Shown piece after piece: positions 1 to 64,000 of a stretch of DNA of 64,000 bases. The stretch is from Buxus sempervirens (Eukaryota > Streptophyta > Magnoliopsida > Buxales > Buxaceae), in assembly GCA_947561395.2 (NCBI GenBank), contig OX387187.1:34391829-34455828 (forward strand). Direction: 5' to 3'. Within the stretch, counting starts at the first letter, position 1; each line of letters begins with the position of its first letter. A program made the translations under genes and the position numbers. The notes under the pieces were generated by a model, which worked only from the letters and a program-made list of their open reading frames with translations, searched no databases and was not told the DNA's origin.

Positions 1-997
1 TGAATGATATTTCTGAACCGAACCGGATAAACCAATAGGGTTTCTGGGTCACCCGGAAACCCGACATGGGACTTGGACTCCCGGTCCAACTTGACTTCCA
101 GTGAGCCTTCCAACGGGGCCCACCAAGCCCAATAAACACCAAAAGCATGCCATTAGAATAACTTAAGTAAAATGAACAATTTGAACCGGGCGGGCCAAAC
201 CCAATGCGGCCCACCCGAGCCTTGTTATGTGAAATTGATGCATGAATTGCGTGGTTTGGCCGAGACCAAGGGCAAGGGCCTATCGGGCCCGCCAAAGCCC
301 ACCAACCGAACCAAGGAAGGGTGCAAACCCTAACTTCCGGTAACTGGGGCTTACAAGCCCAGATTTGGACTGCGGGCCCCAAGCCCAGTGTCCGAATCAC
401 TTTGGCAAAATTAAAAAGATAAGTCCAATAAAAAAAATACTTGGCCACCATGTGGGCCCACCTAAGGGGCCCACCAACCAGTCCGGCCCACTTGTGCATA
501 AAAAACACTTAACCTTCAAATCTGAATCTAAAGTAAAATCAATGCACCAACCAAAGCCCAAAGGGCCTCCTAGGATAGGCCAAGGCCCACAAGGGCACAC
601 GGGCTTGACTAAGCCCACCAAGGATACCGTGGGCCTTCCAACGGGGCCCACCCAACCAGACTCAGATCACCTAAGTAATCAAGATAAAAGCAACTAAAGG
701 GACCCACACCACTCAGGTGGTCCCGCCAGACTTAACCAAATTGCATATCGGATTATGAAACAGGTGAGACCAATGTAAGTTGACTCAAACCAGGGAACCC
801 ACGGGACCCGTCATCCGACGGGGTGGACCGGGGTGTCTACGGACTTCCCCGAACCACAACCGAGAACAGACTTAGAATCTCAAGCCGCAGACCAAAAAGC
901 CCTAATAGGCAAAATTATGCACCCAGGTGTCCGCCTGCACCCCATCAGGCGGTGGCGACTCCGAATTACCCCGTCCCGCGTTTCCCACGCGCGCACA
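1..997 (+). mobile_element. D4: right-hand part of a D-family LTR
   Basis: This stretch matches the last kilobase of D1 (51121-52074, same strand) and D2 (42260-43270, opposite strand). It ends in GCGCACA, the 3' end of the D LTR, and homology to the A/B-type LTR begins at the next base. It therefore looks like a D LTR inserted into base 29 or so of B's left LTR, with the start of D4 lying left of the window. It has about eight exact GGCCCA/TGGGCC hexamers in the first 700 bases and a tRNA-Arg-primer-like TGGCGACTC about 45 bases before its end. I see no convincing coding region; the short open frames are not shared with the other D copies. Confidence 0.75.
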
Positions 998-3212
998 CAA
1001 TCATCAAAAATCATTATCTCCTGGAAAGCCAGCACAGAATTTGAAGAAAATAGACTTTTACCTGTATCCGGATACTCATACCGGATACATGTGAGCCTTA
1101 GTGTATCCGGTACCATGTACCGGATACCTTAAGGCCCTTTTTTATCCGGCCTGATATACCGGATACCTTAAGTTTGCTCAAAATTAGGGTTTTCCGAGAG
1201 CTTTTCACTTTTACCATCATGTCCCTCATTAAATGAGGGGAAATCGCGGAAATAACCTTAGGGTTTAGGTTGGAGGGGTTCTAGACATTAAGTTGTGTCT
1301 ACCAATGACCTTAGCCTTTGCCTATAAATAGGAGCCTCCTCCTTGAGCAAATGGCACTCAACTCTTGTTTTGAATTCTCGCAAAGAAGAACTCCAAGAGA
1401 AGAAGAAAACCGCTGTGGAATCGCCTCCAGAACTCAGGTAAGCCTCAACTTTTCTTTTTATTTTCTGTCTTTACATTCCTAGATCTAGATCTCTTCTTCT
1501 ACCTTTCTATAGTGTAAAGCCTTGTTTGTATGTGTGGAAATCCTTCCCCGGCTCAAAGTATCTCAAGACTCCCTTAGCCGTAAAACGTGAAGGCGGATCT
1601 AGGAGAAACGAGACTGGGGATTGACCCTAGTGCTAGAACCTATGTAGCATAAGGCCTTTTTGATTGATTGTAAACCGTTCCATATTCAAAGTACCCTTGA
1701 TTATCTTAAAGAGAACAGAGGGAAACGATAATGGAACGGAACCCTAGGCTATGCTAGAACCTATTTTGTTGAATCTATATGCATGTGTATGGATCTTGCT
1801 TGGTTTTTCACTTTTGCACACATATTACACCTTTTTGGTGAATAGGCTCACATTTGGGGATTTATTGCATTCATTGTGATAAATCTCAAATAAATGGCCT
1901 GAATCAATTCTGGAATGCCTTTCGGATGATTTTAAAGTATTTGTGTTCATCTTGCACGAATCCCATATTTTTTTATCAATTTTCGGACTTGGATTTCTTC
2001 AAAAGTGGCTTAACTTGACAGCACCTGTACCCCTACTTCGGACGTCCGTAACTTCATCATCCGGATGAATTTTGGGGCGATTCCAGAACCATGGGAAAGG
2101 TGAGGCTGTCTAGTTTATGTCCACCAAATTTCATGAATTTCCATCTAGCCGATTTTTGACACCTCTCTGTCGAAGTTGAGTGGACAGTTCAGGTCCAAGT
2201 ACAGAACTTGTCACTTCGACGGACCGCCATGTGTTCGTTTTAAGTCCGATTCGAGTGGTTTTTATTTCTGGGTACTCCTTTATGAGTCTATTTTCAAATC
2301 CAGTTGGTTTCATAATTTTTGGATTCCATTTGAATTATTGGTAGCCGATTTACTCAGAACTGCTCATTTGCATTTTTCTGGGTAAATATGTGATCTTCGG
2401 GGCCTGTTCGGGAGACCACCCAAGGCACACCCGAAGGGATATTTGTATGAGACTAGTTTCTATAGAAATATGGCCATACAAACTTCAATCACACCAAATT
2501 TAGTGGACTTTTGTGTAGTGGATATTTCTAGACAATTTTCCAAAGTTGCCCACTTACCACTTTTAAAAATCCCCAGCAGCAACTTCAAAGGAGCATAACT
2601 CCTAGGATTTTTATCGGGTTAACTTGAGATTTTGCATGAGCTCCTTATTTATCATAATCTTTCAAATAGAGTTGGTTTGAATCAATTTGAAATTGGATTT
2701 GAATGATTTCAAGACAAAGGACCTTACTTTTTACCAAAATTCCCGGATTTGCCTCAACTTGGTTTTGGCCACTTTTACTTTGATTTCCATCTTTTGAAAT
2801 ACTCCAGAAGTGATATTGACATAAGAGAAGATCTAAAATCCATTTGGATCTTCATGTGAATATATCATACACTTGTTCCTTTTTTAAGGCTTTTTCATGA
2901 TTTTTAGCAAGCTTCTTATTTTTCTTTTTAGCATGAACATACACTTGGCAACCACTTCGTGTGGATGAATGGGGGTGCCTAACACCTTCCCCCGTTCATA
3001 ATCTAATCCCCTTACCCATCTCTGGATTTGATTTTCAAGTAGGGTTATTTTATCCTAGAATTTGTCTTTTGGCTATTTTTGCCTACTTTTGAATTCTTTG
3101 GTGTCCATTCTCACCCCAAAATCATGAATGGTGGCGACTCTCCCGTTTTTGCGTTGAGCCTGTGTGTTGACGGAGGGATGATCACTCCGGTGATTTTTTC
3201 CCATGTCTCACA
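998..3212 (+). repeat. B left LTR
   Basis: It is nearly identical to 39647-41924 apart from its missing tip, one palindrome unit (39 bp) fewer, and one strongly different patch near 1893-2025. A TATA-like CTATAAATA lies near 1322 and a CAG|GTAAGC splice donor near 1437. It ends TCTCACA before the primer site. Adding the 24 hidden bases gives 2239 bp, exactly 39 less than the 2278 bp of the right LTR. Confidence 0.85.
1064..1166. repeat. Palindrome array, 3 units at 39-bp phase (B left LTR)
   Basis: 25-bp palindromes start at 1064, 1103 and 1142, each with GTATCCGG-like and CCGGATAC arms and 14-bp spacers. This array has one unit fewer than the matching array in the right LTR. Confidence 0.9.
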
Positions 3213-3841
3213 ACTGGCGACTCCACTGGGGACTTGTGGATTTAAGCCTTTTTTGTGTATATTCATGCTTTTTAATTATTTTTGAATGCTTGCTACTTTG
3301 TTTAATTCATTTGTATATATTCTTGTATTTCAAATCAGATTGGGATGCTTTTGAATTTTATATGAATCAAGTCATGTATGTTTTGCTTGATGTTGCCTAA
3401 AGGTTGATTTAGGAAAAGCCTATCTTGAAGCATGATTTGGTGGTATTTGGTGATAACATGCTCTAATTTGAATTTTGAATATGAGAATTAATAGCATGAA
3501 ATCTAGGGGTTCAGAATTTTTGAGTATTCAAACATGATTCCTATAAAGCATACTTTTTTGTGCTTAAAAATTTTTGTTATGCCATGCCTTTGATTTGGGG
3601 TATAGGGGGATTCAATTTGAGCATGAAAACCAAAGAGCATGAAATCTGGAATTTTAGTGCACATTGTGGATTCTTTTAGTATGTTCACCAATATACCATG
3701 TCAAGTAGTTGCTAAACTTTTAGGCATTAATTTGGGGTATAAAGGATGCACTTTTGGGCATGAGAAATCTGAAAATTTTGGTGCATATTTCTGGAGATTT
3801 TAAAGCATATTTTACCTCATTGAAACACTTTTGAACCATGC
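3213..3841 (+). mobile_element. B leader, left part (up to insertion of A)
   Basis: Untranslated leader matching 6119-6740 of A. It is AT-rich with degenerate repeats of a 'gcatgaaatctgga / catgcttgaaa' type seen also in C (55300-55960, opposite strand). It ends in CATGC, the target site duplicated when A inserted; homology resumes at 22256. No coding region is recognisable. Confidence 0.8.
3215..3232 (+). other. B primer binding site (tRNA-Arg type)
   Basis: TGGCGACTCCACTGGGGA lies two bases after the LTR end. It resembles the TGGCGACTCTGCTGGGGA site of A and C and of Ogre-type elements, which are known to prime with tRNA-Arg. Confidence 0.8.
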
Positions 3842-3931
3842 TGTAGACACCCCAAATTGCACAAACAATCATCAAAAATCATTATCTCCTGGAAAGCCAG
3901 CACAGAATTTGAAGAAAATAAATTTTTGCCT

Positions 3932-4073
3932 GTATCCGGATACTCAATCCGGATACAAGTGCTCCTCCCCGTATCCGGATGGTCATACCGGATACGTGTG
4001 AGCCTTAGCGTATCCGGTATCATGTACCGGATACCTTAAGGCCCTTTGTTATCCGGCCTGATATACCGGATAC
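3932..4073. repeat. Palindrome array, 4 units at 39-bp phase (A left LTR)
   Basis: Four 25-bp palindromes start at 3932, 3971, 4010 and 4049, exactly 39 apart, with 14-bp spacers. Arms are GTATCCGG(T/A/C) and its complement around 7 central bases. The same array is repeated at 20064-20205 in the right LTR. It lies about 155 bp upstream of the TATA box, so it is in the promoter (U3) part of the LTR. Confidence 0.95.
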
Positions 4074-4229
4074 CTTAAGTTTGCTCAAAATTAGGGTTTT
4101 CCGAGAGCTTTTCACTTTTACCATCATGTCCCTCATTAAATGAGGGGAAATCGCGGAAATAACCTTAGGGTTTAGGTTGGAGGGGTTCTAGACATTAAGT
4201 TGTGTCTACCAATGACCTTAGCCCTTGCC

Positions 4230-4350
4230 TATAAATAGGAGCCTCCTCCTTGAGCAAAAGGCACACAACTCTTGTTTTGAATTCTCGCAAAGAAGAACTC
4301 CAAGAGAAGAAGGAAGCCGCTGTGGAATCGCCTCCAGCACTCAGGTAAGC
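4230..4350 (+). promoter_or_regulatory. A LTR TATA box and leader splice donor
   Basis: CTATAAATA at 4230-4238 is a strong plant TATA box, placing transcription start near 4262. About 80 bases further, CTCAG|GTAAGC (cut at 4344/4345) is a consensus 5' splice site, conserved in B and C (C: GTAAGC complement at 58019-58024). Together with the conserved acceptor just before gag it predicts an intron of about 5.2 kb in the leader. Inference from consensus and conservation. Confidence 0.7.
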
Positions 4351-5869
4351 CTCAACTTTTCTTTTTATTTTCTGTTTTTACATTCCTAGATCTAGATCTC
4401 TTCTTCTACCTTTCTGTAGTGTAAAGCCTTGTTTGTATGTGTGGAAATCCTTCCCCGGCTCAAAGTATCTCAAGACTCCCCTAGCCGTAAAACGTGAAGG
4501 CGGATCTAGGAGAAACGAGACTGGGGATTGACCCTAGTGCTAGAACCCATGTAGCATAAGGGCTTTTTGATTGATTGTAAACCGTTCCATATTCAAAGTA
4601 CCCTTGATTATCTTAAAGAGAACAGAGGGAAACGATAATGGAACGGAACCCTAGGCTATGCTAGAACCTATTTTGTTGAATCTATATGCATGTGTATGGA
4701 TCTTGCTTGGTTTTTTCACTTTTGCACACATATCACTATTTTGGCGGGATAGGCTCATATTTGGGGTTTATTGCATTTATTGTGATAAATCTCAAATAAA
4801 TGGCCTCAATCAATTCTGGAATGCCTTTCGGATGATTTTAAAGTATTTGTGTTCATCTTGCACGAATCCCATATTTTTTTATCAATTTTCGGACTTGGAT
4901 TTCTTCAAAAGTGGCTTAACTTGACAGCACCTGTACCCCTACTTCGGACGTCCGTAACTTCATCATCCGGATGAATTTTGGGGCGATTCCAGAACCATGG
5001 GAAAGGTGAGGCTGTCTAGTTTATGTCCACCAAATTTCATGAATTTCCATCTAGCCGATTTTTGACACCTCTCTGTCGAAGTTGAGTGGACAGTTCAGGT
5101 CCAAGTACAGAACTTGTCACTTCGACGGACCGCCATGTGTTCGTTTTAAGTCCGATTAGAGTGATTTTTGTTTCTGAGTAGTCCTTTATGAGTCTATTTT
5201 CAAATCCAATTGGTTTCATAATTTTTGAACTCCATTTGAATTATTGGTAGCCGATTTACTCAGAACTGCTCATTTGCATTTTTCTGGGTAAATCTGTGAT
5301 CTTCGGGGCCTGTTCGGGAGACCACCCAAGGCACGTCCAAAGGGATTTTTGTATGAGACTAGTTTCTATGGAAAGATGGCCATACGGACTTCAATCACAC
5401 CAAATTTCACGGATTTCTATTTAGTGGATTTTTCTAGACAATTTTCCAAAGTTGCCCACTTACCACTTTTCAAAATCCCCAACAGCAACTTCTAAGGAGT
5501 ATAACTCCTAGATTTTTCACCGGAATGAAGTGAAATTTTGCATGAGACTCTTGTTTACCCTAATCTTTCAAATAGAGTTGGTTTGAATCAATTTGAAATT
5601 GGATTTGAATGATTTCAAGACAAAGGATCTTGCTTTTTACCAAAATTCCCGGATTTGCCTCAACTTGGTTTTTGCCACTTTTGCTTTGATTTCCATCTTT
5701 TGAGATATTCCAGAAGTGATATTGACATAAGAGATGATCTAAAATCCATTTAGATCTTCATGTGAAAATATCATACATTGTTCCTTTTTCAAGGCTTTTT
5801 CATGATTTTTAGCAAGCTTTCTTACATTATTTTTTGCATGAACATACATTTGGCAACCACTTCGTGTGG

Positions 5870-5904
5870 ATGAATGGGGGTGCCTAACACCTTCCCCCAT
5901 TCAT
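5870..5904. repeat. Conserved stem-loop near LTR 3' part
   Basis: ATGAATGGGGG (5870-5880) is the exact reverse complement of 5894-5904, around a GTGCCTAACACCTT-containing loop. The same element is present in B and C; where B and C have C to G-type change the pair becomes G-U. A 'GGTGCCTAACACC' motif is, to my recollection, common in Ogre-type LTR ends. Confidence 0.75.
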
Positions 5905-6120
5905 AATCTAATCCCCTTACTCATCTCTGGATTTGATTTTCAAGTAGGGTTATTTTTATCCTAGAATTTGTCTTTTGGCTATTTTTGCCTACTTTTGTAT
6001 CTTTGGTGTCCATTCTCACCCCAAAATCATGAATGGTGGCGACTCTCCCAATTTTTGCGTTGAGCCCGTGTGTTGACGGAGGGACGATCACTCCGGTGAT
6101 TTTTTCCCATGTCTCACAAC

Positions 6121-6138
6121 TGGCGACTCTGCTGGGGA
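6121..6138 (+). other. A primer binding site (tRNA-Arg type)
   Basis: TGGCGACTCTGCTGGGGA two bases after the LTR end; this is the Ogre/Tat type site, complementary to the 3' end of a tRNA-Arg. Confidence 0.88.
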
Positions 6139-7594
6139 CCTTTGTGGATTTAAGCCATTTTGTGTATATTCATGATTTTTCATCACTTTTGAATGCTTGC
6201 TATTCTGTTTGTTTTATTTGTGCACAATGTGGTATTCCAAATCAGATTAGGATGCTTAGAAATTTGTATGGATCCAAAGCCTATGTTGAAACATGATTTG
6301 GATGTGTTTTGTGATGACATGCTTTGATTTAAGTTGTTATGCCATAAAAAAGAAATTTTCAAAATCTGGAAATTTGGTGTAAATTTTGAGTATTCAAGCA
6401 TGTTTCCCATGAATAATACTTTTTGTGCTTAATGGTTGTTTTATGCCATGATTTGAACTTGGGGGTATGGAATGACATAAGTTGAGCATGAAAACAATGA
6501 AAAGAAAAATCTGAAATGCTTAGTGGGAATTTTGGGGATTTTCAAGCATATGTTTCCCAAGCTAAAAGCTTTTTATGTCATATTGTTAGCTTCTGGGTTT
6601 TAGGCTTGGATTTGGGCATAAAACCATGTCACTTGAGCATCCAATTGAAAAAAAAAATCTGAAAATTTTAGTGCATATTTCTGGAGATTTCAAGCATGTT
6701 TTACCTCATTGAAACACTTTTGAACCATGTCAAGTAGGGCAAAAATTTTAGGCTTCAAGTTGGGTAGAAATGGTACACTTTGAGCATGAAAAAGAGCATG
6801 AAATCTGGAATTCTAGGAATGCTTTTGGGTTTCAAGCATGCTTACATGAGTTGATTGTTGTTTGCACAAATAACATGTTTTGTATACCACTTTTTGGGCA
6901 TGTAATATTTTTGTGCATATTTGGTGCTTGCTTTCTTGTATGTAGCTTCATTATTTTGTCATATATGCCTTGGCTTGAAATTGAATGCATGGCTACGAAA
7001 AAGAGTGGCAAGGGGCTGGGACGTTGTGAATGTTACCACAATTTAAAATTGCACTTGAGCACTTGAAACAATTTGCACAGCCTACCCTTTACCTATTAGG
7101 AAGTTGAACCATGAATGTGTGTAGCTTGGCGCACCGAGGTCGTGACTTCGGAAAGCGAAAGTGAAAACATTTACCTTAGAATTTGGGTCAATGATGTGAT
7201 GACAATGGGATCTGTGATTCGATTCCGGGCATCACTAGACTTGAGTTCTAAGTTGCCAATTAAGCCAAAACCCAAAAACCATACGCTTGAAGGTGGAGAA
7301 ACACGTTTTCGGCTAAAAGCACACAATTGCGTTTGGGGAATTGGGTGTAAATGTGGGAAGGCCGTTTGCATGTTTTACAGGCCAAGGTATAATGTGAATA
7401 CCATATTGAATGAAGGTAATACAAGGTGGCAAGGTAAAACCATGTTCTTTTCATGAATTTGGGGATTTTGCAAATATAATGTCCAAGCCCAATTCGGGGC
7501 AAGTTTTGAAGGTCAAATTAAGGTGAACATCAATTGGGAATGAAAAAAAATCAAATCTGGTGAAAAAAATGAGTCAAAAAAGGCCATTTCGGCA
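6139..7594 (+). mobile_element. A leader with conserved block 7120-7456
   Basis: The first kilobase is AT-rich and diverged. The block at 7120-7456 is far better conserved between A, B (22645-22984) and C (54660-55010, minus) than its surroundings. A frame starting MTMGSVIRFRAS (ATG near 7199) stays open in all three through a Cys-containing CKCGKA segment and has no family I recognise. It could be a small leader protein (Ogre elements are known to have an extra ORF here) or a structured packaging region, since it lies inside the predicted leader intron and so only in unspliced genomic RNA. Confidence 0.55.
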
Positions 7595-7736
7595 ATAACC
7601 GGCAACTCAGGCCGGTTAATAACAGCTCTAATCATATCCGGTACATATTTCCGGATACAAAGACATATGCGTGAATCCGGTTATGGTAACCGGATACAAT
7701 AAGGCATATTATTATCCAGAATGTTATACCGGATAC
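7595..7736. repeat. Palindrome array, 4 units at 39-bp phase (A leader)
   Basis: Units start at 7595, 7634, 7673 and 7712. The first has arms AACCGGC/GCCGGTT around loop AACTCAG, a loop also found in arrays of B, C and the D family. The later units have GTATCCGG-like arms. It is separate from the LTR array of the same element and has B and C counterparts at 23121-23262 and 54185-54326. Confidence 0.93.
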
Positions 7737-8028
7737 GTTCAAAAATGCACAAATTGGCTTTTCAGCCCAAGTTTTCAGAATAAAATGCCTAAAACACTGT
7801 GGATCATCCTTAGGCACCCCGAAAAGAACATAAAAAATGTTCCAAAAAAGAAAAAAAAGAAAAACAAACAAAATAAAATATTATTTCAGGATTTAACCTA
7901 AGTTTGAAAATCAAAGAGGAAACCAAGGTGTCATATTTTTTGACACCAACTCAACTCAAACATGTGTCAATCAAACTCTGGAACTTGAAAACTAAGAAAA
8001 TTCAGCAAATTTGAAGAAGAAAGAAAAA

Positions 8029-9440
8029 ACCTTTGGTTGGTTATTTTTATCAATCAAATCAAAAAAAAAATGAAAACCTTGGTTGGTTATTTTTATCAAT
8101 CAAATCAAAAAAAGTGGGACACTTGGAAGCCCTAGAATATTCCATGAAAACCTTGGTTGGTTATTTTTATCAATCAAATCAAATAAAAAAAAATGAAAAC
8201 CTTTGGTTGGTTATTTTTATCAATCAAATCAAATAAAAAAAAATGAAAACCTTTGGTTGGTTATTTTTATCAATCAAATCAAAAAAAAAAATGAAAACCT
8301 TGGTTGGTTATTTTTATCAATCAAATCAAAAAAAGTGGGACACTTGGAAGCCCTAGAATATTCCATGAAAACCTTGGTTGGTTATTTTTATCAATCAAAT
8401 CAAATAAAAAAAATGAAAACCTTTGGTTGGTTATTTTTATCAATCAAATCAAATAAAAAAAAATGAAAACCTTTGGTTGGTTATTTTTATCAATCAAATC
8501 AAAAAAAGTGGGACACTTGGAAGCCCTAGAATATTCCATGAAAACCTTGGGTGGTTATTTTTATCAATCAAATCAAATAAAAAAAAATGAAAACCTTTGG
8601 TTGGTTATTTTTATCAATCAAATCAAATAAAAAAAATGAAAACCTTTGGTTGGTTATTTTTATCAATCAAATCAAAAAAAAATGAAAACCTTGGTTATTT
8701 TTATCAATCAAATCAAAAAAGGTGGGACACTTGGAAGCCCTAGAATATTCCATGAAAACCTTGGTTGGTTATTTTTATCAATCAAATCAAATAAAAAAAA
8801 ATGAAAACCTTTGGTTGGTTATTTTTATCAATCAAATCAAAACATTTGTGGGATACTTGGATAGAGTAGTCCAAGACACCTTTGGTTGGTTATTTTTATC
8901 AATCAAATCAAAACATTTGTGGGATAATTGGAAGCCCTAGAATATTCCAAGACACCTTTGGTTGGTTATTTTTATCAATCAAATCAAAACATTTGTGGGA
9001 TACTTGGATAGAGTAGTCCAAGACACCTTTGGTTGGTTATTTTTATCAATCAAATCAAAACATTTGTGGGATAATTGGAAGCCCTAGAATATTCCAAGAC
9101 ACCTTTGGTTGGTTATTTTTATCAATCAAATCAAAACATTTGTGGGATACTTGGATAGAGTAGTCCAAGACACCTTTGGTTGGTTATTTTTATCAATCAA
9201 ATCAAAACATTTGTGGGATACTTGGAAGCCCTAGAATATTCCAAGACACCTTTGGTTGGTTATTTTTATCAATCAAATCAAAACATTTGTGGGATACTTG
9301 GATAGAGTAGTCCAAGACACCTTTGGTTGGTTATTTTTATCAACCAAATCAAAAAAAAAAAAATGAAAACCTTGGTTGGTTATTTTTATCAATCAAATCA
9401 AAAAAAAATTGGGACCCTTGGAAGCCCTAGAATATTCCAA
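8029..9440 (+). repeat. Hairpin-forming tandem repeat before gag (A)
   Basis: About 23 copies of a unit with TTTGGTTGGT, a short TATTTT-rich loop, then ATCAATCAAA. These arms pair fully in the sense RNA with two G-U pairs. Alternating spacers carry 'ggaagccctagaatattcca' or 'tggatagagtagtcca'. Open frames run through the array, but the frame and protein differ in B and C, so I do not call a protein. Confidence 0.85.
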
Positions 9441-9559
9441 CTCAAAACAAAAAAAAAACAAAAACAAAAACAAAAATTTTTTTCTGGCTGGTGTTCACCT
9501 AACCTACTGGTTTACATTTATAGGTGTATGACTCAAATTAAATGGGAGCTGACATGTTT

Positions 9560-9580
9560 CTTTGCTTTTCCTTACTCAGG
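9560..9580 (+). other. Predicted splice acceptor before A gag
   Basis: A pyrimidine run ends CTTACTCAG|GTACATT. The same CAG|GTACATT boundary follows a pyrimidine run in B (24902/24903) and C (near 52886, minus). It pairs with the LTR donor at 4344. Confidence 0.6.
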
Positions 9581-9645
9581 TACATTCAACCCAGGTGCAC
9601 TTATTTGCAGTCATTGCTCCCGTGACCAGATCCAAAGCAAGAGCC

Positions 9646-12600
9646 ATGAATACTGAAGAGAACCAAGCCCAAGCTACCGTCCCCGCTCAGGACTTTACTC
9701 AGCTGCAGGAGCAAGTGGCCGGTCTGGCCAAAATGCTAGGGGACCTACTGGCGGCTCAGGCCCAACAGGCCCAAGCCCCGAACCAGGCATCTACTTCCCA
9801 TCAGGCACCACCACCTCAGGCCTACATTCCGCCTCCGGTTCAGCCCATGCCTGAGCCCATTTCTGAACCAGTCCCTGAACCCATTCTGATCAGGGAAAAT
9901 ATGGCGGAGTCTGAGAAAGAGCTGGAGAAAGAAAAGGCCCGAGATGAGATGGAAAAGAAAATGCTGCTGAGGATAGAGAGGATCCAGGCAGAGCTGAAAG
10001 AGGTGAAGGGGGGAGGCAGCCATGCAGGCACCACCTTCGAGGACCTGTGCATGTACCCGGACGTCTGTCTACCGGCTAAGTTCAGGTGCCCAGATTTCGA
10101 CAAGTTTGATGGCACGGGCTGCCCATTAAGCCATCTGAAATTATACTGCGGGGCCCTGTGCCAGTTTGGCCGGGACGATGGAATACTGATCCAGCTCTTC
10201 CAGAGGAGTCTGACAGGGTCAGCCCTTCGGTGGTTCGCTACAGTGGACCATGGAAGGATTAGAAGGTGGAAGGACTTGGCCGATGCTTTCCTGGACCAGT
10301 ACAAGTTCAACTCTGAGATCGTGCCGGACCGGTACGACATGATGAGGATGACCAAGGGGAAGGATGAACCGGTACGGCAGTACGCCAAGAGATGGAGAGA
10401 GGCCGCCTCCCAGGTCAGGCCACCTATGCAAGAGCCGGAGATGATCTCCACCTTTATGGGCACACTGGGGCAGCCCTTTTACAACCATCTGGTGGGTCAG
10501 ATAACCACCAACTTTGCAGCCCTAGTGCAGGTGGCGGACCGGATCGAGGAAGGGGTCAGGTCAGGAAGGCTGATAGACTACTCTACTCTGACTGGGCAGT
10601 CTGATTCCTCTGCCTCCATGGCCCAGAAGAAAGGGGCCGGATTCAAAAAGACGGGGGTCCGAAAAGAAGGGGATGTGAACCTGGTCCAGGCTCCTCCAGC
10701 CAAGAAGCCACTGCACGTGAACATCTCGGCACCCCAACAGGCCCAGCAGGCCCAGCAGTCATACCAGACCCCGCTGAATGTCAACTTCCCTCCCTCTGTG
10801 CCAGCTAACACAAGGAGGACTTTTTCTAAGGAGGAGCGGGATGCCTGGTTCGCAGCAAGAAAGAACCGGGTTTTCACCCCTCTACCCATATCTCTTTCCC
10901 AACTACTGCCAACCCTGCTGAAAGGGGAATACTTGACTCTGAAGGAGCCTAACCCGAATGCCACCAGGGGATGAAATTTTGACACATCGGTCACCTGTGA
11001 CTTCCACATGGGTGCACCAAGGCATTCTACTGATAATTGCTGGGTGCTGAAGCATGCGGTCCAGGACCTGTTGGACCAGAAGGCTTTGGTCTTTAACACT
11101 GCTGCACCCGCCCCGTCGGGAAATGATATTGGGCAGAACCCTCTGCCGTACCACAATGGGGCAGGCCCATCCAACTCCATCACTGCCATATCCACCACCA
11201 GAAGGGCCTTTGACCCATCACAACTTATAGCACCAGTAGGGACCACTGTCCAGGTCCATTTTTTCCCAGAGGAGGACGAAGAGGAGATCAACATGGTCTC
11301 CCAAAAAAATAATAATCTTGTTGCTGAGGACATAAGTTCCTCTCTAAACCGGGTCTCTTCACTCATGGCCCAGATGAATACTGCAAGACCCCCATTGGTC
11401 TTCAATTGCAGTCCACCCACTTATTCCCCATCCAAGCCGTCTAAGGCTCCACTGGTCATCAATCTTGACCCCACCACTGCTTCCATCACTTCTTCTGTCC
11501 CCACCAAATCCAAACTTCAACCCCTGGTTGTAAATGTGCAGCCAGCCCATGCTATCCCTAAACCGGCCCATACATCCCGGTCCAAACTCCAGCCACTAGT
11601 GGTTGACATCCCTAAATTAGCCTATTCAGAGGCCGCTGTACCATGGAACTACAGCGAGGGAATCACGGCTACGGTTCCAATGGTCAGGAACCAGAACCAG
11701 GAGGAGGTGAACCTCATGACGAGGTCGGGGAGATGTGCAGGGGGTGAAGAGAAAGAAAAAGAGACAGAAGCGGAGAAAGAAAAAAGAGAAAATGAAGAAA
11801 AAAGAAAACAGAAAGGAAAAAATAAAGTAGGAGAAGACACCCCCCAGGGTGCAGAAAATGAGGCAGCCGACCTCATAAAAATAATAAAGAAAAGTGAATT
11901 TAATCTTGTGGATCATCTAAACAAGGTCCCGGCCCAGATTTCAATACTGGGCCTTTTGCTGAATTCAGAAAAGCATAGGGATGCATTGTTAAGGGTGCTA
12001 CAGAGTGCACACGTATCCCAGACAATTGATCCAGACCAGCTTGGTAAAATGGTTGGTCAAATCTTGTCACATAATGTGATAAGTTTCTCAGAGGGTGAGA
12101 TCAGCCCAGGTGGGTGTTATCATGTGGACCCTTTGCACATCACTGTGCTTTGTAAGGGCTGCATGGTTGCACGGGTTTTAATCGACAACGGGTCAGCGTT
12201 AAACGTTTGCCCGTTAATCACTTTTACCAAGCTGGGCCTGGACCAGTCAAGGATCAAACGGAATGGGCGGATAGTGAGGGCTTTCGATAGCTCCAAGACC
12301 CACTCCCTAGGGGAGATTGAACTGCCGGTCACAATTGGGCCGAATATCTTTAACATCACATTTGAGGTGATGGATATACCCGCAGCCTTCAATCTGCTCC
12401 TAGGAAGGCCGTGGATACATTCGGCTAGGGCAATACCATCCACGCTCCACCAGAGGGTGAAATACGTAAGAGGGCAAAGGGTGATAACAGTCCTAGCCGA
12501 AAACTTGGTGCCGCCCATTGTGTCACCTGATGTACCATTAATCAATGTGGACTTGACTGTCGACAAGATTGCATTCCACTCATTTCAATTTGAGGCGGTA

Positions 12601-13353
12601 AATTACATACCTGGCGGGTGTGAGAAAAAGAAAGAAAAGGGGACCACTGCAGAAAGGATGGTCAAGAAAGTGATGGAGAAATACCACTTTCACCCAGGGA
12701 AAGGCCTGGGGATCAATCTGCAGGGGATGGTGGAGCCAATCACGGCTAAGAAACTGATCCCCAAAGTAGGGTTGGGCTTCAAGCCCAGAGGCTGGAGAAG
12801 AATGAAATATGAAGAAGGGGAGAGCAGAAGCAAAGGAAAACTCCCTCATTTAAGAGAAAGTTTCCCCAAACCCTCCTATATAATCCAAATTTCTCCTCCC
12901 ATGGACCAATCAAAACCTCCCTACTACAATGTCAACCCATTTCAAAAGCCTTCTGTTTCGGCCCTACAACCCTATAACCCATCTCCAATACTGGGAGCAG
13001 TGGATGGGCCTGGACCACAGCCCGAGCAGCAGGTGGACTTTTCTGAAGATGTTGGTGCATTCTTCGCCATGACGGAAGGCGAAAAGACAGGGGCAGACAT
13101 GGAACTGCCATTTATTGACTGGGCTGCAGTAAAGATTCCAGACAAGGTCATTTCTGGACTGGGCCCCGCAGCAGAAAAGGGCAGTACCCACCCGGTGATG
13201 ATGGCATCGGATGCTGGGCTTGAGGAGCAGGCTTTCCCTATTTCCCCTGCTCCCCAAAATTTTGTACTGAACAATTGGGAGGAAACTCCCCTTACTTTTG
13301 AAGCAGCGTCTGTGTGGCAAACTGACGCGGCTTCCAAAAAAAAACTCCAATAG
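9646..13353 (+). CDS. gag-pro: A gag-protease region
   Basis: Gag begins at the ATG of MNTEENQAQA, the start shared by A, B and C just after the splice acceptor. It has a Gln/Ala/Pro-rich N-terminus, a charged coiled-coil stretch (about 9900-10010), the retrotransposon gag core (HLKLYCGALCQ ... LTGSALRWF, about 10130-10580) and a Cys/His knuckle-like CDFHMGAPGH (about 10997). A Lys/Glu-rich linker follows near 11740-11830, then the aspartic protease with active site DNGS (about 12184-12195, Tat-type variant of DTG) and a G-patch-like motif GKGLG...GLGFKP (about 12700-12790). It forms the particle core and matures it. Broken in about one place. Confidence 0.88.
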
Positions 13354-16300
13354 TGGAATGCCATTTCCCTGAAAGTTCTAATGGGCCTTCGTCTTCAGGG
13401 GAATTATGTTTAGAAGGCCCACAAAAAACCCAAAAAGATTTTTCTATTTTTTCTAGAAAATTTAATTTTTTCAAAAAGGTCCAAACCACTTATGAGCCAT
13501 ACAATCAGACCGAATTGGACCAGGTTGAATATGACTTCGACCTTGAGCTCGACTTTGATCTCATGGGGGTCGAAGAAGAGACCGAGGTCGAAGAAGAAGA
13601 CGTTCCAAAAGAAATTGAATACCAATTGGAACGTCATGAAAAGGGGGTCCAACCTAATATTGAGGAGACCATATCCATAAATCTTGGGACCGAAGAGGAC
13701 CCAAAAATTGTAAAAATCGGGTCATGCTTGTCTGATGTGCAGAAAAATGAAATGTCACAATTCTTGGCAGATTACAAGGATGTGTTTGCTTGGTCGTATC
13801 GGGACATGCCGGGGTTGGACACAGACATGGTGGTGCACAAGTTGCCAATTTTGCCAGGGGTTAAGCCGATTAAGCAGAAGCTGAGAAGATTGAAACCTGA
13901 GTGGACTCTGAAGGTCAAAGATGAAGTGGTCAAACAGTTCCAAGCCGGATTTTTGGCAGTCTCTACGTACCCAGAGTGGCTCGCAAACATAGTGCCGGTA
14001 CCCAAGAAGGACGGGAAAGTCCGAATGTGTGTGGACTATAGAGACTTGAACAGGGCAAGCCCAAAGGACGATTTTCCGCTTCCACACATCGACATTCTGG
14101 TCGATAATACTGCGGTACATAGCCTGTTCTCTTTCATGGATGGGTTCTCGGGATATAATCAGATCAAGATGGCTAAGGAGGATCAAGAGAAAACAGCATT
14201 TATCACACCTTGGGGGACATTCCACTACACAGTCATGCCGTTTGGGCTTAAGAACGCCGGGGCAACATACCAGCGGGCCATGACTGCACTATTCCATGAC
14301 GTGATCCACAAGGAGATGGAGGTCTATGTGGACGATATGATTGCCAAATCATGCAAAGAGGAGGACCACTTGATCAATCTGAAGAAAGTGTTTGATCGGC
14401 TCAGGAAGTACAGTTTACGGCTTAACCCGGCTAAGTGCGTCTTTGGGGCTACATCAGGAAAGTTACTGGGGTTCATAGTGAGCCGAAGAGGAATTGAAAT
14501 CGACCCGGCTAAAGCCAAGGCCATAATTGAAATGCCAGCACCCAGAACTGAGAAGGAGGTCAGGGGTTTTCTTGGAAGGATTCAATACATAAGCCGGTTC
14601 ATAGCACAGCTCACTGCTATCTGTGAACCAATTTTCAAACTTTTGAGGAAAGATAACCCGACGGTCTGGAATGAGGACTGCCAGCAGGCATTTGATACAA
14701 TAAAAAGGTATTTACTGAACCCGCCGGTACTAGTGCCACCAACTCCAGGAAGACCACTGATCCTATACTTGTCAGTGTTGGAAACGTCGATGGGATGTGT
14801 CTTGGGGCAGCATGATGAGACTGGTAGAAAAGAAAGGGCAATTTACTATCTGAGTAAAAAATTCACAGAATATGAAGCTAAGTATTCATCATTGGAAAAG
14901 ACTTGCTGTGCTCTAGTGTGGGCCACTCAGAGGCTAAGGCATTATTTCCTTAGTCACTCCACACTATTGATATCCCGGATGGACCCGCTGAAGTATTTAT
15001 TTGAAAAACCGGCACTGACTGGCAGAACGGCTAAGTGGCAATTGCTACTGTCCGAGTTTGACCTCACATACATCACCCAGAAGGCGATCAAGGGTCAAGC
15101 CATAGCTGATCACCTGGCTGCACATCCTTTGCCAGAATATCAACCCTTGAAGACCAACTTCCCAGATGAGGCAATTCTGTACACTGAAGAGGAAAACAGT
15201 GAGAGTTCTTGGCAGATGTTCTTTGACGGGGCAGCCAATATGAATGGGAACGGAATAGGGGCAGTCTTGGTCAAACCAGATGGTTCACACATCCCAATTG
15301 CAGTAAAGCTGAGATTCCAGTGCACCAATAACATAGCAGAATATGAGGCATGCATAATTGGATTGCAAGCAGCCATGGATCATGGAGTAGAGGAACTTGA
15401 CGTATATGGGGATTCGAGTCTTATCATCTTCCAAACAACTGGTGAGTGGAAAACCAAGGATCACAAATTGATCCCCTATCACCAGTATTTGGAAGAAATA
15501 AGCACAAATTTCACTCGAATTTCCTTCAACTATATGCCCAGGGCCAAGAATCAGTTTGCGGATGCTCTAGCAACCTTGGCTTCAATGGTCAGCATATCAG
15601 AAGGAGTAGACATCAGACCACTGGAAATTGAGGTCCGTGATGAACCGGCTTACTGTCTCGTTCTAGAGGGAGTGCCAGAAGAAGAAGCACCATGGTTTCA
15701 GGATATCAAGAACTTCTTAAATAATCGGAGTTTGCCAGAAAATGCCACTGCTACTGAGAAGAGGACAATACAGAGATTGGCTGGTCAATTTCTGCTAAGT
15801 GGTGGACATGTGTACAAGAGGTCGCATAACGACATTCTGCTAAGATGTGTAGCCAAGGCTGAATCGAAAAGGCTGATTGAGACTGTACATGGAGAAGTCT
15901 GTGGGCCCCATATGAGTGGGCACATGCTGGCAAAGAAGATCCTGAGGCTAGGATATTACTGGACGACCATGGAGCACGATTGTTGTATACATGTCAGGAG
16001 GTGCCATCAATGCCAAATCTATGCAGATAATAAGCATGCACCCCCAGGTGAGCTGCACAACATGACATCACCCTGGCCCTTCTCTATGTGGGGCATAGAT
16101 GTCATCGGCATGATCTCCCCTAAGGCATCGAACGGACATAGATTCATCCTAGTGGCGATTGACTATTTCACTAAGTGGGTGGAAGCAGCTTCATATGCGA
16201 ATATCACAAGCAGCCATGTCATTAAATTTTTGAAGCACAACATTATTTGTCGCTATGGACTGCCAAGTGCCATAGTATCAGACAATGCTTCAAATATTAA

Positions 16301-16940
16301 GAACAAGGACATGAAGAAAATGTGTGAGCAGTTTCAGATCACCCACCACAAGTCAGCTCCGTATAGGCCAAAGATGAATGGGGCAGTAGAAGCAGCCAAC
16401 AAGAATATAAAGAAAATCATTCAGAAGATGGTAGTGAGCTACAAAGATTGGCATGAAATGCTGCCACTTGCTCTACATGCCTACAGAACCTCGATCCGGA
16501 CTTCAACGGGGGCAACCCCGTACTCCCTAGTCTATGGAATGGAAGCAGTCTTGCCAGTGGAAATAGAAATCCCGTCACTCCGAGTGCTCATGGAAGCAGA
16601 ACTAGAAGAAGCCGAATGGGTCCAATCAAGACATGATCAACTTAACCTGATAGAAGAAAAGCGGTTGAAAGCGCTTTGCCATGGACAGTTGTACCAGAAG
16701 AGAATGGCCCGGGCTTACAATAAGAAAGTGAGGCCCAGAACTTTCCAAGAAGGAAACTTAGTGCTAAAGAAAATCTTACCATTTTTGGAAGATCCTCGTG
16801 GTAAGTTCAAGCCCAATTGGGAAGGCCCATATGTCGTCAAGAAAGTCCTGTCAGGGGGTGCACTCATCTTAGCAGAAATGGATGGGTCAGATTTTCCTGA
16901 GCCCATTAACTCTGATGCGGTAAAAAGGTATTTTCCTTGA
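13353..16940 (+). CDS. pol: A pol: RT, RNase H, archaeal-type RNase H, integrase
   Basis: Uninterrupted for 1195 codons. Order: acidic N-terminus; RT (about 13950-14640, catalytic YVDD at 14324-14335); Ty3-type RNase H (about 14740-15130); a second, archaeal-type RNase H (about 15200-15590, FFDGAAN, AEYEA, GDSS, ADALA); integrase with HHCC finger (about 15870-16030) and D-D-E core (GIDVIG, VSDNAS, GAVEAAN); GPY/F-like C-terminus ending at 16937. The duplicated RNase H is the known hallmark of the Tat lineage. Pol lies in another frame than protease with a short overlap; Ogre elements are known to splice an intron between protease and RT, which may apply here. Confidence 0.95.
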   Translation: MECHFPESSNGPSSSGELCLEGPQKTQKDFSIFSRKFNFFKKVQTTYEPYNQTELDQVEYDFDLELDFDLMGVEEETEVEEEDVPKEIEYQLERHEKGVQPNIEETISINLGTEEDPKIVKIGSCLSDVQKNEMSQFLADYKDVFAWSYRDMPGLDTDMVVHKLPILPGVKPIKQKLRRLKPEWTLKVKDEVVKQFQAGFLAVSTYPEWLANIVPVPKKDGKVRMCVDYRDLNRASPKDDFPLPHIDILVDNTAVHSLFSFMDGFSGYNQIKMAKEDQEKTAFITPWGTFHYTVMPFGLKNAGATYQRAMTALFHDVIHKEMEVYVDDMIAKSCKEEDHLINLKKVFDRLRKYSLRLNPAKCVFGATSGKLLGFIVSRRGIEIDPAKAKAIIEMPAPRTEKEVRGFLGRIQYISRFIAQLTAICEPIFKLLRKDNPTVWNEDCQQAFDTIKRYLLNPPVLVPPTPGRPLILYLSVLETSMGCVLGQHDETGRKERAIYYLSKKFTEYEAKYSSLEKTCCALVWATQRLRHYFLSHSTLLISRMDPLKYLFEKPALTGRTAKWQLLLSEFDLTYITQKAIKGQAIADHLAAHPLPEYQPLKTNFPDEAILYTEEENSESSWQMFFDGAANMNGNGIGAVLVKPDGSHIPIAVKLRFQCTNNIAEYEACIIGLQAAMDHGVEELDVYGDSSLIIFQTTGEWKTKDHKLIPYHQYLEEISTNFTRISFNYMPRAKNQFADALATLASMVSISEGVDIRPLEIEVRDEPAYCLVLEGVPEEEAPWFQDIKNFLNNRSLPENATATEKRTIQRLAGQFLLSGGHVYKRSHNDILLRCVAKAESKRLIETVHGEVCGPHMSGHMLAKKILRLGYYWTTMEHDCCIHVRRCHQCQIYADNKHAPPGELHNMTSPWPFSMWGIDVIGMISPKASNGHRFILVAIDYFTKWVEAASYANITSSHVIKFLKHNIICRYGLPSAIVSDNASNIKNKDMKKMCEQFQITHHKSAPYRPKMNGAVEAANKNIKKIIQKMVVSYKDWHEMLPLALHAYRTSIRTSTGATPYSLVYGMEAVLPVEIEIPSLRVLMEAELEEAEWVQSRHDQLNLIEEKRLKALCHGQLYQKRMARAYNKKVRPRTFQEGNLVLKKILPFLEDPRGKFKPNWEGPYVVKKVLSGGALILAEMDGSDFPEPINSDAVKRYFP

Positions 16941-17876
16941 GTGAATATTCCTAGGAAATGATCCGAGGCCATTTTTCTTTATTTCCTTCAAAATTTCAAT
17001 CCCTAGTCTAGCCAAGTTGAGCCGGTTCGTTTCTTTGATCAACCCAAACCGGATTTACAGTCAAATTGGGGCAAAATCAATTGGAGCAAAAGTGAGGAAA
17101 GAAAAAGAAAAAGAAAGGAAAAGCAATGGAAATGGCAAATGAAAGCCAAGTGTGAAAAAAAAAATGCAAAAAAAATGCAATTTGGGGAAAAAGGGTTAAA
17201 TTCATCATGACTGTAAGTCCGGTTGACCTATTTCCACACTTGAAAATTTTTGGGCCTTTAATACCCTTTCTTTCATAAACTGAGCCTAGCCTTTATTTCG
17301 TCCTATTTTTAAGCCCTCGGTGATCTTAGCTTGTTCATTTAAATATCAGAGTAAGATGGGTGACGACGGAATTCAGAAGCCGGCCCTAGTGAAAACCGTA
17401 ACTGGCGCTAGGGGCAATATTGGCAAAAAGGCAAAAAGAAAAAAAAGAAAAATGAAAGAAAATCAGAGGTTGAGTTGATCATGGGGATCTGAGCTTCAAG
17501 CAAAGTGGGCATGAGCAGAATGGGGCAGTTTTGGCCGTTGGGGATGACTCTAAAGGTCCTAAGATGGACGGTTCTGATCCCTCAGTATTTTCTGGACTAC
17601 CCTTTTCATTATTTAACCTAGTTCTAATTCCTTTAATTATAGGTGATTAAGTGCATGGACCAAATTTCAAAAAATACAAAAAAAATATAAAAAGAAAAAT
17701 TATACTTTGGCCAGTGATGAGAAATCAAATACTTTTCATAAAACCTTTGTTTTTACAAGCATCTGAGCATTCTGAGGCCAATAATATAAAAATTTTATTT
17801 TGAATTAAATCCTTTGTCTTTCCACTATTGGAGTTCAATTTTGTACAAAGGTATGAAAAATGTGCAGGAAATAAAG
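16941..17876 (+). mobile_element. A 3' non-coding region after integrase
   Basis: Matches 32260-33200 of B closely. It holds Lys-type purine runs and a conserved 'ccggccctagtgaaaaccg' / 'ggcgctaggg' segment (about 17380-17410). No coding region seen. Confidence 0.7.
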
Positions 17877-18761
17877 CTAATCTCCTAGCCGCTCCTCAAG
17901 CTCCCGAATCCGAGCTGCCTGAGCTGCAATGACTCCTGAAGCCCCCTCTGCAGCGGGATCACTCAGGAAGGAAATGACCTCATCTGAAAGGGCCTGCCTG
18001 ATCCGCATACTCCTAAGGCTGGCCAAAGTATCCTGGTACTTCTGCCGGATCATACGGACCTCAAAGCGACGGGCCTGCCTCTGCTCCTCCAGCTTCTCTT
18101 CCACGGCAGTACGGCGTGAGATCTGCTCCTCAAGCTGCCTCTCCAGATAAGCACCCTGTATCCTGAGCTCCTGGGCCTCCCGCACCCATATTTGCTGAAG
18201 CCGCTTATGAGAAGCCCGCTCAGACTCTAGAATGTCCTCATAGGTGGGAGCCAAGACTACAGGAGGATCTTCAGGTACTGGGGCCTGAGTCTGTATCTGC
18301 TCCTTGATCCAGAAGAGATAATCCTTCACATGGGCTTTTGAGAAGACCGGACCATGCATAAAGCGGACATAGGACCACTCCTTCATCAACCAGGCATTCA
18401 GCTTCATAGAAAGGGGCCCAAGACGATCCTCATATCCACATGGGATGATAATCCCCTGGGTCGCACGGAACTGACGAAGGACCCGCAGAGGAAGATAAAG
18501 CACTGCATGCCTCAGGCCAGCCAGAATCAGAAAGTTGCGGTCTCGGAAGCTAATCACTGTCTCCGCATTAGGCTGATAAGTACCAGGCCATCTCACGTGG
18601 TCATCCTGAAGCGAGCCCAAGAAAGTGAACCAGCCCTGTTTGCCCCCTGGAATATCGGGGCACCCCCGGTTGCTCATCAAGATGGGGACCTTCAAACTTG
18701 GGAAGAAGTGTCGATTGATTTCTTCAATCTGACTCAGATGATCAAGTAGCCAAAGCTGCAA
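17877..18761 (-). CDS. A antisense accessory gene, DUF7745-like (short form)
   Basis: An open frame of 294 codons opposite to gag-pol. The first 160 residues carry LWLLDHL, a W-rich region and LILAGLRHAVLYLPLRVLRQ, the pattern I know from DUF7745 / plant-mobile-domain-related proteins found in plant genomes and retroelements. Residues about 170-294 are a charged coiled coil ending ARIRELEERLGD. An acceptor-like TTTGCAG lies at its upstream edge, so it is probably a last exon; A carries a shorter form of the gene than B (33202-34859). Extra antisense ORFs downstream of integrase are known for Tat elements; their role is unknown. Family assignment is from memory of the motifs. Confidence 0.65.
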   Translation of the reverse strand: MQLWLLDHLSQIEEINRHFFPSLKVPILMSNRGCPDIPGGKQGWFTFLGSLQDDHVRWPGTYQPNAETVISFRDRNFLILAGLRHAVLYLPLRVLRQFRATQGIIIPCGYEDRLGPLSMKLNAWLMKEWSYVRFMHGPVFSKAHVKDYLFWIKEQIQTQAPVPEDPPVVLAPTYEDILESERASHKRLQQIWVREAQELRIQGAYLERQLEEQISRRTAVEEKLEEQRQARRFEVRMIRQKYQDTLASLRSMRIRQALSDEVISFLSDPAAEGASGVIAAQAARIRELEERLGD

Positions 18762-18779
18762 AGAAAGAGAGATATATCA

Positions 18780-18806
18780 GCACATTGTAAAAAGAAAAAA
18801 GCAAAA

Positions 18807-18871
<65 letters not shown>

Positions 18872-18951
18872 AAGAAAAAGAAGCAAAAAGAAAGCAAAAA
18901 AGCAAAAAAAGAAAGCAAAAAAGCAAAAAGAAAGCAAAAAAAAAAAAAAGC

Positions 18952-18991
<40 letters not shown>

Positions 18992-19010
18992 TTTTACCTG
19001 CAGGTTATGG
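18780..19010. repeat. Poly-A / (A,G)-rich tract and (AT)n
   Basis: A long A run (about 18807-18860) passes into aaagc-type repeats and a short (AT) run near 18970-18991. It sits where B instead carries the rest of its antisense gene region. Confidence 0.9.
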
Positions 19011-19228
19011 GCAACAATGGCACATACATCATTATTGAGAGAGCAAGAAGATGAAGAAGCAAAAGCAAGTTGCAGAATATTCAACCACAGGTTTGGGCAT
19101 CAAATGCACCCAGGTAAATCAATCAGGAAAATTCAATAAATATTTCCTTCCTTATTGTTGAAAAACATCAAAAGCAATTGAGTTTGTAGAGGTCAATTTT
19201 AAATCCACATTCTTTCAAAATTTGCTTG

Positions 19229-19274
19229 TCTCAGATTTCTTTTCATAGCCACGAGAGCTCAAAGAAATCTGAGA
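19229..19274 (+). repeat. 3'-UTR stem-loop 1 (A)
   Basis: TCTCAGATTTCTTT pairs perfectly over 14 bp with AAAGAAATCTGAGA around an 18-base loop with core AGCCACGAGAGCTC. The same loop core recurs in two further stem-loops with other stems. Confidence 0.8.
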
Positions 19275-19449
19275 TAAGGAAGAGATGCCACCCCGTCAGA
19301 CTATACACAGCAGGGGTTTCATTGGCTATCTTCAAATCCATGTTTTTTATCACTCATTTGTTTGACCAAAGCAAGTTCAATTAATGAGATGTCTTTCAAA
19401 CGTGCAATTTTGAGTTGTGTCTATTTTGTGCTGTTCATTGTGTTACAAC

Positions 19450-19560
19450 TCCAGCGAAGAGGGGAAGTTGTAGACACCCCAAAAATTGCACGATTTTTGA
19501 TAAATCTTGAAGGAAAGGAATATATTATTGGAATTCTTTGCATTGGGTTTAAAAAGGAGC
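19450..19560 (+). mobile_element. Fossil polypurine tract / LTR-start junction inside A
   Basis: GAAGAGGGGAAGT directly followed by TGTAGACACCCCAAAAATTG copies the layout of the real junction (AAAGAGGGGCAGT then TGTAGACACCCC at 19961-19985). About 30-60 bases later the sequence switches to the A/B-type 3' UTR. It reads as the end of a related element fused upstream of A's own 3' end, for example by template switching. Confidence 0.65.
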
Positions 19561-19610
19561 AAAAAGAAATGTGCTATAAATTCTACTATTTTTTCTCAAA
19601 ATCCTATTGT

Positions 19611-19660
19611 TGTCTTGAAATCCACCTCACAGCCACGAGAGCTCTGTGGAATTTAGGACA
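19611..19660 (+). repeat. 3'-UTR stem-loop 2 (A)
   Basis: TGTCTTGAAATCCAC pairs with GTGGAATTTAGGACA over 15 positions in RNA, counting two G-U pairs and one mismatch. The 20-base loop has core CAGCCACGAGAGCTC, as in stem-loop 1. B has it at about 39282-39331. Confidence 0.75.
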
Positions 19661-19755
19661 ACTTTGGGAAATGTGCCTGGTCAAAAGGATGATATCCACT
19701 CAATTTTCAACTTGGTTTAATAAAAAATCAGTTTTTCAAAAATCCTATTTTTGGG

Positions 19756-19800
19756 CTTAAAATCCACTTCACAGCCACAAAGGGCTCAGTGGAATTTAAG
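19756..19800 (+). repeat. 3'-UTR stem-loop 3 (A)
   Basis: CTTAAAATCCACT pairs with AGTGGAATTTAAG with one mismatch; the loop reads TCACAGCCACAAAGGGCTC, a variant of the loop shared by stem-loops 1 and 2. The B copy is at about 39428-39472. Confidence 0.75.
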
Positions 19801-19960
19801 AACTCTTGGAGAGATGCCCCCTTAAAGTGAGGGTTTTTTGGCAAATCTCCACTCAAAAATGGTTTTCTACAGAAATTGAATTGAACCGAGCAAATCATGC
19901 TCAAGGGAATGCAATTTGGGCTTGTCTACTCTTTGCAGCTCACTGCTTCGCAGCTCCCAC

Positions 19961-19973
19961 AAAGAGGGGCAGT
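19961..19973 (+). other. A polypurine tract
   Basis: AAAGAGGGGCAGT directly before the right LTR, primer for plus-strand DNA. The identical tract precedes B's right LTR at 39634-39646. Confidence 0.85.
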
Positions 19974-22250
19974 TGTAGACACCCCAAATTGCACAAACAA
20001 TCATCAAAAATCATTATCTCCTGGAAAGCCAGCACAGAATTTGAAGAAAATAAATTTTTGCCTGTATCCGGATACTCAATCCGGATACAAGTGCTCCTTC
20101 CCGTATCCGGATGGTCATACCGGATACGTGTGAGCCTTAGCGTATCCGGTATCATGTACCGGATACCTTAAGGCCCTTTGTTATCCGGCCTGATATACCG
20201 GATACCTTAAGTTTGCTCAAAATTAGGGTTTTCCGAGAGCTTTTCACTTTTACCATCATGTCCCTCATTAAATGAGGGGAAATCGCGGAAATAACCTTAG
20301 GGTTTAGGTTGGAGGGGTTCTAGACATTAAGTTGTGTCTACCAATGACCTTAGCCCTTGCCTATAAATAGGAGCCTCCTCCTTGAGCAAAAGGCACACAA
20401 CTCTTGTTTTGAATTCTCGCAAAGAAGAACTCCAAGAGAAGAAGGAAGCCGCTGTGGAATCGCCTCCAGCACTCAGGTAAGCCTCAACTTTTCTTTTTAT
20501 TTTCTGTCTTTACATTCCTAGATCTAGATCTCTTCTTCTACCTTTCTGTAGTGTAAAGCCTTGTTTGTATGTGTGGAAATCCTTCCCCGGCTCAAAGTAT
20601 CTCAAGACTCCCCTAGCCGTAAAACGTGAAGGCGGATCTAGGAGAAACGAGACTGGGGATTGACCCTAGTGCTAGAACCCATGTAGCATAAGGGCTTTTT
20701 GATTGATTGTAAACCGTTCCATATTCAAAGTACCCTTGATTATCTTAAAGAGAACAGAGGGAAACGATAATGGAACGGAACCCTAGGCTATGCTAGAACC
20801 TATTTTGTTGAATCTATATGCATGTGTATGGATCTTGCTTGGTTTTTTCACTTTTGCACACATATCACTATTTTGGCGGGATAGGATCATATTTGGGGTT
20901 TATTGCATTTATTGTGATAAATCTCAAATAAATGGCCTCAATCAATTCTGGAATGCCTTTCGGATGATTTTAAAGTATTTGTGTTCATCTTGCACGAATC
21001 CCATATTTTTTTATCAATTTTCGGACTTGGATTTCTTCAAAAGTGGCTTAACTTGACAGCACCTGTACCCCTACTTCGGACGTCCGTAACTTCATCATCC
21101 GGATGAATTTTGGGGCGATTCCAGAACCATGGGAAAGGTGAGGCTGTCTAGTTTATGTCCACCAAATTTCATGAATTGCCATCTAGCCGATTTTTGACAC
21201 CTCTCTGTCGAAGTTGAGTGGACAGTTCAGGTCCAAGTACAGAACTTGTCACTTCGACGGACCGCCATGTGTTCGTTTTAAGTCCGATTAGAGTGATTTT
21301 TGTTTCTGAGTAGTCCTTTATGAGTCTATTTTCAAATCCAATTGGTTTCATAATTTTTGAACTCCATTTGAATTATTGGTAGCCGATTTACTCAGAACTG
21401 CTCATTTGCATTTTTCTGGGTAAATCTGTGATCTTCGGGGCCTGTTCGGGAGACCACCCAAGGCACGTCCGAAGGGATTTTTGTATGAGATTAGTTTCTA
21501 TGGAAAGATGGCCATACGGACTTCAATCACACCAAATTTCACGGATTTCTATGTAGTGGATTTTTCTAGAAAATTTTCCAAAGTTGCCCACTTACCACTT
21601 TTCAAAATCCCCAACAGCAACTTTAAAGGAGTATAACTCCTAGATTTTTCACCGGAATGAAGTGAAATTTTGCATGAGACTCTTGTTTACCCTAATCTTT
21701 CAAATAGAGTTGGTTTGAATCAATTTGAAATTGGATTTGAATGATTTCAAGACAAAGGATCTTGCTTTTTACCAAAATTCCCGGATTTGCCTCAACTTGG
21801 TTTTTGCCACTTTTGCTTTGATTTCCATCTTTTGAGATATTCCAGAAGTGATATTGACATAAGAGATGATCTAAAATCCATTTAGATCTTCATGTGAAAA
21901 TATCATACATTGTTCCTTTTTCAAGGCTTTTTCATGATTTTTAGCAAGCTTTCTTACATTATTTTTTGCATGAACATACATTTGGCAACCACTTCGTGTG
22001 GATGAATGGGGGTGCCTAACACCTTCCCCCATTCATAATCTAATCCCCTTACCCATCTCTGGATTTGATTTTCAAGTAGGGTTATTTTTATCCTAGAATT
22101 TGTCTTTTGGCTATTTTTGCCTACTTTTGTATCTTTGGTGTCCATTCTCACCCCAAAATCATGAATGGTGGCGACTCTCCCAATTTTTGCGTTGAGCCCG
22201 TGTGTTGACGGAGGGACGATCACTCCGGTGATTTTTTCCCATGTCTCACA
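19974..22250 (+). repeat. A right LTR
   Basis: 2277 bp, the same length as 3842-6118 and about 99.5% identical. Includes the four-unit palindrome array at 20064-20205. Followed by CATGC and then B leader sequence. Confidence 0.95.
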
Positions 22251-22255
22251 CATGC

Positions 22256-23120
22256 CAAGTAAGTGCTAAAAATTTAGGCTTCAATTTGAGGTAAATGGTA
22301 CACTTTGAGCATGAAAAAGAGCATAAAATCTGGAATGTTAGGAATGCTTGTGGGTTTCAAGCATGCTTACATGATTTAATTGTTGTTTGTATAAATAACA
22401 TGTTTTGTATACCACTTTTTGGGCATGTAATATTTTTGTGCATATTTGGTGCTTGCTTGCTTGTATTTAGCTTCATTATTTTTTGTCATATGTACCTTGG
22501 CTTGAAATTGAATGCATGGCTACGAAAAAGAGTGGCAAGGGACTGGGACGTTGTGAATGTTACCACAATTTAAAATTGCACTTGAGCACTTGAAACAATT
22601 TGCACAGCCTACCCTTTTACCTATTAGGAAGTTGAACCATGAATGTGTGTAGCTTGGCGCACCGAGGTCGTGACTTCGGAAAGCGAAAGTGAAAGCATTT
22701 ACCTTAGAATTTGAGTCAATGATGTGATGACAATGGGATCTGTGATTCGATTCCGGGCATCACTAGACTTGAGTTCTAAGTTGCCAATTAAGCCAAAACC
22801 CAAAAACCATACGCTTGAAGGTGGAGAAACACGTTTTCGGCTAAAAGCACACAATTGCGTTTGGGGAATTGGGTGTAAATGTGGGAAGGCCGTTTGCATG
22901 TTTTACAGGCCAAGGTATAATGTGAATACCATATTAAATGAAGGTAATACAAGGTGGCAAGGTAAAACCATGTTCTTTTCATGAATTTGGGGATTTTGCA
23001 AATATAATGTCCAAGCCCAATTTGGGGCAAGTTTTGAAGGTCAAATTAAGGTGAACATCAATTGGGAATGAAAAAAACCTAATCTGGTGAAAAAATGAGT
23101 CAAAAAGGGCCATTTCGGCA
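22256..23120 (+). mobile_element. B leader, right part with conserved block
   Basis: Continues the B leader interrupted at 3841. The block 22645-22984 is almost identical to 7120-7456 of A, including the open MTMGSVIRFRAS frame (ATG near 22727). Confidence 0.75.
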
Positions 23121-23262
23121 ATAACCGGCAACTCAGGCCGGTTAATAATAACTGTATTCATATCCGGTACATATTTCCGGATACAAAGACATATGCGGAT
23201 ATCCGGTTAGGGTGACCGGATACAATAAGGCATATTCTTATCCGGTATATTATACCGGATAC
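23121..23262. repeat. Palindrome array, 4 units at 39-bp phase (B leader)
   Basis: Units start at 23121, 23160, 23199 and 23238. First unit: AACCGGC, loop AACTCAG, GCCGGTT. Spacers are 14 bp. Orthologous to 7595-7736 of A. Confidence 0.93.
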
Positions 23263-23573
23263 GTTCAAAAAATGCACAAATTGGCTTTTCAGCCCAAATT
23301 TTCAGAATAAAATGCCTAAAACACTGTGCATAATCCTTAGGCACCCCGAAAAGAACATAAGAAATGTTCCCAAAAATACAAAATCAAAGAAAAAAAAAAC
23401 AAAAAGAATAAAATAAAATATTCTTTCAGGATTTAACCTAAGTTTGAAAATCAAAGAGGAAACCAAGGTGTCATATTTTTTGACACCAACTCAACTCAAA
23501 CATGTGTCAGTTAAACTTTGGAACTTGAAAACTGAGAAAATTCAGCAAATTTGAAAAAAATAAATAAATAAAA

Positions 23574-24746
23574 ACCCTTGATTGGTCTCCTTTTTACCAA
23601 TCAAGTCAAAAAAAGTGGGATCTCTGGAAGCCCTAGAATTTTCCATGAACCCTTGATTGGTCTCCTTTTTACCAATCAAGTCAAAAAAAAAAGTGGGACC
23701 TCTGGAAGCCCTAGAATATTCCATGAACCCTTGATTGGTCTCCTTTTTACCAATCAAATCAAATCAAAAATTGGGACCCTTGGAAGCCCTAGAATATTCC
23801 ATAAAAAACCCTTGATTGGTCTCATTTTTACCAATCAAGTCAAAAAAAGTGGGAGCTCTGGAAGCCCTAGAATATTCCATGAACCCTTGATTGGTCTCCT
23901 TTTTACCAATCAAATCAAATCAAAAATTGGGACCCTTGGAAGCCCTAGAATATTCCATAAAAAACCCTTGATTGGTCTCATTTTTACCAATCAAGTCCAA
24001 AAAAAGTGGGACCTCTGGAAGCCCAAAAATATTCCATGAACCCTTGATTGGTCTCCTTTTTACCAATCAAATCAAATCAAAAATTGGGACCCTTGGAAGC
24101 CCTAGAATATTCCATAAAAAACCCTTGATTGGTCTCCTTTTTACCAATCAAGTCAAAAAAAAAGTGGGACCTCTGGAAGCCCTAGAATATTCCATGAACC
24201 CTTGATTGGTCTCCTTTTTACCAATCAAATCAAATCAAAAATTGGGACCCTTGGAAGCCCTAGAATATTCCATAAAAAACCCTTGATTGGTCTCCTTTTT
24301 ACCAATCAAGTCAAAAAAAGTGGGACCTCTGGAAGCCCTAGAATATTCCATGAACCCTTGATTGGTCTCCTTTTTACCAATCAAATCAAATCAAAAATTG
24401 GGACCCTTGGAAGCCCTAGAATATTCCATAAAAAACCCTTGATTGGTCTCCTTTTTACCAATCAAGTCAAAAAAAGTGGGACCTCTGGAAGCCCTAGAAT
24501 ATTCCATGAACCCTTGATTGGTCTCCTTTTTACCAATCAAATCAAATCAAAAATTGGGACCCTTGGAAGCCCTAGAATATTCCATAAAAAAACCCTTGAT
24601 TGGTCTCCTTTTTACCAATCAAGTTAAGAAAAAAAGTGGGATCTCTGGAAGCCCTAGAATATTCCATGAACCCTTGATTGGTCTCCTTTTTATCAATCAA
24701 ATCAAATCAAAAATTGGGACCCTTGGAAGCCCTAGAATATTCCAAC
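23574..24746 (+). repeat. Hairpin-forming tandem repeat before gag (B)
   Basis: Fifteen units of about 75-80 bp. Most carry CTTGATTGGT, loop CTCCTTTTT, ACCAATCAAG: a perfect 10-bp stem, with inverted CCAAT boxes. Alternate units end in ATCAAATCAAATC instead. Linkers share 'ggaagccctagaatattcca' with A and C. Confidence 0.9.
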
Positions 24747-24879
24747 ACAAAATTAAAAAAAAAAAAACAACAAAAACAAAAACAAAAAAAAAAAAATTTT
24801 TTTTTTTGGACTGGTGTTCACCTGACCTATCTGTCTACATTTATAGGGGTGTGTTTCAAATTAAATGGAAGCTGACTTA

Positions 24880-24903
24880 TGTCTTTGTTTTTCTTATGTC
24901 AGG
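24880..24903 (+). other. Predicted splice acceptor before B gag
   Basis: Pyrimidine run then TTATGTCAG|GTACATTT (cut at 24902/24903), in the same place relative to the gag start as in A and C. Confidence 0.6.
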
Positions 24904-24959
24904 TACATTTACACTTATTTGCAATTATTGCTCCCGTGACCAGATCTAAAGCAAGAACA

Positions 24960-27900
24960 ATGAATACTGAAGAAAACCAAGCCCAAGCTCCTGTCCCTGC
25001 TCAGGACTTTACTCAACTGCAGGAGCAAGTGGCCGGTCTGGCCAAGATGCTGGGTGACCTACTGGCGGCTCAGGCCCAACAGGCCCAAGCCCAGAACCAG
25101 GCATCTACTTCCCATCAGGCACCACCACCTCAGGCCTACATTCCGCCTCCGGCTCAGCCCATGCCTGAGCCCATTTCTGAACCAGTCCCTGAACCCATTC
25201 TGATCAGGGAAAATACAGCGGAGTCTGAGAAAGAGCTGGAAAAAGAAAAGGCCCGAGATGAGATGGAAAAGAAAATGCTGCTCAGGATAGAGAGGATCCA
25301 GGCAGAGCTGAAGGAAGTGAAGGGGGGAGGCGGCCATGCAGGCACCACTTTCGAAGACCTGTGCATGTACCCGGACGTCTGTCTACCGGCTAAGTTCAGG
25401 TGCCCAGACTTCGATAAGTTTGATGGCACGGGCTGCCCATTGAGCCATCTCAAATTATACTGCGGGGCCCTATGCCAATTTGGCCGGGATGATGGCATAC
25501 TGATCCAGCTCTTCCAGAGGAGTCTGACCGGGTCAGCCCTTAGGTGGTTCGCTACAGTGGACCATGGAAGGATCAGGAGGTGGAAGGACCTAGCCGACGC
25601 CTTCTTGGACCAGTACAAGTTCAACTCTGAGATTGTGCCGGACCGGTACGACATGATGAGGATTACCAAGGGGAAGGATGAACCGGTACGGCAGTACGCC
25701 AAGAGATGGAGAGAGGCCGCCTCCCAGGTCAAGCCACCTATGCAAGAGCCGGAGATGATCTCCACATTTATGGGCACACTGGGGCAGCCCTTTTACAACC
25801 ATCTGGTGCGTCAGATCACCACCAACTTTGCAGCCCTGGTACAAGTGGCGGACCGGATCGAGGAAGGGGTCAGGTCAGGAAGGCTGATAGACTACTCGAC
25901 CCTGACTGGGTAGTCTGATTCCTCGGCCTCCATGGCCCAGAAGAAAGGGGCCGGATTCAAGAAGACAGGGGCCCGAAAAGAAGGGGAGGTGAACCTGGTC
26001 CAGGCTCCTCCAGCCAAGAAGCCACTGCACGTCAATATCTCTGTACCCCAGCAACCCCAGCAGGCTCAACAAGCCCAGCAGTCTTATCAGAGCCCGCAGA
26101 ATGTCAATTTCACTCCCTCCGTACCAGCAAACCCAAGGAGGACCTTTACCAAGGAGGAAAGAGTGGCCTGGTTAGCCAACAGAAAGAACCGGGTTTTGAC
26201 CCCTCTACCCATATCTCTTTCCCAACTATTGCCAACCCTGCTAAAGGGTGAATACTTGACTCTGAAGGAGCCTAACCCGAATGCCACCAGGGGGAGAAAT
26301 TTTGACACATCGGTCACCTGTGATTTCCACATGGGTGCACCGGGGCATTCTACTGATAACTACTGGGTGCTGAAGCATGCGGTCCAGGACCTGTTGGACC
26401 AGAAGGCTTTGGTCTTTAATACTGCTGCACCCGCCCCGTCGGGAAATGATATTGGACAGAACCCTCTGCCGTACCACAATGGGGCAGGCCCATCCAACTC
26501 CATCACTGCCATATCCACCACCAGAAGGGCCTTTGACCCATCACAGCTTATAGCTCCCGTGGGGACCACGGTCCAGGTCCGATTTTTCCCAGAAGAGGAA
26601 GAAGAGGAGATCAACATGGTCTCCCAAAAAAATAATCTTGCTGCTGAGGACATAAGCTCCTCCTTAAACCGGGTCTCTTCTCTGATGGCCCAGATAAATA
26701 CTGCAAGGCCTCCATTGGTCTTCAATTGCAGTCCACCCACTTGTTCCCCATCCAAGCCGTCTAAGGCTCCACTGGTCATCAATCTTGACCCCACCACTGC
26801 TTCCATCACTTCTTCTGTCCCCACCAAATCCAAACTTCAACCCCTGGTTGTAAATGTGCAGCCAGCCCATACTATCCCTAAACCGGCCCATACATCCCGG
26901 TCCAAACTCCAGCCACTAGTGGTTGACATCCCTAAATTAGCCTATTCAGAGGCCGCTGTACCATGGAACTACAGCGAGGGAATCACGGCTACGGTTCCAA
27001 TGGTCAGGAACCAGAACCAGGAGGAGGTGAACCTCATGACGAGGTCGGGGAGATGTGCAGGGGGTGAAGAGAAAGAAAAAGAGACAGAAGTGGAGAAAGA
27101 AAAAAAAGAAAATGAAGAAAAAAGAAAACAAAAAGGAAAAAATAAAGTGGGAGAGGACACCCCCCAGGGTGCAGAAAATGAGGCAGCCGACCTCATAAAA
27201 ATAATAAAGAAAAGTGAATTCAATCTTGTGGATCAGCTAAACAAGGTCCCGGCCCAGATTTCAATACTGGGCCTTTTGCTAAATTCCGAAAAGCATAGGG
27301 ATGCATTGTTAAGGGTGCTACAGAGTGCACACGTATCCCAGACCATTGATCCGGACCAGCTTGGTAAAATGGTTGGTCAAATCTTGTCACATAATGTGAT
27401 AATTTTCTCAGAGGGTGAGATCAGCCCAGGTGGCTGTTATCATGTGGACCCTTTGCACATCACTGTGCTTTGTAAGGGCTGCATGGTTGCACGGGTTTTA
27501 GTCGACAACGGGTCAGCGTTAAACGTTTGCCCGTTAATCACTTTTACCAAGCTGGGTCTGGACCAGTCGAGGATCAAACGAAATGGGCGGATAGTTAGGG
27601 CTTTTGATAGCTCCAAGACCCACTCCCTAGGGGAGATTGAACTGCCGGTCACAATTGGGCCGAATATCTTTAACATCACATTTGAAGTGATGGATATACC
27701 CGCAGCCTTCAATCTGCTCCTAGGAAGGCCGTGGATACATTCGGCTAGGGCAATACCATCCACGCTCCACCAGAGGGTGAAATACATAAGAGGGCAAAGG
27801 GTGATAACAGTCCTAGCCGAAAACTTGGTGCCGCCCATCGTGTCACCTGATGTACCCTTAATCAATGTGGACTTGACTGTTGACAAGATTGCATTCCACT

Positions 27901-28691
27901 CATTCCAATTTGAGGCAGTCAATTACATACCTGGGGGGTGTGAGAAAAAGAAGGAAAAGGGGACCACTGCAGAAAAGATGGTCAAGAAAGTGATGGAGAA
28001 ATACCACTTTCACCCAGGGAAAGGCCTGGGGATCAATCTGCAGGGGATGGTGGAGCCAATCACGGCTAAGAAACTGATCCCCAAGGTAGGGTTGGGCTTC
28101 AAGCCCAGAGGCTGGAGAAGAATGAAACAGGAAGAAGGTGAGGTCAGAAGCAAAGGAAAACTCCCGCATCTGAGGGTGAACTTTCCAAAACCCTCCTATA
28201 TAATCCAAATTTCTCCTCCCATGGACCAGTCCAAGCCTCCATACCGAAACATTAACCCATTTCAAAAGCCTTTTGTTTCGGCCCTACAACCCTATAACCC
28301 CTCTCCAATACTGGGAGCAGCAGATGGGCCTGGACCACAGCCTGAGCAGCAGTCAGACTTTTCTGAAGATGTTGGTGCATTCTTCTCCATGACTGAAGGC
28401 GAAAAGACAGGGGCAGACATGGAACTGCCGTTTATTGACTGGGCCGCAGTAAAGGTTCCAGACAAGGTCATTTCTGGATTGGGCCCCGTAGCAGAAAAGG
28501 GCAGTACCCACCCGGTGATGATGGCATCGGATTCTGGGTTTGAAGAGCAGGCTTTCCCTATTTCCCCTGCTCCCCAAAATTTTGTACTGAACAATTGGGA
28601 GGAAACTCCCCTTACCTTTGAAGCAGCGTCTGTGTGGCAAACTGACGCGGCTTCCAAAAAAAACTCCAATAGTGGAATGCCATTTCCCTGA
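24960..28691 (+). CDS. gag-pro: B gag-protease region
   Basis: Same layout as 9646-13353 and very similar in sequence: MNTEENQAQA start, gag core (about 25445-25890), knuckle-like CDFHMGAPGH (about 26323), Lys/Glu linker, protease DNGS (about 27504-27515), G-patch-like GKGLG (about 28020). The end overlaps the start of pol by about 70 bases in another frame, as in A. Broken in about one place. Confidence 0.88.
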
Positions 28692-31600
28692 AGGTTCTAA
28701 TGGGCCTTCGTCTTCAGGGGAATTATGTTTAGAAGGCCCACAAAAAACCCAAAAAGATTTTTCTATTTTTTCTAGAAAATTTAAATTTTTCAAAAAAGTC
28801 CAAACCACTTATGAACCATATAATCAGACGGAATTGGACCAGGTTGAATATGACTTCGACCTTGAGCTCGACTTTGATCTCATGGGGGTCGAAGAAGAGA
28901 TCGAGGTCGAAGGAGAAGACGTTCCAAAAGAAATTGAATACCAATTGGAACGTCATGAAAAGGGGGTCCAACCTAATATTGAGGAGACCATATCCATAAA
29001 TCTTGGGACCAAAGATGACCCAAAAATTGTAAAAATCGGGTCATGCTTGTCTGATGTGCAGAAAATTGAAATGCCACAATTCTTGGCAGACTACAAAGAT
29101 GTGTTCGCTTGGTCATATCGGGACATGCCGGGGTTGGACACGGACATGGTGGTGCATAAGTTGCCAATTTTACCAGGGGTTAAGCCGATTAAGCAGAAGC
29201 TGAGAAGATTGAAACCTGAGTGGACTCTGAAGGTCAAGGATGAAGTGGTCAAACAGTTCCAAGCTGGATTTTTGGCGGTCTCTACATACCCAGAATGGCT
29301 TGCAAACATAGTACCGGTACCAAAGAAGGACGGGAAAGTCCGGATGTGCGTGGATTATAGAGACTTGAACAGGGCAAGCCCAAAGGACGATTTTCCGCTT
29401 CCACACATCGACATTCTGGTCGATAATACTGCGGTACATAGCCTGTTTTCCTTCATGGATGGTTTCTCAGGATATAATCAGATCAAGATGGCTAAGGAGG
29501 ATCAAGAAAAAACAGCATTTATCACACCTTGGGGCACATTCCACTATACATTCATGCCATTCGGACTCAAGAATGCCGGGGCAACATACCAGCGGGCCAT
29601 GACTGCACTATTCCATGACATGATCCACAAGGAGATGGAGGTCTATGTGGACGATATGATTGCCAAATCATGCAAAGAGGAGGACCACTTGATCAATCTG
29701 AAGAAAGTGTTTGATCGGCTCAGGAAGTACAGTCTACGGCTTAACCCGGCTAAGTGCGTCTTTGGGGCTACATCAGGGAAGTTACTGGGGTTTATAGTGA
29801 GCCGAAGAGGAATTGAAATTGACCCGGCAAAAGCCAAGGCCATAATTGAAATGCCAGCACCCAGAACCGAGAAGGAGGTCAGGGGCTTTCTTGGAAGGAT
29901 TCAATACATAAGCCGGTTCATAGCACAGCTCACTGCTATCTGTGAACCAATTTTCAAACTTTTGAGGAAAGATAACCCTACGGTCTGGAATGAGGACTGC
30001 CAGCAGGCGTTTGATACAATAAAGAGGTATTTGCTGAACCCACCTGTGCTAGTGCCACCAACTCCAGGAAGACCACTGATCCTGTACTTGTCAGTGTTGG
30101 AAACATCGATGGGATGTGTCTTGGGGCAGCATGATGAGACTGGTAGAAAAGAAAGGGCAATTTACTATCTGAGTAAAAAATTCACAGAATATGAAGCCAA
30201 ATACTCACCATTGGAAAAGACTTGCTGTGCTCTAGTGTGGGCCACTCAGAGGCTAAGGCATTATTTCCTTAGTCACTCCACACTATTGATATCCCGGATG
30301 GACCCGCTGAAATATTTATTTGAGAAACCAGCACTGACTGGCAGGACGGCAAAGTGGCAACTACTACTGTCCGAGTTTGACCTCACATACATCACCCAGA
30401 AGGCGATCAAGGGTCAAGCCATAGCTGATCACCTGGCTGCACATCCTCTGCCAGAATATCAACCCTTGAAGACCAACTTCCCAGATGAGGCAATTCTGTA
30501 CACTGAAGAGGAGGACAGCGAGAGTTCTTGGCAGATGTTCTTCGATGGGGCCGCCAACATGAATGGAAACGGAATAGGGGCAGTCTTGGTCAAACCAGAT
30601 GGTTCACATATCCCAATTGCAGTAAAGCTGAGATTCCAGTGCACCAATAACATAGCAGAATATGAGGCATGCATAATTGGATTGCAAGCAGCCATGGATC
30701 ATGGAGTAGAGGAACTTGACGTATACGGGGATTCGAGTCTTATCATCTTCCAAACAACTGGTGAGTGGAAAACCAAGGATCACAAATTGATCCCCTATCA
30801 CCAGTATTTGGAGGAAATAGGCACAAATTTCACTCGAATTTCCTTCAACTATATGCCAAGGGCCAAGAATCAGTTTGCGGATGCTCTAGCAACCTTGGCT
30901 TCAATGGTCAGCATACCAGAAGGAGTAGACATCAGACCGCTGGAAATTGAGGTCAGAGATGAACCGGCTTACTGTCTCGTTCTAGAGGGAGCACCAGAAG
31001 AAGAAGCACCGTGGTTTCAAGATATCAAAAATTTCTTAAATAATCGGAGTTTGCCAGAAAATGCCACTGCTACTGAGAAGAGGACAATACAGAGATTGGC
31101 TGGTCAATTTCTGCTAAGTGGTGGACATGTGTACAAGAGGTCACATAACGACATTCTGCTAAGATGTGTTGCCAAGGCTGAATCGGAAAGGCTGATTGAG
31201 ACTGTACATGGAGGAGTCTGTGGGCCCCATATGAGCGGACACATGCTTGCGAAGAAAATCTTGAGGCTGGGATACTACTGGACAACCATGGAACATGATT
31301 GCTGTATACATGTCAGGAGGTGCCACCAATGTCAGATATATGCAGATAACAAGCATGCACCCCCAGGTGAGCTGCACAACATGACATCACCCTGGCCCTT
31401 CTCTATGTGGGGCATAGATGTCATCGGCATGATCTCTCCTAAGGCATCGAACGGGCACAGATTCATCCTGGTGGCGATTGATTACTTCACTAAATGGGTG
31501 GAAGCCGCATCATATGCAAATATCACAAGCAACCATGTGATCAAATTTTTGAAGCACAACATTATTTGTCGCTATGGACTGCCAAATGCCATAGTATCCG

Positions 31601-32259
31601 ACAATGCTTCAAATATTAAGAACAAGGACATGAAGAAAATGTGTGAGCAGTTTCAGATCACCCATCATAAGTCAGCTCCGTACAGGCCAAAGATGAATGG
31701 GGCAGTGGAAGCAGCAAACAAGAACATAAAGAAAATCATTCAGAAGATGGTAGTAAGTTACAAAGATTGGCATGAAATGCTACCACTTGCTCTACATGCT
31801 TACAGAACCTCGATCCGAACTTCAACTGGGGCAACCCCGTATTCCCTAGTCTATGGAATGGAAGCAGTCTTGCCAGTGGAAGTAGAAATCCCGTCACTCC
31901 GAGTGCTCATGGAAACAGAACTAGAAGAAGCCGAATGGGTCCAGTCAAGACATGATCAACTTAACCTGATAGAAGAAAAGCGGTTGAAAGCACTTTGCCA
32001 TGGACAGTTGTACCAGAAGAGAATGGCCCGGGCTTACAATAAGAAAGTGAGGCCCAGAACTTTCCAAAAAGGAAACCTGGTGCTAAAGAAAATTCTACCA
32101 TTTTTGGAAGATCCTCGTGGTAAGTTCAAGCCCAATTGGGAGGGCCCATATGTCGTCAAGAAAGTCCTATCAGGTGGAGCACTCATCTTAGCAGAAATGG
32201 ATGGGTCAGATTTTCCTAAGCCCATTAACTCTGATGCGGTAAAAAGGTACTTCCCTTGA
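28618..32259 (+). CDS. pol: B pol: RT, RNase H, archaeal-type RNase H, integrase
   Basis: Open for 1213 codons. RT about 29270-29960 with YVDD at 29644-29655; Ty3 RNase H about 30060-30450; archaeal-type RNase H about 30520-30910; integrase finger about 31200-31350 and D-D-E core about 31400-31725; GPY/F-like C-terminus to 32256. Only scattered substitutions separate it from A's pol, mostly silent by eye, which suggests both copies descend from elements under selection until recently. Confidence 0.95.
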   Translation: MKQRLCGKLTRLPKKTPIVECHFPEGSNGPSSSGELCLEGPQKTQKDFSIFSRKFKFFKKVQTTYEPYNQTELDQVEYDFDLELDFDLMGVEEEIEVEGEDVPKEIEYQLERHEKGVQPNIEETISINLGTKDDPKIVKIGSCLSDVQKIEMPQFLADYKDVFAWSYRDMPGLDTDMVVHKLPILPGVKPIKQKLRRLKPEWTLKVKDEVVKQFQAGFLAVSTYPEWLANIVPVPKKDGKVRMCVDYRDLNRASPKDDFPLPHIDILVDNTAVHSLFSFMDGFSGYNQIKMAKEDQEKTAFITPWGTFHYTFMPFGLKNAGATYQRAMTALFHDMIHKEMEVYVDDMIAKSCKEEDHLINLKKVFDRLRKYSLRLNPAKCVFGATSGKLLGFIVSRRGIEIDPAKAKAIIEMPAPRTEKEVRGFLGRIQYISRFIAQLTAICEPIFKLLRKDNPTVWNEDCQQAFDTIKRYLLNPPVLVPPTPGRPLILYLSVLETSMGCVLGQHDETGRKERAIYYLSKKFTEYEAKYSPLEKTCCALVWATQRLRHYFLSHSTLLISRMDPLKYLFEKPALTGRTAKWQLLLSEFDLTYITQKAIKGQAIADHLAAHPLPEYQPLKTNFPDEAILYTEEEDSESSWQMFFDGAANMNGNGIGAVLVKPDGSHIPIAVKLRFQCTNNIAEYEACIIGLQAAMDHGVEELDVYGDSSLIIFQTTGEWKTKDHKLIPYHQYLEEIGTNFTRISFNYMPRAKNQFADALATLASMVSIPEGVDIRPLEIEVRDEPAYCLVLEGAPEEEAPWFQDIKNFLNNRSLPENATATEKRTIQRLAGQFLLSGGHVYKRSHNDILLRCVAKAESERLIETVHGGVCGPHMSGHMLAKKILRLGYYWTTMEHDCCIHVRRCHQCQIYADNKHAPPGELHNMTSPWPFSMWGIDVIGMISPKASNGHRFILVAIDYFTKWVEAASYANITSNHVIKFLKHNIICRYGLPNAIVSDNASNIKNKDMKKMCEQFQITHHKSAPYRPKMNGAVEAANKNIKKIIQKMVVSYKDWHEMLPLALHAYRTSIRTSTGATPYSLVYGMEAVLPVEVEIPSLRVLMETELEEAEWVQSRHDQLNLIEEKRLKALCHGQLYQKRMARAYNKKVRPRTFQKGNLVLKKILPFLEDPRGKFKPNWEGPYVVKKVLSGGALILAEMDGSDFPKPINSDAVKRYFP

Positions 32260-33201
32260 GTGAATATTTATAGGAAAGGATCCGAGGCCATTTTTCTTTA
32301 CTTCCTTCAAATTTTCCATCCCTAGTCTAGCCAAGTTGAGCCGGTTCGTTTCTTTGATCAACCCAAACCGGATTTACAGTCAAATTGGGGCAAAATCAAT
32401 TGGGGCAAAGGTGAGGAAAGAAAAAGAAAAAGAGAGGAAAAGCAATGAAAAATGGCAAATGAAAGCCAAGTGTGAAAAAAGATGCAAAAAATGCAATTTG
32501 GGGGAAAAGGGTTAAATTCATCATGACTGTAAGTCCGATTGACCTATTTCCACACTTGAAAATTTTTTGGGCCTTTAATACCCTTTCTTTCATAAACTGA
32601 GCCTAGCCTTTATTTCGTCCTATTTTTAAGCCCTCGGTGATCTTAGCTTGTTCATTCAAATATCAGAGTAAGATGGGTGATAACGGAATTCGGAAGCCGG
32701 CCCTAGTGAAAACCGTAACTGGCGCTAGGGGCAGTATCGGCAAAAAAAAAAAAAGCAAAAAGGAAAAAAATAAAAAAAATGAAAGAAAATCAGAGGTTGA
32801 GTTGATCATGGAGATCTGAGCTTACGCAAAGTTGGCATGAGCAGAATGGGGCAGTTTTGGCATTTTGGGGATGACTCTAAAGGTCCTAAGATGGACGGTT
32901 CTGATCCCTCAGTATTTTCTGGACTACCCTTTTCATTATTTAACCTGGTTTTGATTCCTTTAATTATAGGTGATTAAGTGCATGGACCAAATTTCAAAAA
33001 ATAAAAAAATATAAAAAGAAAAAATTATACTTTGGCCAGTGATGAGAAATCAAATACTTTTCATAAAACCTTTGTTTTTACAAGCATCTGAGCATTCTGA
33101 GGCCAATAATATAAAAACTTTATTTTGAATTAAAACCTTTGTATTTCCACTATTGGAGTTCAATTTTGTACAAAGGTATGAAAAATGTGCAGGAAATAAA
33201 G
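32260..33201 (+). mobile_element. B 3' non-coding region after integrase
   Basis: Collinear with 16941-17876 of A. No coding region seen. Confidence 0.7.
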
Positions 33202-34859
33202 CTAATCCCTATCTCCTAGCCGCTCCTCAAGCTCCCGAATCCGAGCTGCCTGAGCTGCAATAACTCCTGAAGCCCCCTCTGCAGCGGGATCACTCAAGAA
33301 GGAAATAACCTCATCCGAAAGGGCCTGCCTGATCCGCATGCTCCTAAGGCTGGCCAAAGTATCCTGGTACTTCTGCCGGATCATACGGACCTCGAAGCGA
33401 CGGGCCTGCCTCTGCTCCTCCAGCTTCTCTTCCACGGCAATACGGCGTGAGACCTGCTCCTCAAGCTGCCTCTCCAGATAAGCGCCCTGTATCCTGAGCT
33501 CCTGGGCCTCCCGTACCCATATCTGCTAAAGCCGCTTATGAGAAGCCCGCTCAGACTCTAGAATGTCCTCATAGGTGGGAGCCAAGACTACAAGAGGATC
33601 TTCGGGTACCGGGGCCTGGGTCTGTATCTATTCCTGGATCCAGAAGAGATAATCCTTTACATGGGCTTCTGAGAAGACTGGACCATGCATAAAGCGGACA
33701 TAGGACCACTCCTTCATCAACCAGGCATTCAGCTTCATAGAAAGGGGCCCAAGACGATCCTCATATCCACATGGGATGATAATCCCCTGGGTTGCACGGA
33801 ACTGACGAAGGACCCGCAGAGGAAGATAAAGCACTGCATGCCTCAGGCCAGCCAGAATCAGAAAGTTGCGGTCTCGGAAGCTAATCACTGTCTCCGCATT
33901 AGGCTGATAAGTACCAGGCCATCTCACCTGGTCATCCTGAAGCAAGCCCAAGAAAGTGAACCAGCCCTGTTTACCCCCTGGAATATCGGGGCACCCCCTG
34001 TTGCTCATCAAAAGAGGGACTTTCAGACTCGGGAAGAAGTGTCGATTGATCTCTTCAATCTGGCTCAAATGATCAAGTAGCCAAAGCTGCAAAGGAGGAG
34101 AGATATGTCAGCACACTGTATAAAAAAAAAAAAAAAAAGCAAAAAAGGCTTCTCAGTCAAAAGCAACTGGTTGACCACTATCACGGAAATCAAGGCCAAG
34201 TCCACCTCGTCATCCTCCCGTGGGAAAAGCAACTGGTTGACCACTATCAAGGTCAACGCATTGAATCGGGCCTCCTTATCTTCCCCCCTCAAAAGCTTCT
34301 CAGTCAAAAAAGCCTTAGATAGGGTCAAAAGGGTGTCAGAATCCCCCAAGTCCTTCTTCCCTATGCCCAAAAAAGTAGAAGCTTCCTTTTTGTAACTGGG
34401 CCTTAGAGGTGGATTCACCACCTTCTCATCAAACCTCAGGCCCAGGATGGTTTCCACCTCCTCAATGGTCAGGGTCATCTCATGGTTCCCAAAACGGAAC
34501 AAGTTGAGATCGGGAACCCAGTGACCAATCATGGCCTCTATAATCTCCCACCTGAAGGGAACCTTGGGAATGAGCAGGGTATGGCCTAGGTTGGTAGTAC
34601 CCCATCTCCTCTCCTCATCTAGGGTCATAGAGTTAACCCACCTTGTGTAAAAGGAATCCACAGGGTTGTACCTAGTGAGATTTGGGGGTTTTGATCTAAA
34701 AGGCTGTTTTGCAGGGGAGGCAGTGTGGACAGACAATAATGGGGCAGAAGATGACCCGGATTCTATTGGATTTGACAGGAGCAAGCTAGAACTCAAGAGG
34801 AGGAAGAAAAAGGCGAAAAAGGGGGTTTCTAAACTCAAAAACTCGTAAAAAATGCTCAA
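33202..34859 (-). pseudogene. B antisense accessory gene 1, DUF7745-like
   Basis: The upstream exon region (34859 down to about 34200) has a hydrophobic leader, the segment GHWVPDLNLFRFGNHEMTLT and IEEVETILGL, typical of the N-terminal half of DUF7745 / plant mobile domain proteins. After a likely intron (acceptor TTTGCAG at about 34087) the LWLLDHL part and the coiled coil ending RIRELEERLGD follow, as in A. Its own promoter lies at 34876-35037. It looks broken in about two places. Function unknown; related domestic plant proteins (MAIN/MAIL family, known) act in genome stability and TE silencing, but no such role is claimed here. Confidence 0.65.
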
Positions 34860-34875
34860 ATCCCGAGGCTGGTTG

Positions 34876-34884
34876 CATTTATAG
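34876..34884 (-). promoter_or_regulatory. TATA box of antisense gene 1
   Basis: On the minus strand CTATAAATG lies 17 bases upstream of the predicted ATG at 34859 and 11 bases downstream of the last palindrome. It nearly repeats the CTATAAATA of the LTRs. Confidence 0.65.
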
Positions 34885-34895
34885 CATCTTTTAAC

Positions 34896-35037
34896 GTATC
34901 TGGTAACTCAGACCGGATACAAAAGGCTTTATGCATATCCGGATAAGTATACCGGATACAAAAGGTGGCACGAGTATCCGGTATGATATACTGGATACAA
35001 AGACCAATCAATGTATCCGGTATATCAGACCAGATAC
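34896..35037. repeat. Palindrome array, 4 units at 39-bp phase (antisense gene 1 promoter)
   Basis: Units start at 34896, 34935, 34974 and 35013. Arms GTATCCGGT-type, central loops AACTCAG, ATAAGTA-like, ATGATAT, ATATCAG. Located immediately upstream of a TATA box and gene that run on the minus strand. Confidence 0.93.
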
Positions 35038-35215
35038 CAAGGAAAAATGCAGAAAAGAGCTGAGGATGAAAAAAATCCGAATTTTTTACCTGTTTTACCT
35101 GCTTACATGCCATAATTGCATAAAATTGGGAACAAAAGACGTGCAAGACAAGATAGAATGAATAAAAAGTTTTTTTCATATATATATTCAAGTTTTTGTA
35201 CAAGGAATGATAAGA

Positions 35216-37935
35216 TCAATACATAAAAAGGAAAAATCCTAATCTACTGCTACTGTGCAGGATCATCCCTACGACCTTTCCCTCGAAGCGCTCTGCCCCT
35301 AGAGTATGCAAGAATACGCTCGGCTGCATGACGAGGATGCCGACCCACCACCTGCTGGAGCTGATACTCCAGGCAATACTCCTTGATGTCTGGGGGTATA
35401 GCAGGAGTGGAATCTGGGGAGGAGGCCTCTGGCTCAACAGCAACCGGCCCAACTGGACCCTCAGCCATAGCAGGCTCTGCTCCCGCAGCTCCAGAAGGCC
35501 CGGCATCAGAAGAAGGGCCAGGATCAGAAATATCTGCACAAAAGGGGAAAAATCAGGAATTGGGATACTAAAAGGAATAAAAAAGAGGAAATTAAGGAAA
35601 ACATACCAGCAGGCACTATGGGATCCGGATCCACCGGGTCGGCAGCAGGGACCTCCTCTGGCTCAGGAACCGTCACTGGAGCATCACCAGGATCAGCAGC
35701 TGGGACATCCACAGGAGCAGTAGCCCAAATGGGGGATGGATCAGGGGCAAGGAAGTCAGGCTCGAAAGCAGCATCCTGATCATGGGCTGGGCCTTGCACA
35801 AGTCAAACAAGCATATCAGAATAGCAGAAACAGGAAAATGAAAGAAAAAATATAAGAAGGCCAGGTACCTGTCTAGCCTGAAGCTCAGCAACCAGGGCCT
35901 CTAGCTCCCTAATCCGGGCATCCCGCTGGGCCACGACCGCATCGTGCTCAGCGATCATATCATCGATCGCGGCCCGCTGACTCTCAAACCGGTCCCGGAT
36001 GGTATTCAGCTCGTGTACCTGCCAGCAAGAACAGCAGCAGGATCAGAAATACATAAAGGAAGAAAAGATGAAGATATGAAAAGTACAAGACTTACTGTGT
36101 CCTCATGGATCCGGATGCGGATCCCGCCAATCTCTGTCACCCCCGCACGAGTGGGTCGATCCATCAAGCATCCAATAGATACCCTCTGGAACCACTCGTC
36201 ATAATCTCCGGCTACTGTGAGCCCCTCTGCATCCAGGAAGTGATCAAACTGATCAACATCAAAACCCGAGAGGAGTGTGTCGGGACCCACAGGAGGAGGA
36301 GGGACGGGGATGCGAAGTGCGCTGGTGTGCTGGAAGTACAGGCGCTCCCCTAAGTACATCACCCTACCAAGCCTCCCGAGGAAGCACTATTAGGGCTGAC
36401 GTCGTCGATCTCTATCGAAGGCGTCCTGTACCGCCATCTCACGAGCCACTCCAACATCCACGTCATCAAATCGGGACAGAAGGAGCTGCAAAAAAGGGGG
36501 AAACTGTCAGGTACAGTCAAGATACAGGAAAGGAAAGAAAAGAAAAAAATAAGGCTCACATCAGATCGGCGGGCACGGTCTAAGTGCACCCGGGCAGTAC
36601 GAGGCTGACTCCTATCAGCATCCCGGACCTGGGCCGACCAGCACAAAGCCACTGGAAAATCTGCGACCTCAGGTACCGGGGAGGGTCGGAAGAAGGTCAT
36701 ATAGGTGTACATGAACACCTAGCAAAAGAAAAATCAGTCAAGGAAAGATAAAGCCTAAGGAATTAAACCAGACAGATGAATGCAATACCTGTAGAATCTG
36801 CCAGAAGAACCGGCTGCTGACTCCATCACCTCTCGGAGACGCTAAGCCCCGAACCGCTCGGCACAGCCCGGCCAAGATGGTCCCATAGATAAGCCGACCC
36901 CATGCCAGCTGACGGGTCTGGCAGAGATCTCTCAAGGCATCCAAGAAAAGTGGGCTGACGCCGGTAGTATCCTCCGGGAAGAAGCAGCTCCCCAACATCA
37001 GCAAGAATACGTGCCGGAAGATAGGAACAAAAGCAGCATCATCCACAGCCACAGTCCTGTGTCTCCCCTCAAAATGTCGAGCCAGACTCTCCCGCAGCCA
37101 GCTAATGGAGAGCCGGCCGCTCCGCCCATCCCAAGCAGTAGGTGGCAGGGCCTAATACCCCAGAAGGAGGCCAATATCCTCCGCAGAAGGCCGCTCCAAG
37201 ATGATGGTCCGCCCCGTCAACGGAATACCAGTAATCATCACAAAATCGGAGGGGCGGATCCCCAGCTCCACGTCCGGCAAATGAAATGACTGCGTCTCTG
37301 GGAAATATCTCTCCATCATGGCAAAAATAAGCGGACGGTCGGCTCTGAATGATGGAATACTGAGGAAGTGGTCCAGGTGGCACCTCCCAAACTCCTGCCT
37401 GAGCGCCGGAGAAAGCGACTGAGCTAGATCACTAAATCTGCCCCAGCTACCTCGCAAGTGGGAAGAATGGTATGGAAGCGGCACATCGGCCTTGATGCAC
37501 ATGGAAGGATGGTTATCCAAGCCATGGAGGAGCTCTGTATCCTGAACAGAGGCCCTCAACTCCTCAGGAACTCCTGCAAGAGCTACAGCAACCCCCTCCG
37601 GAGCCGTATCTCTGGCTCTGCCTCGGCCTCTACCACGGCCTCTCTCGCCCTCTGGGCCTGATCCTGAACTCTACCTCTGCCTCTGCCTCGACCCCGAGCC
37701 GGTGCAACCACGGGCTAAAATTCAAGAGAAAGATGTGAAGGTTGTGTGGGAAAGGAGAATAGAAGAAAGAAAGAAAGGAAAATTTTTGAAAGCCTACCTC
37801 AGCAGAGCTCTCTCGAGAATCGCCTAATGGCTCGGACAGGGTGGCACTAGAACTAGTCTCAATCCGAGCTCGAGAAGAAGAGGGCCGGTCGGCCGGGTCA
37901 ACCTCCTCACGCACACGAGAGCGACTCCTAGCCAT
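35216..37935 (-). CDS. B antisense accessory gene 2, plant-mobile-domain-like, several exons
   Basis: Successive minus-strand segments fit one plant mobile domain (PMD, aminotransferase-like) protein in order. Ser/Arg-rich start MARSRSRVREEVDPADRPSS (37935); RADRPLIFAMMERY and GIRPSDFVMITGIPL (about 37360-37200), the PMD hallmark; HVFLLMLGSCFFPEDTTGVSP and LAWGRLIYG (about 37015-36890); YMTFFRPSPVPEV (about 36705); YLGERLYFQ (about 36356). Then a coiled-coil exon with ARIRELEALVAEL (about 36015-35875) between good splice signals, then an acidic Pro-rich tail. GT/AG-like borders separate the segments. I list the region, not a joined protein. Absent from A. Confidence 0.55.
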
Positions 37936-39005
37936 CTACATACAACAGGGAAGTGGCCTATGAGATCTAGTCCTACTTTGCTTTGAATCTAAATGCAGTT
38001 TAAATTTATCAGGAATTCTACTTTGTTTTGATCTAGATTCATTGCACATTTGTTAGGAATAATACTTGGCTTTTGGGTCCAGATTCAGTTCGTGTTTAAT
38101 AGGACCTTGGTCTCTTCAAAGCTATTGTCAAGAAGTCTAACTTAATTTTGTGGTCTGTTGCAGTTCAAGTGTTTCTGGAAAAATTTGAGACGGATGCAAA
38201 AGATTATAAATAAGTGGTTCTTCAGACACAAGCTAGTCTCAAGAATCATCAAGGATTACCAAGAAGAAAATCAATTGCAAGAAAAGAAATACCACATGAT
38301 CAAGAATTGGCTGTCAAGTCCGAAAAGAGCCAATGGCAGTACAATGTCAGCAATTCAGAAAAACATCAAAGAGCAGTCAGGAACAAATCATGTCACTGGC
38401 AAACAATTCCAAGGTCTGAGGCAACAGACCATGGTCATCAGGAATCATAAATGACAGAGAAAATGTGGCATGGTATCAAGTCTGAAATTTCCAACAGTAC
38501 AAAAAGCTTATGAACAAGTTCGGTCAGCATGCAAAAATTTTACAGAAAATACAAACTCTAATCCTATGCACTTGGGGAGAACAATGGAGAAGGGAGCAAT
38601 CAAGAACAATCAAACAGTAAAATGCAAGTGGCAATTCGGCGCTAAGCTAAACAAGAGCATGTCAGTTGAGGAACTCCAAGCTAAAGTTACTGTTTGATTA
38701 GCAATAAGAAGAAAGAAAAACCTGAATGCAGGTAGAGAAGTCGGATTGGTTGTGGGAAAGGAACCACCGGAATCCGAGAATCGTCGATGAACAGTGAGAA
38801 AACCGCGAGCTAGGGCTCGGCCACGACTGTGAATGGGGAATCGCCGAAGTCAGAGCGTCGCCGGAGCTCAGGGACTCGCCGGAGGTCGCCGGAACTGGTG
38901 AGGTTCGAAGGAGAATCGTCGGGCGTCGAAGCAAAGAAGAGAGTAGCCGGCCTTTGTAATCGGGGAAGAAAGAAGAGAAGGGGAAAAGTCGCGGTCGCGC
39001 GCGAC
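37936..39005 (-). mobile_element. Upstream region of antisense gene 2
   Basis: Between the promoter at 39006 and the ATG at 37935. A donor-like TTCAG|GTTTTT (near 38724) and acceptor-like TTGTATGTAG directly before the ATG suggest a 5'-UTR intron on the minus strand. The Arg/Ser-rich frame at 38700-39072 has no recognisable family. Plus-strand frames at 38158-38697 look incidental. Confidence 0.4.
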
Positions 39006-39083
39006 TTATAAAACATGGGGGATCCGGATACTCAGACCGGATAACTGCAGGCCATGGATTATCCGGATACATCTACCGGATAC
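39006..39083 (-). promoter_or_regulatory. Antisense gene 2 promoter: TATA box plus two palindromes
   Basis: TTTTATAAG on the minus strand (39006-39014), directly next to palindrome units at 39020-39044 and 39059-39083, again 39 bp apart. This repeats the array-then-TATA layout of antisense gene 1. Confidence 0.65.
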
Positions 39084-39084
39084 C

Positions 39085-39240
39085 AAAGAAAAAAAGAAAA
39101 AAAAATAGAAAAAAACAGAAAAAATAGAAAAAAAAACAGGGAAAAATAGAGAAAAAGAAGAAAAGAAAAAGAAGAAAAAAAAATATAGGAAAAAAGAGAA
39201 AAAAAAAGAAGAAGAAAAGGAAAAAAAAGAAAAAAGCAAA
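39085..39240. repeat. Purine-rich low-complexity tract
   Basis: About 150 bases of A/G on the plus strand. Open frames here are composition artefacts. Confidence 0.9.
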
Positions 39241-39281
39241 CTTGTGCTATAATTCTTACTATTTTCTCAAAATCCTATTTT

Positions 39282-39472
39282 TGTCTTGAAATCCACCTCG
39301 CAGCCACGAGAGCTCTGTGGAATTTGGGACAACTTTGGGAAATGTGCCTGATCAAAAGGATGATATCCACTCAATTTTCAACTTGGTTTGATAAAAAATC
39401 AGTTTTTCAAAAAATCCTATTTTTGGGCTTAAAATCCACTTCACTGCCACAAAGGGCTCAATGGAATTTAAG
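39282..39472 (+). repeat. 3'-UTR stem-loops of B
   Basis: Two stem-loops, at about 39282-39331 and 39428-39472, collinear with stem-loops 2 and 3 of A and with the same CAGCCAC...GCTC loop. Confidence 0.7.
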
Positions 39473-39646
39473 AACTCTTGGAGAGATGCCCCCCTTAAAG
39501 TGAGGGCTTTTTGGCAAATCTCCACTCAAAAATGGTTTTCTACAGAAATTGAATTAAACCGAGCAAATCATGCTCAAGGGAATGCAATTTGGGCTTGTCT
39601 ACTCTTTGCAGCTCACTGCTTCGCAGCTCCCGCAAAGAGGGGCAGT

Positions 39647-41924
39647 TGTAGACACCCCAAATTGCACAAACAATCATAAAAAATCATTATCTCCTGGAAA
39701 GCCAGCACAGAATTTGAAGAAAATAGACTTTTACCTGTATCCGGATACTCAATCCGGATACAAGTACCCTTTCCCGTATCCGGATACTCATACCGGATAC
39801 ATGTGAGCCTTAGTGTATCCGGTACCATGTACCGGATACCTTAAGGCCCTTTTTTATCCGGCCTGATATACCGGATACCTTAAGTTTGCTCAAAATTAGG
39901 GTTTTCCGAGAGCTTTTCACTTTTACCATCATGTCCCTCATTAAATGAGGGGAAATCGCGGAAATAACCTTAGGGTTTAGGTTGGAGGGGTTCTAGACAT
40001 TAAGTTGTGTCTACCAATGACCTTAGCCTTTGCCTATAAATAGGAGCCTCCTCCTTGAGCAAATGGCACTCAACTATTGTTTTGAATTCTCGCAAAGAAG
40101 AACTCCAAGAGAAGAAGAAAACCGCTGTGGAATCGCCTCCAGAACTCAGGTAAGCCTCAACTTTTCTTTTTATTTTCTGTCTTTACATTCCTAGATCTAG
40201 ATCTCTTCTTCTACCTTTCTATAGTGTAAAGCCTTGTTTGTATGTGTGGAAATCCTTCCCCGGCTCAAAGTATCTCAAGACTCCCCTAGCCGTAAAACGT
40301 GAAGGCGGATCTAGGAGAAACGAGACTGGGGATTGACCCTAGTGCTAGAACCTATGTAGCATAAGGCCTTTTTGATTGATTGTAAACCGTTCCATATTCA
40401 AAGTACCCTTGATTATCTTAAAGAGAACAGAGGGAAACGATAATGGAACGGAACCCTAGGCTATGCTAGAACCTATTTTGTTGAATCTATATGCATGTGT
40501 ATGGATCTTGCTTGGTTTTTCACTTTTGCACACATATTACATCTTTTTGGTGAATAGGCTCACATTTGGGGATTTATTGCATTCATTGTGATAAATCTCC
40601 AATAAATGGCCTCAATCAAATTCTGGAGTGTTTTAAAATGTTTTTAAAAGGTTTTGGATTCATATCACACGAATCTCACACACTTTGTCAATTTTCGGAT
40701 TTGATTTTCTTCATAAGTGGTTTAACTTGACAGCACCTGTACCCTTACTTCGGACGTCCGTAACTTCATCATCCGGATGAATTTTGGGGCGATTCCAGAA
40801 CCATGAAAAAGGTCAGGCTGTCTAGTTTATGTCCACCAAATTTCATGAATTTCCATCTAGCCGATTTTTGACACCTCTCTGTCGAAGTTAAGTGGACAGT
40901 TCAGGTTCAAATACAGAACTTGTCACTTCGACGGACCGGCATGTGTTCGTTTTAAGTCCGATTCGAGTGGTTTTTATTTCTGGGTACTCCTTTATGAGTC
41001 TATTTTCAAATTCAGTTGGCTTCATAATTTTTGGATTCCATTTGAATTATTGGTAGCCGATTTACTCAGAACTGCTCATTTGCATTTTTCTGGGAAAATC
41101 TGTGATCTTCGGGGCCTGTTCGGGAGACCACCCAAGGCACACCCGAAGGGATATTTGTATGAGGCTAGTTTCTATGGAAAGATGGCCATACAGACTTCAA
41201 TCACACCAAATTTCGTGGACTTTTGTGTAGTGGATTTTTCTAGACAATTTTCCAAAGTTTCCCACTTACCACTTTTAAAAATCCCCAGCAGCAACTTCAA
41301 AGGAGCATAACTCCTAGGATTTTTATCGGGTTAACTTGAGATTTTGCATGAGCTCCTTATTTATCATAATCTTTCAAATAGAGTTGGTTTGAATCAATTT
41401 GAAATTGGATTTGAATGATTTCAAGACAAAGGACCTTACTTTTTACCAAAATTCCCGGATTTGCCTCAACTTGGTTTTGGCCACTTTTACTTTGATTTCC
41501 ATCTTTTGAAATACTCCAGAAGTGATATTGACATAAGAGAAGATCTAAAATCCATTTGGATCTTCATGTGAATATATCATACACTTGTTCCTTTTTTAAG
41601 GCTTTTTCATGATTTTTAGCAAGCTTCTTATTTTTCTTTTTAGCATGAACATACACTTGGCAACCACTTCGTGTGGATGAATGGGGGTGCCTAACACCTT
41701 CCCCCGTTCATAATCTAATCCCCTTACCCATCTCTGGATTTGATTTTCAAGTAGGGTTATTTTATCCTAGAATTTGTCTTTTGGCTATTTTTGCCTACTT
41801 TTGAATTCTTTGGTGTCCATTCTCACCCCAAAATCATGAATGGTGGCGACTCTCCCGTTTTTGCGTTGAGCCCGTGTGTTGACGGAGGGATGATCACTCC
41901 GGTGATTTTTTCCCATGTCTCACA
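39647..41924 (+). repeat. B right LTR
   Basis: 2278 bp, TGTAGACACCCC to TCTCACA, preceded by AAAGAGGGGCAGT (39634-39646). Four palindromes at 39737, 39776, 39815 and 39854. A patch at about 40603-40735 differs strongly from the left LTR and resembles C instead. Followed by GCATC and D3 sequence. Confidence 0.93.
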
Positions 41925-42259
41925 GCATCTGGATAGGATTTTAGCAGAAAGTCAATTTTTGGCTCTGCTCAAGTTTGACCGCCCGCAGAACCTTCATCCG
42001 GACACCGATTCCTGCAAACTCAGTTGCGTTGGAACCGTGTCGAGATTCTCTATCCAATGACCTAGGGGTAGGCATCTGGATTAGATTTTAGCAGAAAGTC
42101 AATTTTTTGCTCTGCTTAAGTTTGACCGCCCGCAGAACCTTCATCCGGACTCCGATTCCTACAAACTCAGTTGCGTTGGAACCGTGTCGAGATTCTCTAT
42201 CCAACGGCATAAAGCGAGGTGGCCAATTTTCACTTTATCAAGAAGTCAACTTTTGACCC
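41925..42259 (-). mobile_element. D3 LTR fragment, inner part
   Basis: Two diverged copies of a repeat of about 145 bp (CGAGATTCTCTATCCAA core, 'cggtcaaactt' on the minus strand), as found near the start of D1 (48780-49180) and D2 (46130-46430). It is cut on the left by B and on the right by D2; ends in GACCC, D2's target copy. Confidence 0.75.
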
Positions 42260-43311
42260 TGTGCGCGTGTGGGAAACGCGGCACGGGGTAATTTCGGAGT
42301 CGCCACCGCCTGATGGGGTGCAGGCGGACACCTGGGTGCCTAGTCTTGTCTATTTGAGGCTTTGGTCTGCGGCTTGAGATTCTAAGTCGGTTCTCGGTTG
42401 CGGTCTGGGGAAGTCCGTAGACACCCCAGTCCACCCCGTCGGATGACGGGTCCCATGGGTTCCCTGGTTTGAGTCAGCTTACTTGTTGGTTTTCACCCAA
42501 TTCCTAATCCAGCAGGTATTTAAGTTGGGTCTTGGTGGGACCACCTAAGTGGTGTGGGTCCCTTTAGTTGATTTTATCTTTGCTTAACTTAAATTGTTTG
42601 AGTCTGATTGGGCGGGCCCCATTGGAAGGCCCACGGTGTCCTTGGTGGGCTTGGGTAAGCCCATGTGCCTCTGGTGGGCCTCTTTTTAAGCCTAGGAGGC
42701 CCTGTGGGCTTAGGTTAAGTGAATTAGTTTTACTTAATTATTTAAGTTGGTATTTTAGGTGATTTTCATGCAAATATGTGAGTCTGCATTGGTTTGTGGG
42801 CCCCTGAGTGGGCCCCCATGATGGATGCTAAAGTGCCTTCGACTTATCTTGTTTATCTTTGTCAAAGTCTTTTGGACATTGGGCCTGGGGCCCGTAGTCC
42901 AGTTTTGGGCTTGAAAGCCCAAATTCCATGAAGTTAGGGCTTGAGCCCTTCACTTGGTTTGGTTAGTGGGCTTTGGTGGGCCCGATAGGCCCTTGCCCTT
43001 GGTCTCGGCCAAACCACGCAATTCGCATTATTCCATTTCACAAGACAAGGCCGGGTGAGCTGCATGGGGTTTGGCCCGCCTGGTTCAATTGGTTGATTTT
43101 ACTTAAGTTGCTTAATTGCATGCTTTTGGGTTTATCGGGCTTGGTGGGCCCCGTTGGAAGGCCCACTAGGTGCACCAAATTGGACCATGGTCCAGGTCCC
43201 ATGTTGAGTTTCCGAGTGGCCTGGAAACCCTATTGGTTTAATTGATTTGGTTCAAATCATCCCACAATTCGGCAAGGAACATCAAAAAACAAAAAAAAGG
43301 GATTTCTGGGT

Positions 43312-43375
43312 GTATCCGGCCTTAGTTGCCGGATACATACAGGCCATAGGTGATCCGGCCTGAGTTGCCGGATCA
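43312..43375. repeat. Two palindromes 39 bp apart (D2, downstream array)
   Basis: Units at 43312-43336 (arms GTATCCGGC/GCCGGATAC, loop CTTAGTT) and 43351-43375 (TGATCCGGC/GCCGGATCA, loop CTGAGTT). Perfect arms; the loop is the complement of AACTCAG in A and B. Confidence 0.92.
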
Positions 43376-45559
43376 CCTTGAAATGGCCTATTTTCGAGGA
43401 TTGGTCAGTGGGGTTGGTTCCTGGGCTCCCTAGGGCCTTCTAAAAGTCTTGTGGGCCTCTAGGAAGGCCCACATTGGCTCAGGTATGGGGGAGAGGCCCC
43501 CCACTTTAATCCCTTTGTGATCTCCAGCAAAGACACAAAGAAAGGGGGCATGGGAGTTGCTACCCCCTCCTTCTTGCACTTCCCAGCAATACAACCAGCA
43601 GCAAGGTAGGGGTCTTTACACCTCCAGATTCCATGATTCCATGCTATCACTCCGCAAGCAATTAGAACCAAATGGCCATGCATCCGAACAGTCAAATAAG
43701 AACAAGAGAACAGTATCCAACAAAAGGAGTTCACATGGGCTTTAATCACGCAATGGTGGTGAGAAATGCATGGGGTTTGTAGGGGCTTGGGTTACCTTCA
43801 TGGTGCCCACAATGGGGCTTGGCACTCAACTAAACCTTGACCAATGGGGGCTGCTGCTGCTGCCAGCAGCAGCCCCAAAAGGGTCTTGCATACTCATCAA
43901 GATGGCGTGAGAAAAATAATTAAAAAAAAAGACATATTGTGTGGTCATGGGAAGCAAACAAGTGAGGCTTGAGGGGCTGCGGCATGTTAATGCACGACCA
44001 GGGGCAGCAAGTGGTCATTCAATAAACAAACAACAAAAAAACACAGCAGCTACCAAGCATCAAGATGGTCTCTCACCAAAGGCTCAATAGGGCAGCCTAT
44101 GCTCAAATATGCATATGGGGACCCTTTGGGATTGGTGGGTAAGCACCTCCACCTGGCACTTGGGGTGGGGCTGCCCTGGTGGTGCAGGTGCGGGGATAAG
44201 CTTGCGGGGACAGCAGCTGTAGCAGGGGGCTTACACCTGCTGCAACAGCAGCTTCTAAAGGTGTTGGAGGCATAACAGTAGCTGGACATGGGGCATATTA
44301 ATGCTAAGAAAGGTAAGAGGTTCGAAGGGGGCAAGGGAGAGCCATTGGTGGATAAAAATAGCAACATACCAGGTGGTTATATGGGGGAGGGGAGCATGCA
44401 TACACATGCTAAAACAGCAACATGATGACCTTATGGCATAGAAAGCATGCTTTGATACATAAAAAATAGCAAGTTCTTAGAGAAAGAAAAACATACATTC
44501 ATTCCCAATAACAATAGTAAGCAAGTAACAAACGAAAAAGGAAAAGCTCCCAAACAAAGCTATGACCAGCACCTAGTCTCCAAGGATTATATGTCTAGAA
44601 AAAGATGAAACTCAGACCTAAACCTGCCTAGGCATGCTCCCTAACCAATTGACACTTGACAAAAGAAGAACATGAGAGGGACTGCATGCTGGTGTGTGTG
44701 AGAACAGCGGGTCAAAGGTGGTGGAAGTTCCTACTCGTATGTGCACATGATAAAAAAAACATGAGCTGCATAAAACATAGAGCATGTGCCCGTGTAGGCA
44801 CCATGCCAAGAGAGAAAACAAGAACCCCATAAAACAAAGGGGGGCTGCTGTATGCATGCAAATGGGGAATAAGTCCAGCAGCAAAAATCCCCAAGCAAAT
44901 TGATTAAAACCAATGACAATGGATGGACAAAACAGAAATGGTAAGATTTTGATGGGGGATGGGGACTTACTTCGGGGATACGCTAGAGGAAGAAGAGAGG
45001 AACATGCTCCTCTTAGGGGTGGTTTGAATGCAACCCAAAGCAGCAACTTAGAGAGGCTCGAAATGAAGTGGACTACCTCCCTCCTCTCTCGTGGCAGCAA
45101 CCATGGGGCCTCTCTTACCTTTAGAGGCTCCCATGTTTCCAATAGAGGGAGGAACATGCATGCAAAATGAATACCAAAACAAATTCATGCTAGGAGAGAA
45201 AACAAAATTTGTAAAATCTGAAAAGAAGCCTCATTTTAATATATGTTAAAACAAAGGTCACCAGGAGCCTCACCTGGTGGCTTTTGAGCTCTGGAGCAAG
45301 GTGGAGGCACCTCCTTGAGGAGGCAAGTGGTGCTGGAACTTCCCTCCACAGTAGCAGCAGCAAGTGTTCTCCTTCTTGTTGGAGTAGGATACCCAAGAAA
45401 GGGATGAAGGACAAAGGATTAGGTGGTATGGAGGGGGTAGGGGATGGGTGTGGAAGCAAATGAGGTTGGAGAGAAAGGCAATCGGGTGGGGACAAGTGGT
45501 GGAAGAAGGCCAAAAAAAAGTAAAAGGAGCCAACCCTTGGAAAGGGGGCTGCTGCCCAC

Positions 45560-45818
45560 TTTTATAACAATTTTAATGTATCCGGACTTGGAGTCCGGAT
45601 ACACTATATACCATGTGTATCCGGCCTCCATGTCCGGATACACTATATACCATGTGTATCCGGCCTCCAAGGCTGGATACACTATAATTGGCAAAAATTA
45701 ATTCCGCCACGAATTTGTCGGGGAATCGACGCGAATCTCGCCGAGCAAATCTTCGTATCCGGCCTTGAAGTCCGGATATACATAAGGGTATGTGTATCCG
45801 GTATATTTGACCGGGTAC
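45560..45818 (-). promoter_or_regulatory. D2 promoter: five palindromes then TATA box
   Basis: Units start at 45578, 45617 and 45656 (39 apart) and at 45755 and 45794 (39 apart). On the minus strand they precede TATAAAA at 45560-45566, with 11 bases between the last unit and the box. The layout matches the antisense gene promoters of B. Confidence 0.75.
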
Positions 45819-46529
45819 AAATCAAAAAATTATGGATTTGCCCTTCGACTTGACCGATTTGACACTTTTGGATATCTACGGATTGCCCTGTACGAATTTT
45901 GTTTAGTCTTTGAGATTTTTGATATTCAAGATTTAGTCCCCGAGATATTTTTTTGTGTTGGCAGCCATGTGTGCAGTTCCTGCGCCACGTGTGCAGTTTC
46001 CGGCTTTTTGCTGCCCGGAAACTTCGACAGCTCATATCTCTTTCATCTGATTTCCGATTTGAGCAAACTCAATTGCGTTGAACTCGTATCGGAGCCCTCT
46101 ATTCAATGACATAGGGTTAAGCACTTGGCACGGGGTTCGAGGAAAAGTCAACTTTCGGCTCATCCTCAAGTTTGACCGCCCGCAGAACCCTCATCCGGAC
46201 TCCGATTCCAGCAAACTCAGTTGCGTTGGAACCGTGTCGAGATTGTCTATCCAATGGTATAGGGCAAGGTACTTGGCACGGAAATCTAGGAAAAGTCAAC
46301 TTTCGGCTCATCCTCAAGTTTGACCGCCCGCCGAACCCTCATTCGGACTCCGATTCCAGCAAACTCAGTTGCGTTGGAACCGTGTCGAGATTCTCTATCC
46401 ATTGAGATGAAACAAGGTGACAGATTATTACTTGATCAAAATGTCAAATTTTGACCCATCAGGGTTTGACTTTTTGACCAGGGTTTGCATTTCCGGCTCT
46501 TTCGGGAGTGCAAAAATGAGGTGCTTACA

Positions 46530-46606
46530 GACCCCTCAGGGTTTGACTTTCCGTCAGGGGTTTGCATTTTTGGCTTTTCTAGTAGCGCAAAAATGAGGTG
46601 CTTACA
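46530..46606 (-). mobile_element. D3 LTR tip
   Basis: The first 77 bases of D3 (minus strand, starting TGTAAGCACCTC at 46606), separated from 41925-42259 by D2. It borders C's protease region at 46607, where GTATC is the expected target copy; the other copy is outside the window. Confidence 0.7.
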
Positions 46607-48615
46607 GTATCCACGGCCTCCCTAGGAGCAGATTGAATGCTGCGGGTATATCCATCACCTCAAATGTGATGTCTAAAATATTCGGTCCAATTGTGACCGG
46701 CAGTTCAATCTCCCCTAGGGAGTGTGTCTTAGAGCTGTCAAAAGCTCTCACTATCCTCCCGTTTTGCTTAATCTTTGACTGATCCAGACCAAGCTTGACA
46801 AAAGTGATTAACGGGAAGACGTTTAACGCTGACCCGTTGTCAATTAAAACCCGTGCGATCATGCTGCCCTTACAAAGCACTGTGATGTGCAAAGGGTCCA
46901 CATGATAACACCCACCTAGGCTTATCTCACCTTCAGAGAAGCTTATCACATTATGTGACAAGATTTGACCAACCATTTTGCCTAGCTGGTCTGGATCGAT
47001 TGTTTGGGATACGTGTGCACTCTGTAGCACCCTTAACAATGCGTCACTGTGCTTTTCAGAATTCAGCAAAAGGCCCAGAATTGAAATCTGGGCTGGGACC
47101 TTATTCAGCTGATCCACAAGATTGAATTCACTTTTCTTTATAATTTTTATGAGGTCTGATGCCTCATTTTCTGCACCCTGGGGGTGCATTCTCTCATTTT
47201 TGCTTTTCCTTCCGATTTTCTTTTTTCTTCCATTTCTTTTCTCTCTCTCTCCACCTCTGTTTCTTTTTCTTTCTCTTCAACCTCTACACATCTCCCCGAC
47301 CTCGTCATGAGGTTCACCTCCTCCTGGTTCTGGTCCCTGACCACTGGAACTGTAGCCGTGACCCCTTCGCTGTAATTCCATGGTACAGCGGCCTCAGAAT
47401 AGGCTAATTTTGGGACATTGACCACCAACTGCTGGAGTTTGGACCGGGATGTATGGGTCGGTCTAGGGACATTGTAGGATGGCTGAATGTTTACAACCAA
47501 GGGCTAGAGTTTGGATTTTGTGGGAGCAGACGGGGTGATGGATGCAGTAGTGGGGTCCAGGTTAATGACCAAGGGAGCCTTTGGTGGCTTGGCTAGTGAA
47601 CAAGTAGGTGGACTGCAATTGAAGACCAATGGAGGCCTAGCTATATTTATTTGGGCCATTAGAGAGGAGACCCGTTTCAGAGAGGAGCTAATGTCCTCAG
47701 CAGTATTATCATTTTTTTGGGAGACCATATTGACCTCATCTTCTTCTTTCTCTTGGAAGAAATAGACCTTGACCGAGGTCCCCACGGGTGCTATAAGCTG
47801 AGATGGGTCAAAGGCCCTTCTCGTGGCGGATATGGCAGTGATGGAGTTGGACGGGCCTGCCCCATTGTGGTAAGGCAGAGGGTTCTGCCCGATATCATTT
47901 CCCGACGGGGCGGGAGCAGCATTATTAAAAACCCGGGCCTTCTGGTCCAACAGGTCTTGGACCGCATGCTTCAGCATCTAGCAAGTGTCAGTAAAGTGCC
48001 CCGGTGCACCCATATGATAGTTGCAAGTGATGGCTGGATCAAAATTCCTCCCCTTCGAGGCATTTGGGTTGGGCTCCTTCAGAGTCACATACTCCCCTTT
48101 CAGCAGGGTTGGCAGTAGTTGGGATAGAGATACGGGAAGGGGAGTAAAGACTTGGTTCCTCCTTGCTGCCAACCAGGCCTCCCTCTCTTCCTTGGTAAAA
48201 GTCCTCCTTGGGTTGGCAGGCACGGAGGGGGAGAAATTGACATTGTGCGAGGTCTGATAAGAGTGCTGGGACTGTTGGGCCTACTGGAGTGTAGAGATGT
48301 TCACATGAAGCGATTTCTTGGCGGGAGGAGCCTGGACCAGGTTTACTTCCCCCTCTTTCCTGGCTCCGTTCTTCTTGAACCCAGTTCCCTTCTTCTGTGC
48401 CAGGGAAGCAACGGAATCAGACTGCCCAGTCAAAAGTAGAATAGTCAATGAGCCTTCTTGACCTAACCCCCTCCTCGATCCGGTCTGTCATTTGCACCAG
48501 GGCTACAAAATTGGTGGTGATCTGCCCCACTAGATGATTGTAGAAGGGCTGCCCCAGTGTGCCCACAAACATTGAGATCATTTCAGGTTCCAGCATAGGT
48601 GGCCTGACCTAGGAG
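46607..48615 (-). pseudogene. C gag C-terminus and protease region
   Basis: Minus-strand homology to A 10420-12440: gag core end (48610-48450), knuckle-like region (about 48020), Pro-rich linkers, Lys/Glu stretch (about 47210-47280), protease with VLIDNGSALNV (about 46850-46830), up to GRPWI near 46610. Fossil. Confidence 0.85.
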
Positions 48616-49379
48616 GCGGCTGTAAGCACCCAAATTTTGATCAAACCAAAAAAGGAAAAAAAAAGAAAGGAAAAGAAAATAAGAAAACAAAAAAAATGTG
48701 CTAAAAGACAGCAAAACAGCTCAAAACCCTAGCAGAAAGTCAAACCCCGAGGGGACAAAAAGTTGACTTTTTGATTAAGTGATATTTGGCCACCTTGCTT
48801 TATATCATTGGATAGAGAATCTCGACACAATTCCAGCACAACTGAGTTTGTAGGAATCGGAGTCCGGATGAAGGTTCTGCAGGCGGTCAAACTTGAGCAG
48901 AGCCAAAAGTTGACTTTCTGCTAAAATCCGATCCAGAGGCCTACCCCTAGGTCATGGGATAGAGGGCTCCGATACGGTTCTAACGCAATTGAGTTTACCC
49001 AAATCGGGGTCCGGATGAAGAAGACATGAACCGGTCAAACTTGAGGGGGAGCAGAAATTGACTTTCTGCTAAACCCCAGAACAGCTGCCCAAACTTGTCC
49101 CAGTGGATAGGTCATCCTGACACGATTCCAATGCAACTGAGTTTGCTCGAATCGGAGTTCCGGATAATAAGTTATGAGCAAAACAATAAACCCTAAAAAC
49201 TGCCCACGTGGCAAAAACAGCAGAGAAAACAGCAGAAAAAGGTGTCTAGGGGCAAATCCGTAAATAATCAGGATAGTCAAAAATATCTGATGGCATATCT
49301 GTAATTATCTAGGGGCAAATATGTGAATAGCAAGTTGATATTAAAATAGCTCAGGGACTAATCTACAATTACCAAGAAT

Positions 49380-49545
49380 ATCACCTCCACATGCTTAATT
49401 CCCCACCACATCTTTCTCTCCCTCTCTCTCCTCCATAACTCATCCCTCACATGCTTAATTCCCCACCACATCTTTTCCCTCTCTCTCTCTCTCCTTCATA
49501 AATTCTTGTTCCCCATGTGCATCCCCATGCATCATGCATTAAAAC

Positions 49546-49601
<56 letters not shown>

Positions 49602-49800
49602 TGAGTATCCATGCATGCATCATGCATACACCTCTCTCTCTCTCTCTCTTCCCCCCATGATCACCCATGCATGCATCATGCATGCACCTCTCTCTCTCTC
49701 CCTCATGATTAGTGTTCCCCATGTGCATCCCCTATGCATCATCCATGCATGCACCACCTCATGCATCCTTCTCTCTCTCTCTCTCTCCTCCAAACACTTT
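49380..49800. repeat. (CT)n microsatellites and 'atgcatgcatcatgcat' repeats
   Basis: Several CT runs alternate with CATGCATGCATCATGCAT-like units and a twice-used 'cacatgcttaattccccacc' segment (49388 and 49449). Arg/Glu-rich minus-strand frames here are artefacts of the (CT) runs. Confidence 0.9.
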
Positions 49801-50922
49801 TTCCCCATGCATGCATCATATGCATTCACCCATCATAATCAACATAATAAAAGCCCCATGGAGCCCCATACGTATGGGAGGAGCTGATTTTTGTGGCTCA
49901 CTCCATTCTTCTTCTCCCAAGCTCTCTCCCACAAGCCCTTCTCCATCTCCAAGCTCCCTCCTATTAACCACCTCTCCCACACTTGAACCTCCTTCAATCA
50001 AACCTCTCTTGATCCCTTCCTCTTCTCTTCTTCTTCATTTGGAGCTAGGAGAAGCTTGGTGGTGCAAGGAGCAAGGGGGTGTACGGCTGCTGTCCACACC
50101 CCAAAGGATCCTCAACCACATCTCAAAAGGGCTCTTAGCCCCCAAGGTAATGCTGTCACTAGTATTTTGTACATCATAAGTTGGAATGAGCATGTTCTAA
50201 CCAAGTTGGAGTGTCCTCCATTTTTAGCATGTTATTTTCTTCTTCTCCTAGCATGTTAATGTCTTTCTCCTCTACTTTTTCTTCTCCATTTTGCACAAGA
50301 AAAATCCCATGGTAAGGGGAAGACACATGGTCGGCCTCAAGGGAGGAAGAGGATCACCTTGCATATGTTCTTAATGGTTTTTAGAGTCCTATTTTGCTAC
50401 TGATTTATCCCATTCGAATGGGGAGTTTGTTCCCTTCATTTTCTATTCCTTTGTACCCCATTAACTCCCCCTCTCATCCCTTCTCTTGTTTGGCTTTGCA
50501 TCTTGGTTTCATGTGTGTTTAAGTATGTCATTTTGCATCATGGTTACTTGTTCAGATTTAGGTTCTTTATTAACATGTATCTTGGAAGCATGTTGTTTCC
50601 CATACCACCCATTGTGACCTCTTTTAGTTACTGCTGGAATGGTGACCTACCCGCCTTTTCTCACTTTTCCTCACAAACACACACCAAGCATGTTCATGTG
50701 CATTAGCCCCCTGCAAGGATCCCCATCTTCCTTGGCTACAACTTTGTTCATATAAAGTATGGTCATGCATGTGCACATGCACATACTCACTAGGATCTAA
50801 GGCATGCATCTTGCTTGTTGCTTAGATGAACTTTATTTGCTTCACTTGCTTGCTGCAAGGGTGTTGGGAAGCCCGAAAAGCTAGCCCACTTGAAAAAATC
50901 CCAAAAAAGACCACTTTTAGAC

Positions 50923-51064
50923 TGATCCGACAACTCAAGTCGGATCAGTAGATTCTTGTTTGTAGCCAACCTTGGTGGTCGGCTACATGTATTTCTGTGT
51001 GTAGCCAACACCCCAGGCCGACTACATGGGCTTTTGTGTGTAGCCGACAACTCAGGTCGGCTAC
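50923..51064. repeat. Palindrome array, 4 units at 39-bp phase (D1)
   Basis: Units start at 50923, 50962, 51001 and 51040. Arms are changed as a set: TGATCCGAC/GTCGGATCA in the first, GTAGCCGAC/GTCGGCTAC in the others. Loops include AACTCAA and AACTCAG. Confidence 0.93.
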
Positions 51065-52079
51065 ACTGTGGAAATGTCATTTTTTGTATGTTCTTTGTTT
51101 TATGTTATTTTTATGATCTTTTAATCAAGCCAAGTGAACCAGTAGGGTTTCTGGGTCACCCAAAATGGAACTTGGACCACTCTGGTCTAATTGGATTCAC
51201 TTGTGGGCCTTCCAACGGGGCCCACCAAGCCCAACCAACTCACTTTGTTTCAAATAAACAAATTAAATCAATCGAGTGGGCCACACCATTGGAGGCCCAC
51301 CAAAGCCCAATTTGTAGCATGTTGGATAGCCTAGGTGTGGTTTGGCCGAGACTGTGGGCCAGGGTCTATCGGGCCCGCCAAGCCCATTAACCAAATAAGG
51401 AGGGGATCCACTACCCCAACTCTAATGCCTTGGGCTTTCAAGCCCAAATCTAGGTTATGGGCCCCAAGCCCATGCCTAGCCCACTTTGGCACAACTAAAA
51501 CAGGATGAGTCAAATCACTTGGCCACCATTGCGGGCCCCATCTAAGGGGCCCACAAACCCATCAGGCTCACTTTTGCATGAAATTCAATTTAACTTCCAA
51601 CTTGAACTTGAAATAAAATCATCTCACTAAACCAAAGCCCAAAGGGCCTCCCAGGCTTAGATCGAGGCCCACCAAGGGATTCGTGGGCCTTCCAATGGGG
51701 CCCACCCAATCAGACTGAGACCACTTAACCAAACAAGATAAAAGCAAGTAAAGGGACCCACACCACTCAGGTGGTCCCACCAGACTTAAACCAAATGTGC
51801 ATGCTTTGACTTAGGAATTGGGTGAATAGACCAAGACCAAGTTGACTCAAAACCAGGAAACCCGTGGGACCCGTTATCCGACGGGGCAGACCTGGGTGTC
51901 TACGGACTTCCCCGGACCGTAACCAAGACCCTACCTAGAATCTCAAGCCGCAGACCGCCTAATAGAAAAACCTAGGCACCCAGGTGTCTGCCTGCACCCC
52001 ATCAGGCAGTGGCGACTCCAACTTTCCCAAATTACCCTTTAGGAGGCGTGCCTACCCGTGCGACCATGCGCACAGCGGC

Positions 52080-52835
52080 CTCTCTCCACCTCTTGGCGTA
52101 CTGCCTTACAGACTCATCTTTCCCTTTACTCATCCTCATCATGTTGTACCGATCTGGCACGATCTCCGAGTTAAACTTATATTGGTCAAGGAAGGCGTCT
52201 GCCAAGTCCTTCCATCTTCTGATCCTTCCATAATCCACTGTGGCGAACCACCTCAAGGCTGACCCTGTCAAACTCCTCTGAAAGAGTTGGTTCAGTATGC
52301 CGTCATCCCGGCCAAACTGGCATAGGGCCCCGCAGTATAGTTTTAAGTGGCTCATAGGGCAGCCTGTGCCATTTTATTTGTCGAAATCCGGGCACTTGAA
52401 TTTAGCCGGTAGGCATACGTCCAGGTACATACATAAGTCCTCGAAGGTGGTACCTCCGTAGTTGTTTCCCCCCTTTACCTCCTTCAGTTCTTCCTGGATT
52501 CTCTCTATCCTGAGTAGCATTTTTCTCTCCATCTCCTCCCTAGCTTTTTCCTTCTCCATTTCTTTCTCAGATTCCACAATATTTTCCCTGATCAGAATAG
52601 GCTCAGGGACAAGTTCGGAAATGGGTTCAGGTATAGGTTGAGTAGGCGGTGGAATGTAGGCTTGAGGTGGCGATGCTTGATGGGAGGTTGATGCTTGGTT
52701 TTGGGCCTGGGCCTGTTGGGCCTGAGCCGCCAGTAAGTCTCCCAGCATCTTGGCCAGACCAGCCACTTGCTCTTGCAGCTGAGCAAAGTCTTGGGCGGGC
52801 ATGGTGGCTTGAGCTTGGTTCTCCTCCGTATTCAT
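52080..52835 (-). pseudogene. C gag N-terminal part
   Basis: Starts with MNTEENQAQATMPAQDF at 52835 (minus), followed by the Gln/Ala-rich stretch, a charged coiled coil and the gag core HLKLYCGALCQ. Interrupted on its left by D1. A splice-acceptor-like TTCGCCAG|GTACATT lies at about 52887. Confidence 0.85.
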
Positions 52836-53030
52836 GATGTGGGCTTTGGATCTGGTCACGGGAGCAATGATTGCAAGTAAATGTACCTGGCGAAGAAAAA
52901 CAAAGCAACAAGTCAGCTTCCATTTAACTTGAGTCACACCCCTATAAATGTAGACAAGTAGGCTAGGTGAACACAAGTCTGAGTTTATTTGCTTTTTTTT
53001 TCTATATTTTCCATTTTTTTTGTTTTTTTT

Positions 53031-53905
53031 ATTTTGATTGGTTCTCGTGACCAAACAAAGGTTTTTTGGAATATTTTAGGGCTTCCAAATGTCCCACAAA
53101 TTTTTGATTTGATTGATTCTCGTGACCAAACAAAGGTTTTTGGAATATTCTGGGGCTTCCAAATGTCCCACAAATTTTTTTGATTTTTGAATGGTTCTCG
53201 TGACCAAACAAAGGTTTTTGGAATATTCTGGGGCTTCCAAATGTCCCACAATTTTTTTGATTTGATTGGTTCTCGTGACCAAACAAAGGTTTTTTGGAAT
53301 ATTTTGGGGCTTCCAAATGTCCCACAAATTTTTTTATTTGATTGGTTTTTGTTACCAAACAAAGGTTTTTGGAATATTCTGGGGCCTCCAAATGTCCCAC
53401 AAATTTTTTGATTTGATTGGTTCTCGTGACCAAACAAAGGTTTTTGGAATATTCTGGGGCTTCCAAATGTCCCACAAATTTTTTGATTTGATTGGTTCTC
53501 ATGACCAAACAAAGGTTTTTGGAATATTCTGGGGCTTCCAAATGTCCCACAAATTTTTTGATATTATTGGTTCTCGTGACCAAACAAAGGTTTTTTTGGA
53601 ATATTTTGGGGCTTCCAAATGTCCCACAAATTTTTTGATTTGATTGGTTCTCGTGACCAAACAAAGGTTTTTAGAATATTCTGGGGCTTCCAAATGTCCC
53701 ACAAATTTTTTGATTTGATTGATTCTCGTGACCAAACAAAGGGTTTTTTTTTTTTGGAATATTCTGGGGCTTCCAAATGTCCCACAAATTTTTTTGATTT
53801 TTGAATGGATGGTTCTCGTGACCAAACAAAGGTTTTTTTTTGGAATATTCTGAGGCTTCCAAATGTCCCACAAATTTTTGACTTTTGATTGGAAAAAATA
53901 TCCAA
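53031..53905 (-). repeat. Hairpin-forming tandem repeat before gag (C)
   Basis: About twelve units of 74-82 bp. On the minus (sense) strand TTTGTTTGGT, loop CACGAGA, ACCAATCAAA, a 10-position stem with one mismatch. The outermost unit (53881-53910) instead reads TTTGGTTGGA...TCCAATCAAA. Linkers contain 'tggaagccccagaatattcc', matching A and B. Confidence 0.87.
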
Positions 53906-54184
53906 CCAAAGGTTTCTTTTTTTCCTTCTGAATTTTCTCAGTTTTCAAGTTCAAAAGCTTGATAATAACATGTTTGAATTGAATTGGCATAAAAAAATGA
54001 CACCTTGGTTCCCTCTTTGAGTTTCAAAATTAGGTTAAACCCTAAAAACAATTTTATTTTATTTTATTTTTTTTGAAATTTTTTGTATATTCTCTTTGGG
54101 GTGCCTAAGGATTATCTTCAGTGTTTTAGGCATTTTATTCTTAAATTTTGGGCTGAAAAACCAATTTATACATTTTTTAAAAAT

Positions 54185-54326
54185 GTATCCGACATAATAT
54201 ATCGGATAAGGTTATGGCTTATTGTATCCGACGAAGTATGTCGGATACACGCATAAGTCTTTGTATTCGATAATATATGCCGGATATAAATGAAATTCTT
54301 CTTAACTGACCTGAGTTGTCGGTTAA
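54185..54326. repeat. Palindrome array, 4 units at 39-bp phase (C leader)
   Basis: Units start at 54185, 54224, 54263 and 54302. Arms are GTATCCGAC/GTCGGATAC-type, and TTAACTGAC/GTCGGTTAA with loop CTGAGTT in the last. Corresponds in place to 7595-7736 of A. Confidence 0.92.
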
Positions 54327-54659
54327 GGTCGAAATGGCCCTTTTTGACTCATTTTTTCACCAGATTATGTTATTTTCATTCCTACTTGATGTTCACCTTG
54401 ACTTGGCCTTTAAAACTTGCCCCAAATTGGGCTTTGACACTATATTTGCAAAATTCACAAATTCATGAGGGTACTTGTACCCGCCAAAGTTATGCACCAA
54501 TCCTTGGATTTTGTACACTTGGTTGCCTCCTACATTGACTGTGGGTAGGATGACTATTAAATTGAGTTGGAAACTCATCCTATAGGTTACACCAACCTTA
54601 GGCTATTTACATTTTTGGGAAATTTCATCCCAAGCATATGGACACCATGGCTTTTAATT

Positions 54660-56199
54660 CACATGAAGATGATAAAAAAAAGAATATATGGCTTTACCTT
54701 GCCACCTTGTATTACCTTCAATATGGTATTATACCTTGGCCTGTGAAACATGCAAGCGGCCTTCCCACATTTACACCCAATTCCCCAAACGCAATTGTGT
54801 ACTTTTAGCTGAAAACGTATTTCTCCACCTTCAAGCGTATGGTTTTTGGGTTTTGGCTTAATTGGCAACTTAGAACTCAAGTCTAGTGATGCCCGGAATC
54901 GAATCACAGATCCCATTGTCATCACATCATTGACTCAAATTCTAAGGTGAATGTTTTCACTTTCACTTTCCGAAGTAACTACCTCGGTGCGCCAAGCTAC
55001 ACACCTTCGGGTTCAACTTCCTATAGGTAATGGGTAGGTTGTGCAAATAGTTTAAAGTGCTCAAGTGCATTTAAAATTGAGGTACATTCACAACGTCCTA
55101 GCCCCTTGCCACTCTTTTTCGTAGCCATGCATACAATTTCAAGCCAAGGCATATGACAATCATATTGGAAGCAACATAAGCAAGCAAGAGAGCCAAAGCA
55201 ACTAAATATGCACACAAGCATTACATGCCCAAAAGTAGCATTCAAACATGTTATCATATTGTGCAAATAACAATTAAACCATGGAAGCATGCTTGAAGCC
55301 CAAGACATCACTGAAATTTCCAGATTTCATGCTCTTTTTTCATGCTCAAAGGTGCATTCTTTCTACCCAAATTGATGCCTAAAAATTCAGTAACTAAGCA
55401 TTTTGTACAAGGAGCATTTGAACATAGAAAACATGCTTGAAAACTCCTCAAAACATCTACTGAATTCTGTGTTTTAGTGGCCTCATTTTCATGCTCAAAT
55501 TGCATTGTTTATACCCCAAATGGAAGCCTAAAATTTTAGCAACTAACAATATGGCACATGAGGTGTTTTGTTAGGGGAAAACATGCTTGAAAACTCCCAA
55601 AATATACACTAAATTTCCAGATTTCATGTTCTTCATTTGGATGCTCAAGTGATATTGTTTTATGCCCAAATCAAAGCCCAAAAATACAGCACCTAAATGT
55701 ATGGTACAAGAAATGTTTTGTTCAAGGAAACATGCTTGAAAAAGCCCAAAATTATCCACTGAATTTCCAGATTTTGTATTCTTCATCTTTGATGCTCAAC
55801 ATGCTTTATTCATACCCAAATCAAAGCCTAGGAATTCAATAACTAAAATATAGCATAAGAAAGGTTTGAATTGGGGAAAACATGCTTGGGAACCCCAAAA
55901 ATGCCCATTGAGTTTACTGAATTTATGCACTTCATTTTCATGCTCAAAACATGGCACTAAAACCTCCCAAAACAAGGTACGAAAATATAACAAGTAGGCA
56001 TGCACACCAAGATAAGACCATAAAAATGATCCTAGGCATAATCCAACAATATACACATGTCTTTATCCATGTAAATTTCAAAGCATCCCAATCAGATTTC
56101 AAAATACAACAATATGCACAAATAAAATAAGCAAAATAGCAAGCATTCAAAAGTAAAAAAAAGCATGAACAAATACACAAAACGGCTTAAATCCACAGG
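54660..56199 (-). mobile_element. C leader with conserved block 54660-55010
   Basis: The block near 54660-55010 keeps the MTMGSVIRFRAS frame of A and B; the rest (55020-56199) is AT-rich with degenerate repeats of roughly 120-160 bp that contain 'catgcttgaaaa'. No other coding signal. Confidence 0.65.
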
Positions 56200-56217
56200 T
56201 CCCCAGCAGAGTCGCCA
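56200..56217 (-). other. C primer binding site (tRNA-Arg type)
   Basis: On the minus strand TGGCGACTCTGCTGGGGA, identical to that of A. Confidence 0.87.
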
Positions 56218-56219
56218 GT

Positions 56220-58550
56220 TGTGAGACATGGGAAAAATCACCGGGATGATTCCCCCTCCGTCAACACACGGGCTCAACTTAAAAAGTTGGGAGAGTCACC
56301 GCCATTCAGATTTTTGGGGTGTGAATGGACACCAAAAGATTTAAAATAAGCAAAAAGAGCTAAAAGGCAAATTCTAGAGTAAAAATAACTCTACTTGAAA
56401 ATCAAATCCAGAGATGAGTAAGGGGATTAGATTATGAACGGGGGAAGGTGTTAGGCACCCCCATTCACCCACACAAGGTGGTTGCCAAGTGTTGTTCATG
56501 CTAAAAAAATAAGAAAGCTTGCTAAAAATCATTAAAAACCTTGAAAAAGGACAAATGTGTGATATCTTCACATGAAAATCCAAATGAATTCCAGATCCTC
56601 TTTTATGTCAATATTACTTCTGGAATATCGACAATAAATCGAAATCAAAGCAAAGATTGCACAAAGCCAAGTTGAGACAAATCTGGAAAATTCGGTAAAA
56701 GCAAAAACCATTTGTCTTGAAATCATTCAAATCCAATTTTAAATTGAATCAAACCAAATCCATTTGAAAGATTATGGTAAATAAGAGACTCATGCAAAAT
56801 TTCAAGTAAATCCGGTTGAAATCCTAGGAGTTATGCCTCCTTTGAAATTTGCTGTTGGAGATAATTAAAAGTGACAAGTGGGCAAGTTTGGAAAATCATT
56901 GACGAAAATCGGCTCCATATAAATTCATGAAATTTGGTGTGAGTGAAGTCTATATGGCCATCTTTCAAATGAAACTAGCCTCATACAAAAATTCATTCGG
57001 ATGTGCCTTGGATGATCTCCCGAACAGGCCCCGAAGATCACAGATTTACCCAGAAAATTGCTGTTGAGCAGTTCTGAGTAAATCTGTTACCCACAACACA
57101 AATTGAGTAAAAAAATTATGAAACCAACTGGATTTGAAAATAGACTCATAAAGGAGTGCCTAGAAACAAAAATCACTCGAATCGGATTTAAGACGAACAC
57201 ATGGCGCTCGGTCGAAGTGATAGGTTCCGTATTCAGATCTGAATTGACCTATCAACTTCGACAGAGAGGTGTCAAAAATATGCTTGATAGAAATTAATGA
57301 AATTTGGTAGACATAAACTAGACAGCCTCACCTTTTCCATGGTTCTGGAATCACTCCAAAATTCATCCGGACGATGAAGTTATGAGTGTCCGAAGTCGGG
57401 GTACAGTTGCTGTCAAGTTAAGCCATTTTTGAAGAAAACCAACTCCAAATAGTGATAAAGTGTGTATAATCCGTGCAAGATGAATCAAAATCCTTTGAAA
57501 ATCATTTAAAAACATTCTAGAATTGCTTGGGGCTGTTTATTTCAGATTTATCACAATAAATGCAATAAATCCGAAATATGAGCCTATCCCGCCAAAATCA
57601 TGTGCTATGTATGTGTAGATGTAAAAATCATTCCAACAACATAACAAAGATAGCATGCATTCATATTAATCAAAATAGGGTTCTAAAAACAACCTAGGGT
57701 TCCGTTCCATTATCGTTTCCCTTAGTTCTCTCTCCTCGTTAAACACGGTTCTTCAAGATAATCTTGGGGTACTTTGAATATGAAACGGTTTACATAGATT
57801 CAAAAGGCTTATTCAAGAGAGGTTCTAGCACTAGGATCAATCCCCAGTCTCGTTTCTCCTAGATCCCGCCTTCACGTTTTACGGCTAGAGGGAGTCGTGA
57901 GATACTTTGAGCCGGGGAAGGGTTTTCATACACACATCAAGGCCTTATTTTACAGAAAGATAGAAGAAGAGATCTAGATCTAGAAATGTAAAAACAGAAA
58001 ATTAAAAAGAGGTTTGAGGCTTACCTGGGTTCTGGAAGCACTTCCGCAGCGGTTCCCCTCTTCACTCGGAGCTCTTCTTGGCAAAGGTTCTTGGCAAGAG
58101 TTAATGGCCATTTGCTTGAGGAGGAGCCTCCTATTTATAGGCAAAGGCTAGGGTTAGGGTTGGTGAGATGGTAGACACAACATAATGTCTAGATCCCACC
58201 AACCTTAACCCTAAGGCTATTTCTGAGATTTCCCTTCATTTAATGAAGGATATGATGGTAAAAGTGAAAAACTCTCGGAAAACCCTAATTTTGAGCAAAA
58301 AATCATGTATCCGACATATCAGGTCGGATACACGAATACCTGTATGTATCCGGCATATGTTGCCGGATACATTAAGGTCTACTTGTATTCGACAACTTAT
58401 GTCGGATACGAAGAGATATACTTGTATTCGCCCTGAGTTGTCGGATACAAGGAAAAACTTGCTTTTTCACATTTTTGTGCTGGCTTCAAAGGAGATAATG
58501 ATTTTTACCGATTATTGATCATTTTTATTGTGCAATTTGGGGTGTCTAAA
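56220..58550 (-). repeat. C 5' LTR
   Basis: 2331 bp; minus-strand end TCTCACA at 56220, start near 58550 (TGTAGACACC-like with one change). Holds the four-unit array 58307-58448, TATA box CTATAAATAG (58131-58140) and splice donor (58024/58025). Confidence 0.87.
58307..58448. repeat. Palindrome array, 4 units at 39-bp phase (C LTR)
   Basis: Units start at 58307, 58346, 58385 and 58424, with GTATCCGAC, GTATCCGGC and GTATTCGAC-type arms and loops ATATCAG, ATATGTT, AACTTAT and CTGAGTT. Confidence 0.93.
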
Positions 58551-58649
58551 GTCTTTCTCCGTAACACCGACAGCAAGTATGTCTCCTTTCCATTCCACCA
58601 AGTCGATCTCTTTCGCAGAAATACTGATCTTTGGGGCACCGGAGAACTT
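58551..58649 (-). pseudogene. Leucine aminopeptidase (M17) exon fragment
   Basis: Minus-strand frame SGAPKISISAKEIDLVEWKG continuing DILAVGVTEKD. This is the start of the N-terminal domain of plant leucine aminopeptidases, which have nearly the same motif (known: a hexameric metallopeptidase of cytosol and plastid). Upstream is an acceptor-like TTGCTTAAAG. The exon ends abruptly where the C LTR begins, so the insertion split it; the remainder is outside the window. With Ser/Arg- and Lys/Glu-rich upstream DNA unlike a normal promoter, it may be a captured or duplicated fragment rather than the host's working gene. Confidence 0.7.
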
Positions 58650-59090
58650 TAAGCAATAAAGATAACTAATAGATCGAATGAAACAGAGAAAGAAAAAGAG
58701 AAAAAAGACCTTGGACATACCGAGGAGTCACCGGAGAAGACAACACGTTGAGTCACCGAAGAAGAAGGTCAAAGGCCGGAGAAGAAGATTATCTCTTGGT
58801 TGAAGGCAGCTGACTTTCACGAAGAAGATGAGCCGGAGATACCGAGGAGTCCGCTAGAGAAAAAGATGACCATGATAGTATCGAGGGATTTTGAAAGCAA
58901 TAAATCAATTTTGTCAAAAAATTGAAAAGCAACGTTTTGTTGCTTCCGGTGAAAAGCAATAAAATTGCTTCTTCGCTTTTAATAAATTGCTTCTCGTGTG
59001 TGAAACCAAACGGTACTTTTGCTTTTCAAAGCAATTTTTTGCTTTCAAAAGCAAAAAAGTACTTCTGAAAAGCGTTACCAAACGCAGCCT
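58650..59090 (-). other. Repeat-like DNA upstream of the aminopeptidase fragment
   Basis: The outer end begins, on the minus strand, AGGCTGCGTTTGGTAACGC, a terminal motif common in plant non-autonomous DNA elements. It is followed by inverted 'gcttttcaaagcaa'-like short repeats and by several TCACCGGAGAAGA / CCGAGGAGT motifs. It directly abuts a LINE relic. A transposon carrying the aminopeptidase exon (Pack-type capture) would fit, but the second terminus is not visible. Confidence 0.4.
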
Positions 59091-59520
59091 AATTGTGTGG
59101 CCCGACATATCACAAAAAATATTCACAGTAATATTGAATTTTTGACTAACAATTTTAGACACCTTTCCAAGGATAAAGTCATCAGCATAAAGAAGGTGAT
59201 TGATATGTTTAGCAAATCTATTTGCTTTTATCCATAAATAAATTCTTTTTGTTGGCAAATGACAAAATCTATTGAGTCAAATTGAAAATATATGGGGACA
59301 AAGGATCCCCTTGTCTAATGCCATGGGTGAGTTGGATAAAACCACGTGGTTTGTCATTTATCAGTATATTGTATGAAACATAAGATATATAAAACATAAT
59401 TAGTCTCATTGACTCTTAGTCCCAGAAACATGAAAATTTTTTATCATATCAATGAAGACCCAATCCAATCAATCATAAGCTTTTGTGAGAGCAAGTTTGG
59501 TAGAAGAGAAAGCCCTTGTC
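59091..59520 (-). mobile_element. L1-type LINE reverse transcriptase relic
   Basis: Minus-strand fragments in order: TKLALTKAYDWIGSSL (about 59510-59460), INDKPRGF and GIRQGDPLSPYIF (about 59370-59290), NHLLYADDF (about 59200), FCDMSGHTI (about 59110). These are the standard L1 RT motifs (KAYDRV.W, GLRQGDPLSP, LLFADD). Frames shift and stops intervene between fragments, and both ends of the element are missing: it is an old 5'- and 3'-truncated copy. Confidence 0.8.
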
Positions 59521-59700
59521 TACTATTTTCTTTTTTTTTTTCTTTTCTTTTTTCTTTGGCGCTTTTAGTGGTGTGGTACAGCTCGGGAGCCATTAGAATA
59601 TTTTCATAAATATCACAATCAAGAACAAAAGGCACTTCAGTGAGGGTATATGAGTTTAGTCATGAGAGGTCTCAATCTATCCGCAATATATAATTCTAGA
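59521..59700. other. Unassigned spacer
   Basis: T-rich tract (59526-59555) and AT-rich sequence. Nothing recognisable. Confidence 0.6.
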
Positions 59701-60200
59701 TAGTGGCATAGCCAAGATTAATTTCATTTATGGTGGGCAAAGTAAATATTTGAACTAAAATGATAATAATCAAAATATATAAGTATAGTTTTCCTTTGAT
59801 TGGTCAAAGTAAATGGTTGATATAACTAAAAGTGGAAAAGGAAAAAATACACACACACAAAACAAGTGCACCGAGTATTCTTCGTTCTCAAACCCAGAGC
59901 ATCTGTCTATTCTTCTAATTTCCTTTTTATGACTATTGAATAGATATGGAGAAACGAAGAATTCTTGGGCTAGGATTGGACGGCAAACAACACCCATCAA
60001 ATTCCTATAATCTTGTTGTTTGATGAGAAGACCACCACTAAGAAATAGCTTAAATAGACCAGTTGTTAGAATTGAGATAGTGGATGGCAATTTAAAAATT
60101 TTAGAGGGCGCAAAATATATTTATATAAATAGACTTGTGAAGTTTTTTTAGTTTTAGGGTGAGCAGCCGCCCACATAAGCACTGTGTAGCTCCGCCCCTG
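59701..60200. mobile_element. hAT-like non-autonomous element, 500 bp
   Basis: The right end reads inward CAGGGGCGGAGCTACAC, a typical hAT-type terminus; the left end TAGTGGCATAGCCAAG matches it at about 10 of the first 14 positions. Flanks are AATTCTAGA (left) and AATTTCTAGA (right), an imperfect copy of a target of about 8 bp. AT-rich interior without a transposase frame. Confidence 0.55.
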
Positions 60201-60550
60201 AATTTCTAGAGATGATTTTATAACAAAAATTGCATTGACTAATTGATCTATACTCATTCCAATCTCTGTTCAGATTTAAGGATGAGAACAATGAATGAAA
60301 TTCATTCTTCTAAACAAGAAACTAACGAACGAGAGTTTTAATACGCTTCACATTTGCAATTACCGGCTTTGTTTCTTGTGCAAACAAGAGTTTAAGACCT
60401 AAAAAAGAGATCCAATTAAGTCTGGAACATTTCTTATTTCCACTGTCAACCGGACCTGAACCAGCAAAAACACTGAACTTAAAAATCAAAACACAAATAG
60501 CCCATGAGAAGCCACAGTTATTAAAGATCACATCTTATTTAAAACACTCT
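60201..60550. other. 3' flank of the lectin copy
   Basis: AT-rich spacer between the hAT-like element and the stop of the lectin copy; nothing else recognisable. Confidence 0.5.
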
Positions 60551-60952
60551 TTACTGAACAGTGTTTGTAGCCCAAAGAGCACCACCATATATGACCACGT
60601 TGCCGTCGGTCTGAACGATCAGAACGTAATTGTTGGGACCACGGGCCGTGTTACTCGTCCACACGATGCTGGAGCCGGAGAAGATGACAAGGTTGCCGCT
60701 GTTTTGTAGGGTAACGCTGCACGCCGAGCCTCTGCCGTTGGTCTGAGACGACTAGAGTGAACGGTTCTGGTTCACGTACAACACAAGGTTGCAGTCGGAT
60801 TGCATTATGAACTTGTAGGGCCCATTTTCGAGGAATTCGTTTGTGTTCAGACTCTCCCCGCGGAAGAGCACGTCCTTTGCAATTGCGCCATTGATGAGTA
60901 AGAAAGCTATGATGACTACCAGACATGATATGGGGTTGAAGATCTTTGCCAT
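60551..60952 (-). pseudogene. GNA-type mannose-binding lectin copy, broken
   Basis: About 133 codons including one internal interruption in mid-domain. Signal peptide MAKIFNPISCLVVIIAFLLI to about residue 26 (GAIA|KD), then one GNA domain with QSDCNLVLY and QTDGNVVIY sites, as in the intact gene at 62330-62746 to which it is closely similar. The start at 60952 is preferred to an upstream in-frame ATG at 60982 because it aligns with the intact paralogue's start. A TATA box remains at 61065-61073 (minus), so transcription may persist. It is a tandem duplicate that has lost function fairly recently, since the rest of the frame is clean. Confidence 0.85.
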
Positions 60953-61064
60953 TGCAATCTCTTTGGAGAAGAGAAAAGACAAGAGACCAAGAGAAAGTTA
61001 GTAGTAGAAGAACAAGGAGAGTTTAAGTGTTGGGTTGATTTGCAAAGGAATGATTCTAAAAGCT

Positions 61065-61073
61065 TCTTATATA
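61065..61073 (-). promoter_or_regulatory. TATA box of the broken lectin copy
   Basis: TATATAAG on the minus strand, about 115 bases before the ATG, a normal plant distance including 5' UTR. Confidence 0.6.
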
Positions 61074-61084
61074 CAATGATTTGA

Positions 61085-61173
61085 GGCCGGAGTCCTTAAA
61101 GGCTTCAGAGCATTTCCTCTGGCCTTTAAGGCCACTGGAATTTGGCTCCAGAGGAAATGCTCTTTTGCCGGCC
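61085..61173. repeat. Small foldback element next to the lectin-copy promoter
   Basis: AGAGCATTTCCTCTGG (61107-61122) is perfectly inverted at 61148-61163; outer GGCCGG/CCGGCC (61085, 61168) extend the symmetry. It starts about 12 bases upstream of the TATA box. Miniature foldback transposon or hairpin precursor. Confidence 0.7.
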
Positions 61174-61630
61174 TTTTCATTGCTTCTGCAAAGCTCGTGG
61201 GAGAACAAGGGCTTACAGAAACATCAACGACTAAACTTCTCTATGATAGTTAATAAGTAGTACTTCTCTAGTGGTTTGTTGTCTCATAAAAATAAAACAA
61301 AGATGCACCAATTTTGGTTAATGAGTTTTATTTTTCTTGTGCTTTTGTGTCTTATAATAAAGGTACATCAACCTTACTAATAATAACTATCAATATAAAG
61401 ATAAATAAATGCAAACTCAATGCTGCATCAGTACAATAGGACAATATATTCAGTCATTGATTCATAATCCTGCAGTGGGTTGATTGCATTGATCTAACAA
61501 ATCTGAACTTTGGAAGATATTCACAGATTACATAAAGCTTATTTTGTAAATTGATAGTATGTCTTAAGAGAAATAAGAATAGACATTCTGGGTGAAGGAA
61601 ATAGCCGAATGCATGGAGAAATGTTATATG
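61174..61630. other. Unassigned intergenic DNA
   Basis: AT-rich sequence; no gene, RNA or repeat recognised. Confidence 0.5.
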
Positions 61631-61634
61631 CCAT

Positions 61635-61930
61635 CACCTTTCCACCCATAGGCTTTACTTTGGGCCTTTCATGAATGGACTGGTGGGCCTTCCAATAAGC
61701 CCATCCAAACAGATTCACATAACAGGGATTAATCCAGCAAAATGAATTAAGGGCTAAGCCCCAAGTAGCCCCAAAATAGCCTAAAAAAAATAATTAAAGT
61801 GAGTAGAGTTGAGTCAATTAGTCTAGACCAGATAACCAAGGGAACTTGTTTTAAGACATGGTGAACCAGGGTGTATATGAACTTCGGATAGACCCTCCGA
61901 TTCTTTCCAATTTTAACCACCATGTGTCAT
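61635..61930 (+). mobile_element. Diverged D-family LTR fragment
   Basis: 'gtgggccttccaataagcccatcc' style text, 'gagtagagttgagtcaa', 'aaccaagggaacttg' and 'aaccagggtgtatatgaacttc' follow in the same order as in D1 (51690-51920) but with many differences: an old relic outside the nest. Confidence 0.5.
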
Positions 61931-62329
61931 AACTAAATGCCTCACATTATTTTGCTTTGCGCATAGCGCGTGCATTTCTCTAGTTTAGTATAAAGGTAAG
62001 GATGCTTGGAAATTATTTGATAATTTATAGTGCTAATTAATAGCTTCCATTTGGTTTGGAATTTGACTAATGAGATTTGTTAAATGATGCATTGGTAATG
62101 GTACTAGTTTAATTGTTATTCTTGGACTAGTAGAATATTAAATAAACACAAACCCTTCTTATCATATTTCTTCTCATTGGAAACCATACAATTCTCCTCC
62201 ATGGAACATAAAAGAAAAAAACACACAAATTAACCTCCCAAATCCTATGCTACCCATATTATCAGAAAACAAATTAGAAATGGAACATTATTTATTCGTT
62301 GCAGAAGAACAAATATATGTAGTTCATCA
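61931..62329. other. 3' flank of intact lectin gene
   Basis: AT-rich; no gene seen. AATAAA-like signals on the minus strand near 62285-62295 (ttatttatt) could serve polyadenylation of the lectin gene. Confidence 0.4.
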
Positions 62330-62746
62330 TCACAGCAAGCGCCTCGTACTCTGAACTGTGTTTGTAGCCCACACAGCAGCACCATAGATCACCACGTTGC
62401 CGTCCGTCTGAACGATCAGGCGGTAGTTGTTAGGACCACGGGCAGTATTGCTTGTCCACACGGTGTCAGTGCCGGAGAGGATGACGAGGTTCCCGTTGTT
62501 CAGTAATGTGACCCTGCAGGATGTGCCTCTACCATTAGTGCGAGAAGACCATAGAGCTCTGTTCTGGTTCACATACAACACAAGGTTACAGTCTGCTTGC
62601 ATTATGAACTTGTAAGGGCCGTTCTCGAGGAACTCGCCGGAGTTCAGGTTCTCTCCGTTGAAGAGCATGTCTTCGGCCATTGCACCATTAATAAAGAGCA
62701 AGATAGCAACAACAGCCAATCCAATGAATGATACAGTCTGAGCCAT
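62330..62746 (-). CDS. GNA-type (bulb-type) mannose-binding lectin
   Basis: Intact, intronless, 138 residues. Signal peptide 1-24 (cleavage after GAMA, before EDMLF), so secretory or vacuolar. One B-lectin domain, about 25-131, with three subdomain repeats. The mannose motif QxDxNxVxY is intact at 50-58 (QADCNLVLY) and 113-121 (QTDGNVVIY) and degenerate at 82-90, so one or two functional sites are expected. Cys53 and Cys77 fit the conserved disulphide. Known family role: mannose-binding storage or defence lectins, usually dimers or tetramers. A short basic tail STRRLL follows. Its broken tandem copy lies 1.4 kb downstream on the same strand. Family certain; sugar binding inferred. Confidence 0.95.
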   Translation of the reverse strand: MAQTVSFIGLAVVAILLFINGAMAEDMLFNGENLNSGEFLENGPYKFIMQADCNLVLYVNQNRALWSSRTNGRGTSCRVTLLNNGNLVILSGTDTVWTSNTARGPNNYRLIVQTDGNVVIYGAAVWATNTVQSTRRLL

Positions 62747-62842
62747 ATCTTTTCAGGCAAGGAAGTGATGAAGAAGAAGAAGATGATGATGATGATGAGG
62801 CTGATGGATGAAGATAAGATAAGAAGAGAGGCGAGTAGATTC

Positions 62843-62850
62843 TTTATATA
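62843..62850 (-). promoter_or_regulatory. TATA box of the lectin gene
   Basis: TATATAAA-like box on the minus strand about 100 bases before the ATG; a (GAT)n/purine-rich 5' UTR (62766-62840) lies between. Confidence 0.7.
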
Positions 62851-62859
62851 GACAAAATA

Positions 62860-63440
62860 AGGAGGAAAATATCAACTTCTATTTCATGATGTTAGACAAA
62901 GCCCTTATAAGTTGCTATATACATCACGCAATTGACTGTTGAAGAAACACTCTTCAATTGGCTTTAAGTGATAAATTTTTTAACATAATTCAGATTCAGC
63001 CATAAAATTCTTCGTAAATGAAAATTAGTGACACTTGAAAAATGTCGCCAAAAGACTTGAAAACCTCCTTTGAAACTTAAATGCGCACTGATTTTCAATT
63101 ATTTTGAAAAAGTAACACTAGTTTACAATTTCCAAGAATTATTCGACTGAATATGAATTATCTGGAAAAAATAATTCCAGGAATTATGCGACTGAATCCG
63201 AAGAAATAATAATGATGATAATAAAATAATGAAAAGAAATAATAAGAAGCAGAAAGTCAATGATTTAGTATTAATTTGACCACCACCGACAGCTAGAGCC
63301 TACGCAGTTGACAAGGTGAAAACGCGTACTATTTCAACATTTAAAATGTCGTCCCGCATTTTGAATATTTCAGCTTCATTCGTTGTCTTGTTCCAAAAAA
63401 TTTTTTGTTTTTGCATTACAAGGACCTTCAGAGACACTGC
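62860..63440. other. Upstream region of lectin gene
   Basis: AT-rich, no coding signal. 'gaattattcgactgaat' is nearly repeated 40 bases later (63135, 63181). Confidence 0.4.
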
Positions 63441-63448
63441 CGGTGGGC

Positions 63449-63546
63449 CGGCCCGACAATGTCCGATCTAGATGTACCCCACTGTTCTCAGCCGCTTGAG
63501 CCTACCCGGCCCGACAATGTCCGATCGGCCCGACAATGTCCGATCA
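63449..63546. repeat. Three copies of GGCCCGACAATGTCCGATC
   Basis: A 20-bp unit occurs at about 63450, 63507 and 63527; the last two are directly adjacent. Confidence 0.8.
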
Positions 63547-63680
63547 AACCACAAAATCTATATTATTAAAGCCAATTTTCGGAAATATTCTGAGGGATTC
63601 TAGCCCTCTCTTTTTCTTCCAATAAATACTCTTCATAATACATAAAAACCCCAAATAAAACCACCATCCTAATCCACTTT

Positions 63681-63878
63681 CCAACTTAGACCGCCTACTT
63701 TGATGCTACACGGTTATTATCAATAAATACAATTATTTGCAGACAAAACTACCTAAAGAGGTATATCAACGTGCCTACTATTCCAACTTAGACCACCTAC
63801 TTTGATGCTACACGGTTATCATCAATAAATACAATTATTTGCAGACAAAACTACCTAAAGAGGTATATCAACGTGCCT
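63681..63878 (+). repeat. Tandem duplication, period 102 bp
   Basis: 63681-63782 and 63783-63878 agree at nearly every base (two or three differences), so the duplication is recent or homogenised. No coding content. Confidence 0.9.
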
Positions 63879-64000
63879 CCACTAGTAGGGCTATAAACGG
63901 GTCCGATTCTGACTAGACTCACCAAGATCCGAATCCGATTAAGTTATAAGATATTCGAATCCGATTAAATATCTGATAGATCCTTCGTACTTGTTACTGA
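63879..64000. other. Repeat-like right edge
   Basis: 'gggctataaacgggtccg' followed by repeated 'tccgaatccgattaa' text resembles the termini of dispersed plant repeats; the class cannot be told from this fragment. Confidence 0.3.

Follow-up and report, generated by a model that had tools for sequence, protein, structure and literature searches.

Palindrome arrays with a 39-bp step as probable promoter modules of Ogre-like LTR retrotransposons in Buxus sempervirens

The 64-kb stretch of Buxus sempervirens DNA analyzed here (the window) contains 48 units of a 25-bp palindrome, each with two 9-bp arms around a 7-bp centre, that are grouped in 14 arrays with a 39-bp phase. The steady signature of these arrays is CCG-N11-CGG repeated at the 39-bp step, and most of the arrays have a promoter placement, an observation that is new here. 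On balance, the sequence pattern argues somewhat in favour of the arrays being promoter cis-regulatory modules of Ogre-like elements that bind a sequence-specific, probably dimeric factor.

The window, from an assembly of 676.5 Mb, consists mostly of nested Ty3/gypsy LTR elements (Table 1). Element B, which is flanked by a 5-bp CATGC duplication, is nested within element C, whose 3' LTR occupies positions 39647–41924, and element E lies on the minus strand with an LTR at about 58551–56200. A profile search of B and C gave matches to Retrotrans_gag, RVT_1, RNase H and rve in Ty3/gypsy order, and the pol dN/dS between the two is 0.04. D-type LTR-like sequences of approximate extent (roughly 14–951, 42300–46600 and 48758–52012) are probably LTRs, as indicated by the primer-site-like TGGCGACTCC at their ends. 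Given that 57% of Ogre elements are reported to have the plant mobile domain (PMD), in the part of the source drawn on here (PMC6317226), the label Ogre-like (Tat clade, Ty3/gypsy) appears fair for B and C, whose match to DUF7745 is, in B, at E 0.1 only. The antisense-gene frames of B and C overlap by only 13 codons. The antisense PMD frame, used as a protein query, gave no match at E 1e-5, the TRP28 domain (PF04195), found as an antisense gene in 97% of clusters of the Retand lineage, had no match in the 20 open frames scanned, and no Rfam family was detected in the window at gathering thresholds.

Several other features of these elements were observed. Element B is without several kilobases of C (18815–19551 as compared with 34146–39221), including both antisense promoters and their arrays; its near-identical LTRs suggest that it was nonetheless recently inserted. 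A G-patch domain lies between gag and RT in open frames 10975–13353 and 25914–28691. A tandem repeat with a period of ~147 bp adjoins the D-type sequences three times (41940–42254, 46053–46457 and 48758–49179). Long tandem repeats in the 5' internal regions (23573–24744, 8026–9440 and 53025–53892) have an inverted repeat in most units; its arms in C, TTGATTGGT..ACCAATCAA, are CCAAT-box like, and those in B, compared by eye, have two G.T pairs and have lost the CCAAT words.

Table 1. Palindrome arrays, TATA-like sequences and element features in the window
Feature	Position	Strand	Remark
Element B	3842..22250	+	LTRs 3842-6118 and 19974-22250, 99.5% identical; CATGC target duplication on both sides
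U3 array, 3 units, element C 5' LTR	1064..1166	+	first unit missing relative to 3' LTR
U3 array, 4 units, element B 5' LTR	3932..4073	+	
TATAAATA	4230..4237	+	157 bp downstream of B U3 array; same at 1323, 20362, 40035
INT array, 4 units, B 5' internal region	7595..7736	+	no TATA found nearby
U3 array, 4 units, element B 3' LTR	20064..20205	+	
INT array, 4 units, C 5' internal region	23121..23262	+	no TATA found nearby
Antisense open frame of C	34065..34907	-	DUF7745 passes its cut-off (E 7.9e-10), PMD falls short of its own (E 1e-5)
TATAAATG	34876..34883	-	12 bp past AS1 array on antisense strand
AS1 array, 4 units	34896..35037	.	promoter-like region, antisense DUF7745/PMD gene of C
Antisense open frame, PMD segment	37155..37502	-	E 3e-7, below curated Pfam cut-off
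TATAAG	39005..39010	-	9 bp past AS2 array on antisense strand
AS2 array, 2 units	39020..39083	.	promoter-like region, second antisense gene
U3 array, 4 units, element C 3' LTR	39737..39878	+	
D2 array, 2 units, downstream part of D-type LTR-like sequence	43312..43375	-	no TATA found nearby
TATAAAAG	45559..45566	-	11 bp past D2 array
D2 promoter-proximal array, 3 units	45578..45680	-	
D2 distal sub-array, 2 units	45755..45818	-	lies at a 99-bp offset, ~104 bp in several relatives
D1 array, 4 units, arms TGATCCGAC, GTAGCCGAC	50923..51064	+	no TATA found nearby
INT array, 4 units, element E	54185..54326	-	TATAAAT 14 bp beyond
U3 array, 4 units, element E LTR	58307..58448	-	TATAAATA 168 bp downstream at 58139

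A sequence-only reading of the window had located the module at 14 starts, and it is present at all of them. As that reading also held, four units are typical, with four in 9 of 14 arrays, three in 2 and two in 3. A weight-matrix scan, which describes and does not test the module since the matrix was built from 44 of its own units, placed all 48 units within the 14 arrays; three weaker matches outside them (18028, 33359 and 38943) look like chance. The first scan for 9-7-9 inverted repeats was run without the weight matrix, and among 9-bp inverted repeats with at most one mismatch and centres of 0–30 bp a centre of 7 is the most frequent (70), followed by a centre of 9 (66). Of 101 steps between consecutive strict units (window, L009 and L027–L066), 88 measure 39 bp and 10 more measure 78 or 117 bp, from missed units. 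The arrays at 45578 and 45755 do not form a single 39-bp register but are two sub-arrays, with the offset given in Table 1 separating the start of the last unit from the start of the next first unit. The step corresponds to 3.71 turns at 10.5 bp per turn, so that, of the proposal of a dimeric factor on one DNA face, the dimer is retained and the shared face is not.

The 26-array U3 sets used below, like the tree of 27 U3 arrays, leave out 7 of 34 matches as broken or chance (W+1322, L025, L028, L036, L047, L059 and L062), and they are also without W+20361, the second LTR of B. In element sense, AACTCAG is the commonest centre of unit 1 (11 of 26 U3 arrays), and the centre of unit 4 is CTGATAT or CTGACAT in 19 of the 26. 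The recurrence of AACTCAG or its complement, as originally described, thus partly reflects the strand of the element. A fixed direction of the AACTCAG centre in element sense is ruled out by L027 and L050. In L050, the centre of unit 1 (411–435) is the exact inversion of the B/C centre (TTGAGTA versus TACTCAA); the string of this unit recurs at C1:4254832, probably the other LTR of the same element.

Some arrays differ in unit number or in single arms. The C 5' LTR array (1064–1166) is one 39-bp unit shorter than the C 3' LTR array (39737–39878), and L059 has an array of two units only. Changes in one arm are seen as CCAAC for CCGAC in D1 and CTGG for CCGG in D2 (50962, 51001 and 45656), as is expected of CG decay. 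At L015 (1056–1183), palindromes with arms TTTACCGGA/ACCGGTTAA and TTTACCGAA/TTCGGCTAA are 39 bp apart and keep the CCG core, and a third palindrome lies nearby, out of phase.

The module is abundant in the genome. Exact copies number 20,444 for GTATCCGG-N9-CCGGATAC, 6,516 for GTATCCGA-N9-TCGGATAC, 1,204 for GTAGCCGR-N9-YCGGCTAC and 11,447 for the 39-bp junction CCGGATAC-N14-GTATCCGG, and the reversed control of each has 0; because the counts are large while all reversed controls are zero, the module is independently confirmed. A tile sample contained 13 phased pairs at 39 bp, 12 of them from four overlapping loci, and the next most frequent spacing was 42 bp (6 pairs). Loci L027–L078 were fetched around pattern matches (L067 around L014) and form a non-random sample. 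On C1, the order of matches at 7559207, 7562946, 7574411 and 7579712 fits the U3, INT, AS1 and U3 arrays of one element, and the second and third, once fetched, class as INT (L068) and AS1 (L069). Eight viral contigs with one match each were judged to be at about chance level, by estimate, and were dropped. Among the open-literature titles and abstract openings searched, there was no description of 39-bp-phased palindromes in Tat/Ogre elements.

Array classes were set by the similarity of flanks to those in the window, the arrays themselves being excluded. In the U3 (LTR) class, TATAAA is found 155–168 bp downstream in 36 of 39 arrays (5/5 in the window and 31/34 fetched), the exceptions being L047, L058 and L061. 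In the AS1 (antisense PMD) class it is 12 bp away in all seven members (window 34896, L029, L031, L033, L065, L069 and L075), and in the D class it is 11–12 bp away in eight of nine (window 45578, L044, L046, L072, L073, L074, L076 and L078, but not L077), several of which have a layout of 2+3 units. The D arrays at 43312 and 50923 have no TATAAA within 20 bp. In the INT class (window 7595, 23121 and 54185; fetched L035, L040 and L068), TATAAA is within 20 bp only in the E copy, one of six, and B and C read CACAAAT there; for AS2, the single relative fetched, L045, gave no TATA. An outward TATAAA within 20 bp occurs in 8 of 57 arrays as compared with 1.7 expected (Poisson 4e-4, for copies that are not independent). 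Because members of one class are related by descent, it is the count of classes that provides independent evidence, and three promoter classes with a steady TATA distance are clear, together with L014/L067. This pair represents a tile stretch at a round-number position that matches no class; its arms are AACCGYA..TRCGGTT with a 7-bp centre, its steps are a mixture of 28 and 39 bp, with a single one of 39 bp, its TATA is at 12 bp, and L014 was found with a filter requiring CCG. The distance from array to TATA varies from class to class. A role in DNA is favoured because, at antisense promoters, the distance from the array to an opposite-strand TATA is constant.

The description of a recurring module that keeps its geometry while its sequence changes is upheld. 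In 82 half-sites of the window, taken by position, C stands at base 5 in 78 and at base 6 in 79, and G stands at base 7 in 77. Pairwise identity among the 26 U3 arrays is 94% in the core and 96% at bases 1–4, both raised by locus choice, since loci fetched for an exact GTATCCGR unit owe part of their conservation to ascertainment, and it is 51% at bases 8–9, 63% in centres, 57% in spacers, 62% in the upstream flank and 85% in the downstream flank. The fast divergence extends past the array, because the 90 bp upstream have diverged as much as the centres and spacers. A comparison of B with E gives 66% identity in the U3 array and 84% in the rest of the LTR (Fisher 4e-7), with no indel in the array, although the absence of indels is by itself weak (P 0.19 and 0.04); the INT arrays of B and E have no excess divergence (Fisher 0.32).

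Base 8 of the arm is G in 44/44 half-sites of B/C, counted in six arrays with the LTR duplicates at 1064 and 20064 left out, and in 14/14 half-sites of D2, whereas it is A in 12 of 16 half-sites in the two arrays of E (with 3 G and 1 C) and in 7 of 8 half-sites of D1. This CCGG to CCGA switch runs through separate arrays of one element. Plain cytosine decay fails to explain it, because in the equivalent CCGG context base 5 is seldom T (3/16 in E and 1/8 in D1; Fisher 0.001 and 0.01).

In the reading that we favour, each unit would present two CCG half-sites in the fixed inverted geometry CCG-N11-CGG, repeated every 39 bp, to which a candidate factor, probably a dimer, would bind, and arrays of about four units may give dense or cooperative binding. 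The factor, which the host or the element itself may encode, would act at the LTR promoter and at the promoters of antisense genes, and perhaps also from the 5' internal region, to activate transcription or relieve silencing. The CG inside each half-site could render binding sensitive to methylation. The sites would evolve in concert, and their symmetry may gain from hairpin-mediated self-copying of the arms. Against this model, a reader of half-sites needs no matched outer bases, yet some units match them.

The extent to which paired arms change together bears on this point. The sequence-only reading held that they do, but two phenomena are mixed in that statement, an array-wide switch at base 8 and the symmetric replacement of single units. 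At base 8, the correlation in 227 sampled units is 0.67 between partner arms, as compared with 0.72 between facing arms and 0.52 between outer arms of adjacent units, and at base 9 agreement is 76% between partner arms and 68% between facing arms, with 46% expected. Genome-wide, base 8 is mixed between partner arms at 3,432 of 30,392 sites, as compared with about 12,000 expected under independence, and the facing arms of adjacent units have GG in 11,447 cases and are mixed in 2,050. The behaviour of base 8 is thus closer to that of a word recognized in every unit by an agent that acts on them all than to that of a stem pair, and shared family history alone yields some of the pattern. On the tree of 27 U3 arrays, the rate of co-change is 0.25 for partner arms, 0.17–0.19 for the same position in other units and 0.07 elsewhere, and the excess for partner arms has P = 0.21 by permutation of unit labels. 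Of the three comparisons, on the tree, at base 8 and at base 9, two favour partner arms slightly, but not clearly.

Single-unit replacement is seen at base 4, where both arms of one unit share 7 of 11 departures and neighbouring facing arms share 0 of 11 (Fisher 0.004; 7/12 versus 0/12 with base 4 left out of the unit filter). The symmetric cases represent about three events (TAACC in INT unit 1, GTAGCC in D1 and GTAGCC in L072), and a fourth symmetric event, TGATCC in D unit 1, is at bases 1–2. A lack of covariation beyond descent, named beforehand as a refuting result, is thus seen on the U3 tree but not at base 4 across all sampled arrays. The base-4 replacements and the inverted centre of L050 suggest either occasional hairpin-mediated copying of arms or selection for symmetry in single units.

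These same cases are what would be expected if mutation itself kept the symmetry, hairpins formed during replication or reverse transcription letting one arm template the other and tandem duplication having made the array. At base 2, too, departures are shared by partner arms in 2/7 and by neighbours in 0/6. Such self-templating, however, explains neither the placement of TATA nor one base switch across arrays more than 3 kb apart; at base 1 it leaves no trace of sharing between partners (7/63 versus 4/56), none of 42 core departures, taken with a filter that does not demand CCG, is common to both arms, and at bases 1–7 on the U3 tree there are no two-sided changes as compared with 31 one-sided. 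As a full account of the arrays we consider it unlikely.

RNA hairpins were among the original proposals and could serve in the genomic RNA, for example in packaging, dimerization or 3' processing. The arrays lie inside the element and would be present in its RNA, their folding z-scores are −5.2 to −10.1 in all six arrays tested, and 897 of 972 arm pairs in the 27 arrays are Watson–Crick. Strong folding is, however, expected of any palindrome array, and the minimum-energy structures of 6/6 arrays each contain some pairing between arms of different units, even if self-folding of unit 1 or 3 is frequent. The pair-specific covariation at the variable bases 8–9 is unclear, and pairing losses in element sense comprise ~18 G.U and ~26 A.C, with no G.U excess, in a test made weak by the dominance of decay in dead copies. 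These results do not bear out the proposal, and with the antisense-promoter arrays holding their distance to a TATA on the other strand it becomes very improbable. Extruded cruciforms, or another structure that excludes nucleosomes near promoters and in which sequence is unimportant, would account for the constant lengths of arms and centres, the symmetric arm replacements and the one inverted centre, but a purely structural role predicts neither the steady CCG core nor the base-8 switch across arrays, and we give this explanation little credence. That the arrays have no function and hitch-hike on successful elements is consistent with the tolerated loss of units in inserted copies (C 5' LTR and L059) but is hardly credible, as diverged copies retain the same geometry and TATA spacing despite turnover in their spacers and centres.

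For the favoured reading of the arrays as sites for a DNA-binding factor, the closest working analogy is VANDAL/VANC, and the arrays may be regarded as a transposon regulatory motif array. In the parts of the sources drawn on here, VANDAL elements have tandem motifs in noncoding regions; a protein of the element itself binds these motifs, which have diverged from one family to another (PMC5735166, PMC10398659). The likeness extends to a short noncoding motif in several arrays per element of one transposon family, as in Arabidopsis VANDAL21 and VANDAL6, and to a motif that differs between related families and diverges fast (PMC5735166, PMC10398659); noncoding motif arrays that diverge between families are likewise found here. 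Unlike the units described here, the VANC21 motif YAGTATTAY is, in the portion cited, arrayed in one orientation and is not a palindrome of fixed geometry (PMC5735166). VANDAL is moreover another class of transposon that, by the same partial accounts, encodes its own binder, whereas the elements here are LTR retrotransposons and not VANC-encoding transposons, and the binder is only a candidate.

Other plant systems resemble the arrays in part, as far as the cited passages describe them. The BII boxes of tobacco Tnt1 are protein-binding promoter boxes in the U3 of a plant LTR retrotransposon, and U3 is the fastest-changing part of Tnt1, but the boxes are in the LTR only, the word palindrome is absent from both texts, and these passages describe no 39-bp phase or use in antisense promoters (PMC3316501, PMC1838419). 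The Retand elements, which are likewise long and are related, have both antisense genes and tandem repeats in the interval from pol to the 3' LTR, for which a regulatory role has been proposed; their genes carry TRP28, whereas those here carry PMD/DUF7745, and no promoter palindromes are described for Retand in the cited passages (PMC11963269). In Arabidopsis, the genes that need MAIN/MAIL1 share a promoter motif, 'DOWN', and the activity of the PMD family is linked both to such a motif and to the silencing of transposons, again in the portion of the source used here; MAIN and MAIL1 are host genes, for which the cited passages describe no direct binding to DNA (PMC7156037).

By its position and by the MAIN/MAIL1 link to a promoter motif only, the antisense PMD protein is a candidate binder. 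By analogy, antisense PMD proteins might bind the CCG-N11-CGG arrays of their own element, activating or de-silencing it, with protein and sites co-evolving by family, although we regard this as a rather long shot. If true, LTR retrotransposons would have invented a VANC-like self-recognition in which the antisense promoter driving the binder bears a target array of its own. Elements of the long Ogre-like type are common in plants. The module, common to sense and antisense promoters and present in tens of thousands of genomic copies, provides a defined bait for the controlling protein, and it lets one ask whether retrotransposons mark themselves for activation, as VANDAL transposons do.
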